Shown here in pieces: positions 1 to 34,147 of a stretch of 34,147 nucleotides of DNA. Each line of letters starts with the position of its first letter. Position 1 is the stretch's first letter. The stretch comes from a virus. A program made the position numbers and the translations under genes. The stretch is taken from the IMG/VR virus record IMGVR_UViG_3300009136_000024, positions 1 to 34,147 of that record; one strand, written 5' to 3'. The notes beneath the pieces are model-generated. The model was not told the origin of the DNA, searched no databases, and was given only the letters and a program-made list of their open reading frames with translations.

Positions 1-3000
1 GACTTGTTACCACCGCCACCACCACCACCAGCAAACTTGTTGAGGAGCAACGCTGCACCAATCGGCAGGAGCCCCTGTGCCGCGTTACCGAACGGGGTCG
101 TGCCCTCTTCGTTCTTCTTGAACAGTCGACCGAAGCCCGGGATGTCTTCCAGCGCGCGTCGAGCACCTTCGGTGATCGCACCAACACCACGGAGTTCCTC
201 CGGCACCGCAGACGGCGGGATAGGAACAATCGGTGGAGTGGTCGTGCCGGGGGGCGGTAGATTGCTAGGTGCAGGCCCAACGAGTCCGCTGTCCACCGAC
301 TCACCACCGATACCCAGGAACGCGCCAGCCTCCTTGCCCTTAGTCTTGATATCGTCGAACACATCACCGAAGCCCTTACTGATCTGTTCGGTCGGGCTCA
401 GCGCAGAAATCGGCTGTTCAATAGCCGCGGTAGCATCGGAGATTCCTTGCGCCCCAACGGTGGGGTCGGCCCCAGTGAAGAAGTCGTTGACACCTGACAG
501 GAATCCGTCTCCACCGAACAGCCCGGCGAAGAGGTCGTTTTCCCCTCCGAAGAGGCTACCAATCTTGCCGAAGATGCCGCTGCTGTCCTGAGCGAAGAAG
601 TTGATGAAAGCGTCGAAGCCTTGGCTCAGACCAGTACCGATACTGGACAGGAGGCCACCGAACGAGAAGCCACCACCCGTACCAGTCTGGAAACGAGGAG
701 CCCCCAGGAACGCGAGTGCGTTCTGCTGCTCTGCTGCCGTAATGCCAACGCCCTTGCTCTGCCCCTTTCCGATGTTGGTGAGGCTGGCTACCTGCTGCGC
801 GGTAGCGGGACTGTCAGTGGCGGTGCCAATGGATCGACCGTTACCGGGCAGTCGCACCTGGGGCAGACCATCAACGATGTCGAGCGGGACACGCCCATCC
901 CTCGTCAGCGGGATGACCGCTTCGTTCGGATGGAGGATCGCCGGGATCTCTGTTCGCCCGATGCCGAGAGCCTTGCGGGCCTCGCCGTCGGAGACACCAC
1001 CGTTCGCGAAGCGAGGGATGCCACCAACCCGGGCATTGATTACACCGCCGATACCACCTACGGAGTTGAAGCCGTTGACTACGCTGTTGAAGGCAGTGTC
1101 GAAGAAGTCACCACCAGCAGTGACGCCCCTGCCTACACCACCAGCGGGACCACCCACAGCGTTGCCCGTACCAGTGAGGCCGGAGAGGTTACGGATCGAA
1201 GCGTCGATAGCGTTCAGCAGCCGGATCTCTTCCTTCTGCCCAAGCTGCGTGGGGGACTGGGTAGAGATCGTGTCACGCAGGATTTTGATCTGGTTGACCA
1301 CCGCCTCTTGTGCAGTCTGCTCTGTACCACCGAGACCTGGGATCGCACCCAGGGTGCCCTTCAAGACATTGCGGACGCCCTGGCGCAGCAGCGTCGAACG
1401 AATGGTCTCACCCAGTTCGCGGAAGCTGAACTTCCCAGTCTCAACGAAGCCGACAAGCTCGTCCTCCAGAGTCTTGAAGGTGTTCTTGAACAGCTCCGCA
1501 CCGTTCTCTGCGAACGTCGCGCTCTCCTCGATGAAGTCCTTCGCACCCTGAGCGAAGCCGCCGAAGAAGTCGTCGGCTGCAACCGAGGTCGCTTCTAGTG
1601 CATCAACAGCCATGAAGAGCTGATCGATCATCTCCTGAGTGACTTCGACACCAGCAGCGACAGAGCGATTGACTAGGTCGATACCAGCCTTCGCCTTGGC
1701 TCGCTCTTTGGTGGCGACCTTCGTCAGGTTGATCTCCTGCTGAATCTTGGCGATCTGGTTGACACGGAATCGCTCGAACGATCGCACTGCAGCGGCCTGC
1801 TTCTTGATCGCAGCCGCTTCCTCCTGTCGTGCCTTGTTCGCGGCGTCGATCGCCTCCTGCTCAGCTCGCTTCTCGTTGGCGAGCTTCACAATCTCAGCGC
1901 GCTGTTCCTTTGCCGCCTTCGTGACCTTATTGATCTGGACAAGATTCTTTTCTTGCGCCACCACCGCCTCTTCTGCGGCGGCAATCGTTTCGATATCGGT
2001 GCCTTCCTTGGCAGCGGCGAGGTTCGCGCGTGCGTCAGCGAGCTGCCTGTTGATGCGGTCCAGCAGCGAGTTGCCCTGTAGCTCAGCCTCTTCCGCTGCA
2101 GCGCCGCTGAAGCCAGCAGCCTGCATGATCTTCTCGATCTCAGCCGCAAGCTTCCCGCCTTCACCACCGGCGAACTCTGCCTTCAGAACCTTGATCTCGT
2201 CCTTGAGGTCGGTGATCGTGCTCGCACGTGTGCTGGTCTGCGAGTTCAGGATCTGGTTGATCTCGTTCGCATCAGTGACCGCCTGCGCCGCAGCTTCCTT
2301 CTGCAAGCGGTTCTTCTCATCGATGGTCTGAAGCTCGTCCTTGCGGGCCTTGATGTTCGCTTTAATCGCCGGGAGCTGTGCCTCCAACGCCCTCGTGGCC
2401 GCTTCGATCTCGGGAACAGCATCCACCAACTTCGGCAGTTCGAGCTGCTCGTTGGGGTCAGTGGGGAATGGATCGCCGAAGAAGGGGTCCGTGAGGTTTT
2501 GGTTGATCTGGGCTTGCCGCGCGAGGTTCGCCTCGATCTTGTTGCCGTTGGCTTCGATCAACCGCTCGATAGCGAGTTCCTGCGCTTCGAGGTCACCCAG
2601 CGTCGCCAGATCGTTACCTACCGCGCGATTGAACTCTTGAACAAGCTTTCTATTTTCCTCCTCAGTCTTGCCAGTCCCAAGAGCTTCTTCCGCTGCCTTC
2701 CGCGCCGCAGCGGTAACCGCGACACGAGCGAGGATATCCTCGGTCCCCTCCAGTGTGGCGTTGAGCTGATCGGCTGCACCGTCCGCGAAGAGGAACGCAG
2801 CGCCCACACCTAGCGCCCCAACGACAGCGATACCCGCTGCCGCACCAACGAGGTTCAACCCCGCGCTCGCGATAGTCACACCGACTGCGAGAATAGCGAT
2901 GAGTGCAATCACAGTCTTGATGACCGGGATCATGTTCTTCATGACCGAGGCCCACTGCTGCGCGGACTCCGCTCCATCTTCCAACGGGTTGATCGTTCCG

Positions 3001-4220
3001 TTCAGTGCCTCGAAGAACAGACGGACATTGTCGATACCAGTTCGGAAGGACTTCGCGAGAGCACCCTGCGAGATGATGAACTCTTGGAACGCGGACTTCA
3101 GCCGGAGGATCGAGCCGCGCAGCGTGTCGTTGATGCGATCGGCGAATGCCTGGGCGATGCCCTCAGACTGGGAAATCTCCTCGTTCAGCTCCTTGAAGTT
3201 GTCGAGGAGGTTGGACAGCACGAGTGCGGCGGGACCACCACGCAAACCGAACGCCTCAAAGGCCTCGGACGCGCCGAAGCCGTTCTTGTTGAGGTCTTGG
3301 AAGATCTCGTCGAGGCTGCGGAGCCGCGGGTCGAGATCCTTGACATCCAGACCCAACCGACCGAACGCATCGCGTGCCGCCTTCGTCGGGTTCAACAGTC
3401 CAACGATCACACGCCGAAGACCCGTACCAGCGAGAGTGCCTTTGAGACCAGCGTCGGACAACGTACCGATCGCTGCCGCCATAGACTCAATGCCCTGGTT
3501 TGCGCTAGCCGCCGCAGGCGCAACGAACTTCAGTGCCTCGCCCAAGGCTTCAATGGTGGTGTTGGACCCCTGCGTGGTCGCAGTGAGAATGTCAGCGATC
3601 TTGCCCGCTTCACTCGCTTCAAGGTTGAAGCCGCGGATAGTGTTCGCGGTAATCGTGGTCGCCGTACCAAGGTCGGTCGTCGCCGCAATGGCGAGGTTCA
3701 GCGTGCCGGGAATCGCCGAGATGGCTTCCTGTGCGGAGAAGCCAGCCTGGGCCAGCAAGCGCAGACCGTTGCTGACCTCGCCCGCGGTGAACTGGGTGGT
3801 GCCACCGAGACGACGGGCTACGGATTCGAGCGCCTTGAACTGCTCTTCTGTCTCGCGCCCAAGCTGACCAGAAATCGCGGACAGCCGCGCCATCTGGAAC
3901 TCGAACTCCTTGGCGACGTTGATCGCCGTCGAGAGTCCGACAGCGAAACCGATAGCCCCCAGTGCAGCGCCCAGTCGGAGTGCGCCAGTACGCATGCGGG
4001 AGAACGCAGATCGCGCCTCTCGTGAGAAGCGCACCATCGCCTTACCAGCAGCACGAGCCTTGAGTGCCAGCCGCTGCATCGCCGTAGCGGCTTGCTTGGC
4101 TTCCTTCTCCGTGCGATTCGCGGCCTTGGCTGCCTTGTTGATCTCGTCGGCAGCCTTCTTGATCTGGTTGGCGTTGTTGGTGGTGAATTTGAGGGCAAAT
4201 ACCAGTTCGCGCTTGTTCAT
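1..4220 (-). CDS. Tail tape measure protein, TP901 family (3' end outside window)
   Basis: The frame is open from ATG at 4220 to the left edge, 1406 codons without a stop, so the C-terminus is cut. Tape measure proteins set tail length and are carried inside the tail tube. Residues about 105-310 match the TP901/PhageMin_Tail core, with LGGTTQFTAGEVSNGLRLLA and later AFGRLGLDVKDLDPRLRSL. Residues about 423-480 are strongly hydrophobic. A long alanine- and charge-rich coiled-coil stretch follows. Near residue 1097 HPNEAVIPLTRDGRVPL resembles the EAVVPL motif common in tape measure C-termini, and a glycine run lies at the edge. The start overlaps the stop of the upstream chaperone extension as ATGA, the usual order. 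Length and domain order make this call firm. Confidence 0.96.
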   Translation of the reverse strand, partial: MNKRELVFALKFTTNNANQIKKAADEINKAAKAANRTEKEAKQAATAMQRLALKARAAGKAMVRFSREARSAFSRMRTGALRLGAALGAIGFAVGLSTAINVAKEFEFQMARLSAISGQLGRETEEQFKALESVARRLGGTTQFTAGEVSNGLRLLAQAGFSAQEAISAIPGTLNLAIAATTDLGTATTITANTIRGFNLEASEAGKIADILTATTQGSNTTIEALGEALKFVAPAAASANQGIESMAAAIGTLSDAGLKGTLAGTGLRRVIVGLLNPTKAARDAFGRLGLDVKDLDPRLRSLDEIFQDLNKNGFGASEAFEAFGLRGGPAALVLSNLLDNFKELNEEISQSEGIAQAFADRINDTLRGSILRLKSAFQEFIISQGALAKSFRTGIDNVRLFFEALNGTINPLEDGAESAQQWASVMKNMIPVIKTVIALIAILAVGVTIASAGLNLVGAAAGIAVVGALGVGAAFLFADGAADQLNATLEGTEDILARVAVTAAARKAAEEALGTGKTEEENRKLVQEFNRAVGNDLATLGDLEAQELAIERLIEANGNKIEANLARQAQINQNLTDPFFGDPFPTDPNEQLELPKLVDAVPEIEAATRALEAQLPAIKANIKARKDELQTIDEKNRLQKEAAAQAVTDANEINQILNSQTSTRASTITDLKDEIKVLKAEFAGGEGGKLAAEIEKIMQAAGFSGAAAEEAELQGNSLLDRINRQLADARANLAAAKEGTDIETIAAAEEAVVAQEKNLVQINKVTKAAKEQRAEIVKLANEKRAEQEAIDAANKARQEEAAAIKKQAAAVRSFERFRVNQIAKIQQEINLTKVATKERAKAKAGIDLVNRSVAAGVEVTQEMIDQLFMAVDALEATSVAADDFFGGFAQGAKDFIEESATFAENGAELFKNTFKTLEDELVGFVETGKFSFRELGETIRSTLLRQGVRNVLKGTLGAIPGLGGTEQTAQEAVVNQIKILRDTISTQSPTQLGQKEEIRLLNAIDASIRNLSGLTGTGNAVGGPAGGVGRGVTAGGDFFDTAFNSVVNGFNSVGGIGGVINARVGGIPRFANGGVSDGEARKALGIGRTEIPAILHPNEAVIPLTRDGRVPLDIVDGLPQVRLPGNGRSIGTATDSPATAQQVASLTNIGKGQSKGVGITAAEQQNALAFLGAPRFQTGTGGGFSFGGLLSSIGTGLSQGFDAFINFFAQDSSGIFGKIGSLFGGENDLFAGLFGGDGFLSGVNDFFTGADPTVGAQGISDATAAIEQPISALSPTEQISKGFGDVFDDIKTKGKEAGAFLGIGGESVDSGLVGPAPSNLPPPGTTTPPIVPIPPSAVPEELRGVGAITEGARRALEDIPGFGRLFKKNEEGTTPFGNAAQGLLPIGAALLLNKFAGGGGGGGNK

Positions 4221-4603
4221 CTGGCTGGCCCTCCCCTCTGAGGAGGTAGTTTGGGGGCGGCTGCTGCTGCCCTTCGACGCCGCTCCTCGGCTGCCTTGTG
4301 GTAATCCTGGGCGTCAGTGTGCGCGAGACCCACTACTTGCAAGGCTTCGATCAGCTTAGCAGGCTGATCGATCCACGTCCCTTCCTCCGTCAACATCCCC
4401 TTCTCCATATAGGAGCTGGACATGAAGATGGCGTTGAACCACTGGGGGTCGTCGAGGAAGGGGCGGCGTGGGCACCGGGTCACCTGCTCGTCATCGATGA
4501 TGACTGGGTACGGAGTGTCCGTGTCACAACCCCACTGAGCCTTCAATGGGGCTGTGCACGTGTGGCACTCACGGTCTGGCAGCAGGTAGACCGCCAACGT
4601 CAC
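4217..4603 (-). CDS. Tail assembly chaperone, downstream frame (GT-like extension made by -1 frameshifting)
   Basis: This 128-codon frame lies between the first chaperone frame and the tape measure, the position of lambda T. It opens with GTG sharing GTGA with the upstream stop, but no useful ribosome-binding site precedes it. It is in the -1 frame relative to the upstream gene, and a canonical slippery site lies just before the upstream stop. It is therefore most likely made as the C-terminal part of a 285-residue fusion (154 residues from the upstream frame, then 131 from this one). The sequence has CHTC near residue 13, a helical middle (PAKLIEALQVVGLAHTDA) and a basic, alanine-rich tail. 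The chaperone role is inferred from position and frame; the protein alone is not recognisable. Confidence 0.85.
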   Translation of the reverse strand: MTLAVYLLPDRECHTCTAPLKAQWGCDTDTPYPVIIDDEQVTRCPRRPFLDDPQWFNAIFMSSSYMEKGMLTEEGTWIDQPAKLIEALQVVGLAHTDAQDYHKAAEERRRRAAAAAPKLPPQRGGPAR

Positions 4604-5073
4604 CCTTCGGAGTTTTTTGACTCCGTCTCCGAGAGCGTGTTGACCTTGGTCAGCTCTTCGCTCAGCTCGCGGATCACGTCTGCATGGAGCAGATCCATCG
4701 AGTCTTCGTCGACCACCTTGTAGGTGCGACCGGCGAGCTGCTTGTCGACAAAGCTGAGCTTCAGCTCATTGCCTGTGTCGTCGGTGAACCCATCCCAGCT
4801 CTTCAGTCCGAAGCGCACGGTCTCGTACGCGGCGGCGTTCGGGCTGAACTCCGCGACCACCTTGTCCTCGTTGTCGGGGTCGGGTCGGAACTTCGTTGCC
4901 TGATCGCGCAGGTACACCTGCACGCGGGCGGTGAGAGTTCCGAGGGTGAAGACCGTCGGCGATGCGCCTTCGATCTGTTTGCCACGCTTGCCGTCCACAG
5001 CCTTCTCGAAGGCGGGGTCGATGGAGACACTGAAGTCTCGGGTGGCGTCAGCACGTAGTCCTACCAAGCTCAT
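4600..5073 (-). CDS. Tail assembly chaperone, upstream frame (G-like)
   Basis: 157 residues. ATG at 5073 is chosen because AGGAGGT sits 7-8 nt upstream; longer versions of this frame run into the neighbouring exported-protein gene. The C-terminal half (RFGLKSWDGFTDDTGNELKL, then ADVIRELSEELTKVNTLSETESKN) has the layout of siphophage tail assembly chaperones, which bind the tape measure before tail tube polymerisation. The gene lies directly upstream of the GT-like frame and the tape measure and ends in the slippery site A AAA AAC. Its ribosome-binding site lies in one arm of a 12-bp perfect inverted repeat at 5083-5133. Assignment rests on position, frameshift arrangement and C-terminal pattern. 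Confidence 0.85.
   Translation of the reverse strand: MSLVGLRADATRDFSVSIDPAFEKAVDGKRGKQIEGASPTVFTLGTLTARVQVYLRDQATKFRPDPDNEDKVVAEFSPNAAAYETVRFGLKSWDGFTDDTGNELKLSFVDKQLAGRTYKVVDEDSMDLLHADVIRELSEELTKVNTLSETESKNSEG
4612..4618 (-). other. Programmed -1 ribosomal frameshift slippery site A AAA AAC
   Basis: In the frame of the upstream chaperone gene the codons read TCA AAA AAC TCC GAA GGG TGA, so the heptamer A AAA AAC is in the canonical X XXY YYZ register, three codons before the stop. Slipping one base back continues as CTC CGA AGG GTG ACG, the frame of the 4217-4603 gene, with no stop between. This is the conserved G/GT arrangement of long-tailed phages. I did not find an obvious downstream pseudoknot; the efficiency is unknown. 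Confidence 0.85.
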
Positions 5074-5082
5074 GGCGAAAAC

Positions 5083-5133
5083 CTCCTGTTCGCGGTTGAG
5101 AGCAGAACTATCACTCTCGCACGCGAACAGGAG
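5083..5133 (-). promoter_or_regulatory. Stem-loop enclosing the ribosome-binding site of the tail chaperone gene
   Basis: CTCCTGTTCGCG at 5083-5094 and CGCGAACAGGAG at 5122-5133 are a perfect 12-bp inverted repeat. An inner 5-bp pair (GAGAG at 5098-5102, CTCTC at 5114-5118) extends the hairpin. In the minus-strand mRNA the 3' arm contains AACAGGAG, the core of the Shine-Dalgarno sequence for ATG at 5073, so folding would hide the site. It could limit chaperone translation, couple it to passing ribosomes, or be an RNase III target. A short TTTT follows the stem, so weak termination is an alternative. Confidence 0.7.
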
Positions 5134-5147
5134 TTTGGCAAGTCCTG

Positions 5148-5582
5148 CTACTGCTTGTGGGGCTTCTTGGTCTTCTGATGAGGGAAGCACATGTCGCTCG
5201 TCCACACCTCGCCCTTGATGTCCTCGGCGGTCGTGCACCACGCCGAGATCGTGTGCCCAGGATTCTTCCCCGCCACAGTGGCCGAGAAGAGTACGCCCGG
5301 CTCAGTCACCGGCACGGTCACTTCGAGACCGTCGAGTGCAACGGTGCAGCTCGCGAGGTGCCCAGTCGGGAGGACCGGGTCGCCGTCGGCGTCGAACTGG
5401 GGTGAGCAGAAGCGAAGCTCGGCCACGAGTCCCTGCATCTTGAGCTGACAGCCGCTGAAAACCGGCGGCTCGCTCACGGCGTCGATGCATTCCGGGTCGA
5501 CAGCCACAGCAGGCGTGGACAGGAGCGCCAGGATGGCGCTGAGAGCGAAGATTGAAAGGAACTTGGGTCGTAGTCGCAGCAT
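5148..5582 (-). CDS. Predicted secreted/exported small cysteine-containing protein of unknown function
   Basis: 144 residues from ATG at 5582 with a good ribosome-binding site (AAGGAGAT). The N-terminus is a clear Sec signal peptide: basic MLRLRPK, hydrophobic FLSIFALSAILALLS, then TPAVA with cleavage likely before VDPEC. The mature part has six spaced cysteines (near residues 32, 45, 59, 79, 115 and 131), so disulfides in the periplasm or outside are likely. It sits between the tail tube terminator and the tail chaperone, where an exported protein is unexpected, and has its own upstream dyad element. It could be a moron such as a superinfection-exclusion or surface protein. No family was recognised, so the role is open. 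Confidence 0.85.
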   Translation of the reverse strand: MLRLRPKFLSIFALSAILALLSTPAVAVDPECIDAVSEPPVFSGCQLKMQGLVAELRFCSPQFDADGDPVLPTGHLASCTVALDGLEVTVPVTEPGVLFSATVAGKNPGHTISAWCTTAEDIKGEVWTSDMCFPHQKTKKPHKQ

Positions 5583-5663
5583 GGTTGAGATCTCCTTGTA
5601 CAGCCCATTCTACGGGCTCGGTGTTTGCCGGGTGCACACGCGTGCATTCGACACTGGTTGGTG

Positions 5664-5697
5664 ATATCCATAGTACGTCAAGTACCAGTATGGATAT
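5664..5697 (-). promoter_or_regulatory. Inverted repeat enclosing a TTGACGTA element, upstream of the exported-protein gene
   Basis: ATATCCATA at 5664-5672 and TATGGATAT at 5689-5697 are perfect inverted arms. GTAC at 5673-5676 and 5682-5685 extends the inner stem, with three unpaired bases (CAG) on one side. The centre contains TTGACGTA read on the minus strand. No good -10 box lies 16-18 bp downstream of the TTGACG, so a standard promoter is not shown. The likely reading is an operator or activator site overlapping a -35 element for the 5582 gene. Confidence 0.5.
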
Positions 5698-5709
5698 GTG
5701 TCACCGCTC

Positions 5710-5749
5710 ACAAACAAACAACCCGCCCAAGGAATATCCCGGGGCGGGT
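5710..5749 (-). terminator. Rho-independent terminator after the tail tube gene
   Basis: On the minus strand ACCCGCCC (5749-5742) pairs perfectly with GGGCGGGT (5728-5721) across a 13-nt loop. The T-rich tract TGTTTGTTT follows. It lies about 27 bp after the tail tube stop, so it should end transcripts of that gene and separate it from the exported-protein gene downstream. Confidence 0.85.
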
Positions 5750-5775
5750 CGTCGGGTGAATCCCCTGCCGTGAGG

Positions 5776-7062
5776 CTAGGAGAAGGTGATTCGCAGCTCG
5801 TCGTCTCCGGCGGACCCGATGTCCGTGTCGGTGGCGAGTCGCATGCTGACATCGTACGCCCGGATGTCGTTCCGGTTGGCGTATGCCAGCGTGGTGTACT
5901 GCGCGTAGGGTGCCCAGAAGGTCACCACATTGCCCTGGACGGTGCCGACTCGAACGGAGAAGGACACCTTGGCCGCACTGGAGAGATTACCCCAGAAGGG
6001 GTGCGTCGCTTCCAGCTCGGTCTCGGGGTTGAACTGCGCCGTCGGAGTTCGACCGGTGATGATCGCGCCACCCACCGACTCGTTCTCGTTGATGCAGTCG
6101 CGAATGACCACGTTGTTCCCGATGTCGATCGAGAACGACTGGGCGCAGAGGTCGAAGTCGATGTCGTCTTCGCCGCCAGCGGCCACGAGGTTGGCGAGTT
6201 CCACCTGCGCCGGGATGGTCGTCTCGAAGACGGCACCAGTCGGGAGCGCGGTGTCTGTCGGATCGACGTAGTCACCCGTGAAGGTGAAGTTGGCGATCGC
6301 GAAGTTGCCCGCTTCGCCCTCGACAGTGAACGTCCCACGAGCGCCGGTCATGATGTGCCGGAGTCCGTCGAAGTACACGTAGAGGGTGATGCTCTCGAAG
6401 CCGGTACTCACCGGCAGGTACGAGGTGCCCGGAGGCGTCATGTTGATGATGAACCGATCACCAGTGACGGTCGTGCCGGTTGTGGTGATGGTGATCTGAG
6501 CAGACTCACCCAGCTCGATCGTCATCGTATCCGTCATGGTCTGGGTCAGCTCGGAGATCGCGGCCTGCGCACCAATGGCGGGAGAGGTCACATCGATGAT
6601 CGACGCGCCGGAGGCACCACCTGTGGTCACTTCGATCTCGACCACGCGAGGCAGCACGCCTGCGTAGCCAGTCGTCTTGGTGTAGGTGAAGGGCGTCGAA
6701 CCATTCACAACCACCAGTTCGTCATCGAGGATGGTGCCAGTGCCGGTCGGTACGAGCGTGGCAGCCATGCCACAGCCGCGGAGCAGAACATCGAGCGCGG
6801 GCTCGTTGCCTGCCATGCCGTCGATTCCACCGGAGTTGCGGACCTCGTGCGAGAAGGTCACGGTCGCGACCTTTCGTCCGGCCGCACCCGGGTCAACCGA
6901 GAGATGCTGCTTGGCGTTGTTCCGGTCGAGGACCGTAACGTCGGCGGTGAAGTTCGGCTCGGCAACCAGAAGTGCATCGGTTGCGGGCACGGGTGTCGGA
7001 TCTACCCGGAACGTCATTTCGTCCTTGGCAAGAACCAGAGAGCGGTTGAACAGAATGGTCAC
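5776..7062 (-). CDS. Major tail tube protein
   Basis: 428 residues from GTG at 7062, with TAGGAGGATCC placed 7-8 nt upstream. The protein opens MTILFNRSLVLAKDEMTF and is rich in beta-prone, threonine- and glycine-rich sequence, like the siphophage tail tube family sometimes called Phage_tube_2. The middle (ASGASIIDVTSPAIGAQAAI onwards) and the C-terminus (YDVSMRLATDTDIGSAGDDE) fit tube proteins that end in a strand. It lies between the acidic 80-residue protein and a strong terminator, upstream of the chaperone and tape measure genes, as expected for this abundant protein. No transmembrane or signal segment is present. The family call is by pattern and position, not by search. Confidence 0.85.
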   Translation of the reverse strand: MTILFNRSLVLAKDEMTFRVDPTPVPATDALLVAEPNFTADVTVLDRNNAKQHLSVDPGAAGRKVATVTFSHEVRNSGGIDGMAGNEPALDVLLRGCGMAATLVPTGTGTILDDELVVVNGSTPFTYTKTTGYAGVLPRVVEIEVTTGGASGASIIDVTSPAIGAQAAISELTQTMTDTMTIELGESAQITITTTGTTVTGDRFIINMTPPGTSYLPVSTGFESITLYVYFDGLRHIMTGARGTFTVEGEAGNFAIANFTFTGDYVDPTDTALPTGAVFETTIPAQVELANLVAAGGEDDIDFDLCAQSFSIDIGNNVVIRDCINENESVGGAIITGRTPTAQFNPETELEATHPFWGNLSSAAKVSFSVRVGTVQGNVVTFWAPYAQYTTLAYANRNDIRAYDVSMRLATDTDIGSAGDDELRITFS

Positions 7063-7073
7063 GATGGATCCTC

Positions 7074-7316
7074 CTAACGAACAACCCGGCGTCGGTTGCC
7101 GCGTTCGTCGATGATGTATTTCCCGCCCGCACCGCGTTTCGCGACACCGGGCTCAACTCGGATACAGCCATAAACGACTTCGTAGTCGTCATCGCCGGTC
7201 CCAACAAGAACCTCTGCGGGAACCTCTTCCTCGTGAGCCTCGTGCTCAATTTCGACAACGCTCTCGGGGGCGTCGCCCTCGGCCTCGTCATCATACCAGT
7301 CTTTCGGGTCACCCAT
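7074..7316 (-). CDS. Small acidic protein of unknown function in the tail module
   Basis: 80 residues from ATG at 7316 behind GGAGGGGC. The first 50 residues are very acidic (DDEAEGDAPESVVEIEHEAHEEE). The C-terminal 25 are basic and glycine-rich (KRGAGGKYIIDERGNRRRVV), which suggests an extended or nucleic-acid- or partner-binding tail. It sits between the tail terminator and the tail tube genes, 11 bp before the latter's start, and is probably translated together with it. A role in tail assembly is only inferred from position. Confidence 0.75.
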   Translation of the reverse strand: MGDPKDWYDDEAEGDAPESVVEIEHEAHEEEVPAEVLVGTGDDDYEVVYGCIRVEPGVAKRGAGGKYIIDERGNRRRVVR

Positions 7317-7383
7317 GGAGCCCCTCCCCAGTCGACATAGACGATACCTCTTCGCGGGGCATCAAGCCACCGTGGCCCAGGTA

Positions 7384-7391
7384 CGTCAAAC
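7384..7391 (-). promoter_or_regulatory. TTGACGTA-type element beside the tail terminator stop codon
   Basis: TTGACG occupies 7389-7384 on the minus strand and continues TACC towards lower coordinates. It follows immediately after the stop of the gene at 7391. At 17 bp the downstream hexamer is CTTGAT, a poor -10 box, so promoter activity for the 7316 and 7062 genes is uncertain. It is listed because it belongs to the window-wide TTGACGTA family. Confidence 0.4.
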
Positions 7392-7888
7392 TATACATAC
7401 CGCCGCGGGTCATCCGTGGCGTGCTTGTAGAGAATGCTGATGAACATGGCCCCGTTCACGATCTTGTCAGCGAACGAGTCCACGTCGATGGTGTTGCCCG
7501 TCTCGCGCATATTGACGGCGACTCCACCCAGCGTGTGGTCCGATCGGATGCGCCTCGCCATGTTCGACAAGATCATCGACGCCATGGTCGAGGGTACCTC
7601 GTCACGATTCAAGAGCATGTTGAACTCCATCGTCACTTGCAGGAACGCGTGCTGGGTTTGGATCTGGTCACTCTTCTGCTCGTCTGTCTCGGTGATACCC
7701 AGGGCGAATCGCTTCTTGGTCTCGCGCTCCGTGAGTGGTTCACGCTGCACCACTGACCACGTGAAGTCGTAAGCGTTCGGAGTCTCGAAGCCAGAGTGCG
7801 TACTGGTCCCTGTCGGCAGTCCCTCTTCCTGGGTAGCCATCAAGGTGCACAGATTCGTCAGTACGATTTCACGTGTGGAGTCAAGCAT
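7391..7888 (-). CDS. Tail terminator-like protein
   Basis: 165 residues, ATG at 7888 in a TAATG overlap with the upstream gene. The pattern MLDSTREIVLTNLCTLMA, a beta-rich middle with VTMEFNMLL, and an end of ISILYKHATDDPRRYV resembles siphophage tail terminator or tail completion proteins, which cap the tube where it meets the head. Position fits: after the connector and tail-completion genes and before the tail tube. There is no hydrophobic segment. The assignment is by gene order and general shape, so an unspecified minor tail protein remains possible. Confidence 0.65.
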   Translation of the reverse strand: MLDSTREIVLTNLCTLMATQEEGLPTGTSTHSGFETPNAYDFTWSVVQREPLTERETKKRFALGITETDEQKSDQIQTQHAFLQVTMEFNMLLNRDEVPSTMASMILSNMARRIRSDHTLGGVAVNMRETGNTIDVDSFADKIVNGAMFISILYKHATDDPRRYV

Positions 7889-8628
7889 TAGAAGCTCCCG
7901 AAGGCGTTCGGATTGACAGTCTTACCCGTAACCGCCTTCGTGGCAATCGAAACAGCCAGTGCGTTTAGCACCCTGTCAACCAACGCAGGGGCAGCCTTCT
8001 TCAGTGTAACACCCAGGCCTAGCCGCCTCGGGATGCGTACCGTCTTCATCAGAATGTAGATCGGTACCACACGTCCACCCTTCTTGATGGCGACGACGAA
8101 ACCACTACGGGTTCGACCAGTTCTTGAACTCTCCAGGGGCATCAGGAAGGTGTTGTTCCACTGGCGAAGACTGGGGCGCAACGGCACGCCGCGCGAATCC
8201 ATAGCGGCAGGCAGCGGGATAGTCATGTACTGCTTCTTCGCATGAATCGTCCGTCCCTCTTCATGCGTGGTGAGATAGAACGGCCCACCGATCGTGCCAA
8301 CGATGCGCCCCCCGGCGGTGACCTTGATGTCCCGTAGCTGGGTGGTGGCCTTCCCGCTTCGCTTCGCGAGCCTGCCAGTAGTCGGTCCAGCGGGGAGCTT
8401 CACCCCAGGCTGCCAGGGTGTGCTGTGTCGCTGCACCATCGCCTCGGCCACTAGGTTCAGATGTCGCCGAAGCACGGCTGCGATGATCGGGTTCACTTCC
8501 CTCACCGACACCGCTTGTCCCACGTCCTTGGCGAACGCGTGCAGGCCTTTCGCAGCCGACTCAAAGGTGCGGTTACCTTCCGGTCCATGGATGCGTAGTT
8601 TGAGATCGAAGAGTCCGTCGTTCGGCAT
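7888..8628 (-). CDS. Head-tail junction / tail completion protein (HK97 gp10-like or minor tail)
   Basis: 246 residues, ATG at 8628 overlapping the upstream TAA as TAATG. The protein is basic and has HEEGRTIHAKKQYMTIPLP near residues 121-140, a pattern seen in neck and tail completion proteins that sit at the head-tail interface. It lies between the gp6-like connector and the tail terminator, the usual slot for this function. No transmembrane segment is present. Its length is greater than many gp10-like proteins, and the C-terminal third (KKGGRVVPIYILMKTVRIPR) also appears in other minor tail proteins, so the exact class is uncertain. Confidence 0.65.
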   Translation of the reverse strand: MPNDGLFDLKLRIHGPEGNRTFESAAKGLHAFAKDVGQAVSVREVNPIIAAVLRRHLNLVAEAMVQRHSTPWQPGVKLPAGPTTGRLAKRSGKATTQLRDIKVTAGGRIVGTIGGPFYLTTHEEGRTIHAKKQYMTIPLPAAMDSRGVPLRPSLRQWNNTFLMPLESSRTGRTRSGFVVAIKKGGRVVPIYILMKTVRIPRRLGLGVTLKKAAPALVDRVLNALAVSIATKAVTGKTVNPNAFGSF

Positions 8629-9314
8629 TAGATTGCCGTTTCGGTCGAGATCTCCGGCTTGACCGCCATGGGCATGTAGCGCGCGTGCCCAAGGATGATG
8701 TCACCAAGCTGAGCCTCGATGTTCTGGGTGTCCTGGCGCTCCTCTTCCGTGCGGCGCGATGCGCGCGGGAAGTTGTTCATCTGGTCGAGCCGCCTGGAAA
8801 CCTCCAGGGTCGCCAGCTCAGAGAGCCACTGTGGGATCCCTTCGTAGATCTCGGGGCTGCCACCGTCAGTGACGAAGCCCGCGGTGTACTCAACTCGAAC
8901 GTACAAGCCACCCATGGCGTAGTCAGAGACGTTCATCTCTCCACGCTCGTGGTTGAAGCGCACGAAGTTATCGCCGCTGCCGTTCACATCCTGAAGGTCG
9001 ACTCGCACACTGTCAGCAGTGGCGTCGTTCACCTTCTGGAAGGAGTTTGCAACGAATACGTTGATGGTCTCCCCGCTGTCGACGTTCCCTCGACTGAGCT
9101 TGAAGAACTGGACAACCCTGCCCTTCCCCGTCTGCAGCGATGTATCGACATAGTACTCGTCCACCACGGTCACCCGTGTGAAGTTGTCACGAAGCCGAGA
9201 CGCCAGACTTTCCGTGGCTGTGCGGATCGCCGATTCCAAGGACTCGTTCACGTCCTTGATGTCGTCGTATCCCAAGTCGCCACGGAGGTCTGCTACCGAA
9301 CGGAGAACGGACAT
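8628..9314 (-). CDS. Head-tail connector protein (gp6-like)
   Basis: 228 residues, ATG at 9314, three bases after the upstream stop, with GAGGTC upstream. The N-terminal helix pair (DDIKDVNESLESAIRTATES) and the late segment EGIPQWLSELATLEVSRRLDQ are typical of DNA-packaging or connector proteins such as HK97 gp6, which form a ring under the portal. The middle (residues about 50-130) is a beta-rich insertion, longer than in the small gp6 proteins. Position between capsid and tail completion genes supports the call. Confidence 0.7.
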   Translation of the reverse strand: MSVLRSVADLRGDLGYDDIKDVNESLESAIRTATESLASRLRDNFTRVTVVDEYYVDTSLQTGKGRVVQFFKLSRGNVDSGETINVFVANSFQKVNDATADSVRVDLQDVNGSGDNFVRFNHERGEMNVSDYAMGGLYVRVEYTAGFVTDGGSPEIYEGIPQWLSELATLEVSRRLDQMNNFPRASRRTEEERQDTQNIEAQLGDIILGHARYMPMAVKPEISTETAI

Positions 9315-9317
9315 GGA

Positions 9318-9650
9318 CTAGACCTCGGTCTGGGTGTCACCCTTGCCGGGCTGCCCGTAGGATCGCGGGCCGTTGATGGAGTTGTTGCTCATGTCGTTCG
9401 AGGCTTCCGCCTCTTCGACTGCAACCGGCTCGACTGCAACCGGCTCGGGGACCGCAACCGGGGCTACCGGCAGGGGCTCTTCGGGCCGAACGTCAACCCA
9501 GTACTTGCTTCCGACGAAATGGTCGCGAAGCTCGCGGTTGACCAGATGATCCTTGACCTGACGGTTCTCGTCGAGTCGCTTGTACAGGATCCCGCGGTAG
9601 TGATACCGCGCGACCGACTTCAGACGCACTGCGTACATCGGGGTGCTCAT
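9318..9650 (-). CDS. Small virion-module protein with Pro/Val/Ala repeats, function unknown
   Basis: 110 residues from ATG at 9650 behind AAGGAGG. Residues 1-50 (YRGILYKRLDENRQVKDHLV) could form a small globular domain. Residues about 57-82 are a proline-valine-alanine repeat encoded in part by a perfect 15-bp tandem duplication (9416-9430 and 9431-9445). The tail is rich in Asn, Ser and Gly. It lies between the capsid-proximal genes and the connector. A head-tail or head-decoration role is possible, but nothing in the sequence proves it. Confidence 0.7.
   Translation of the reverse strand: MSTPMYAVRLKSVARYHYRGILYKRLDENRQVKDHLVNRELRDHFVGSKYWVDVRPEEPLPVAPVAVPEPVAVEPVAVEEAEASNDMSNNSINGPRSYGQPGKGDTQTEV
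9416..9445 (-). repeat. 15-bp tandem repeat inside a coding region
   Basis: CGACTGCAACCGGCT occurs twice head to tail, followed by a diverged third unit. It codes for a Val-Ala-Val-Glu-Pro type repeat, so unit number can change without breaking the frame. Confidence 0.85.
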
Positions 9651-9672
9651 GGCTTCATGCCTCCTTCGCCCG

Positions 9673-9692
9673 CCTGGGAGTCATTCCCAGGT
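9673..9692. repeat. Short inverted repeat between two small genes
   Basis: CCTGGGA is followed after a short loop by TTCCCAGG in the gap between the genes at 9711 and 9650. In minus-strand RNA it could form a stable hairpin just upstream of the 9650 ribosome-binding site. No T tract follows, so it is not a normal terminator. Confidence 0.45.
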
Positions 9693-9710
9693 GGGTTGGT
9701 ACCGGCAACT

Positions 9711-9944
9711 TTAGCGCAAGCTGCGCCGGAAGTCCCTGTGGCACTTGACGCACCTCTGGGCCAGCGCCCAGGCGCACTCAGGGCAGTGGTATTCATCGGG
9801 CTTGGGCAGGGAATGGGACGCCGCCTCAGTCTCAGCCCGCTGGAGCCGGGTCGCCGCGAACTTACAGCCACGGACCACCTGCCGGACCACTTCGAGGAGC
9901 CGGGTGAACTTCCTCTCTGTCGGGTAGCAGTCCTCACAGCTCAC
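9711..9944 (-). CDS. Small zinc-ribbon-like protein
   Basis: 77 residues from GTG at 9944, which shares GTGA with the stop of the upstream membrane protein gene, so coupled translation is likely. Cysteines occur as SCEDC at the N-terminus and as CPEC and CVKC near residues 54-69, enough for one structural zinc site. The middle is helical and basic. No catalytic residues are recognised. The overlap and cysteine spacing support a real gene over the arginine-rich shadow frame at the same place. Confidence 0.7.
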   Translation of the reverse strand: MSCEDCYPTERKFTRLLEVVRQVVRGCKFAATRLQRAETEAASHSLPKPDEYHCPECAWALAQRCVKCHRDFRRSLR

Positions 9945-10186
9945 TTGCAGTCGTCCCCAGTGAGCTTTCCCTCGGCGCAGAGCTTGGCCTTGAGCTTGCG
10001 CTCCGCTTCCTCGACCGTCTCCTGCCGCACGTGGATGTCTGTCAGCGTCTTGACCGCCTGCTCCAGGGTCTCGGTCTTCTTCTCGGAACCTTCAGCCGAT
10101 GCAGAGAGGTCTGCCAGGAACCAGATACCCGGCACCACCACCGCAGTGAACCCGATGATCGCGACCAACGATTTCGCAAAACTCAT
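9941..10186 (-). CDS. Small membrane-anchored coiled-coil protein
   Basis: 81 residues from ATG at 10186 with AGGTGAGGTG upstream. An N-terminal transmembrane segment (LVAIIGFTAVVVPGIWFLAD, residues about 7-26) is followed by a charged helix (SEKKTETLEQAVKTLTD, VEEAERKLKAKL) likely to form a coiled coil. The C-terminus has two cysteines (LCAEGKLTGDDCK). The layout resembles an inner-membrane spanin or a small anchor protein, but no endolysin or outer-membrane partner is visible nearby. It follows the capsid terminator. The function is not established. Confidence 0.7.
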   Translation of the reverse strand: MSFAKSLVAIIGFTAVVVPGIWFLADLSASAEGSEKKTETLEQAVKTLTDIHVRQETVEEAERKLKAKLCAEGKLTGDDCK

Positions 10187-10220
10187 GATTTCACCTCACC
10201 TGCAATCGGCCGAAACGTGA

Positions 10221-10255
10221 AACGAAGAAAGCCCGCCACCTTTCGGCAGCGGGCT
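10221..10255 (-). terminator. Rho-independent terminator after the major capsid gene
   Basis: On the minus strand AGCCCGC (10255-10249) and GCGGGCT (10236-10230) form the lower stem. CTGCC-GAAA-GGTGG continues it upward with wobble pairs and closes on a GAAA tetraloop. TTTCTTCGTTT follows. It lies about 30 bp after the capsid stop. Confidence 0.88.
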
Positions 10256-10281
10256 CTCAAGATTGACCAACTCGACCGGTT

Positions 10282-11256
10282 CTACCCGATGTTGTTGTAC
10301 GCCACTGCGGCTTCGGTCTCTTCGACCTGAACCGCGACACGCGCGGAGAGGACGATGATCAGCGTCCGAGACGTGATCTCCTTGTCCCACTCCAGATGCA
10401 TGGCGCGCTGAATACCCCAGAGGAGGTTCAGCGGGTTGGTGAAGAGCCCCTTGGAGGCGGGCATCAGCGAGACCGGACGAACCGGCACACCGAAGGCGAA
10501 CACCTCGGGGAGACCCTGCAGAGCACCGTCACCGACGGCGGTTGCGCGGTTGGCAACCGTGTCGCGGTACTCCGTCTCGTTGTCGTGCGACACGAAGTGG
10601 CGCATGGCATTGCGCTGTCGGAGGTACTGGTCGGGCAGCGTCTTCACGCCGTCCTTGAAGATCTCCTTCGAGATCGTCGCGCCAGCCGCATCAGCGATGT
10701 TGCCACCGTCCTCGATGAGCTTGATGTAGCCGTCCTGCAGCGACAGGAGACCACTCGCGAGACCGGTGTCTCCGTTGAGCGCCATGTCTTCGAGATCGAG
10801 AGCGGCGCGCTCCGACATGAGCGTCAGGATGGTGTCGACGAAGCCGCCACCCGCGGCGGGGTTTCCGCCTTCCTGATGCGTGCCGATGTTGCCACGCTCG
10901 ATGTTGTCCTCGATGACATCGTACGGAATCCGTACTTCAGCCATGACCTCGGACGTGTTGAGCTGGATCTGCTCGGTCGTCGGCGAACTGCGATCGGCCG
11001 CAGCGAGAGCAGCGCCGGGAGTACCCGCACCACCGGTCGTTGCACCGGGCTTCATGATCGCCGAGGCGAACTGGATCTTGTTGATGTTCCGCTGCGGTGC
11101 GGACATCTCGACTGTGCGCGCGTCACGAAGGATCGTTGGTTCCTTGATCAGCTTGCGAATGAACTTGGCAGCCTGCTCCGGGTTCAGAAGACCCTTGTTG
11201 GTCAGGTCGTTCAGCTCGAAGTCGGCCTTTCGGATGATTTCGGCGTTTGTCGCCAT
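10282..11256 (-). CDS. Major capsid protein
   Basis: 324 residues from ATG at 11256 with a G-rich ribosome-binding region (GGGGGGTG). The N-terminal helix MATNAEIIRKADFELNDLTN, a segment resembling the HK97 P-domain helix (residues about 120-175, TILTLMSERAALDLEDMALN) and the late PEVFAFGVPVRPVSLMPASK fit HK97-fold capsid proteins. Length is typical. It follows the prohead protease and the scaffold candidate, and has its own promoter and terminator candidates as expected for the most abundant virion protein. No long cleaved N-terminal delta domain is visible, consistent with a separate scaffold. Confidence 0.9.
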   Translation of the reverse strand: MATNAEIIRKADFELNDLTNKGLLNPEQAAKFIRKLIKEPTILRDARTVEMSAPQRNINKIQFASAIMKPGATTGGAGTPGAALAAADRSSPTTEQIQLNTSEVMAEVRIPYDVIEDNIERGNIGTHQEGGNPAAGGGFVDTILTLMSERAALDLEDMALNGDTGLASGLLSLQDGYIKLIEDGGNIADAAGATISKEIFKDGVKTLPDQYLRQRNAMRHFVSHDNETEYRDTVANRATAVGDGALQGLPEVFAFGVPVRPVSLMPASKGLFTNPLNLLWGIQRAMHLEWDKEITSRTLIIVLSARVAVQVEETEAAVAYNNIG

Positions 11257-11287
11257 GATGACACCCCCCCAGGTGTGGTTGACGGAG

Positions 11288-11316
11288 AATATACTCCGTC
11301 GAAGGTTTCGCGTCTA
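11288..11316 (-). promoter_or_regulatory. Promoter candidate for the major capsid gene
   Basis: TAGACG at 11316-11311, 17 bp spacer, TATATT at 11293-11288 on the minus strand. The -10 box lies in the loop of a 20-bp dyad (GACGGAG at 11281-11287, CTCCGTC at 11294-11300), which may be an operator or a leader hairpin. The promoter starts in the stop codon of the scaffold candidate and lies about 32 bp before the capsid ATG. Confidence 0.55.
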
Positions 11317-12510
11317 CTCGGCCCGGAGCCGGTCCCATCCCGTGTCGAGAAACTCGGGAACGGAAGCTCCGTTGCTCTTGCGTGCCAAGGCCTCGGGGTC
11401 GTCCTGCGGGCTGACATTCGCCGTCCCGTTGACGTTCTCCTCGGTCTTTACGACTCGCTCACTGAGCGCGGCCACCTGCGTATTGATTCCTTCGACGGCA
11501 TCCTTCAGCGTCTTGCTGATGGTCGCCAAACCAGCGGCGATGCCGTCGCTGATCTGCGTCTGGATCTCTGAGGTGTCGCTCTCGGTCGCTGCGGGGGACT
11601 TCCCCTCAACGCCTTCGCCTTCCTGGCCTTCGTCCTTCGCGGCGACTTCCGTCGCCTCGCTGGTCTCTTCGGTCTTCTCGACCGGCTCGTCTTCCTTGCT
11701 CAGCGAACTGGACGAACCTGAGACCGCCGGGGCTACGGCGACTTCCTCGCCTCCCTCGGTCTGGGTGCCGTCCACGTTCGTGATGCTCGGAGCACCGACG
11801 CTGTTCTCGGGTCCAGTCTCGATTCGCATGGTGAAGTTGACCACGCTGCCCTTGGTGGCAGTGATCAGATCAGCCAGCTCTTCGTTCGTCGAGTGGAGCA
11901 CTGCGGGGTCGAGCTTGAATGCGGTCTCGGGAAGAGCCGCCGTCATGTCTGCGACGTGAGAGCGGAACTGCTTGACCGCGGTGTCGATCGTGCTGCCCGC
12001 AACACCGACATCGTCGGCCTCGAACAGTGCGTTGAACACGGTGTCTCGGAGAACGGTGAGAGCCATGTCGAAGCCGGGCAGGAACCCGTTCTTCTGGAGG
12101 TTCTCATCGAAGGAGGTGCTGTCGCCGAACGGCTCGAATCGCTTCAGCCGCACAACGGCGCTGAGGCTCTCATCGAACTTGACGATGACCTGATCGGCCT
12201 GTCCCAGCTCCGTGTCCTCCTGCTGGAGATACGCGAGCGCGCCGTCGATCTCCTGCTTGAACTCGGTGGAGAAGCCCGCCGCTTCGATTCGCGCGGTACC
12301 GGCCTCGGACTCCGAAGGGACAACCACCGCCAGAACTGCGGGCTTGGCCTCTTCGATCTTGAACACGTTGCGGAAGTTCAGCATAGGGTTCCCCTCTTCG
12401 CCGTCCTGCTTGACGATCTTGAACGGTTGCATGTTAGCACCACGAGGAACCAATGACACATGGGTCGCCTCCGCGTCGTGCATTTCGCGAGCTTTGACTC
12501 GTACCTTCAC
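11314..12510 (-). CDS. Scaffolding-like protein of the capsid module
   Basis: 398 residues from GTG at 12510 with GAGG upstream. The N-terminus (HDAEATHVSLVPRGANMQPF KIVK, residues about 11-34) is a motif often found beside or within XkdF-type protease genes. The C-terminal half is acidic, low in complexity and predicted coiled (SSSSLSKEDEPVEKTEETSE, later ISDGIAAGLATISKTLKDAV). This is typical of scaffolding proteins that guide capsid assembly and are then removed. It sits exactly between protease and capsid genes. Scaffold function is inferred from position and composition; the middle part is not recognised. Confidence 0.7.
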   Translation of the reverse strand: MKVRVKAREMHDAEATHVSLVPRGANMQPFKIVKQDGEEGNPMLNFRNVFKIEEAKPAVLAVVVPSESEAGTARIEAAGFSTEFKQEIDGALAYLQQEDTELGQADQVIVKFDESLSAVVRLKRFEPFGDSTSFDENLQKNGFLPGFDMALTVLRDTVFNALFEADDVGVAGSTIDTAVKQFRSHVADMTAALPETAFKLDPAVLHSTNEELADLITATKGSVVNFTMRIETGPENSVGAPSITNVDGTQTEGGEEVAVAPAVSGSSSSLSKEDEPVEKTEETSEATEVAAKDEGQEGEGVEGKSPAATESDTSEIQTQISDGIAAGLATISKTLKDAVEGINTQVAALSERVVKTEENVNGTANVSPQDDPEALARKSNGASVPEFLDTGWDRLRAE

Positions 12511-12521
12511 GTCAACCTCGA

Positions 12522-13418
12522 CTAAAAGCTCTGGTCATTTGCCACGCCACCCGCGACTTGTGAGCCGCGCCCCAGCTCTTCCAAAAAGCTGAAGCGGTGG
12601 ACGTGTCCTGTCGGTTCCCCATTCGGGGGCTGCGTGACCGTCGCGGCCAGGATCTCATGACTATGCCCTGCGCTCACGTCCGTCTCGCCTCCGATGATGT
12701 CACCGACATTGGAGAATCGTAGGGTGTATCCGTGCGTGTGTCCAGGCTCCCCCTCCAGGGCTCCGGTCGGGGTGTCTGTCTCGCCTCGAACGATGCCATC
12801 GTCAGGGATATCGATCTCCAGAATCTTCTCTCGCACGCGTACGTTCGCCTGCATCGAAAAGCCGTTGATCTCGCCGGACTTCACAGCCTCCCACAGATCA
12901 TCGTTGTCCACGTGGACGGCGACAACCCAGGAGTCCTCGATGAAGTCGGGGTCACCCTTGCGAGCGACGAAGCTCTCTACGACGTGGCACTGGTAGGAGG
13001 TGTCGTTGTCATGGCGGACATCGACTTGGTCCGTCAGCCCGTTCGCCAGGAACTCGTGGGCCATCGTCCGAATCGTCTCCACCGTCATGAAGTCGTCCTG
13101 GGTGTCCAGCACCAGGGGCGAATAGACTTCGGAATAAACGAGCCGTAGCTCTTCGTTCGTCTTCTTGACCGTGAGATGATCGTACTGAACGGTCTTGTGA
13201 ACCGGGACGATCGTGGAATCCGGCACTAGCACCTTGAGCACGTCGAGCGTCGAAAGCGACATGACGAACTCTTCGGCGCTCTTCTGTAGCTCGGGGCTCG
13301 GGTCGCCCACTGCGACCATGGCGGCTCCGACTGCTGCGGCGCGAGCACGTGAGTCGGGGCCGTTGAACGTGAAGCCGTCCGGTCCCCATCGGTGACCGTG
13401 CGGTGTTTCTTGAACCAT
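12522..13418 (-). CDS. Prohead maturation protease, XkdF / peptidase S78_2 type, with extra HxH repeats
   Basis: 298 residues from ATG at 13418, chosen because GGGGGA lies 7 nt upstream; a GTG at 13445 is possible but falls inside a palindromic site. Residues about 92-190 match the XkdF serine protease: LRLVYSEVYSPLVLDTQDDF, VRHD with likely catalytic His136, WVVAVHV, LWEAVKSGEINGFSMQ with likely Ser188. It should cut scaffold and capsid precursors inside the prohead. Beyond the core, HxH triplets occur at residues 7-9 (HGH), 228-230 (HTH), 253-255 (HSH) and 273-275 (HVH), suggesting metal-binding repeats not needed for the protease itself. Confidence 0.85.
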   Translation of the reverse strand: MVQETPHGHRWGPDGFTFNGPDSRARAAAVGAAMVAVGDPSPELQKSAEEFVMSLSTLDVLKVLVPDSTIVPVHKTVQYDHLTVKKTNEELRLVYSEVYSPLVLDTQDDFMTVETIRTMAHEFLANGLTDQVDVRHDNDTSYQCHVVESFVARKGDPDFIEDSWVVAVHVDNDDLWEAVKSGEINGFSMQANVRVREKILEIDIPDDGIVRGETDTPTGALEGEPGHTHGYTLRFSNVGDIIGGETDVSAGHSHEILAATVTQPPNGEPTGHVHRFSFLEELGRGSQVAGGVANDQSF

Positions 13419-13428
13419 GGAATCCCCC

Positions 13429-13447
13429 AGATGCACATTGTGCACCT
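13429..13447. promoter_or_regulatory. Palindromic TGCACA-T-TGTGCA site just upstream of the prohead protease
   Basis: A perfect inverted repeat with one central base occupies 13432-13444. Its flanks (AGA on the left, CCT on the right) make it a close relative of the sites at 33174-33194 and 34093-34113, read in reverse and two bases shorter. It lies directly before the protease ribosome-binding site, where a bound protein or an RNA hairpin could affect expression. Confidence 0.5.
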
Positions 13448-13454
13448 GAGAACT

Positions 13455-13859
13455 TTAGCACGCCATACGGACTGCCTTCCACCCTGGTCCCTCGTAGTAG
13501 TGGCGGTACATCTTTCCGTACTCGATCCAGTACGGATCGTCGTGGCAAGATGCCCTGTGGGCGTTCTGTGCTTCGAGTCCCCACGTGCGAGCGTGAGCCC
13601 ACTCGTGGATCAGAGTTTCGGTCGCTTCTGAGAGGGTTCGGCATCGCCGCTTGGACAGCAGGATCTTGAATCGCTTGCCTTCACGCACGCAGTAGCCGTA
13701 GATGCCCATCTCGATCTCAGACTTGGAGCAGTCCTTCAGCTCGCTGCGATCGTGGGCGAGCTTCGGCTTCCACACCACGTCCACGGGGTACGCCGTCGGG
13801 TAGTGCTCTTCCAGCCACGCGGTGACTGCCTTCACTCGGACTGCTCTGGTCTGGGCCAT
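13455..13859 (-). CDS. HEWAH zinc metallopeptidase-like (SprT-like) protein
   Basis: 134 residues from ATG at 13859; a GTG two codons upstream is possible. Residues 85-89 are HEWAH, a HExxH zinc motif inside ATETLIHEWAHART. His101 or His106 (HRASCHDDPYW) could be the third ligand, as in SprT-like proteases where a His precedes an aromatic residue. The protein is short and has no signal peptide, so it should act in the cytoplasm or in the virion. It lies between a small membrane protein and the prohead protease, separated from the former by a TTGACGTA element. The substrate is unknown. Confidence 0.75.
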   Translation of the reverse strand: MAQTRAVRVKAVTAWLEEHYPTAYPVDVVWKPKLAHDRSELKDCSKSEIEMGIYGYCVREGKRFKILLSKRRCRTLSEATETLIHEWAHARTWGLEAQNAHRASCHDDPYWIEYGKMYRHYYEGPGWKAVRMAC

Positions 13860-13916
13860 GGACACATGGTCGCAGATCGTTGGACGTTCCCGCGACGTGG
13901 AACCAGCACAGGGCTA

Positions 13917-13924
13917 CGTCAACC
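13917..13924 (-). promoter_or_regulatory. TTGACGTA-type element overlapping a stop codon
   Basis: TTGACG lies at 13922-13917 on the minus strand, followed by TAGCCC. Its TGA is the stop codon of the 13919-14248 gene. The hexamer 17 bp downstream is CACGTC, a poor -10 box. It may be an upstream element for the zincin gene but is not a convincing sigma70 promoter. Confidence 0.35.
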
Positions 13925-14248
13925 TTTGTGAATAGCCAACGCGCCAAGCATCATGAGGGAGATGCCGACGAACCCGCCCCAACCGATGGGCTCTTGAGCG
14001 AAGAAGTGGGCGGCGGCTCCGCGCAACACGGCGTTAGTCAACGAGAACACCACCCAAGCCATCAGCCAAGATGGTGCCCAGTTGAAGACGCAGTAGAGGC
14101 CCACTTGGGCAACGGCGATGAGGGGACCAGTCCTCATCAACGTGTTCAGGAGTCCCGTCTCGGAGGTTCGGTTTAGGAACTCAACTCCGATCAGTGTGCA
14201 GGATGTCGCGAGGGACACCAGCACCCAGACCCACCACACGGGCGTCAC
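13919..14248 (-). CDS. Small multispanning membrane protein (SMR/DMT-like size and layout)
   Basis: 109 residues from GTG at 14248, sharing GTGA with the upstream stop. About four hydrophobic segments are visible: WWVWVLVSLATSCTLIGV, PLIAVAQVGLYCVFNW, WLMAWVVFSLTNAVL and WGGFVGISLMMLGALAI. Size, four segments and the final glycine-rich segment resemble small multidrug resistance or drug/metabolite transporter proteins. The conserved first-segment glutamate of EmrE is not clearly present. A transport role is not shown, and a holin-like function cannot be excluded. Confidence 0.7.
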   Translation of the reverse strand: MTPVWWVWVLVSLATSCTLIGVEFLNRTSETGLLNTLMRTGPLIAVAQVGLYCVFNWAPSWLMAWVVFSLTNAVLRGAAAHFFAQEPIGWGGFVGISLMMLGALAIHKG

Positions 14249-14466
14249 GAGTTACGCGCTCGGTCCCATGCTTCGTTCGTTTCGTCCACTGACATCTTGC
14301 TGTCGTCGGACTTGAAGTCGTCCCAGCAACTGGAGCAAAGGCCTTCCTTGAACTCCTTGCGGGAACACTTCGGCATGGAACAGGAACGGGTCACGCCGCG
14401 CTTGGTCGGTCGATCGGGGTTGCCACCCGGGATCGGCTCGCGGTCAAGAATCTTCTTCGTACTCAT
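14245..14466 (-). CDS. Small zinc-finger-like protein
   Basis: 73 residues from ATG at 14466, overlapping the upstream stop as ATGA. Cysteines are spaced CSMPKC then CSSC across residues about 29-47, enough for one zinc site, in a basic context with DDF following. The C-terminal 25 residues are acidic. Overlaps at both ends show it is part of one polycistronic unit with the cupin and the membrane protein. No specific family was recognised. Confidence 0.65.
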   Translation of the reverse strand: MSTKKILDREPIPGGNPDRPTKRGVTRSCSMPKCSRKEFKEGLCSSCWDDFKSDDSKMSVDETNEAWDRARNS

Positions 14467-14849
14467 GTCAGTTCCTTTCGCCCGTGCGTCAGCATGACGT
14501 AGCGTCGCTCGGAGGGCAGGTATTCAAGCCACTCGTTGACCCAGGGACCGCGGAACGATAGCACCCAGGCGCGGCCGGAGACCTTCACCATGTGGAAGGT
14601 GTCTTTGCGAGTGATGAACGGCATCCAGCTCGCCTCATGAACTTCCGTCTTCCCACCGAGGTGGTACTCGATCAGCTTTCCGCGGAGCACCCACGAGAAG
14701 CAATCGAATGCGTGTGTGTGGTAGGCGTCGCGACTGCCGTGATCGAAGCGCAGCAACACCGCGCTGAACAGGCGTTTGATCTCGATCGCGAAGAACCCCC
14801 AGACCGTGGACTCCACCCCACCATCTTTTCCCCAATGCATGAACCTCAC
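14463..14849 (-). CDS. Cupin-fold protein
   Basis: 128 residues from GTG at 14849, which overlaps the upstream stop as GTGA; ATG at 14840 is an alternative. Residues 41-63 (DAYHTHAFDCFSWVLRGKLI EYH) and 75-90 (WMPFITRKDTFHMVKV) form the two cupin motifs, with His44, His46, His63 and His86 as plausible metal ligands. The small beta-barrel could bind a metal and a small ligand. The substrate cannot be deduced. It lies between the endonuclease VII-like gene and the small zinc-finger gene in an accessory stretch next to the head genes. Confidence 0.75.
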   Translation of the reverse strand: MRFMHWGKDGGVESTVWGFFAIEIKRLFSAVLLRFDHGSRDAYHTHAFDCFSWVLRGKLIEYHLGGKTEVHEASWMPFITRKDTFHMVKVSGRAWVLSFRGPWVNEWLEYLPSERRYVMLTHGRKELT

Positions 14850-15274
14850 CCTAGATACTCCTTTGCTGCATCGAGCAGCTTCGCGCTGTCCTTGAAATTG
14901 CCCAGTCCCAGGTTGCAGCCGCGGCAGAGAAGCCCGCGCACCACCCCGGTGTCGTGGCAGTGGTCAACCTGCAGCGTGGCCTCGTTGATTTCGTCCTGGC
15001 AGATCGCACACGCATGGTTCTGGCCTCGCAGCATCTCTTGCGTTTGCTCGGGGGTGATGCCGTACTTGTGCTTTCGCGCCGCTCTGGCCTGCCGCCTGGG
15101 GTCCGCCAGTCTCCACTGCTTCTGTCGGACACGCGCCTGGGCTCTGTATTTGTCGGTGTCTCGGCGCGCACTATCGCAGGGCTTGCAATACACCCAGAGC
15201 CCGTCTTCGTAGTTCTTGTTGCGGGAGAACTCGCTACGCGGCTTCTCCACTTTGCACGTCGTACAGACCTTCAT
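14846..15274 (-). CDS. Recombination endonuclease VII-type HNH nuclease
   Basis: 142 residues from ATG at 15274, which overlaps the upstream stop as ATGA; a GTG ten codons upstream is less likely. An N-terminal zinc ribbon (CTTC near residue 4, CKPC near 30) precedes a basic linker. Residues about 70-141 match the endonuclease VII family: YGITPEQ, CAIC at 89-92, VDHCH at 103-107, GLLCRGCNLGLG at 114-125. The zinc and catalytic layout (two CxxC pairs, D104, H105, H107, N121) parallels T4 gp49, which resolves branched DNA before packaging. Branch resolution or nicking during packaging is the likely role. Confidence 0.88.
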   Translation of the reverse strand: MKVCTTCKVEKPRSEFSRNKNYEDGLWVYCKPCDSARRDTDKYRAQARVRQKQWRLADPRRQARAARKHKYGITPEQTQEMLRGQNHACAICQDEINEATLQVDHCHDTGVVRGLLCRGCNLGLGNFKDSAKLLDAAKEYLG

Positions 15275-16803
15275 GCTGCCATCAGCCAAGGAGCTGCATT
15301 CCACGTGCCGTCCGGCAGGATGTTGATGAGCTGTCGCTTGCCATTCGGGTGGATGATGGCGTGTGTGTTCATCCAGCTCGACGGTCCCTTCGTGTATTCG
15401 AGGGACAGATAGGTGCTGGTACCAACTTGGTAACAGCCACGCGTGATGCCCGGCGAGTGCGAGTGCCCGATGATCGAGCGCACTCCGATGTCAGCGAGCA
15501 CCTGCCGTGAGCCCCAACGTCCGTTCGGTCCAACATCGCCATGCATGGTGATCAGGATGCCCTTGATCAGCACGGGCTCGTCGCGCCCAGGGAACATCGT
15601 CTTCGTTTCCATCTTGCCCTTGCACCAGAGAGCGAAGGGGTCGGGCATCTGCATCTGGCGTTCGGTCATGCGTACTTCGCTCAGCACGGCTGACATCATC
15701 TCGTGATATAGCTTCGCGTTCCACGGCTCGTCAGCGATCTTCACTTCCTTCAGCCAGCGGGCGAAGTGCTCGTTGTGGTTCGAGGAGACGACGACGTTCG
15801 TGCAGTCATCGGGAGTGGTGCCATCGATGAACTCGCGTGTGGCGTTCAGCTCATCCTCGATCCGCTGCAGCCCCCACTCGTGCTTCGCATACTGAGTGAA
15901 CGCATTGCGCTGGTGGTGGTGCGAGATCGAGTACCCATCCAACACGTCATGGATGGCACGAATCTTCGGCCGCAGCACACGGGAGATCGAGTCTTCATTG
16001 TCGAAGGTCGCTTTCCGTACCACTTCCGAATGCCATAGAGCATGCGAGTCGCCCGTGATCAACCCCTCGACTCGGATGTTATGCTTCGACTCCTTCGCGC
16101 TGTAGTAGCGGTCGAGGTCGAAGAACGCGCCGTTCTCCTGCATGGCGACGTGACGCAGATGGAAGTACTTCCCCTGCTTCTCGACCACGTTGAAGCCCGG
16201 GGTGTGATGGAACTCAGCTCGGGCACCGGCTCGGGTCGTGCTGTAGTTCTTACGCGACAACGAACCAGTCGAGTGCAGGATCACCGGTAGCTCTGCCTGG
16301 GGAGTCGCTACCGTCTGCATCGCAACCTGGGAGTGACCGATGATGCAGGATTGCCCCTGCGACATCGGCTGGAACCCCGACAGCGGGTTCACAGCCGTGG
16401 CCTGCACTCGAACGTGGCCCATCACCTTGAGCTTGGGGTGCAGAGGGATCTCAGAGTCACAGAGGTACGGGACCACTTCCTTGGGCCACCAGTAGTCCTC
16501 TTGTGCACCGAAGCCAGTCGGGTTCTTGTACCGAACCGGGATCACCAGAAGCTCTGCCTCATTCTCATCGCAGTATCGCTTCACTGCATCGAGCTTCGGC
16601 ATGTCGATCTTGGTGTTGTTCTGGGCGCACGTGACGACGAACCGCTCACCCTTGGCTAGAGCCCGAACTTCCTTGGCGCTCTTCTCGAACACCAGTTCGG
16701 GCTTGCCCTTGAGGAACTCGTCCAGTTCCTTCTGCTTGGCGGCGGGGTCTATTGCCCGCGTGCGGCTCTTACCGGCCACGTCGCTGAGCCCTTCCACGGA
16801 CAC
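15271..16803 (-). CDS. Large calcineurin-like metallophosphoesterase (possibly T5 A1-like DNase)
   Basis: 510 residues from GTG at 16803; GTG at 16779 has a better upstream GGAAGGG and overlaps less with the upstream gene. Metallophosphoesterase motifs are visible in order: GDSH at 251-254, VVSSNHNEHFARW near 338-350, TMHGD at 419-423 and IIGHSHSPG at 444-452. Together these give the Asp, Asn and His ligands of a dinuclear metal site. About 240 N-terminal residues precede the core and are not recognised, apart from a basic start. Size and motif order recall the T5 A1 protein linked to host DNA degradation, but I could not check this. It lies upstream of the endonuclease VII gene. Confidence 0.75.
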   Translation of the reverse strand: MSVEGLSDVAGKSRTRAIDPAAKQKELDEFLKGKPELVFEKSAKEVRALAKGERFVVTCAQNNTKIDMPKLDAVKRYCDENEAELLVIPVRYKNPTGFGAQEDYWWPKEVVPYLCDSEIPLHPKLKVMGHVRVQATAVNPLSGFQPMSQGQSCIIGHSQVAMQTVATPQAELPVILHSTGSLSRKNYSTTRAGARAEFHHTPGFNVVEKQGKYFHLRHVAMQENGAFFDLDRYYSAKESKHNIRVEGLITGDSHALWHSEVVRKATFDNEDSISRVLRPKIRAIHDVLDGYSISHHHQRNAFTQYAKHEWGLQRIEDELNATREFIDGTTPDDCTNVVVSSNHNEHFARWLKEVKIADEPWNAKLYHEMMSAVLSEVRMTERQMQMPDPFALWCKGKMETKTMFPGRDEPVLIKGILITMHGDVGPNGRWGSRQVLADIGVRSIIGHSHSPGITRGCYQVGTSTYLSLEYTKGPSSWMNTHAIIHPNGKRQLINILPDGTWNAAPWLMAA

Positions 16804-17047
16804 AATTCTGGATGTGGTTGTACAGAGCAGTCTCTCCTCTCGGGAAGTCGAAGTTGTCGACTAGGAACCGATGGAACGCAGCCAGACTCTGCTCGGTGTC
16901 ACCAACATCCTGAGCCTTTGCGAACGCGACTATAGCGTCCTTGATTGGCTTCGGTCCTGAGCACGTCTCACACCTCATGCTTCGCGTCTTGGGACTTTTC
17001 AGGAAATCACTCAGCGCCTTTGCGCTGGTACTCTTCTTCGCAGCCAT
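16769..17047 (-). CDS. Small CxxC/helical protein, possible small terminase-like or DNA-binding protein
   Basis: 92 residues from ATG at 17047 with AGAGGTGG upstream; longer in-frame extensions have no ribosome-binding site. A basic start (MAAKKSTSAKALSDF) is followed by MRCETCSGP and a helical part ending FPRGETALYNHIQNCVRGR. A CxxC element followed by a helical part ending in an LYNHI-type helix resembles small phage DNA-binding proteins, sometimes small terminase-like. It is the first gene after an operator-like leader and probably opens the transcription unit running to the head genes. The terminase idea is weak because no large terminase follows. Confidence 0.6.
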   Translation of the reverse strand: MAAKKSTSAKALSDFLKSPKTRSMRCETCSGPKPIKDAIVAFAKAQDVGDTEQSLAAFHRFLVDNFDFPRGETALYNHIQNCVRGRAQRRGR

Positions 17048-17065
17048 CCACCACCTCTTTGTTGT

Positions 17066-17100
17066 GTTCCCCTTACCACCACATCGCAGAGTAGGGGAAC
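17066..17100 (-). promoter_or_regulatory. Leader hairpin upstream of the 17047 gene
   Basis: On the minus strand GTTCCCCTAC pairs with GTAAGGGGAAC (one bulged A) around a 14-nt loop, giving about 10 pairs. It ends a few bases before the AGAGGTGG ribosome-binding site, so in mRNA it would sit at the edge of the initiation region. A regulatory leader or mRNA-stabilising 5' stem is likely. Confidence 0.55.
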
Positions 17101-17106
17101 GTGAGT

Positions 17107-17135
17107 ACGAATGCAAATGCATTCGTGAGCGTCAA
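17107..17135 (-). promoter_or_regulatory. TTGACG element followed by a 20-bp palindromic operator candidate
   Basis: ACGAATGCA (17107-17115) and TGCATTCGT (17118-17126) are a perfect 9-bp inverted repeat with a 2-bp centre. TTGACG lies at 17135-17130 on the minus strand, three bases away. The palindrome occupies the spacer and the expected -10 position, where the hexamer (ATTCGT) is a poor match. This is a classical repressor-operator geometry for the gene at 17047, though the promoter itself is weak on paper. Confidence 0.5.
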
Positions 17136-17144
17136 TCGGAACGA

Positions 17145-17726
17145 CTACCTGTTGATCCTTCGGTTCGTCAACTCTTCATCGCTCACTACAACTTCACGAA
17201 GCGAGTAACTCCCGCCTACGTCAAATGCACGATTGACAACCCAGCCCTTCACCGTAGCCAGTCTCTTCGGTCGCCACCCAGTCACCAGTCCTGTTGGATC
17301 GATGATCATGAGTCCCGCCTCCATCACCATGACGACTGGCACCACCCCGTCGCCGTTCACCTTCTCCGCTAGTCCCATCAAGACGCGCACATCAGCAGGC
17401 ATAACCTCGTCGCACAACCACATCGTCATCATGCACGCACCGAACGGAGAGAGATGATCTTTCGCCATCGTCTCTTCAAACGTCGGCCACTTCTCCTCGA
17501 CTGGGCCGGGACGCTTGCGGTAGATGCTTCTCATCTTCACGTGCACCCGGAAGCACATGCGGTAGATGTTGGCGAGCAGGAATCGAGCCGCATCGGCCCA
17601 CAGAGGGCCAAGCATGTCCAGTTCCGTCTCTTCCTCTTCGTTCGTCGCCTGGGCCTCTATCCAAGCACGGATGTACTTCTCGTGCTTGTCTACGCCCTCG
17701 TGGGCCTCAAGTCTCCAGGCTTGCAT
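17145..17726 (-). CDS. Hypothetical protein
   Basis: 193 residues from ATG at 17726; a TTG at 17747 would add seven. Both starts overlap the end of the upstream gene, and neither has a strong ribosome-binding site. The N-terminal half is helical and acidic (WIEAQATNEEEETELDMLGP). Residues about 55-80 are basic (VKMRSIYRKRPGP), and the C-terminal half is hydrophobic beta-like (GVVPVVMVMEAGLMIIDPTG). The internal TTGACGTA near 17219 is coding here. No family was recognised. It is the last gene before the operator-like leader at 17107-17135. Confidence 0.7.
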   Translation of the reverse strand: MQAWRLEAHEGVDKHEKYIRAWIEAQATNEEEETELDMLGPLWADAARFLLANIYRMCFRVHVKMRSIYRKRPGPVEEKWPTFEETMAKDHLSPFGACMMTMWLCDEVMPADVRVLMGLAEKVNGDGVVPVVMVMEAGLMIIDPTGLVTGWRPKRLATVKGWVVNRAFDVGGSYSLREVVVSDEELTNRRINR

Positions 17727-18048
17727 GACCGGACTTCGCAGCGTCAACCACTGCCTGGGCTGCCGTCAGCTTGGCTTCCGCCGCACGCACCATCTTGGCC
17801 TGCCGTTCCGCCTGCGCCTTGCGCGCCCGGAAGATCGCCCGCTTCTGTCGTCGGATCAGCCGCGCCTGCAAGCCGTCGACTGCCGCTCGGTTCTTGTGGT
17901 TCGGGTTCTTCGTGCACAGCATGCGCGCGACCTGATACTCGGTGATCAGAGACTCGTCGCTCTTGCGCCTCACCTCTGCTTGCTTCGGGTGCACGCCGCC
18001 GCGAGTGCTGAGGTTCCCAACCGTCTGTCCGCGATTCGACTTCTTCAT
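17707..18048 (-). CDS. Basic helical protein of unknown function
   Basis: 113 residues from ATG at 18048, directly after the upstream TAG, with GGAGGAG just before. The protein is strongly basic and alanine-rich, with a long predicted helix from LQARLIRRQKRAIFRARKAQ to KLTAAQAVVDAAK. A single pair of cysteines is absent, so zinc binding is unlikely. Such proteins can bind nucleic acids or act as small scaffolds. The alternative frame over the same stretch is proline- and glycine-rich and lacks a ribosome-binding site, so it was not chosen. Confidence 0.7.
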   Translation of the reverse strand: MKKSNRGQTVGNLSTRGGVHPKQAEVRRKSDESLITEYQVARMLCTKNPNHKNRAAVDGLQARLIRRQKRAIFRARKAQAERQAKMVRAAEAKLTAAQAVVDAAKSGHASLET

Positions 18049-18420
18049 CTACTCCTCCAGTGCTGCCATCCAAAGTGTACGCCAATCGTCTTCACCGCAC
18101 CTCACGGTGACGTTGGCGCGCATGTACTCCACGTGTGCACGCATGTGCACCTGCCGGTGGATGTTGCACCACACGGTCGGCTCGGGCACCTCGACCACCG
18201 GGAGGTAGCCGTCGTCATCGGGATCGTAGGCTCCGATGTTCTTGTGCCGGAGCCTGTCGAGTGACTTTGAGTACGCGACGATCGAGTCGTGGTTCCACAC
18301 CACGCTCGCCTTCTTCAGAGCCGCCTCTAGCTTCTTCTGGGCGCGACCCAGGCCAGCGTTGAAGCCCGTCTTGAATTCGTTCGCGATCCGCATCTCCATC
18401 ACTTTGTTTTCCAAGCTCAC
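18049..18420 (-). CDS. Hypothetical protein
   Basis: 123 residues from GTG at 18420, overlapping the upstream stop as GTGA. The first third is a basic amphipathic helix (FNAGLGRAQKKLEAALKKAS). The later part has DPDDDGYLPVVEVPEPTVWC and HRQVHMRAHVEYM, with several histidines and two cysteines. The family is not recognised. It is the middle member of three small genes in one unit downstream of the DNA ligase, so a role in DNA metabolism is possible but unproven. Confidence 0.7.
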   Translation of the reverse strand: MSLENKVMEMRIANEFKTGFNAGLGRAQKKLEAALKKASVVWNHDSIVAYSKSLDRLRHKNIGAYDPDDDGYLPVVEVPEPTVWCNIHRQVHMRAHVEYMRANVTVRCGEDDWRTLWMAALEE

Positions 18421-18740
18421 ATCAACCCCAGTGCTTTCTTCTCGGTGTCCGTGAGCTTCGCCAGAGCCCGGTTCGCGAGAGCGACCGCCTCTTCCTTTTC
18501 CTTGTCGCGCTGACGGCGGGACTTGTCGAAAGCGTCATGCTCCCGGCCCCACTTCAGAACCCAGGGCTCGAATGCTTCCTCCAACTCGTGGCGAGTCTTC
18601 AGGGTCTTCATGCCCGCCCACAGCGCGCACGCTACGCGCGTTGCCATGTCGAGGTTGCTGGCGTGCTCGCCATAACGGATGGCGTTCTGCTGCTTCTCCA
18701 TCTCGGCGCATTCGCCGGGTGTCGGTCCTACGCAGGGCAT
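18417..18740 (-). CDS. Hypothetical charged helical protein
   Basis: 107 residues from ATG at 18740, which abuts the ligase stop (TAG ATG). The start MPCVGPTPGECAEMEKQQNA has two cysteines. The rest is helical and highly charged (KSRRQRDKEKEEAVALANRA). Its stop overlaps the next start as GTGA. No family was recognised. Tight coupling to the ligase suggests co-expression. Confidence 0.7.
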   Translation of the reverse strand: MPCVGPTPGECAEMEKQQNAIRYGEHASNLDMATRVACALWAGMKTLKTRHELEEAFEPWVLKWGREHDAFDKSRRQRDKEKEEAVALANRALAKLTDTEKKALGLM

Positions 18741-19622
18741 CTACATGTCCTCCTTCGATCGGAAGCCGAGGAACACCGGGAAGCGAGGCTTGCCCTCGTC
18801 CTTGGCTCCTGCGGGCTGGAACTTGTACTTGACGATCTTGCCAACCGGCTGGCTCTGCCAGAACATCAGCCGCTGCGCGGCGGTGTACCCAGTGCCGATC
18901 TCGAACTCGACCCCAGTGGTCAGGTCGCGCACAGCGAACTTGCCCAGGCTGCCCTTGCCAACCTTGCCCTCCTTCGCGGAGCTTCGCTCGGTGCGACCGA
19001 GAGCATTCGTCTTGGCGGGGTTCAGGTTGGCCTGCTCCTCGATGCATCCGAGGATCTCAGCCTCACTGTCCTCGAACCGCTTGAGCTTCAGCATGCCCTG
19101 CTCGTTCTTCGTCGAGCGGCCGAACTTGTACGTGTGGTTGGGGCAGCGCGTGATCACGCCCTCGAAGCCATCTTCGAGGCACTCGATCTCGAACTCCAGA
19201 AGCTCTTCGGGAGTCTCGCAGATGCGCGGTCGCACGAACTTGATGAAGCTCGGCAGACCCTGCGCCGTTTCCGCGAGAACCTGCAGGCGCTGCACGTAGG
19301 TGCCCTTCGCCATCCACAGGTCGAACACCCAGTACTCGAACATGGGCTCACCAGTGCGCTTCATGACTGCACTGGAGACGGTCCCGAAGTCCTTGGCCCC
19401 AGGCACCATCAGCTCTCCGTCCAGACCCTCGACGCCTAGCATCGTCAGAGTCTCGCGGATGTGGATGTTCTGGATGTCCTTCAGGGTGCGAGACTTCGGT
19501 GCCCCGCCCTCCATGGTGAGACAGCGGATGCCATCGAACTTCGGCGTCGCGATCAGCGGGAATCGCAGGATCGCGAAGTCAGCTTCGGTGATGGTCTTCG
19601 AGCAAGCGAGCATGGGTTTCAT
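18741..19622 (-). CDS. ATP-dependent DNA ligase
   Basis: 293 residues from ATG at 19622, which overlaps the RapZ-C gene stop as ATGA; the longer in-frame extension is arginine-rich shadow sequence. Nucleotidyltransferase motifs are in order: I, KFDGIR at 28-33 with Lys28 as the AMP-bearing residue; III, FEYWVFDLW at 95-103; IV, EGVITR at 154-159; V, LKLKRF at 178-183. A C-terminal OB-like domain follows (GKFAVRDLTTGVEFEIGTGY, then GKIVKYKF). The length fits compact phage DNA ligases. It seals nicks during replication, recombination or repair. DNA rather than RNA specificity is inferred from the OB domain and motif spacing. Confidence 0.9.
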   Translation of the reverse strand: MKPMLACSKTITEADFAILRFPLIATPKFDGIRCLTMEGGAPKSRTLKDIQNIHIRETLTMLGVEGLDGELMVPGAKDFGTVSSAVMKRTGEPMFEYWVFDLWMAKGTYVQRLQVLAETAQGLPSFIKFVRPRICETPEELLEFEIECLEDGFEGVITRCPNHTYKFGRSTKNEQGMLKLKRFEDSEAEILGCIEEQANLNPAKTNALGRTERSSAKEGKVGKGSLGKFAVRDLTTGVEFEIGTGYTAAQRLMFWQSQPVGKIVKYKFQPAGAKDEGKPRFPVFLGFRSKEDM

Positions 19623-20014
19623 TCTGTGTTCTCCGGGTGCTGTGTGTGGGAAACGGTGATCGTGTGATCGACGTTCTTCAGGTTGCCCCGAAGAGCGATA
19701 GCGAGTTGCTCGGCGCAGTAGACGGAGCGGTGATGCCCACCCGTGCAGCCGAAGCCGATGCGGTACTGGAAGCCGCCGTTCGTGCGGCGCGCCTCGTTCT
19801 CGATGCCAGCCTGGGCGAGGTGCGCCACGTGGGTGACGAAGTCGCGAACCTGGGGGAACCGCGCGAACCATGTCTTGACCGCCTCGTCTGTTCCGTTGAG
19901 GGGTCTGAGGTCGCAGTTGCGGTAGGGGTTCGGGAGGAAGCGCGCGTCGAGCTGTAGGTCGCTCTCGTAGGACGCACCGTACTTGTGTCCAAAGCTGAAA
20001 ATCGTGATGTCCAT
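19619..20014 (-). CDS. RapZ C-terminal-domain-like protein (RNase adaptor-like)
   Basis: 131 residues from ATG at 20014. A TTG at 20032 overlaps the upstream stop as TTGA and would add six residues, but a -10 box lies exactly 6 nt before the ATG. The protein matches the C-terminal half of RapZ: TIFSFGHKYG (4-13), LDARFLPNPY (22-31), LRPLNGTD, then IGFGCTGGHHRSVYCAEQLA (86-105). In enteric bacteria this domain binds the sRNA GlmZ and senses glucosamine-6-phosphate, while the N-terminal GTPase-like half is absent here. A stand-alone phage version could bind host RNA or interfere with envelope-precursor control. The ligand is unknown. Confidence 0.88.
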   Translation of the reverse strand: MDITIFSFGHKYGASYESDLQLDARFLPNPYRNCDLRPLNGTDEAVKTWFARFPQVRDFVTHVAHLAQAGIENEARRTNGGFQYRIGFGCTGGHHRSVYCAEQLAIALRGNLKNVDHTITVSHTQHPENTE

Positions 20015-20020
20015 AGCGGT

Positions 20021-20049
20021 AGTGTAGCTCAACTTCCTTCGTTCGTCAA
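20021..20049 (-). promoter_or_regulatory. Promoter candidate, leaderless geometry, for the RapZ-C gene
   Basis: TTGACG at 20049-20044, 17-bp spacer, TACACT at 20026-20021 on the minus strand, then exactly 6 nt to ATG at 20014. Transcription from this promoter would begin at or next to the A of ATG, giving a leaderless mRNA. The promoter lies inside the end of the upstream 67-residue gene. Confidence 0.6.
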
Positions 20050-20232
20050 CGTATCAAGGTCTGCGCGCTTCTGCTCGATCTCCGTCAATCGGCAATCGAA
20101 ACGGTAGAGGCGCTTGCATGCTTGGCATTCGAGGTGCATCGCACCATCGATGATGAGGTCGCCCTTCGGCCCACCCAGGGCGAGCTTCCCGCACTTGCAC
20201 TCGAACCGTGGGAAGCTCCCCTGGTATTTCAC
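20029..20232 (-). CDS. Small zinc-finger protein
   Basis: 67 residues from GTG at 20232, sharing GTGA with the stop of the DUF6011-type gene. ECKCGK near residue 11 and ECQACKR near residue 35 give a four-cysteine zinc site, with LYRFDCRL following. The C-terminal helix ends LTEIEQKRADLDTLTNEGS and carries the -35 part of the next promoter in its codons. The family is not named; a small nucleic-acid-binding or adaptor protein is likely. Confidence 0.7.
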   Translation of the reverse strand: MKYQGSFPRFECKCGKLALGGPKGDLIIDGAMHLECQACKRLYRFDCRLTEIEQKRADLDTLTNEGS

Positions 20233-21398
20233 TTGCAGCCTCCGCAGTCGACCAGCATGCCCTCGGGCGTGAGATCCTTGCCCGTGTCCATGCAGACTTC
20301 GCAGGTGAAGCCGAAGTCCTGGGCCACCGGCTCGGGAGTCGCCATCTCGATCGCCTCAGCGGCCTCTGCCGCGAGATCGATGCCTACGATGACCGCCGGT
20401 GCCTCTTCGGCCTCGATCGGCTCTGTGAGGCCAGTTGCCGCCACAGCCTTCGCGAACCCCTGGACGCCGGTGACCGCGGTGCCAGTGGCCTTCGCCAGCT
20501 TCTGCATCTGCTCGACCGCGTCGCCCATCTCGATCCACTTCGAGGGGCTGGCCTCGACCTTGAACGAGTCGGGGTTGGCGACCTCCACCACGTTCTGCTT
20601 GGTGGTCGGAGAGAAGAACGTGCCGGTGCCAGCGGGCTGGAACGTGGCGTCCGCCGGGATGGTGACGCCAGCGGCCTTGGTGGCCTTCTTGCCCCAGGGC
20701 AGATCGAACTTGGAGGCGCACACCGGCCCGTAGCCCATCGCCTTGCTGTCGACCGTGTCGATCGCCTTCGCGCAGAAGCAGCAGTGCATGGTCGAGAGAC
20801 CGTAGGCGGTACCCATCTTCGTGGGGTCTTTCGCGAACTCGACCACGAACGCCTGGATCTCGGTGCTGGCCTTCGGTGCCGGGTGATACACGCCGTCCTC
20901 GATGCGCCCGTAGTAGTGCGACTGCCCGTACGCGCCACCGCTCGTGATCATGACCTGACCCTTGAACTTCGAGGCCTTGCCAGCGATCTTGAAGCCGACG
21001 CGCGGAGTGTTGGGGCTCTTCTCGGAGGGCTTGAACTTGATCTGCGGGCGCTTCTTGCCGCCCTTGGCGAAGACGAAGTCTTCGGCCTTCTTCAGCATCT
21101 CGTAGAGCGCGGTGCCCACGATGTGGTTGAGGGGAGGAGCGGGAGGCGTGCTGACCACGTCCTTGAGTGCGTTCGCCAGCGGCGTCAGAACGACGTTGCC
21201 CGGGTTGATCACCGACTGCGCCTTCTCGGCGTAGACGCGAACCCAGTGCTGCTGCTTGGGGGAGTTGGTCCCGTACTTGGCTTTGCCAGCCAGGAGGGAC
21301 TTCACGAAGCCCTGGGACTTGAACGGGATCGCGTCCATAGCCGCGGGGTTCTTGAAAACTTCGTACGCTTCTTCGATTGAGATCTTCGGGTCTGCCAT
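20229..21398 (-). CDS. DUF6011-type zinc-containing protein
   Basis: 389 residues from ATG at 21398 with AAGGAGACTGAC upstream. Residues 204-230 (MHCCFCAKAIDTV and YGPVCASK) match the DUF6011 pattern of a CxxC knuckle followed by GYGPxCA, common in phage and bacterial proteins linked to DNA handling. Residues about 30-60 (FVKSLLAGKAKYG, PKQQHWVRVYAEKA) resemble the N-terminal part often found with it. The region of residues 160-200 is a conserved-looking beta part (SHYYGRIEDGVYHPAPKAST). A second CEVC/CGGC pair ends the protein after a low-complexity alanine-glutamate stretch. The biochemical role is unknown. It has its own promoter at 21423-21451. Confidence 0.75.
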   Translation of the reverse strand: MADPKISIEEAYEVFKNPAAMDAIPFKSQGFVKSLLAGKAKYGTNSPKQQHWVRVYAEKAQSVINPGNVVLTPLANALKDVVSTPPAPPLNHIVGTALYEMLKKAEDFVFAKGGKKRPQIKFKPSEKSPNTPRVGFKIAGKASKFKGQVMITSGGAYGQSHYYGRIEDGVYHPAPKASTEIQAFVVEFAKDPTKMGTAYGLSTMHCCFCAKAIDTVDSKAMGYGPVCASKFDLPWGKKATKAAGVTIPADATFQPAGTGTFFSPTTKQNVVEVANPDSFKVEASPSKWIEMGDAVEQMQKLAKATGTAVTGVQGFAKAVAATGLTEPIEAEEAPAVIVGIDLAAEAAEAIEMATPEPVAQDFGFTCEVCMDTGKDLTPEGMLVDCGGCK

Positions 21399-21422
21399 GT
21401 CAGTCTCCTTCAGTGTGTTCTC

Positions 21423-21451
21423 AGATTAGGAGAAGGAACCGCGTACGTCAA
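21423..21451 (-). promoter_or_regulatory. Promoter for the DUF6011-type gene
   Basis: TTGACG at 21451-21446, 17-bp spacer beginning TACGCGG, TAATCT at 21428-21423 on the minus strand. About 24 bp later comes the ATG at 21398 with a good ribosome-binding site. The TGA inside TTGACG is the stop codon of the upstream gene at 21448. This is one of the best sigma70-like promoters in the window. Confidence 0.75.
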
Positions 21452-21642
21452 GGCTTTCTGCGAGATTCTCTGTGCTCGCGGCACTCCTCAGTATGAGGAA
21501 ACGCTTTGCGTGCGAGCCACAACAGCCAGAGTTGCACACCGGCGAAAGCCACAAGAAAGAGAGCCAGGAAGGAGAATGCGTTGTCAGCCGCGTCCGATGC
21601 CCGCCGATTGAACCTGCAGCCAGGGCAGCCGGGGCGGTGCAT
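21448..21642 (-). CDS. Small membrane protein with N-terminal CxxC
   Basis: 64 residues from ATG at 21642 with AGGAGAT upstream. The start MHRPGCPGC could bind metal or be lipid- or redox-active. One transmembrane segment spans AFSFLALFLVAFAGVQLWLLW (residues about 22-42), followed by a basic and histidine-containing tail. The family is not recognised. Its stop codon lies within the next promoter. Confidence 0.7.
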   Translation of the reverse strand: MHRPGCPGCRFNRRASDAADNAFSFLALFLVAFAGVQLWLLWLARKAFPHTEECREHRESRRKP

Positions 21643-21652
21643 GGGGCATCTC

Positions 21653-21991
21653 CTAGTCCTCGTCGAGTCTCCCTACGATAGCCTGTGCGCCGTCGATCAG
21701 CTCGTTGAGGTTCTCACACCTGGGGCACTGGTCTGGCGTGCAGCAACAGGGCACGTCGTCGGTGGCTAGTTCGCGCACGAAGTCGGCGATGTCGTCGTCG
21801 ATCGGCTGGATGCTCACGCGTGCATCGCGGATCTTCTCTTGCAGCGTGGCGACTTCGCCGTCGTCCAGGGGCGGAAACGAATCTCCACCCGTCGCCGTCT
21901 GCACGAGATGTGGGCTCGGCCGCGTCGACCGAGACCAGAGGCTAAGTGCGGCCCGAATCGTCGCTAGCTCACGAGGTTCGAGGATCTTCAT
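21653..21991 (-). CDS. Hypothetical protein with C-terminal cysteine cluster
   Basis: 112 residues from ATG at 21991, with CTGGAGCAC about 11 nt upstream and a 23-nt overlap with the previous gene. The N-terminal part is helical (EPRELATIRAALSLWSRS). The C-terminal part has CCCTPDQCPRCENLNELIDG, four to five cysteines that could bind zinc. No family was recognised. It ends 10 bp before the next gene. Confidence 0.65.
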   Translation of the reverse strand: MKILEPRELATIRAALSLWSRSTRPSPHLVQTATGGDSFPPLDDGEVATLQEKIRDARVSIQPIDDDIADFVRELATDDVPCCCTPDQCPRCENLNELIDGAQAIVGRLDED

Positions 21992-22304
21992 CGGGCGTGT
22001 GCTCCAGAGCTTTCTTGATGAAGGGCGCGAACAGCTCACCATAGAGTGGCCTCACGTACTCCCTGGCACAGAGGTCGAGCGCAGCCGCCGCGCGTCGCGG
22101 GTCGAGGCGATCGTCGAGAGCCATGACCTCTTCCACCGACACGAGGAAGAACGGCTTCACACCGTTCTGGTTCAGCAGCGCGAGTGCGTGCTTCACACGC
22201 GAGCGACGCATCGCCTCGTAGTCCATCTCGGTCATGCCGCGGTCGTCCACGGGCGTGCCTTCAGGAATCTCGATCGGTTTGTCACTCAGCGGAGAGTTAG
22301 CCAT
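21969..22304 (-). CDS. Hypothetical helical protein
   Basis: 111 residues from ATG at 22304 behind GGAGG, overlapping the upstream stop by 8 nt; a TTG four codons upstream is possible. Residues 20-60 (MTEMDYEAMRRSRVKHALAL) and the C-terminal half (RRAAAALDLCAREYVRPLYG) are mostly helical with balanced charge. No motif was recognised. It belongs to a run of small overlapping genes downstream of the HD hydrolase. Confidence 0.65.
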   Translation of the reverse strand: MANSPLSDKPIEIPEGTPVDDRGMTEMDYEAMRRSRVKHALALLNQNGVKPFFLVSVEEVMALDDRLDPRRAAAALDLCAREYVRPLYGELFAPFIKKALEHTPDEDPRTS

Positions 22305-22605
22305 GTCGGCCTCCAAGGAACCTCCGCAAGCGGAGTTCCGATTCTGCGCGCAAGGCGCGGGTTCGCCAGTGGTCGGCGCTCTTCTCGATCGACTGCAGCG
22401 AGGAGATCAGTCCCTCCAAGTCGCGCTGCATGGTCGTCGAGTCGAAGTTGAAGACGAACGTGTCGTCTCGGATCTCCACGAGGGGCGGCTCTACCCGGAT
22501 CTCCACGAGGGGCTGCTCGGCCTGTGCCTCGGAGAAGATCGCGTCGATCTCCGCGTCTACGATCTCGTCGTCGAAGAGTACGGGAATGTGAACGTCGATA
22601 TCCAT
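22297..22605 (-). CDS. Hypothetical acidic protein
   Basis: 102 residues from ATG at 22605, four bases after the HD gene stop, with AAGGA about 10 nt upstream. The first 50 residues are very acidic and carry a direct repeat of the type PLVEIR (two copies). The rest is a helix (MQRDLEGLISSLQSIEKSAD) with a basic end. A small DNA mimic or adaptor is conceivable but not shown. Confidence 0.65.
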   Translation of the reverse strand: MDIDVHIPVLFDDEIVDAEIDAIFSEAQAEQPLVEIRVEPPLVEIRDDTFVFNFDSTTMQRDLEGLISSLQSIEKSADHWRTRALRAESELRLRRFLGGRHG

Positions 22606-22609
22606 GTCT

Positions 22610-23116
22610 TCAGTGTCCTTTGTTCGGGGATCCAATCAGATCCAGTGCCTTGGTGTATCGATCCGCAATCGAATCGCCCTGAGCGAGGCTGCGCTCAAGG
22701 TTGTCGTGAATGTCGTGGAACTTGATGAAGTGCCCGTCCGGCGTGCTCGCCGCGCGCTTCACGAAGTCACGGTAGATCTCGCCGCTTTTGCGGGACACGG
22801 CCACCACGGCGTCGGCCACGCGCTCACCGAAGCGGCGCGCAATGTCTTCGCGCTGGACACCAGCCACGCCATCGCCGGTCGGCAGCGCGGTCGGGCCTTC
22901 GCCGTGCGCGACGTAGGGGTTGGTGTCTTCGATCACGTCGTGGAGTACGGCTGCGATCTGGAGATCCTCGTCACCGCCGTGGGCGCGAACGCGCTCCATC
23001 ACGCGGAGCGAGTGGAAGATGTGAGGAGTCCCGTCGCGATCAGTCTGCCCGGCGTGCGAGCGGATCGCGAACAGGATCCCTTTGTCCAGTCTGGTCAGTT
23101 GTCCTTGTTCGGTCAC
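22610..23116 (-). CDS. HD-domain hydrolase, MESH1/SpoT (p)ppGpp-hydrolase-like
   Basis: 168 residues from GTG at 23116, chosen because AGGAG lies 7 nt upstream; ATG at 23131 lacks a site. Residues 13-66 carry the MESH1/SpoT HD pattern: LFAIRSHAGQTDRDGTPHIF with His21 and His35, then IAAVLHDVIEDTN with His59-Asp60 and the ED pair at 63-64. These are metal and catalytic ligands of alarmone hydrolases and related HD enzymes. The protein has only the hydrolase part and no synthetase domain, as in small alarmone hydrolases. Other nucleotides may be the substrate. It overlaps the upstream small gene by about 77 nt. Confidence 0.8.
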   Translation of the reverse strand: MTEQGQLTRLDKGILFAIRSHAGQTDRDGTPHIFHSLRVMERVRAHGGDEDLQIAAVLHDVIEDTNPYVAHGEGPTALPTGDGVAGVQREDIARRFGERVADAVVAVSRKSGEIYRDFVKRAASTPDGHFIKFHDIHDNLERSLAQGDSIADRYTKALDLIGSPNKGH

Positions 23117-23225
23117 AGTCAGGCTCCTCATCGGACGCGAAGTCCAGCTCGAATCTCTCGCGGGCGCTGCGCTCTGTCAGCTTCTTCTCGCGACGGTCTT
23201 TCATCGGGGGTCCACACCGCTTCAT
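23040..23225 (-). CDS. Small highly charged protein overlapping the HD hydrolase gene
   Basis: 61 residues from ATG at 23225 with a near-ideal site (AGAAGGAGACCGCC). The protein is almost entirely charged or polar (KDRREKKLTERSARERFELD) and ends 77 nt inside the HD gene in another frame. The strong start argues that something is translated here, but the unusual overlap lowers confidence in the C-terminal half. Translation may chiefly serve to couple the HD gene. Confidence 0.5.
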   Translation of the reverse strand: MKRCGPPMKDRREKKLTERSARERFELDFASDEEPDCDRTRTTDQTGQRDPVRDPLARRAD

Positions 23226-23243
23226 GGCGGTCTCCTTCTTGCC

Positions 23244-23459
23244 CTACTCCCAAGGCGCGTCGGGCGTGACGATGTCAGTGCCCAGGTTCAGGTAGCCGTG
23301 CTCTTCTCGACCGGGATTGTACACGTACAGGAACCGGCCTCCCATGTGCTCGAACTCTTCTTCGAGTCCGCCGCACGCTGCGACCCACTGGTCTGCCTTG
23401 GCCGAAAGGGCCACGGTGTACTCCTGGGTCGGGGTTACTCGGCTGCTGAATCGTTCCAT
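23244..23459 (-). CDS. Hypothetical small protein
   Basis: 71 residues from ATG at 23459 with AGGAGACCGAC upstream. The sequence (TVALSAKADQWVAACGGLEE, FLYVYNPGREEHGYLNLGTD) looks like a small globular alpha/beta domain. It has its own promoter at 23483-23511 and is the first gene of the next unit. No family was recognised. Confidence 0.7.
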   Translation of the reverse strand: MERFSSRVTPTQEYTVALSAKADQWVAACGGLEEEFEHMGGRFLYVYNPGREEHGYLNLGTDIVTPDAPWE

Positions 23460-23482
23460 GTCGGTCTCCTATGTTGTGGAGT

Positions 23483-23511
23483 ATGTTGCCGTAGGAGCGA
23501 ACCGGTGTCAA
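23483..23511 (-). promoter_or_regulatory. Promoter for the 23459 gene
   Basis: TTGACA at 23511-23506 (perfect -35), 17-bp spacer, CAACAT at 23488-23483 on the minus strand. The ATG is about 23 bp further with a strong ribosome-binding site. It is separated from the previous gene by overlapping hairpins. Confidence 0.65.
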
Positions 23512-23529
23512 CCCTTCTTCACAAAATCG

Positions 23530-23570
23530 GCATATTCACTGACGCAGTAAATATGCAGGTTTCAGTGAAT
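23530..23570 (-). other. Overlapping alternative stem-loops at the end of a membrane protein gene
   Basis: ATTCACTGA (23534-23542) and TCAGTGAAT (23562-23570) are a 9-bp perfect inverted repeat whose upstream RNA arm includes the stop codon. GCATATT (23530-23536) and AATATGC (23550-23556) are a second 7-bp inverted repeat sharing bases with the first. The two stems exclude each other. A weak terminator or a switch are both possible; only a short T run follows. Confidence 0.45.
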
Positions 23571-23843
23571 AAGGGCGTGGTACAAGGCTCCGAAGCCCCA
23601 GGCGAACAGCGGCAGAGCGAAGGCGTTCGCAAGGCGTTCACCCTGTGATCGCTTGTCCTCAGCGTAGTTGTGCGTCGAAACGGACACCAGCATGCGCAGA
23701 CCCAGAGCGTGGGCGATGCCGATCGCTGGCGCTCCCAGAGGCACCACGAACCAGCCCCACAGTTCCACGGTCACGAAGCCACTGAACACAATGACGCAGG
23801 CGAACATCACCAACCAGAACACAAACTTGACGAACTTATCCAT
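23562..23843 (-). CDS. Small two-segment membrane protein
   Basis: 93 residues from ATG at 23843, overlapping the RNA ligase stop as TAATG. Hydrophobic segments are FVFWLVMFACVIVFSGFVTV (residues about 7-26) with WGWFVVPLGAPAIGIAHALG behind it, and a C-terminal FALPLFAWGFGALYHALI. Charged residues lie between (NYAEDKRSQGERLAN). No holin signature can be proven. It is last in its unit and is followed by paired hairpins. Confidence 0.7.
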   Translation of the reverse strand: MDKFVKFVFWLVMFACVIVFSGFVTVELWGWFVVPLGAPAIGIAHALGLRMLVSVSTHNYAEDKRSQGERLANAFALPLFAWGFGALYHALIH

Positions 23844-24868
23844 TAGAACAACTCCGGTGCGTATTTCTTCGTCTGCAGAATCACGTGAGTCCGCAGCTTC
23901 TTGAAATCGACAGTGGGGAACTTGTGCTTCTTCAGAGCCATCCACAGCTCTTCGTTCACGAACTCGTGGAACATGGTGCCCAGCAGTCGCGGGATCAGTT
24001 GCCCGCGGTGTCGCTCCTGCACTCGGCGAATAGCTTGCTCCATCAAGTCACCGTAATCTTCTCCGGCAAAGCTTCGCGTCGGGCTGGGCTCCACCTGATC
24101 CGCGATGTCCTGATCGTACAGCTCGTGCAGGATCTTGAACTTCGTCTTCTCTACCAGTGCCTGGGTCAGGAACTCCTGGGCCATGGCAGCCTCGACTTGG
24201 AACTCACCACCCTTCTCGGGAACGCCGAACGCGCGCTTGTTCTCTTCCTTGAACTCGTTGCGAACGATCTTCGCCCAGGGCTGCCGACCGTAACGGTTCT
24301 GCCACGCGTAGTTCTTGATGACGATGCCTTCCCCCGCACCCGCACCATCGAGGATCAGGTACGAGTTGTTCTCGGTCTCTCGCGTTAGCTGCTCCTCACT
24401 TGGGTTGGTGTAGGTGCACATGGGCTCGATCACATCGAGGCCCACACCGCGGATGGTGGGCTCCCACTGCTCGTAGTGCAGGTAGCGGCCCTTCTCGTTG
24501 TCATACACGTCGAACACGTAGAACTTCCGCCACGCCTCTTCGCGGTACTGCTTGAACGTGTGCGGCACAAGCCACTCACCGTAGATCGTCCAGTGGTGGT
24601 GCCCCTGGCGCAGGATCTCGAAGAACTTCTGCTCGGCCTCGTTGGTGTGTGCCCAGGCCCAGAAGCCTGCGTTGTCCGACTCCGAACTCAGGGTGCGCGT
24701 GCGACTACCGCAGCAGACGTGGGGACCATCTTCGTCGCCCCCGGGCTCGAACCATACGCTGGCGTTGGTGCCATCCAGCTTCGCGAAAACGAACACGTCC
24801 CCGATGATCAGCTCGTTCACGTCATCGTGGCCTAGGCGCTCCACGTGGTCGTACTTACGAAACGTCAT
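23843..24868 (-). CDS. RNA ligase, T4 Rnl2-like
   Basis: 341 residues from ATG at 24868 with AAGGAGCAGT upstream; longer in-frame extensions are shadow sequence. Ligase motifs are in order: I, KLDGTNAS at 30-37 with Lys30 as the adenylated residue; a YGEWL segment at 96-100; III, FYVFDVYD at 116-123; IV, EGIVIKN at 180-186; V, AKIVRNEF at 199-206. The KLDGTN start and the long helical C-terminal domain fit the Rnl2 group, which seals nicks in duplex RNA, rather than DNA ligase. It is separated from RtcB only by one small gene, so both RNA-joining chemistries are probably co-expressed. RNA specificity is inferred from family pattern. Confidence 0.88.
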   Translation of the reverse strand: MTFRKYDHVERLGHDDVNELIIGDVFVFAKLDGTNASVWFEPGGDEDGPHVCCGSRTRTLSSESDNAGFWAWAHTNEAEQKFFEILRQGHHHWTIYGEWLVPHTFKQYREEAWRKFYVFDVYDNEKGRYLHYEQWEPTIRGVGLDVIEPMCTYTNPSEEQLTRETENNSYLILDGAGAGEGIVIKNYAWQNRYGRQPWAKIVRNEFKEENKRAFGVPEKGGEFQVEAAMAQEFLTQALVEKTKFKILHELYDQDIADQVEPSPTRSFAGEDYGDLMEQAIRRVQERHRGQLIPRLLGTMFHEFVNEELWMALKKHKFPTVDFKKLRTHVILQTKKYAPELF

Positions 24869-25166
24869 ACTGCTCCTTCTGCTTCTTCGTGGCTCGGCCG
24901 GAGTGCCGCACCCAGTACTCGAAGCACTTCTGCTCCAGCGCGCTGTCTTCCTTGTAGAAGAGCGCGGTGTGGAACGTCTCCAGCTCACCCGTCTGCGTGC
25001 CAGCCAGAGCGTTCACGAAGAACTGCCCCAGGCGTAGCGAAGGGAAGTCACGCCACATCCGGTAGATGTTCTGCGAGATTTCGTGCTGGTCGTTGTTGCG
25101 GTACTCCGACTCGTGGTGCTTCGGCCGCGCGTGCGGTTGACTCGGTCGGCATTGTCGTCTCGCCAT
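24855..25166 (-). CDS. Conserved-type phage protein of unknown function
   Basis: 103 residues from ATG at 25166, three bases after the RtcB stop, with AAGGGGTAG upstream; it overlaps the RNA ligase start by 14 nt. A basic, proline-rich N-terminus (CRPSQPHARPKHHESEYRNN) precedes IYRMWRDFPSLRLGQFFVNA and TALFYKEDSALEQKCFEYWV. The RLGQ...N and lFyxED elements recur in many small phage and bacterial proteins of unknown role. Position between RtcB and the RNA ligase suggests a link with RNA repair but does not prove it. Confidence 0.75.
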   Translation of the reverse strand: MARRQCRPSQPHARPKHHESEYRNNDQHEISQNIYRMWRDFPSLRLGQFFVNALAGTQTGELETFHTALFYKEDSALEQKCFEYWVRHSGRATKKQKEQYDVS

Positions 25167-25168
25167 GA

Positions 25169-26404
25169 CTACCCCTTGACGCACACGCGTGCACGTAGAG
25201 TGTGCTTGATCGAGACCAAGTCCTTCTGGGCCTCCATCACTGCATCGATGTCCTTGTAGGCTCCGGGCGTCTCGTCGATGACACTCTCGTCCTTCCGACA
25301 CTCGACTCCCTGCGTAGCCTTCACGTGGTCTTCCACCGTGAACGTCTTCCGGGCCTTGCCGCGCGACATGCGTCGCCCAGCTCCGTGGCTGCACGAGTGG
25401 AAGGCCTTCTCGTTGCCCAGTCCTTCCACGATGTAGCTCCGCGTGCCCATCGAGCCCGGGATGATGCCCATGACACCCTCGCGGGCCAGGACTGCGCCCT
25501 TGCGCGTGACGAACACGTTCTCCCCGTAGTGGTGCTCGCGAGCGACGTAGTTGTGGTGGCACTCGACGATCGTCTCGCCGCCATACTCACCAACCCAGCC
25601 GAACGAGCCGCCCAGGTGCTTCATCGCGTTCATGACGTTGGTCATCATGATCTGACGATTCAGTTCGGCGTATCGCTGCGCCCACATCACCGCTTCCCAG
25701 TACTCGTCGAAGCCCGGCGTGCCTTCGGGAAGGAACGAGAGGTTCGAGTCTTCCAGATCCACGAAGTAGGCCTCGCACGTGGTCTTCGCCTTCGCGATGA
25801 AGTGCTGTCCAATGCGATTGCCGATGCCACGCGAACCAGAGTGCAGCATGAGCCACACGTTCTCGTCTTCGTCGAAGCAAATCTCGATGAAGTGGTTACC
25901 GCCGCCCAGCGTGCCTAGCTGGCGCTGTGGCGTGCCCCACTTCCCGATGCGCGGGTTCTTCGTGACGATGTCATGGAACGCACCACACAGCTCGTTGTTC
26001 CAGTGCTTGACCGCCAGTGCGTGTGGGTCGCCCCAGGCACCGCGATCATTCGCGCCGCCGTTGTCCGTGCGTCCGTGCGGAACGTGCTTCTCGATCGTCG
26101 CTCGCACTTCCTCAGCACGGTCGTTCAGCTCGTCCGCGCTCACGCCGGGAAGCTTGCGTGCCAGCATGCCGCAGCCAATGTCCACGCCTACTGCAGCGGG
26201 GATGATCGCGCCGCGCGTCGGGATGACGCTGCCGACCGTGGAGCCCATGCCCCAGTGCACGTCGGGCATGACCGCGAGGTGCTTGTAGATGAACGGCATG
26301 TCGCGCGTCCGCAAGAGCTGCTCGAAAGCCTCCTGCTCTACCTCGACCCCATTAGTCCAACCAAAAATCGGCTTCTTGTTCTTGCCCGGGTTCAGATTTT
26401 CCAT
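25169..26404 (-). CDS. rtcB: RtcB-type RNA-splicing ligase
   Basis: 411 residues from ATG at 26404 with GGAGAAACGG upstream. RtcB joins 2',3'-cyclic phosphate (or 3'-phosphate) RNA ends to 5'-OH ends, using GTP and Mn2+. Key elements are all present: MPDVHWGMG (46-54), GVDIGCGM (73-80, with Asp75 and Cys78), LGGGNHF (166-172, His171), HSGSRG (188-193, His188), CHHNY (282-286), SHGAGR (339-344, His340 as the guanylylated residue) and the final VKG. Length is near the bacterial norm. No archease or RtcA partner is in the window. It lies within a cluster with an Rnl2-like ligase, a KH protein and a RlaP-like enzyme, which fits repair of RNA cut during host defence. Confidence 0.95.
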   Translation of the reverse strand: MENLNPGKNKKPIFGWTNGVEVEQEAFEQLLRTRDMPFIYKHLAVMPDVHWGMGSTVGSVIPTRGAIIPAAVGVDIGCGMLARKLPGVSADELNDRAEEVRATIEKHVPHGRTDNGGANDRGAWGDPHALAVKHWNNELCGAFHDIVTKNPRIGKWGTPQRQLGTLGGGNHFIEICFDEDENVWLMLHSGSRGIGNRIGQHFIAKAKTTCEAYFVDLEDSNLSFLPEGTPGFDEYWEAVMWAQRYAELNRQIMMTNVMNAMKHLGGSFGWVGEYGGETIVECHHNYVAREHHYGENVFVTRKGAVLAREGVMGIIPGSMGTRSYIVEGLGNEKAFHSCSHGAGRRMSRGKARKTFTVEDHVKATQGVECRKDESVIDETPGAYKDIDAVMEAQKDLVSIKHTLRARVCVKG

Positions 26405-26421
26405 TTCCGTTTCTCCATTGT

Positions 26422-26688
26422 CTATTCCGACTCGTCTTGCACCAGCCAGTACTCGTAGAGCCCGTTGTTCACGTAGTCTTTCCGAATGTCGTGTGAGCCA
26501 TGCCTGGGCTTCCGAAGATGCCGAAGCTGCGCCGAGATGGACGCGGGCGGGTCACCCGTGATCTCTTCCAACCGCCGCAGTGTGAACCGCAGACCCGTCT
26601 GCATGACCTTCAACACACGATCCCGCTGTGCGAGCAACCGAAGGTCATCTCGCTTGGGTAGGTAGTCCGATCCGTTGAAGTGGCTCAC
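26422..26688 (-). CDS. Winged-helix DNA-binding-like protein
   Basis: 88 residues from GTG at 26688, sharing GTGA with the KH gene stop. Residues about 20-65 (RDRVLKVMQTGLRFTLRRLE EITGDPPASISAQLRHLRK) fit a winged helix with recognition helix SISAQLRHLRK, followed by a GLYEYWL wing or strand. This layout recurs in phage proteins that regulate transcription or act as accessory replication factors. It lies between the KH protein and RtcB. The target is unknown. Confidence 0.75.
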   Translation of the reverse strand: MSHFNGSDYLPKRDDLRLLAQRDRVLKVMQTGLRFTLRRLEEITGDPPASISAQLRHLRKPRHGSHDIRKDYVNNGLYEYWLVQDESE

Positions 26689-26951
26689 TGCACGATCTCC
26701 AAGATGTAGCGAGAACCAGCCTTTCCGGTCCAAGCGATCATGATGGTCCGAAGTGCATCTGCAGTTCGTCCCTGTTTTCCGATGACCTTTCCTCGGTCGT
26801 CGGGGTCGACGTAGAGCACGAAGATCGTCATGTCTTCGGCTTGGGTCACGGTGCACCGAACTTCGTTCGGGAGGTCGACCATGCGTTGCACGATGCTCAC
26901 GAGTACACACTCGATCGGCACCAGATCAATCGTCTCGTCCGTGTTGGTCAT
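26685..26951 (-). CDS. KH-domain RNA-binding protein, KhpA-like
   Basis: 88 residues from ATG at 26951, overlapping the upstream stop as ATGA. The protein is essentially one KH domain: VLVSIVQRMVDLPNEVRCTV, then FVLYVDPDDRGKVIGKQGRT with the GxxG loop GKQG at 58-61, and ADALRTIMIAW. This is the layout of bacterial KhpA, an RNA-binding protein that in many bacteria pairs with KhpB and affects cell division and sRNA. A phage copy may bind host or phage RNA, or compete with host KhpA. It sits one gene from RtcB, so an RNA repair link is plausible. No KhpB-like partner is in the window. Confidence 0.88.
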   Translation of the reverse strand: MTNTDETIDLVPIECVLVSIVQRMVDLPNEVRCTVTQAEDMTIFVLYVDPDDRGKVIGKQGRTADALRTIMIAWTGKAGSRYILEIVQ

Positions 26952-27247
26952 GACCTCCCCTCGAAGATGTGCCAGACCCACTGGGAGTCGAAGAAGGTTG
27001 CGACGAACTCGCCGTACTCACACGCGTCGAACTCGCGCCCGGTTCCGACCATGATGAACTTCCGGGTCTGTCGACCCTTCACCTCGTTGTCGACCTGTGC
27101 CCACATGCACACGCTGTTCGCCTGCATGGCGACCTTGCGAATTTCTGAGTGGGAAGGCATCTCTACCTCGGTGGTGAAGACGCCATCGCCGACCTCCTTC
27201 AGGTCGAGCGAAAACTTGTGCATCACGTTGTGTGTCGATATCCGCAT
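26948..27247 (-). CDS. DUF7352-like small phage protein
   Basis: 99 residues from ATG at 27247, with AACAGGAG about 10 nt upstream and a 25-nt overlap with the upstream membrane gene. The sequence VEMPSHSEIRKVAMQANSVC MWAQVDNEVKGRQ then FIMVGTGREFD fits a widespread small phage domain (mP.. then ..lWa.vD.. then v.GTG). Its role is not known. It precedes the KH gene in the same unit. Confidence 0.7.
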   Translation of the reverse strand: MRISTHNVMHKFSLDLKEVGDGVFTTEVEMPSHSEIRKVAMQANSVCMWAQVDNEVKGRQTRKFIMVGTGREFDACEYGEFVATFFDSQWVWHIFEGRS

Positions 27248-27615
27248 TCTGGATGGACTCCTGTTCGTTGTTCGTACGGGGAGGGGCCGAGGACCGCGCG
27301 ATCAACGCGTTCCCTGGCGATGAGGCTCCAGAAGAAGAAGACCACATGAATCGTTCCCCAGACCCAGCGTCCTTGGGAGAAGGCCAACGCGGCGAGCGCG
27401 AAGCTCAGGTACATGCCGAAGCTGTACCCCCAGCGTGGGGCGTGTGCGTAGGAGCGTATGCGCGACGCGGCCTCCGACAGGATGTTCCCATCGGGATCCT
27501 CTCCCTCCGGGCCTGTCGAAGACTTCCGGGTGGATCCACGGTGATCAACCGCAGACTTCCCGGCACCTCGTCGCACGTTCTTTTTGGCGTGCTTGAAATC
27601 GATGACTGTTGCCAT
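27223..27615 (-). CDS. Membrane protein with basic N-terminus, leaderless start
   Basis: 130 residues from ATG at 27615. No ribosome-binding site precedes it; instead a -10 box ends exactly 6 nt upstream, so the mRNA is probably leaderless. The first 50 residues are basic and polar (FKHAKKNVRRGAGKSAV). Two hydrophobic segments follow (GMYLSFALAALAFSQGRW and VWGTIHVVFFFWSLIA), then a polar tail. The family is not recognised; a membrane-associated takeover or exclusion protein is possible. Confidence 0.7.
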   Translation of the reverse strand: MATVIDFKHAKKNVRRGAGKSAVDHRGSTRKSSTGPEGEDPDGNILSEAASRIRSYAHAPRWGYSFGMYLSFALAALAFSQGRWVWGTIHVVFFFWSLIARERVDRAVLGPSPYEQRTGVHPECGYRHTT

Positions 27616-27621
27616 GTGATC

Positions 27622-27650
27622 AGAGTAACCTAAGTTGGAGGGTACGTCAA
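27622..27650 (-). promoter_or_regulatory. Promoter with leaderless geometry for the 27615 gene
   Basis: TTGACG at 27650-27645, 17-bp spacer beginning TACCCTCC, TACTCT at 27627-27622 on the minus strand, then GATCAC and ATG. The TGA in TTGACG is the stop of the deaminase gene. The distance from the -10 box to the ATG puts the expected +1 on the A of ATG. Confidence 0.7.
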
Positions 27651-28135
27651 CCAGTTCCGATGCGACTTCGTGCCAGATCGGGATCGTTGATGACGCTGCA
27701 CCGGATCAGCTCGACTCCGCGCTCCTCAGCCAGGGCCGCAGCCTCAGCGAAGGCGTACTTCGGGTCATCCAGGCGATCGCGGAAGGGATCGTTGTCGTGG
27801 TCGATGATGATCCGCTTCACCCCGGCGTCAGCCATCGTCTTCACGCAGTTGTAGCAGGGCGTGCCCAGGGTGAGCACCGTGTGAGGCTTCGCCCCAGTGC
27901 TCGCACACTCGGTGATCACGTTGACCTCGGAGTGGGTGGAGAGTTCCAGCCGCGCGTCTCGTGTCAGTGTCTCGGGCGCACCATGCTCGATGAAGTTCGC
28001 GCGGATCGCCCGCACGTCTCCTCGTGTGCATACCGCGACCGCGGCAGTCTTCGTCACCGGGTCGTTCGAGTACTCGCAGTGGCCGCGAAGGTAGTCGAAC
28101 AGTTGGTGCACCTTGTAAGTCTGGATGTTGGACAT
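27647..28135 (-). CDS. dCMP / cytidine deaminase-like protein
   Basis: 162 residues from ATG at 28135, overlapping the upstream TAA as TAATG. The zinc deaminase motifs are HSE at 68-70 (within LSTHSEVNVITECAST) and PCYNC at 93-97 (within TLGTPCYNCVKTMADAGVKR), with Glu70 as proton shuttle and His68, Cys94 and Cys97 as ligands. Such enzymes convert dCMP to dUMP for thymidylate synthesis in many phages. The HSE variant of HAE is tolerated in the family. The substrate could also be cytidine or a modified base. Confidence 0.85.
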   Translation of the reverse strand: MSNIQTYKVHQLFDYLRGHCEYSNDPVTKTAAVAVCTRGDVRAIRANFIEHGAPETLTRDARLELSTHSEVNVITECASTGAKPHTVLTLGTPCYNCVKTMADAGVKRIIIDHDNDPFRDRLDDPKYAFAEAAALAEERGVELIRCSVINDPDLARSRIGTG

Positions 28136-28605
28136 TAGAAATCCTCTCTGATTGCTCGCCAGTTGGGATCGGGAACATCCTGTTCCACGGTCCAGTTCAG
28201 CCATCCGCCGTAGTAGCCGTTGCTCTCGTTGCGGTAGTCGATGTCGATGCGGTGCCCGCGCGTGGTGATCAGCGAGATGCCGTAGAGCGCGAGGCATTCG
28301 TAGCCCTCATCGTCCACGTTCTTCTGCGTCGCCAGTTCGGGGTTGCAGTCCACGCGGTCGACGACGGCACCGATCGCGCCCTCAACACCAGAGACGTGCT
28401 CGACCCACGAGTGGCTGCAGCAGTCCCCTTCCGGCGAAGCGTAGATCACGCTGTTGTCGTCGAACGAGAATGCAACGTCACCATCGCGATGCCACACGCC
28501 AGTGATCGTCTTGCCCACGAAGTGCTTGAGGTTCTCTTCGTGATACCCAGTGAGCTGTTCGAGCATCTGCCCCAAGCCCTTAACCGTTCCCCGTTCGACC
28601 GACAC
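28135..28605 (-). CDS. DUF7448-like phage protein
   Basis: 156 residues from GTG at 28605, chosen for GGAGG 7 nt upstream; the longer frame runs back through the previous gene. The pattern LKHFVGKTITGVWHRDGDVAFSFDD, then SPEGDCCSHSWVEHVSGVEG and LALYGISLITTRGHRIDIDY, is typical of a family widespread in phages (GDCCS motif, residues about 76-80). Its biochemical role is unknown. It is translationally linked to the deaminase by TAATG. Confidence 0.75.
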   Translation of the reverse strand: MSVERGTVKGLGQMLEQLTGYHEENLKHFVGKTITGVWHRDGDVAFSFDDNSVIYASPEGDCCSHSWVEHVSGVEGAIGAVVDRVDCNPELATQKNVDDEGYECLALYGISLITTRGHRIDIDYRNESNGYYGGWLNWTVEQDVPDPNWRAIREDF

Positions 28606-28792
28606 GATCGTTCCTCCCGCGTTCAAATCTATTGCTCTTGATCTCGAAGTGCATGACGCTCTTGTCAGACACCACGTTGGACAACACGAACAGCTCATCG
28701 AGCTTCAAGCCCGAATGAGAGTTCTTGGCCCACTGGTCACTCAGCGGATCGTCGAGAAGCTCCCGAAGAGACAGCGACTCTCCTGACGCCAT
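28580..28792 (-). CDS. Hypothetical small protein
   Basis: 70 residues from ATG at 28792, soon after the upstream TGA, with GAGAAG close by. The sequence (SLSLRELLDDPLSDQWAKNS, LDELFVLSNVVSDKSVMHFE) could form a small helix-strand domain ending in a basic tail (RFERGRNDRVGRTG). It overlaps the next start by 26 nt. No family was recognised. Confidence 0.6.
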   Translation of the reverse strand: MASGESLSLRELLDDPLSDQWAKNSHSGLKLDELFVLSNVVSDKSVMHFEIKSNRFERGRNDRVGRTGNG

Positions 28793-28796
28793 CTTC

Positions 28797-29078
28797 TCAA
28801 GCTTCGAGTCCCAAACCGAGGGAGTCGATGATCGCCTGAATCGACTGCTCCGAGATGTCGCTCTTGCTGTCGGGATCGACGCAGGCAGCGTGTGCGTCAC
28901 CATCGTGGACGCCCTGGTGGTACGCGACTGCAAGGAGCGGACGCAGTGTGTCCAAAGCTTGAGAAGCTGCCTCGTGCGCGAGTTTCGATCCCGGGTCATC
29001 TGACGGCTCCCAGTGCTTTGCCAAGCTGCGAAGCTTCGCCCACGCCGATTTGCTCTTGACCTGTTCTTCGGAAGTCAT
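28797..29078 (-). CDS. Hypothetical small helical protein
   Basis: 93 residues from ATG at 29078 behind GAGGTG. It is largely helical (SKSAWAKLRSLAKHWEPSDD, EAASQALDTLRPLLAVAYHQ) and acidic towards the end. No catalytic motif was seen. It directly follows the nucleotidyltransferase gene and may be co-translated. Confidence 0.65.
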   Translation of the reverse strand: MTSEEQVKSKSAWAKLRSLAKHWEPSDDPGSKLAHEAASQALDTLRPLLAVAYHQGVHDGDAHAACVDPDSKSDISEQSIQAIIDSLGLGLEA

Positions 29079-29086
29079 GGTGCACC

Positions 29087-30079
29087 TCAGTCATGTTGTC
29101 CGATCGCTTCCGCGTAGCACGCGACCACGCGAGCGTCGGCCCACTCCCTGTCGGGACTGTTCGGCAGCTTACTCGACTCCATAGCCACGTCAAGCTGCTC
29201 CATTCCATTTTCGATCTCTTCGGCGACTTCCTTGTACGGTCGCTCGCCCAGGCGGATCTTCAGAAGTGCGTCAGCGTTGTGCCTGGGGAACGTGATCACT
29301 CCCGTGTCCAGCAGTTCGCAAGCCTGATCTTGGATCCGCCGCGCGTGCATCAGCGCCTTCCAGTCGATGCCCTCGTTGTTCATCGCCGCACGGCTGCGCT
29401 CGCCGTACCGCTGCCACAGGTGCTGGTACATCTCCAGAGCCTTCTCGATCGGCAGCGTGAACGGCGCGAGCTTCCCGCAGACACTGAGGTGCTTCACCTC
29501 GTGGCCTTCGCGGTTGTACCGGCTCTCGATCTCGATGTGCTCCCTATCGAGCAGTCGATCCTCGATCATGTGCTGGAAGTCGATCACACGCGCACGTCCG
29601 GCCATCGGACGCGGAAGCGTCTGCATGTCTTGGAACACCTCGACCGCAGCCTTCGCCGCAGCCATGCGCGAGCCCTTGATCCCGTACTTGTTTGCCTGGG
29701 ATCGGCAGTAGCCCACGAACGGCGCGATCGATCGGGAGATCAGCTTGTCGCGATTCCCAACGATGATGCGCCAGTGGTTGCTCGAACCCGTGTAGAACGC
29801 CTCGGGCACGAAGAGCATGTCGATGGCAACAGTCTGCCCTTCGCACGCGAGCTTCATGAACCCGTGCAGGCTGAACTCTTCCACGTCGATGTCGCCGACC
29901 TGATTCTTCGAGCGATCGTTTCCCGTGCTGCGGTTGCGCGAGACCTTCGTCGCACGCTGCAGCAGGAGATCCTTCGTGGAGGGAATGAAGACTGCCTTGA
30001 AGTCCATGTCGCTGTCCGGCGTGTTGGTGCCATAGACGTGCGACCCGAACTGCATGTGGGCCAGAGTGATTTCTTCCAT
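29087..30079 (-). CDS. RlaP-like nucleotidyltransferase (polymerase-beta superfamily, RNA repair type)
   Basis: 330 residues from ATG at 30079, shortly after the upstream stop. The N-terminus has the minimal polymerase-beta signature: FGSHVYGTNTPDSDMDFKAV (11-30), that is GSHxYGT with the metal-binding DSDMD at 22-26. IDVEEFSLHGFMKLACEGQT (near 76-95) and a long helical C-terminal region follow. This fits the PF10127/RlaP group, which genome analyses tied to RNA ligases and proposed to repair cleaved tRNA or other RNA ends. The adjacent phosphoesterase and the nearby RtcB and Rnl2-like ligase strengthen that reading. The exact activity is unproven. Confidence 0.82.
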   Translation of the reverse strand: MEEITLAHMQFGSHVYGTNTPDSDMDFKAVFIPSTKDLLLQRATKVSRNRSTGNDRSKNQVGDIDVEEFSLHGFMKLACEGQTVAIDMLFVPEAFYTGSSNHWRIIVGNRDKLISRSIAPFVGYCRSQANKYGIKGSRMAAAKAAVEVFQDMQTLPRPMAGRARVIDFQHMIEDRLLDREHIEIESRYNREGHEVKHLSVCGKLAPFTLPIEKALEMYQHLWQRYGERSRAAMNNEGIDWKALMHARRIQDQACELLDTGVITFPRHNADALLKIRLGERPYKEVAEEIENGMEQLDVAMESSKLPNSPDREWADARVVACYAEAIGQHD

Positions 30080-30080
30080 G

Positions 30081-30641
30081 TTAGTCCCGGTTGTTCTTTC
30101 TGTTGTGATGGTCAACGATGTGTGGCTTCCGAACGCTCAGCATCTCAACCACGCGGTCGAACGAGATCATGCCCTCGTCCCAGCCGATCCACTTGCAGTC
30201 GATGCCCACGTCCATGCGTGCGCCCTTGGGCGGCAGCGAACCGTGGGAGTGCCCGTGCAGATGGAACGAGCCGTGGTGATGGTTGCGCCAGACCTCGAAC
30301 GCGTAATGGCTCAGCATCACTTGGAAGCCCTTGTGCTTCAGCTCGTAGTAGTCCCGCACCATCGCCCAGCCATGAGTCTTCTTCAGTTGCTTCGAGTGGT
30401 CGTGGTTGCCCTTGATCAGGATCTTGTTCCCAGGCAGCCGCGAGAGGATGCTCGAAGTGCGCCCGGCGTTGTGGAACGAGAAGTCCCCAACGAAGTAGAC
30501 CGTGTCGCCACGCTGCACCTTCTGGCACCAGAGACTGATCATGCACTCGTCCATGTCGTCCACGTTCTTGAACGGACGATTCGAGTACTTGATCACGTTC
30601 TCGTGACCGAAGTGAAAGTCTGCAGCGAACCAGATGCTCAT
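30081..30641 (-). CDS. Calcineurin-like metallophosphoesterase
   Basis: 186 residues from ATG at 30641 with ACGGGAAAC upstream. Motifs are complete: ADFHFGH (7-13, with Asp8, His10 and His13), GDFSF (52-56), GNHD (78-81), LSHYA (110-114) and HGHSHG (129-134). It is a compact single-domain phosphoesterase of the kind encoded by many phages. Next to a RlaP-like nucleotidyltransferase it may process 2',3'-cyclic or 3'-phosphate RNA ends before ligation; dephosphorylation of other substrates is possible. The stop is one base before the next gene's start region. Confidence 0.88.
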   Translation of the reverse strand: MSIWFAADFHFGHENVIKYSNRPFKNVDDMDECMISLWCQKVQRGDTVYFVGDFSFHNAGRTSSILSRLPGNKILIKGNHDHSKQLKKTHGWAMVRDYYELKHKGFQVMLSHYAFEVWRNHHHGSFHLHGHSHGSLPPKGARMDVGIDCKWIGWDEGMISFDRVVEMLSVRKPHIVDHHNRKNNRD

Positions 30642-30642
30642 T

Positions 30643-30861
30643 TCAGTTTCCCGTGTGTTGCAGCTCGTAGCAGTCGGGCTCGTGCCCGGCCTTGCCGCAT
30701 GTGTCGCATCGCTCCAGCATGACGATGACCTTGTCCTCGACGCCAACGCGATCGAAGATGCGGTTGTCTTCCATGAACTGGGTCAGGTCGGCGTCGTCAC
30801 CGGCTACTCGATGCCCGATCTGCTTCCCGAACTTGTCGCGGAGTAGAACCCCAACGCTCAT
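30643..30861 (-). CDS. Small zinc-binding-like protein
   Basis: 72 residues from ATG at 30861, overlapping the upstream stop as TAATG. The N-terminal part is a small beta-like region (MSVGVLLRDKFGKQIGHRVA). CDTCGKAGHEPDC near residues 51-63 gives a zinc knuckle-like cysteine/histidine set. No family was recognised. It is one of a run of very small cysteine-containing proteins. Confidence 0.65.
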   Translation of the reverse strand: MSVGVLLRDKFGKQIGHRVAGDDADLTQFMEDNRIFDRVGVEDKVIVMLERCDTCGKAGHEPDCYELQHTGN

Positions 30862-31327
30862 TAGTCTTCCTCCGTCCATCGCTCGCGCGTGTCCACCATC
30901 GCCATGCGCGTGTTGGTTGGCTCGACCGGCAGCTCTCCCCGCTCGCAAGCCAGAGAGTGGTAGTCGGGGCCGGTTGCGCCGCACGTCTTGCAAACGCGAC
31001 CATCGGGGTACTCACCACCGATGCCGAATACTTCCTTGTTGGGAATTCCAACAGCCATCCAATGCTCCTTCTCAGATCTTCAAACGCGATTTTGGCACAA
31101 GTTGCCAAGTACGTCAACAGGTTCCTCTTGGGGAGCGCAGATTGTCGGCCCTCAGCGGCAGCCTGCGCCCAGCACCGTTGCATGTCAGCCAGGAGCGCAG
31201 CCTGCAGGCGGACGCACTGGGGGTCATCTAGGTGCTTGTCGAGGTGTGCCGCCAGCCCGGCGCGGGATCCTTCCCACCTGCAGGGTTCGCACACGCCGTG
31301 GCCCATGACGTGGAAGTACTGCTTCAC
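30797..31327 (-). CDS. Hypothetical protein; C-terminal part of the frame doubtful
   Basis: 176 codons from GTG at 31327, which shares GTGA with the upstream stop. The first 70 residues look real: HGVCEPCRWEGSRAGLAAHL, then VRLQAALLADMQRCWAQAAA, with a CxxC pair. From about residue 72 the frame runs through a promoter and over the whole next gene (30861-31058), where its sequence has the look of a shadow. The true protein may stop near 31100 after a frameshift or base-call difference. The role is unknown. Confidence 0.45.
   Translation of the reverse strand: MKQYFHVMGHGVCEPCRWEGSRAGLAAHLDKHLDDPQCVRLQAALLADMQRCWAQAAAEGRQSALPKRNLLTYLATCAKIAFEDLRRSIGWLLEFPTRKYSASVVSTPMVAFARRAAQPAPTTTLWLASGESCRSSQPTRAWRWWTRASDGRRKTNERWGSTPRQVREADRASSSR
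30861..31058 (-). CDS. Small zinc-finger-like protein
   Basis: 65 residues from ATG at 31058 with AGAAGGAG upstream and its own promoter at 31089-31117. The N-terminus (MAVGIPNKEVFGIGGEYPDG) precedes VCKTCGATGPDYHSLACERG, a Cys/His zinc site. The C-terminus is acidic. The strong start and promoter favour this frame over the 30797-31327 frame that overlaps it. The role is unknown. Confidence 0.7.
   Translation of the reverse strand: MAVGIPNKEVFGIGGEYPDGRVCKTCGATGPDYHSLACERGELPVEPTNTRMAMVDTRERWTEED
31089..31117 (-). promoter_or_regulatory. Promoter for the 31058 gene
   Basis: TTGACG at 31117-31112, 17-bp spacer beginning TACTTGG, CAAAAT at 31094-31089 on the minus strand, about 30 bp before ATG with a good ribosome-binding site. 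It lies inside the doubtful 3' half of the 30797-31327 frame. Confidence 0.6.
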
Positions 31328-31512
31328 TGGGACGCCGCGTGCTGGAGGCACCAGCGCCGAACCCAGAAGCGGTTCCAGCAGATGGCGCTCTCCCAGTCGT
31401 CCGGCCCGTGCCCCAGGTACATGCCGAGGTGGTCGTGCCACTTGACGACGTAGCCCTCGGGCAGCGGGGGCAGGCACCCGAAGTTCACGATCACGCTGCC
31501 GTCACCGTGCAT
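31324..31512 (-). CDS. Hypothetical small protein
   Basis: 62 residues from ATG at 31512, overlapping the upstream stop by 11 nt. The sequence VIVNFGCLPPLPEGYVVKWH DHLG and WESAICWNRFWVRRWCL is rich in Trp and has three cysteines. The earlier part of the same frame is arginine-rich shadow sequence. No family was recognised. Confidence 0.6.
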   Translation of the reverse strand: MHGDGSVIVNFGCLPPLPEGYVVKWHDHLGMYLGHGPDDWESAICWNRFWVRRWCLQHAASQ

Positions 31513-31729
31513 TGCGGTACGTCTCCTGCAGCCCGTGGAAGATCGACATGCTGGAGACCGTGCGGTCCTCACCATCCTCGACCCGCCTGAGCTTCGTGTA
31601 GAACTCGCCCTCGTGGCCGGTGACCTCCCAGTCCTGGCCGGAGACATGCACCACCTCGCCAACGACGTACCGGCGCTTGGTGGGAGGCGCGTGCACACGT
31701 GTGCTTCTGCCGTACGAACGCTTGCTCAC
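31502..31729 (-). CDS. Hypothetical small protein, SH3-like
   Basis: 75 residues from GTG at 31729, sharing GTGA with the upstream stop. The segment RYVVGEVVHVSGQDWEVTGH followed by FYTKLRRVEDGEDRTV has the alternating strands of a small SH3-like barrel. Its coding sequence includes a TGCACACGTGTGC palindrome near the N-terminus. The function is unknown. Confidence 0.6.
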   Translation of the reverse strand: MSKRSYGRSTRVHAPPTKRRYVVGEVVHVSGQDWEVTGHEGEFYTKLRRVEDGEDRTVSSMSIFHGLQETYRNAR

Positions 31730-32049
31730 AGTAGCTTCTCCCGAATGATCTTGATCGCCTGCAGGTGGTCGTGCACGTGAGTGCCACCGCCCCATTGCTT
31801 GTCGACGATCAGCTTCGCGGAGCTGGGCCACCACTCCACGGTGTGTCCGGCCTTGGCGAAGATCCAATGGTGCCCGTCGTTGTGCACGGTGAGGCGGACG
31901 CCCTCGCTGGCGCACCACTCCCGCACCTCGTCCAGGCGCTTCTCGTTGGTGGCGAGGCGTCGAGCGTGCCGCTCCCCAGGCTCTTCACCGTGCTTGTACG
32001 GCACGAGCTTTGAACTGCCCGCCTTCTTGCTATCGCCGTACCGGCTCAT
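31726..32049 (-). CDS. Hypothetical protein
   Basis: 107 residues from ATG at 32049, overlapping the upstream stop as ATGA. A basic N-terminus is followed by a helix (RLATNEKRLDEVREWCASEG) and strands (VRLTVHNDGHHWIFAKAGHT, VEWWPSSAKLIVDKQ). The end HVHDHLQAIKIIREKL is a helix with several histidines. It resembles small phage proteins of unknown role with a DNA- or nucleotide-binding look, but no motif is decisive. Confidence 0.65.
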   Translation of the reverse strand: MSRYGDSKKAGSSKLVPYKHGEEPGERHARRLATNEKRLDEVREWCASEGVRLTVHNDGHHWIFAKAGHTVEWWPSSAKLIVDKQWGGGTHVHDHLQAIKIIREKLL

Positions 32050-32225
32050 CCGCCGCCACCCATCTCCTGCTGGCACGGGCGACAGTCGCCGTGCGACATC
32101 TCGGTGTTGCCCCCACACCGGGGACAGCTTCGCGTCGCCTGCCGCTGGCAGCAGCACTGGCCGCGGAAGTCGCGGATGTTGCAGTGCACGTGCTGGCCCA
32201 CCTTGCAGGGCATGCAGATGCCCAT
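32046..32225 (-). CDS. Small zinc-ribbon protein
   Basis: 59 residues from ATG at 32225, overlapping the upstream stop as TGATG. It is dominated by cysteines: CMPC near residue 4, CNIRDFRGQCCC, CPRC near 40 and CRPC near 51, enough for two zinc sites. Basic residues between them favour nucleic acid or protein binding. The function is unknown. Confidence 0.65.
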   Translation of the reverse strand: MGICMPCKVGQHVHCNIRDFRGQCCCQRQATRSCPRCGGNTEMSHGDCRPCQQEMGGGG

Positions 32226-32431
32226 CAGTCGCCCTCTTCGTCGAAGGTCGTCTCGATGGCGTCGCCGACCACGTCGTCGATCTCGATGTTCAGCTCGACG
32301 TTCAGATACTCGCGCTCCGTGTGGAACACGCCGTAGAGCGACTCGATGCGCTCGTGGTTGCCGCCGAGGATCGCCTCGTCCAACAGGACCGCCAGCTTCT
32401 CGACTCGTGACTTCGTCTTTCCTGTGCTCAT
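32225..32431 (-). CDS. Hypothetical small acidic protein, first gene of the right-hand array
   Basis: 68 residues from ATG at 32431 with GGAG about 8 nt upstream. A short basic start (MSTGKTKSRVEKLAV) is followed by an acidic helical body (LLDEAILGGNHERIESLYGV) and acidic tail. A promoter candidate lies at 32444-32474. It is the most upstream gene I can support. No family was recognised. Confidence 0.65.
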   Translation of the reverse strand: MSTGKTKSRVEKLAVLLDEAILGGNHERIESLYGVFHTEREYLNVELNIEIDDVVGDAIETTFDEEGD

Positions 32432-32443
32432 TCGTCAACTCCT

Positions 32444-32474
32444 ATTACATGGAACTTTCCAAAACGATTGTCAA
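32444..32474 (-). promoter_or_regulatory. Promoter candidate upstream of the right-hand gene array
   Basis: TTGACA (perfect -35) at 32474-32469 on the minus strand. TGTAAT lies 19 bp downstream (32449-32444), or CATGTA at 17 bp. The ATG of the first gene is about 12 bp further, with a good ribosome-binding site. The spacing ambiguity lowers confidence. Confidence 0.5.
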
Positions 32475-32890
32475 TGTAGACCGCGATCGGGGGTAGCCGG
32501 TCCCTGGCTGCCTCGACTTTTGCCACGCTCGACGTGGGCCTCGTCAGGCATCTTCAGACGGCAGGCTTTTCGGGTGTATCCCGTGGGTCCAACAGCCCCG
32601 ATCGCGTTCTCCTGTCTCGCGGCTTGGCGTGCCGCGTTTCACATTGGACCCCAGGCGCTCTCAGCCGGGAGCCACCCCGGCCTCACTCATCGAGAACCTG
32701 AAGCCCGCCGACTCCTGTGAGAAGGAGCAGGCATCGGCTGTCCGGCAGTCCATTACCGGGTGCCCGTGCTTCGAGATGGACCCTACGTCAACGTATGCGA
32801 GCTGTCAAGGGAAATCGAAACTTTCTCGCAGAGGGGAGCCCTCGCCCAGGTTTTCGACCGGGGTGGGGTCGTTTTCGACGCACCGTCGGT

Positions 32891-32937
32891 TTATGCGCTC
32901 TGGGGCATAAACGCCGAATATACCCTGGAGCGCATAA
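32891..32937 (+). other. Long stem-loop
   Basis: TTATGCGCTC (32891-32900) pairs perfectly with GAGCGCATAA (32928-32937). The stem continues inward with two G-U pairs and three G-C pairs (TGGGG with CCCTG), leaving a 17-nt loop. The two wobble pairs hold only in plus-strand RNA; in minus-strand RNA they become A-C mismatches, so the structure is more stable on the plus strand. It could be a small RNA element or an origin hairpin. Confidence 0.55.
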
Positions 32938-32990
32938 GGATCCTTGTGCCCAGACAAGCTTTCTTGTGCTCGCGCCTGGGCAATCGGCAA

Positions 32991-33006
32991 GTGCACACGT
33001 GTGCAC
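32991..33006. promoter_or_regulatory. 16-bp perfect palindrome GTGCACACGTGTGCAC
   Basis: Perfect dyad symmetry with a TGCACA/TGTGCA core like the sites at 33174, 34093 and 13429. Intergenic, so an operator for a dimeric regulator is a reasonable reading. Confidence 0.5.
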
Positions 33007-33014
33007 GTTTCTGG

Positions 33015-33041
33015 TGGCGCAAGTACTGTGCCAACTTTTTT
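33015..33041 (+). terminator. Possible plus-strand rho-independent terminator
   Basis: TGGCGCA (33015-33021) and TGTGCCA (33027-33033) form a 7-bp stem with one G-U pair and a 5-nt loop. AAC-free T-rich sequence follows almost at once, with six T residues at 33036-33041. If real it would end a plus-strand transcript from the gene-free region, perhaps one carrying the 32891-32937 stem-loop. I see no good plus-strand promoter for it. Confidence 0.35.
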
Positions 33042-33173
33042 CGGGCCTCAAATGTCGCAGTGAGCCACAGCGGGGTCGAGCGCGAGCGAGCGCGCCGCGG
33101 AGCGCGGGGGATTGCAAGGATCGTGCCACCCAAACCGTGGGTCGTGTGACCCAGTCACTGGGTGGGCGCGTCT

Positions 33174-33194
33174 AGGTGCACACGATGTGCATCT
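33174..33194. promoter_or_regulatory. Operator-like palindrome, left border of the repeat region
   Basis: A 21-bp site with inner arms TGCACA and TGTGCA separated by CGA. It differs from the site at 34093-34113 at only two central positions. The pair brackets the AGTTGC repeat region. Confidence 0.55.
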
Positions 33195-33542
33195 GGCGAC
33201 CGTATGGTACTGTCTCAATTGACGTACGTTCCCGTGGTCCCGCCCCGAGACGTGCCAGCCTGGTAGCGCGCTCGCTGCCGCTCGCCTGCGCAGCGGTTGC
33301 TGCCATCTTGCCGGTGAGCGCCTGCCCGAAAACGTGAGCGAAATCAGGCAGTTGCGAGGCTAGTTGCCTGCTCGTGATGGATTATAGTTGCGCATTTCGT
33401 TGCGTGCTTATGAGAGCCATAGTTGCGCATGTATTGCGACTCGTAATTGAAACGTAATGATTTCGCATAGTTAGCAATGGAGTTGCCAGCCAATGAGCGT
33501 ATGCAATCGGCATGCCATAGCGTAGCCTGCCCTAGGGCCCAT

Positions 33543-33678
33543 GCCTCAGCCGCACGCAGGCAATGCGCAACTACGTGACGCAATGCGTCATCGGCCCGAT
33601 TGGCATGCCGCTTGCATAGGATGACGCGTCGCGTCACGCGTAGCAGGCTCGGCCTCAGCAGCACGCAGGCAATGCGCA
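33543..33678 (+). repeat. 27-bp direct repeat pair, 26 of 27 identical
   Basis: The units are 33543-33569 and 33652-33678. Each begins GCCTCAGC, continues with GCACGCAGGCAATGCGCA, and differs from the other only at the ninth base (C or A). They are spaced 109 bp apart and each is followed by a GCAACT iteron. Confidence 0.85.
33576..33636. repeat. Two related 15-bp perfect palindromes
   Basis: TGACGCAATGCGTCA (33576-33590) and TGACGCGTCGCGTCA (33622-33636) are each a 7-bp inverted repeat with one central base. Both fit TGACGCRNYGCGTCA, and their centres are 46 bp apart, with the first GGCATGCC-type unit between them. Confidence 0.7.
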
Positions 33679-34081
33679 GGCAATGTGCAACTTCGCTTCT
33701 TTTCCGGCCGCGTGGATGGGCCGTGAGTTGCCTATGTATTGCGCACATATGAGCGCCCCAGGGCACTGGGGCAGTGATATCTGAGAAAACGTCAATAGAT
33801 ACAATGGGTTAGGGGCGGTACTGCCTGTGGGGGTGTGATTTCTGCTTGTTTGTTGCCTATTGGTGGGTCTGGTATTCGGCCGCATGCCTACCTGCGCATG
33901 AGTTGCCGGTCCCAGGCAAGCGCCATGCCATGTGCAACTTTCCTTCTCTAGTGTGCAACTCTGGGTTTGGTGTTCGGCCGCATCCGTAGTTGCACATTAG
34001 ATGCACATGGCACAGCGTTTGCATATGCGCCCGATGGCATGCGCCTTGCATAGGCGCGCGTTGGCATGCCGCTTGCCTGGG
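33602..34081 (+). repeat. Three dispersed 19-bp GGCATGC...TTGC repeats
   Basis: GGCATGCCGCTTGCATAGG (33602-33620), GGCATGCGCCTTGCATAGG (34036-34054) and GGCATGCCGCTTGCCTGGG (34063-34081) differ by only a few bases. A shorter relative begins GGCATGCCATAG at 33509. They share the GGCATGCC palindrome and lie among the AGTTGC units. Confidence 0.75.
33865..33983 (+). repeat. Imperfect 21-bp direct repeat pair ending TTCGGCCGCAT
   Basis: Units at 33865-33885 and 33963-33983 match at 19 of 21 positions. Both begin GGGT and end TTCGGCCGCAT, 98 bp apart. Confidence 0.75.
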
Positions 34082-34092
34082 GTAGGCAACTC

Positions 34093-34113
34093 AGGTGCAC
34101 ATCATGTGCATCT
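34093..34113. promoter_or_regulatory. Operator-like palindrome, right border of the repeat region
   Basis: A 21-bp site with TGCACA and TGTGCA separated by TCA, nearly identical to 33174-33194. It follows the last iteron by two bases. Confidence 0.55.
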
Positions 34114-34115
34114 AT

Positions 34116-34147
34116 GCCCTGCCCTGGGGCGGGCCCTGCCCTGGGGC
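34116..34147 (+). repeat. 15-bp tandem repeat at the window edge
   Basis: GCCCTGCCCTGGGGC at 34116-34130 is repeated exactly at 34133-34147 after GG. It may continue outside the window. The CCTGGGG part also appears near 33526 and in a GCCCCAG/CTGGGGC hairpin at 33755-33772. Confidence 0.75.

Follow-up and report, generated by a model that had tools for sequence, protein, structure and literature searches.

The closest described relatives of the protein reported here are RapZ of E. coli and its full-length homologues YvcJ of B. subtilis and HpaP of Xanthomonas. The C-terminal domain (CTD) of E. coli RapZ has a pocket in which sulfate or malonate is held by H190, H252 and R253 together with the main chain of T248 and G249 (PMC5737377). 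The isolated CTD binds GlcN6P with a KD of 10 nM, and its self-interaction is lost when D182 is changed to Ala (PMC7073468). Only Enterobacteriaceae have the basic RNA-binding tail of RapZ (PMC7073468). RNase E is bound by neither RapZ domain in isolation, and its binding requires the tetramer (PMC9841335). YvcJ and HpaP share the C-terminal domain family with the phage protein, and differ from it in having a P-loop NTPase domain at the N-terminus; activity as NTPase/ATPase and as phosphatase has been reported for the whole protein. YvcJ, like the phage protein, lacks the enterobacterial tail (PMC7525490).

Stand-alone RapZ C-terminal domain (RapZ-C) proteins are also carried by phages and are grouped in phrog_18111, for example RcZahn gp140 and its counterparts in Rhizobium phage RHph_TM16, Thermobifida phage P1312, Streptomyces phage Abt2graduatex2 and Gordonia phage Tarzan. 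Like the protein described below, they consist of the domain alone (109–152 aa), have an invariant C-x5-R loop, and come from genomes with no RapZ N-terminal domain above the cut-off. They are about 28–39% identical to it and differ in their neighbours (sugar genes, helicase, HNH, integrase). We found no published study of a viral stand-alone RapZ-C.

The window, that is the whole stretch of DNA analysed here, is a linear IMG/VR virus fragment of 34,147 bases. It carries tape measure, minor tail protein, protease and capsid genes, nearly all on the minus strand. Capsid proteins with about 50% identity to that of the window were present in Rhodobacter phage RcZahn, Rhizobium phage RHph_TM16 and Vibrio siphoviruses, and the first two phages likewise encode a lone RapZ-C. 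The features discussed below, all on the minus strand, were:

18741–19622, minus strand: ATP-dependent DNA ligase (PF01068 E=5.1e-11, PF14743 E=5.2e-13)
19619–20014, minus strand: stand-alone RapZ C-terminal domain protein (PF22740, phmmer to 5o5s, AlphaFold2 model)
19727–19747, minus strand: C90–R96, CTGGHHR, the C-x5-R phosphate-binding loop, E. coli C247–R253 (sequence, alignments, PMC5737377, PMC9841335)
19925–19948, minus strand: DARFLPNP motif, codons 23–30, in which D23 corresponds to E. coli D182 (sequence)
20021–20049, minus strand: promoter-like TTGACG-N17-TACACT before RapZ-C; seven bases past the -10 box lies the A of the ATG, at about the predicted +1 of a leaderless transcript
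20029–20232, minus strand: 67-aa gene with no assigned function, ending 14 nt before the RapZ-C ATG (ORF list, domain search)
20229–21398, minus strand: 389-aa protein with a DUF6011 zinc-finger-like stretch (PF19474 1.1e-07)
21423–21451, minus strand: promoter-like TTGACG-N17-TAATCT upstream of the DUF6011 gene (sequence)
27622–27650, minus strand: promoter-like TTGACG-N17-TACTCT, separated by 6 nt from the ATG of the gene at 27223–27615, which has no Shine-Dalgarno-like site

The protein of 131 aa, read from an ATG at 20014 to a TGA at 19621–19619, is in its whole length a RapZ C-terminal domain. It matched PF22740 with E=1.3e-31 (109.8 bits, gathering cut-off 27) over residues 1–123 and profile positions 1–117 of 121. 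The phmmer match to 5o5s, the E. coli RapZ-CTD, had an E-value of 9.3e-20, and that to phrog_18111 an E-value of 1.3e-16. Only the C-terminal part of NF003828, the RNase adapter RapZ equivalog, was matched, with 105.2 bits, below the whole-protein cut-off of 244. The AlphaFold2 model (pLDDT 93.6) agreed with 5o5o at Z 19.9 and 1.7 Å, and with 5o5s (residues about 153–284) at Z 19.8 and 1.8 Å over 122 residues, with about 36% sequence identity. The GC content by codon position was 0.59/0.44/0.82, a pattern typical of the real genes of this phage. An earlier sequence-only reading of the locus had described an intact GCTGGHHRSVYCAEQLA signature and DARFLPNP motif in a domain devoid of its kinase-like half, and all three points held. 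PF03668, the RapZ N-terminal kinase-like domain (RapZ-N), was detected neither in the gene nor anywhere in the 34-kb record, itself a fragment.

Lone domains of this kind are widespread in viruses, so the idea that the copy in the window is unusual is wrong; it is a further member of an already known viral form. By tblastn, the phage collection yielded 65 records with relatives, several of them full-length (e.g., in Microcystis phage MaAM05), others consisting of the domain alone or fused to other parts. The IMG/VR loci, the annotated phages and the window formed 57 clusters at 75% identity, a few of them full-length (e.g., L010 and L005). Structure search also recovered proteins of giant viruses that bear the annotation RapZ C-terminal domain, and stand-alone copies in phages amounted to dozens. 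With only the window protein as query, a scan of viral contigs gave no confirmed relative. A separately encoded RapZ-N in these phages was considered and rejected: PF03668 was above the cut-off in none of 31 virus records whose RapZ-C copy comes without RapZ-N (the window and 30 others), while it was detected in the full-length control, L010.

The bacterial sample covered two phyla, one that of a Streptomyces locus and the other that of a Pectobacterium locus, with 198 and 200 genomes. PF22740 was matched in 187/198 and 158/200 of them, once per genome in all 345. Among the matches listed, the bacterial frames were of at least 280 aa, except two of 198 and 185 aa, and no clear stand-alone RapZ-C was seen among those listed from the 398 genomes. 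In this sample the lone domain thus looks like a mainly viral form. In a tree of 92 domains and 127 columns, the window protein, L012 and the HNH-fused copies fell inside cellular RapZ and the other viral copies mostly outside; the window protein sat on a long branch, and we do not rely on the tree for its origin. One phage record, L015, had two RapZ-C copies (2600–2995 and 8004–8366).

The phosphate pocket is mostly retained. The alignment places C90, T91, G92, H95 and R96 of the phage protein at C247, T248, G249, H252 and R253 of E. coli RapZ, and D182 and R184 are also kept, whereas the position of H190 is a Tyr. Cellular copies have His, Tyr or Phe there (Tyr in 11/38). Seven residues (D23, P30, C90, G93, H95, R96 and H123) did not vary across an alignment of 48 sequences, almost all of them stand-alone copies from viruses. 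Many of these loci were fetched by a pattern built on loop residues (C, G, H, R, S and V), a bias that spares only D23, P30 and H123. Nine sequences obtained without the loop pattern (the window, seven annotated phages and E. coli) likewise had C90, G93, H95 and R96 in common. Outside the pocket, the phage protein differs from E. coli RapZ in the missing N-terminal kinase-like domain and in its C-terminal tail, which reads VSHTQHPENTE against RHRTLEKRK in the enterobacterial RNA-binding tail.

The pocket residues make binding of a sugar phosphate by the phage protein plausible. A ligand of this kind had been proposed from the sequence, and the proposal holds up in view of the GlcN6P affinity of the isolated E. 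coli CTD; the T, G, H, R and C of the pocket are retained, and the Tyr at H190 speaks against it. We tentatively favor the reading that RapZ-C is a free phosphate-ligand-binding phage effector, with a sugar phosphate such as GlcN6P as the leading candidate, and regard it as possible rather than probable. It would be a small cytoplasmic protein, presumably a homodimer as in E. coli. The phosphate-bearing ligand would be held in the pocket formed by the C-x5-R loop (C90-T-G-G-H-H-R96) and the FLPNP loop. Lacking the kinase-like half and the basic tail, the protein would form no RapZ tetramer and hand over no sRNA to RNase E; it may instead bind or sequester its ligand during infection, with a putative effect on the host.

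The neighbors of RapZ-C in some related phages agree with a sugar-phosphate ligand. In Rhodobacter and Rhizobium phages the gene adjoins epimerase, aminotransferase and glycosyltransferase genes (L002 9004–15625; L007 7998–13181), and RcZahn additionally encodes a PIG-L deacetylase, which fits an amino-sugar link in these phages. Against such a link, PIG-L occurred in only 2/30 RapZ-C records, so that we rejected this deacetylase as a general partner, and no amino-sugar gene was recognized in the window. Against phosphate-ligand binding itself stands H190, which is needed for E. coli RapZ function and is the one replaced by Tyr in the phage protein, although the 11/38 cellular copies noted above also have Tyr.

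The viral stand-alone proteins are numerous and diverse in sequence, and they carry the pocket of a conserved cell-wall-precursor regulator without its kinase half and its RNA tail. With the pocket isolated in this way, viral copies could therefore show the pocket's own role.

For expression, transcription of RapZ-C may start from its own promoter at the ATG, or else run in an operon with the DUF6011 protein and the DNA ligase. A Shine-Dalgarno-like site at normal spacing was present before most genes of the window but not before RapZ-C, where the nearest one, AAGGAAG, lies 18 nt upstream. The pattern GTTGACG-N17-TACWCT-N6-ATG occurred exactly twice in the window, at 20012–20050 (RapZ-C) and at 27613–27651 (minus strand), both times at genes without a Shine-Dalgarno-like site. 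Shuffled sequences averaged 0.2 matches to the full promoter-start pattern with three mismatches allowed; as the pattern was defined from its own two sites, this count is suggestive and not an independent test. A generic promoter scan was at chance level (3 found, 3.3 expected). The repeated arrangement suggests that the two genes have leaderless transcripts from a common promoter type. The leaderless start put forward for RapZ-C in the sequence-only reading is thus plausible, given the promoter-like site at the ATG and its repetition at 27651, but it would not be the only way of expression: a read-through mRNA with a leader, coming from the gene that ends 14 nt before the ATG, is also likely. 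The site at 21423–21451 is probably the head of a transcription unit.

In the direction of transcription, the genes are ordered DUF6011 protein, 67-aa protein, RapZ-C and DNA ligase, with the ligase ATG overlapping the RapZ-C stop (ATGA, 19622–19619). The neighboring ligase, already named from the sequence, was confirmed by its two domain matches. Ligase relatives lay near RapZ-C in only three of the 30 other RapZ-C records (L026, L034 and L038), which are related loci, and the ligase was rejected as a general partner. The DUF6011 protein had relatives in 11/30 of these records, close to RapZ-C in nine and distant in two. It is common in Pseudomonas phages, with matches in 266 phage records, and the RapZ-C records represent few lineages; it was rejected as an obligate partner. 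An RNA-repair link was also considered. The window encodes, all on the minus strand, an RtcB RNA ligase (25169–26404), a second RNA ligase (PF09414; 23843–24868) and an RlaP-type nucleotidyltransferase (29087–30115), which make up a set of RNA-repair genes in a single phage, but RtcB was found in none of the 30 other records, and the link was rejected. The gene context gives no single pathway, as neighbors vary by lineage (HNH, DUF6011, ligase, sugar genes). The window also has an endonuclease VII-like protein (14846–15304, minus strand) and an HD-domain protein (22610–23131, minus strand).

An alternative, which we consider unlikely, is that RapZ-C is an RNA- or DNA-binding accessory protein whose pocket grips the phosphate backbone and which acts together with nucleases or ligases. 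In E. coli, the backbone of GlmZ is touched by this pocket (PMC9841335), and in the window RapZ-C overlaps the ligase gene, an arrangement whose weight is reduced by the low counts of ligase and RtcB in the other records. The missing basic RNA-binding tail also argues against nucleic acid as the ligand. RapZ-C is fused to an HNH-like part in Corynebacterium phages, combined with both a kinase-like and an HNH-like part in phi16, and has an HNH gene as its neighbor in Gordonia phage Tarzan. The HNH-like and kinase-like fusions point to a nucleic-acid role in other phages.

Fused proteins were seen at several loci. Corynebacterium phage phi16 (L009, 6581–7672) encodes an AAA_33 kinase-like domain, RapZ-C and an HNH-like C-terminal part in one protein. 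RapZ-C with an HNH-like part was present in Samwavirus Stiles (L003), L081 and L086.

It is similarly improbable that the protein is a small cysteine phosphatase with a PTP-like C-x5-R-S loop, acting on a small phosphorylated metabolite, a protein or a nucleic-acid end. C90-x5-R96-S97 fits the motif C-x5-R-[ST], with a strand (83–90) before and a helix (96–111) after it in the model and the alignment. The conservation of this loop in pattern-selected loci is partly circular. By hhalign, the RapZ-C family and the phage DSP-type phosphatases (PF22784) were matched with 47% probability and their loops, GFGCTGGHHRSVY and AIVCSGGHGRSGT, were aligned, but the match spanned 19 columns only. Structural comparison of the model with PTP-fold proteins gave Z 4 to 6 for DSP phosphatases (5.7 for the archaeal-virus DSP 7ncy) and 4.5 for Tk-PTP, in the range of common arrangements. 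PTP chains were listed only below Z 6, which is weaker than the similarity to phosphofructokinase (Z about 7), and we do not take them as a sign of shared ancestry. The exchange C247S abolishes E. coli RapZ activity, and a catalytic SH was proposed by the authors, although this could simply follow from the loss of GlmZ binding that the study also describes (PMC9841335). Phosphatase activity reported for YvcJ (PMC7525490) may stem from its N-terminal NTPase half.

A broader version of the phosphatase reading is more doubtful still: stand-alone RapZ-C would form a virus-specific family of PTP-like phosphatases, for GlcN6P-like metabolites or RNA/DNA ends, and a cryptic activity of the same kind would explain the essential C247 of cellular RapZ. 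The literature leaves open why C247 is essential in E. coli RapZ, and under the C-x5-R reading this can be tested directly on the 131-aa protein.

That the phage protein retargets RNase E or GlmZ and so alters host glmS expression, as first suggested for this locus, is very unlikely despite the retained RapZ-C fold and part of the pocket, because the basic GlmZ-binding tail, an enterobacterial feature (PMC7073468), is missing together with the N-terminal domain, and because RNase E, which needs the tetramer, is bound by neither E. coli domain in isolation (PMC9841335).

Genes for DSP/PTP-type phosphatases (PF22784) were located within five genes of RapZ-C in three phage loci (L071, 21–371; L018, 4798–5385, minus strand; L020, 5816–6595).

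Follow-up and report, generated by a model that had tools for sequence, protein, structure and literature searches.

An operon-like gene block of an uncultured tailed phage with a probable RNA repair kit at its core

We identified, in an uncultured tailed phage, an operon-like block of 15 genes on the minus strand (30861-23562; Table 1), the core of which is probably an RNA repair kit. The window, meaning the entire stretch of DNA that was analyzed, comprises all 34,147 bases of an IMG/VR record, which could be only part of a genome. Many bacteria have defences that cut RNA, and phage survival of such attack has been characterized best in T4. RtcB seals 3'-phosphate or 2',3'-cyclic-phosphate RNA ends to 5'-OH ends, and Rnl2 seals 3'-OH to 5'-phosphate ends; the RtcB and the Rnl2-like ligase of the window would each join ends of the corresponding kind. 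Moreover, the RlaP-type nucleotidyltransferase would restore a lost nucleotide ahead of sealing, and the calcineurin-like phosphoesterase may remove 3' phosphates, enabling the ATP-dependent ligase to act. We infer that these enzymes act jointly on such substrates, that they probably target tRNAs, of the host or the phage, that host nucleases have cleaved, and that the set serves in counter-defence. A unit this compact, combining RlaP and a phosphatase with both ligase chemistries, is well suited to expression and testing.

The sequence-only reading had placed five families on one strand, RtcB, the Rnl2-like ligase, RlaP, the phosphoesterase and a KhpA-like KH protein, all of which were confirmed by profiles, and the main motifs of all except RlaP were fully recovered by pattern search. 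In RtcB, the profile PF01139 was covered from position 1 to 426 of 426 (397 bits, cut-off 27), and both pattern search and alignment to solved RtcB chains found the motifs DIGCG, GGGNHF, HSGSRG, HHNY and SCSHGAGR intact, which we take to hold the Cys/His residues that bind metal and the His that acts as nucleophile. The Rnl2-like ligase contains KLDGT, YGE, FDV, EGIVIK and KIVR, presumably nucleotidyltransferase motifs I, III, IIIa, IV and V, and its key residues are unchanged across six aligned relatives. Its predicted structure (pLDDT 65.8) matched T4 Rnl2 via 2hvr (Z 13.3, rmsd 18.0, 246 aligned) and via 1s68 (Z 13.2, rmsd 3.7, 178 aligned); the archaeal ligase 5d1o scored within 1 of these (Z 12.3, rmsd 3.2, 162 aligned), and the top rank in Foldseek was a Naegleria ligase. 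The C-terminal part of the model is helical, and most structure matches cover residues 5-213 only. For RlaP, the PF10127 match spans residues 21-150 of the frame searched, which began at 30082, with the gene start at 30079. The claim that its motifs are visible stood for GSHVYG and SDMD of the Pol beta site (GSxxYG and SDxD), but the third acidic residue was missed by the pattern used. The phosphoesterase had no match in Pfam; it matches the solved structure 1xm7 (E 3.5e-15), and its metal-binding motifs DxH, GD, GNHD and GHxH are intact. Of 14 control cellular genomes, 11 also matched its family, which is therefore not specific to RNA repair.

Table 1. Genes of the run, listed from its 30861 end, and the adjoining hairpin.
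Feature	Coordinates	Strand	Length (aa)	Matches and remarks
Small ORF	one end at 30643	-		run member at the 30861 end
Calcineurin-like metallophosphoesterase	30081..30641	-	186	phrog_547, E 1.9e-50
RlaP-type nucleotidyltransferase	29087..30079	-	330	PF10127, 35.7 bits (cut-off 23); phrog_388, E 4.8e-83
Small protein	28797..29078	-	93	no family above cut-off
Small ORF	28580..28792	-	70	
DUF7448 protein	28135..28605	-	156	PF24240, 50.2 bits (cut-off 27)
dCMP/cytidine-deaminase-like protein	27647..28135	-	162	HSE...PCxxC; PF00383, 29.8 bits (cut-off 25); phrog_174, E 1.9e-9
Small protein	27223..27615	-	130	no family above cut-off
DUF7352 protein	26948..27247	-	99	PF24043, 61.5 bits (cut-off 27)
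KhpA-like KH protein	26685..26951	-	88	VIGKQG; PF13083, E 1.1e-18
Small protein	26422..26688	-	88	no family; weak match to a MarR-family PHROG, E 0.05
RtcB RNA ligase	25169..26404	-	411	PF01139, E 1.5e-118
Small protein	24855..25166	-	103	2 nt after RtcB; 14-nt overlap with the Rnl2-like gene
Rnl2-like ATP-dependent RNA ligase	23843..24868	-	341	PF09414, E 7.7e-21; phrog_548, E 1.1e-39
Small ORF	23562..23843	-	93	last in run; membrane-bound look, judged by eye
Terminator-like hairpin	23530..23556	-		12 pairs, T-rich tail; directly past the end of the run

The genes are tightly packed: from 30861 to 23562, the gaps between neighbours are 1, 1, 8, 4, -26, -1, 31, -25, -4, -4, 17, 2, -14 and -1 nt, so that the largest measures 31 nt and 7 of the 14 junctions are overlaps. 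The run is probably transcribed as a single unit. The hairpin past its end has a fold z of -6.9; across the window, terminator-like sites were not above shuffled sequences (6 versus a mean of 8.8), and a standard scan found promoter-like sites at chance level (2 versus a mean of 2.0). A looser TTGAC/TAnnnT promoter pattern, which was picked after reading the sequence, occurred 5 times versus 0.59. PADLOC, applied to 10 proteins of the window, returned no match.

The deaminase-like gene and the small ORFs at 30643, 28797, 28580 and 27223 had been overlooked in the sequence-only reading, which had singled out four small genes as unknowns and as candidates for new parts of the system. Two of these belong to named families, DUF7352 (26948) and DUF7448 (28135), while those at 24855 and 26422 are indeed without a family, and as new parts of the system only DUF7448 was retained, owing to its recurrent adjacency to RtcB. 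For the 24855 protein, a search of 50,697 phage records (E<=0.01) and of Pfam, even at E 5, gave no match, and its predicted structure is of low confidence (pLDDT 55); the product of 26422..26688 is possibly a winged helix. Neither has relatives among the loci compared: a profile search of all loci gave two sources for each, and likewise for the KH protein, a bare count that presumably reflects the window itself plus L001, its copy, and both were rejected as recurrent parts. DUF7352 gave three sources, with one other locus (L023). With E<=0.01 as the limit, the KH protein has matches in 11 of those 50,697 records. A longer frame (23562-23945) that overlaps the last ORF of the run had no Pfam match.

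Linkage of the repair genes outside the window is pairwise. From 85 loci, 50 records formed the main sample; L006, L007 and 33 loci in records shorter than 44 kb were set aside, and L006 and L007 entered a comparison set of 31 records instead. RtcB, an Rnl-type ligase, RlaP and the phosphoesterase occurred together in none of the 50 records and in 1 of the 31, where two pairs lie approximately 22.6 kb apart and unclustered, and no record searched had the same contiguous gene set as the window. The expectation of conserved co-occurrence was thus borne out for some pairings but not for the whole set. Rnl-type ligases lie nearer to RtcB than under random placement in the 10 records found through RtcB that hold both, one of which was found through Rnl2 too (Fisher p 2.2e-5), and in all 12 records with the pair (p 5.8e-5), 4 of which have the two genes within 1.3 kb. 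However, the presence of an Rnl-type ligase was not enriched with RtcB (9/45 versus 3/13 controls, Fisher p 1.0), as counted by hand in records of at least 30 kb found through neither Rnl2 nor RlaP, with one control record (that of L110) itself carrying RtcB. RlaP lies 3.1 and 1.1 kb from an Rnl-type ligase in 2 viral records found through RlaP, closer than chance, and L006, L007 and L123 have the two genes close together; RlaP showed no more linkage to RtcB than expected by chance (p 0.21, n=6). For the distance between phosphoesterase and RtcB, the KS test gave p 0.007, and the Fisher value was disregarded since it rests on one overlapping pair. Within the clade of the window's RtcB, L002, L003 and L010 have a phosphoesterase no more than 0.2 kb after RtcB, and close relatives of the window's RtcB and of its Rnl2-like ligase occur together in L002, L003 and L004. 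Clustering of neighbours at 61 nonredundant RtcB loci revealed no family in more than 7 loci, and a DNA-ligase scan for a control set found nothing.

The joint role in RNA healing that the sequence-only reading had suggested therefore draws on complementary end chemistries, the operon-like run and two recurring pairings, but is weakened by the lack of conservation of the whole set, of RlaP-RtcB linkage and of Rnl-type ligase enrichment with RtcB. The lack of whole-set conservation and of RlaP-RtcB linkage would also be expected of a mosaic accessory region, in which unrelated useful early genes have gathered in a hotspot and two or three of them act on RNA separately, outside any joint pathway. 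Relatives carry the repair genes singly or in pairs, the phages XM05, vB_EliS-L02 and Cr30 encode RlaP, but neither annotation nor profile search revealed an RNA ligase within 10-15 kb per side, and KH, deaminase and DUF7352 genes are interspersed in the run, in which the deaminase and the DUF genes may have roles apart from RNA. However, the proximity of RtcB to Rnl-type ligases (n=10-12) and of these to RlaP (n=2) in other records, together with the overlapping junctions of the run, speaks against such a mosaic, and we regard the mosaic as an unlikely explanation, albeit one of some weight.

Considerably less probable still is that, instead of repairing damage from defences, the ligases complete RNAs of the phage or the host that phage development needs, by splicing or at tRNA or mRNA ends. 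In line with such processing, the run includes a KhpA-like RNA-binding protein, and approximately 3.5 kb beyond the run lies a protein with a RapZ C-terminal domain. However, searches of the window, which may be a fragment, detected neither tRNA genes nor any Rfam family at gathering score, and two ligase chemistries combined with RlaP would fit damaged ends better. An RNA repair kit at the core of the run is the reading that we prefer.

DUF7448 is a candidate accessory part of this kit, put forward purely from its repeated genomic adjacency to RtcB. RtcB was found within 6 kb at 5 of 76 nonredundant DUF7448 loci, with approximately 0.24 expected from the RtcB frequency in a different collection, determined with one query; with the expectation doubled to 0.49, the probability of at least 5 is 1.5e-4. 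The flank limits and the quoted distances between DUF7448 and RtcB were examined after seeing the data, and a distance test in the 50-record sample was modest (Fisher p 0.003, KS p 0.055, n=6). On the RtcB tree, the adjacency label requires at least 9 changes, gains and losses not being told apart, of which 5 are forced by starred branches; shuffled labels required 11.5 on average, with 8 of 500 shuffles as low as 9, and there may have been one old pairing with later losses. Among 141 of the 143 immediate neighbours picked at the 76 loci, RtcB matched 3 times, and common phage genes were equally frequent there (Helicase_C 4, ResIII 3, YqaJ 3, DEAD 3). When the window's DUF7448 protein served as the query (its frame began at 28590; the gene starts with GTG at 28605, with GGAGG upstream), none of the 10 records found had RtcB, and in the closest kin of the window's RtcB (L002, L003, L004, L008, L009 and L010) no DUF7448 gene lies less than 2 kb from RtcB. 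In 11 of 12 named DUF7448 phages, picked from 60 listed of 104 records, RtcB was not profile-matched within 4-6 kb per side, and several of their DUF7448 genes sit among nucleotide metabolism genes. In the Sinorhizobium phage AP-16-3, RtcB lies 67 nt from DUF7448 and is labelled a hypothetical protein. We tentatively suggest, as a speculative reading, that DUF7448 is an unrecognized accessory of phage RNA repair, likely acting with RtcB, that it is paired with very different RtcBs in several lineages, and that in the operon of the window it joins the phosphoesterase, RlaP and two ligases of different chemistry. The recurrent pairing is a new lead: it points to a specific protein that could be a missing helper, and it renders a role of DUF7448 in RNA repair testable.

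Several known systems resemble parts of the run. In the phage isolate ctuNt529 (MW202692), the RlaP gene (PF10127, E 2.2e-17) directly adjoins the gene of an RNA ligase (PF09414, E 5.8e-27) that is 30.5% identical to that of the window; unlike in the window, the next gene is annotated as a polynucleotide kinase, and the stretch examined has no annotated RtcB. The viral record L042 shares RtcB and RlaP with the window, 0.6 kb apart, but differs in a Ro60-like TROVE protein and a HAD PNKP phosphatase domain, and neither an Rnl-type ligase nor a phosphoesterase of the searched families was found in it. Jumbo phages have been surveyed for RNA repair genes, reportedly by Iyer, Aravind and colleagues. 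T4 itself repairs tRNA against PrrC with Pnk and Rnl1, according to a passage of PMC12409363, and the window would likewise encode both end healing and RNA ligation, which in T4 restore the cut tRNA. The window differs in that no polynucleotide kinase was found among the ORFs scanned against Pfam or PHROGs, although it may be a fragment, in that its ligase is Rnl2-like rather than Rnl1, and in its additional RtcB.

Section 3.4.9 of the jumbo-phage survey (PMC7824862) describes mixtures of RtcB, Rnl1, Rnl2 and RlaP, read as counter-defence RNA repair that would reverse the damage done to translation by host RNases; phosphatases of the calcineurin-like and HD-like kinds occur in a few of these phages. 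BcepSaruman and BcepSauron are said to have RtcB, Rnl1 and Rnl2. The idea of joint repair is thus largely already in print in that section, and RtcB, an Rnl2 or Rnl2-like ligase, RlaP and, in few of those sets, a calcineurin-like phosphatase are common to them and the window. Whereas the section gives presence per phage, reports operonic linkage for a cRec domain only and does not name DUF7448, the window holds RtcB, the Rnl2-like ligase, RlaP and the phosphoesterase in one run of approximately 7 kb. RNA repair is a known strategy of phages, and its packing in the window is unusually tight.

The dense cluster of RNA repair genes proposed in the sequence-only reading is present: 15 minus-strand genes lie in a single run between 30861 and 23562, in which no gap exceeds 31 nt and overlaps occur at 7 of the 14 junctions between neighbors, and the families and main motifs of its repair genes were confirmed (see table). 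The whole IMG/VR record is the window itself (34,147 bases). Directly after the run comes a hairpin of 12 pairs whose tail is T-rich (fold z of -6.9); terminator-like sites across the window were not in excess (6 versus a shuffle mean of 8.8). When positions 20000-32000 were searched for near-identity against 50,697 phage records, the single match comprised 53 bases within RlaP (29355-29407; Erythrobacter phage XM05, 92.5% identity).

Features of the RNA repair run and of other minus-strand genes in the window
Feature	Position	Strand	Basis or remark
Phosphoesterase	30081-30641	-	Family evidence and motif patterns
RlaP	29087-30079	-	Family evidence and motif patterns; third acidic residue not matched by pattern
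DUF7448	28135-28605	-	Family evidence
Deaminase-like gene	27647-28135	-	Family evidence and motif patterns
DUF7352	26948-27247	-	Family evidence
KhpA-like KH gene	26685-26951	-	Family evidence and motif patterns
RtcB	25169-26404	-	Family evidence and motif patterns
Gene without family	24855-25166	-	Between RtcB and the Rnl2-like gene
Rnl2-like RNA ligase	23843-24868	-	Family evidence and motif patterns
HD-domain protein	22610-23131	-	PF13328, PF01966; 430 nt past the last gene of the run
RapZ C-terminal domain protein	19619-20032	-	PF22740, E 1.5e-31
T5 A1-like "DNA transfer" protein	15271-16803	-	phrog_1745, E 7.5e-130

The RapZ C-terminal domain is an RNA-binding adaptor domain in cells. The A1-like protein shares 43-44% identity with its counterparts in Stenotrophomonas and Xanthomonas phages, and profile relatives of the HD protein flank DUF7448 in the comparison loci L132, L138, L183, L185, L194, L091, and L220. 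A promoter-like pattern, TTGAC...TAnnnT, which was picked after the sequence had been read, occurs at 5 sites, all on the minus strand and including 27622-27650 (0.59 in shuffles); one site sits almost entirely inside the 31-nt gap of the run.

The ligase (341 aa) carries adenylyltransferase motifs and matches PF09414. For a structure model built from six sequences (pLDDT 65.8), VIA-align placed T4 Rnl2 at the top (1s68: Z 13.2, rmsd 3.7, 178 aligned; 2hvr: Z 13.3, rmsd 18.0, 246 aligned), with the archaeal RNA ligase 5d1o within 1 Z of it (Z 12.3, rmsd 3.2, 162 aligned); Foldseek ranked a Naegleria RNA ligase first. We designate the protein Rnl2-like, which stops short of a proven Rnl2. Its closest relatives found were in the viral records L002, L003, and L004 (64-67% identity), followed by L005 (54%) and L075 (50%).

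Conservation of the whole set was assessed in a main sample of 50 viral records, 47 reached via RtcB (including that of L002, reached via Rnl2 as well) and 3 via Rnl2 alone (L003, L004, and L005). RtcB was found in 49, an Rnl-type ligase (phrog_548) in 13, 12 of them with RtcB, RlaP (phrog_388) in 6, and the phosphoesterase (phrog_547) in 7; none of the 50 combined all four families in the profile search. In the comparison set, which comprised 31 records (2 reached via RlaP, 1 via the A1-like protein, 10 via DUF7448, and 18 via RecA), RtcB was found in 4 (one a part match), Rnl in 5, RlaP in 2, and the phosphoesterase in 3. All four occurred in one of these, the 132-kb record of L007, where RtcB and the phosphoesterase are 3.6 kb apart and Rnl and RlaP 1.1 kb, with approximately 22.6 kb between the pairs. 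Since many records are fragments, the absence of a family is weak evidence.

Against random placement of genes, the distance between Rnl and RtcB was short, both in the 10 RtcB-found records with both genes (Fisher p 2.2e-5) and in all 12 records with both (p 5.8e-5; at most 1.3 kb in 4 of 12). RlaP was not closer to RtcB than under random placement (p 0.21, n = 6), and the phosphoesterase adjoins RtcB in 3 of 7 records, all three from the window's own RtcB clade. Nor was the Rnl-type ligase enriched with RtcB (9 of 45 RtcB-found records of at least 30 kb versus 3 of 13 controls). Taken together, the distance and presence tests therefore show that pairs recur as neighbors and that a fixed kit is not supported: of the conserved co-occurrence that the sequence-only reading proposed as a check, Rnl-RtcB closeness held up, and linkage of the full set did not. 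In one viral record (L042:1743-5913), TROVE (Ro60-like), RtcB, HAD PNKP phosphatase, and RlaP genes are consecutive.

The pairing of DUF7448 with RtcB represents a new, if modest, lead; the literature searched yielded no mention of the term DUF7448. Six of the 50 main-sample records contain the family: in three, RtcB lies at distances of 99, 366, and 1193 nt, and in the remaining 3 it is 38-46 kb away. The gene order in L075 is Rnl2, DUF7448, RtcB, and in L074 the last base of the DUF7448 frame is the first base of the RtcB frame. Viewed from RtcB, DUF7448 lies in the flank of 5 of 57 nonredundant loci, within 1.2 kb in four. Viewed from DUF7448, 100 loci (79 of a set of 80, the other being that of L074, plus 10 and 11) formed 76 groups at 80% identity, and RtcB was present in the examined flank of 5 groups, four within approximately 0.5 kb and one at 4.2 kb, where the frequency of RtcB in named phages predicts 0.24 (P(≥5) 6e-6). 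Both genes share a strand in 16 of 16 loci with both, duplicates counted. DUF7448 shows 63% identity between L138 and L198 and 66% between L142 and L198, as against 30% for their RtcBs. On a quick RtcB tree of 83 rows, DUF7448 within 2 kb labels 12 rows, including the window, and this label must change no fewer than 9 times; starred branches force 5 of these changes, and a gain is not distinguished from a loss. L175 and L170 sit on long branches in this tree, and long branches come together at L133 and three more.

Among named phages, DUF7448 lies 67 nt from RtcB in Sinorhizobium phage AP-16-3; a stretch of 4.4 kb in Acidovorax phage ACP17 holds DUF7448 together with a phosphoesterase, an HD protein, and an annotated RNA ligase; and in Bacillus phage Grass, DUF7448 is flanked by ribonucleotide reductase genes, with no RtcB detected by profile search in 4 kb on either side. 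One of 141 scanned proteins neighboring DUF7448 was a cRec domain, which has been tied to RNA ligases (PMC7824862). In L146, L150, and L152, loci that resemble near-copies, an Rnl-type ligase, DUF7448, and a phosphoesterase span approximately 5.3 kb, with 29 nt between the latter two in L146.

The end chemistry of the RtcB and Rnl2 ligase classes is established; beyond gene identity and order, we infer the workings of the run. RtcB would seal ends made by metal-independent RNases and the Rnl2-like ligase 3'-OH/5'-P ends, with RlaP putting back lost nucleotides and the phosphoesterase possibly cleaning 3' ends. The phage roles of RlaP and calcineurin-like phosphatases are predictions (PMC7824862, section 3.4.9). 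The RNA repair run itself is real, ordinary in kind, and unusually compact. According to the respective reports, PrrC-cut tRNA is repaired by T4 Pnk and Rnl1 (PMC12409363), Bacillus phage Grass encodes RtcB (PMC3853049), Privateer carries tRNA genes approximately 1 kb from RtcB (PMC7881722), and Lacusarx harbors rtcB and tadA inside its tRNA region (PMC5648845).
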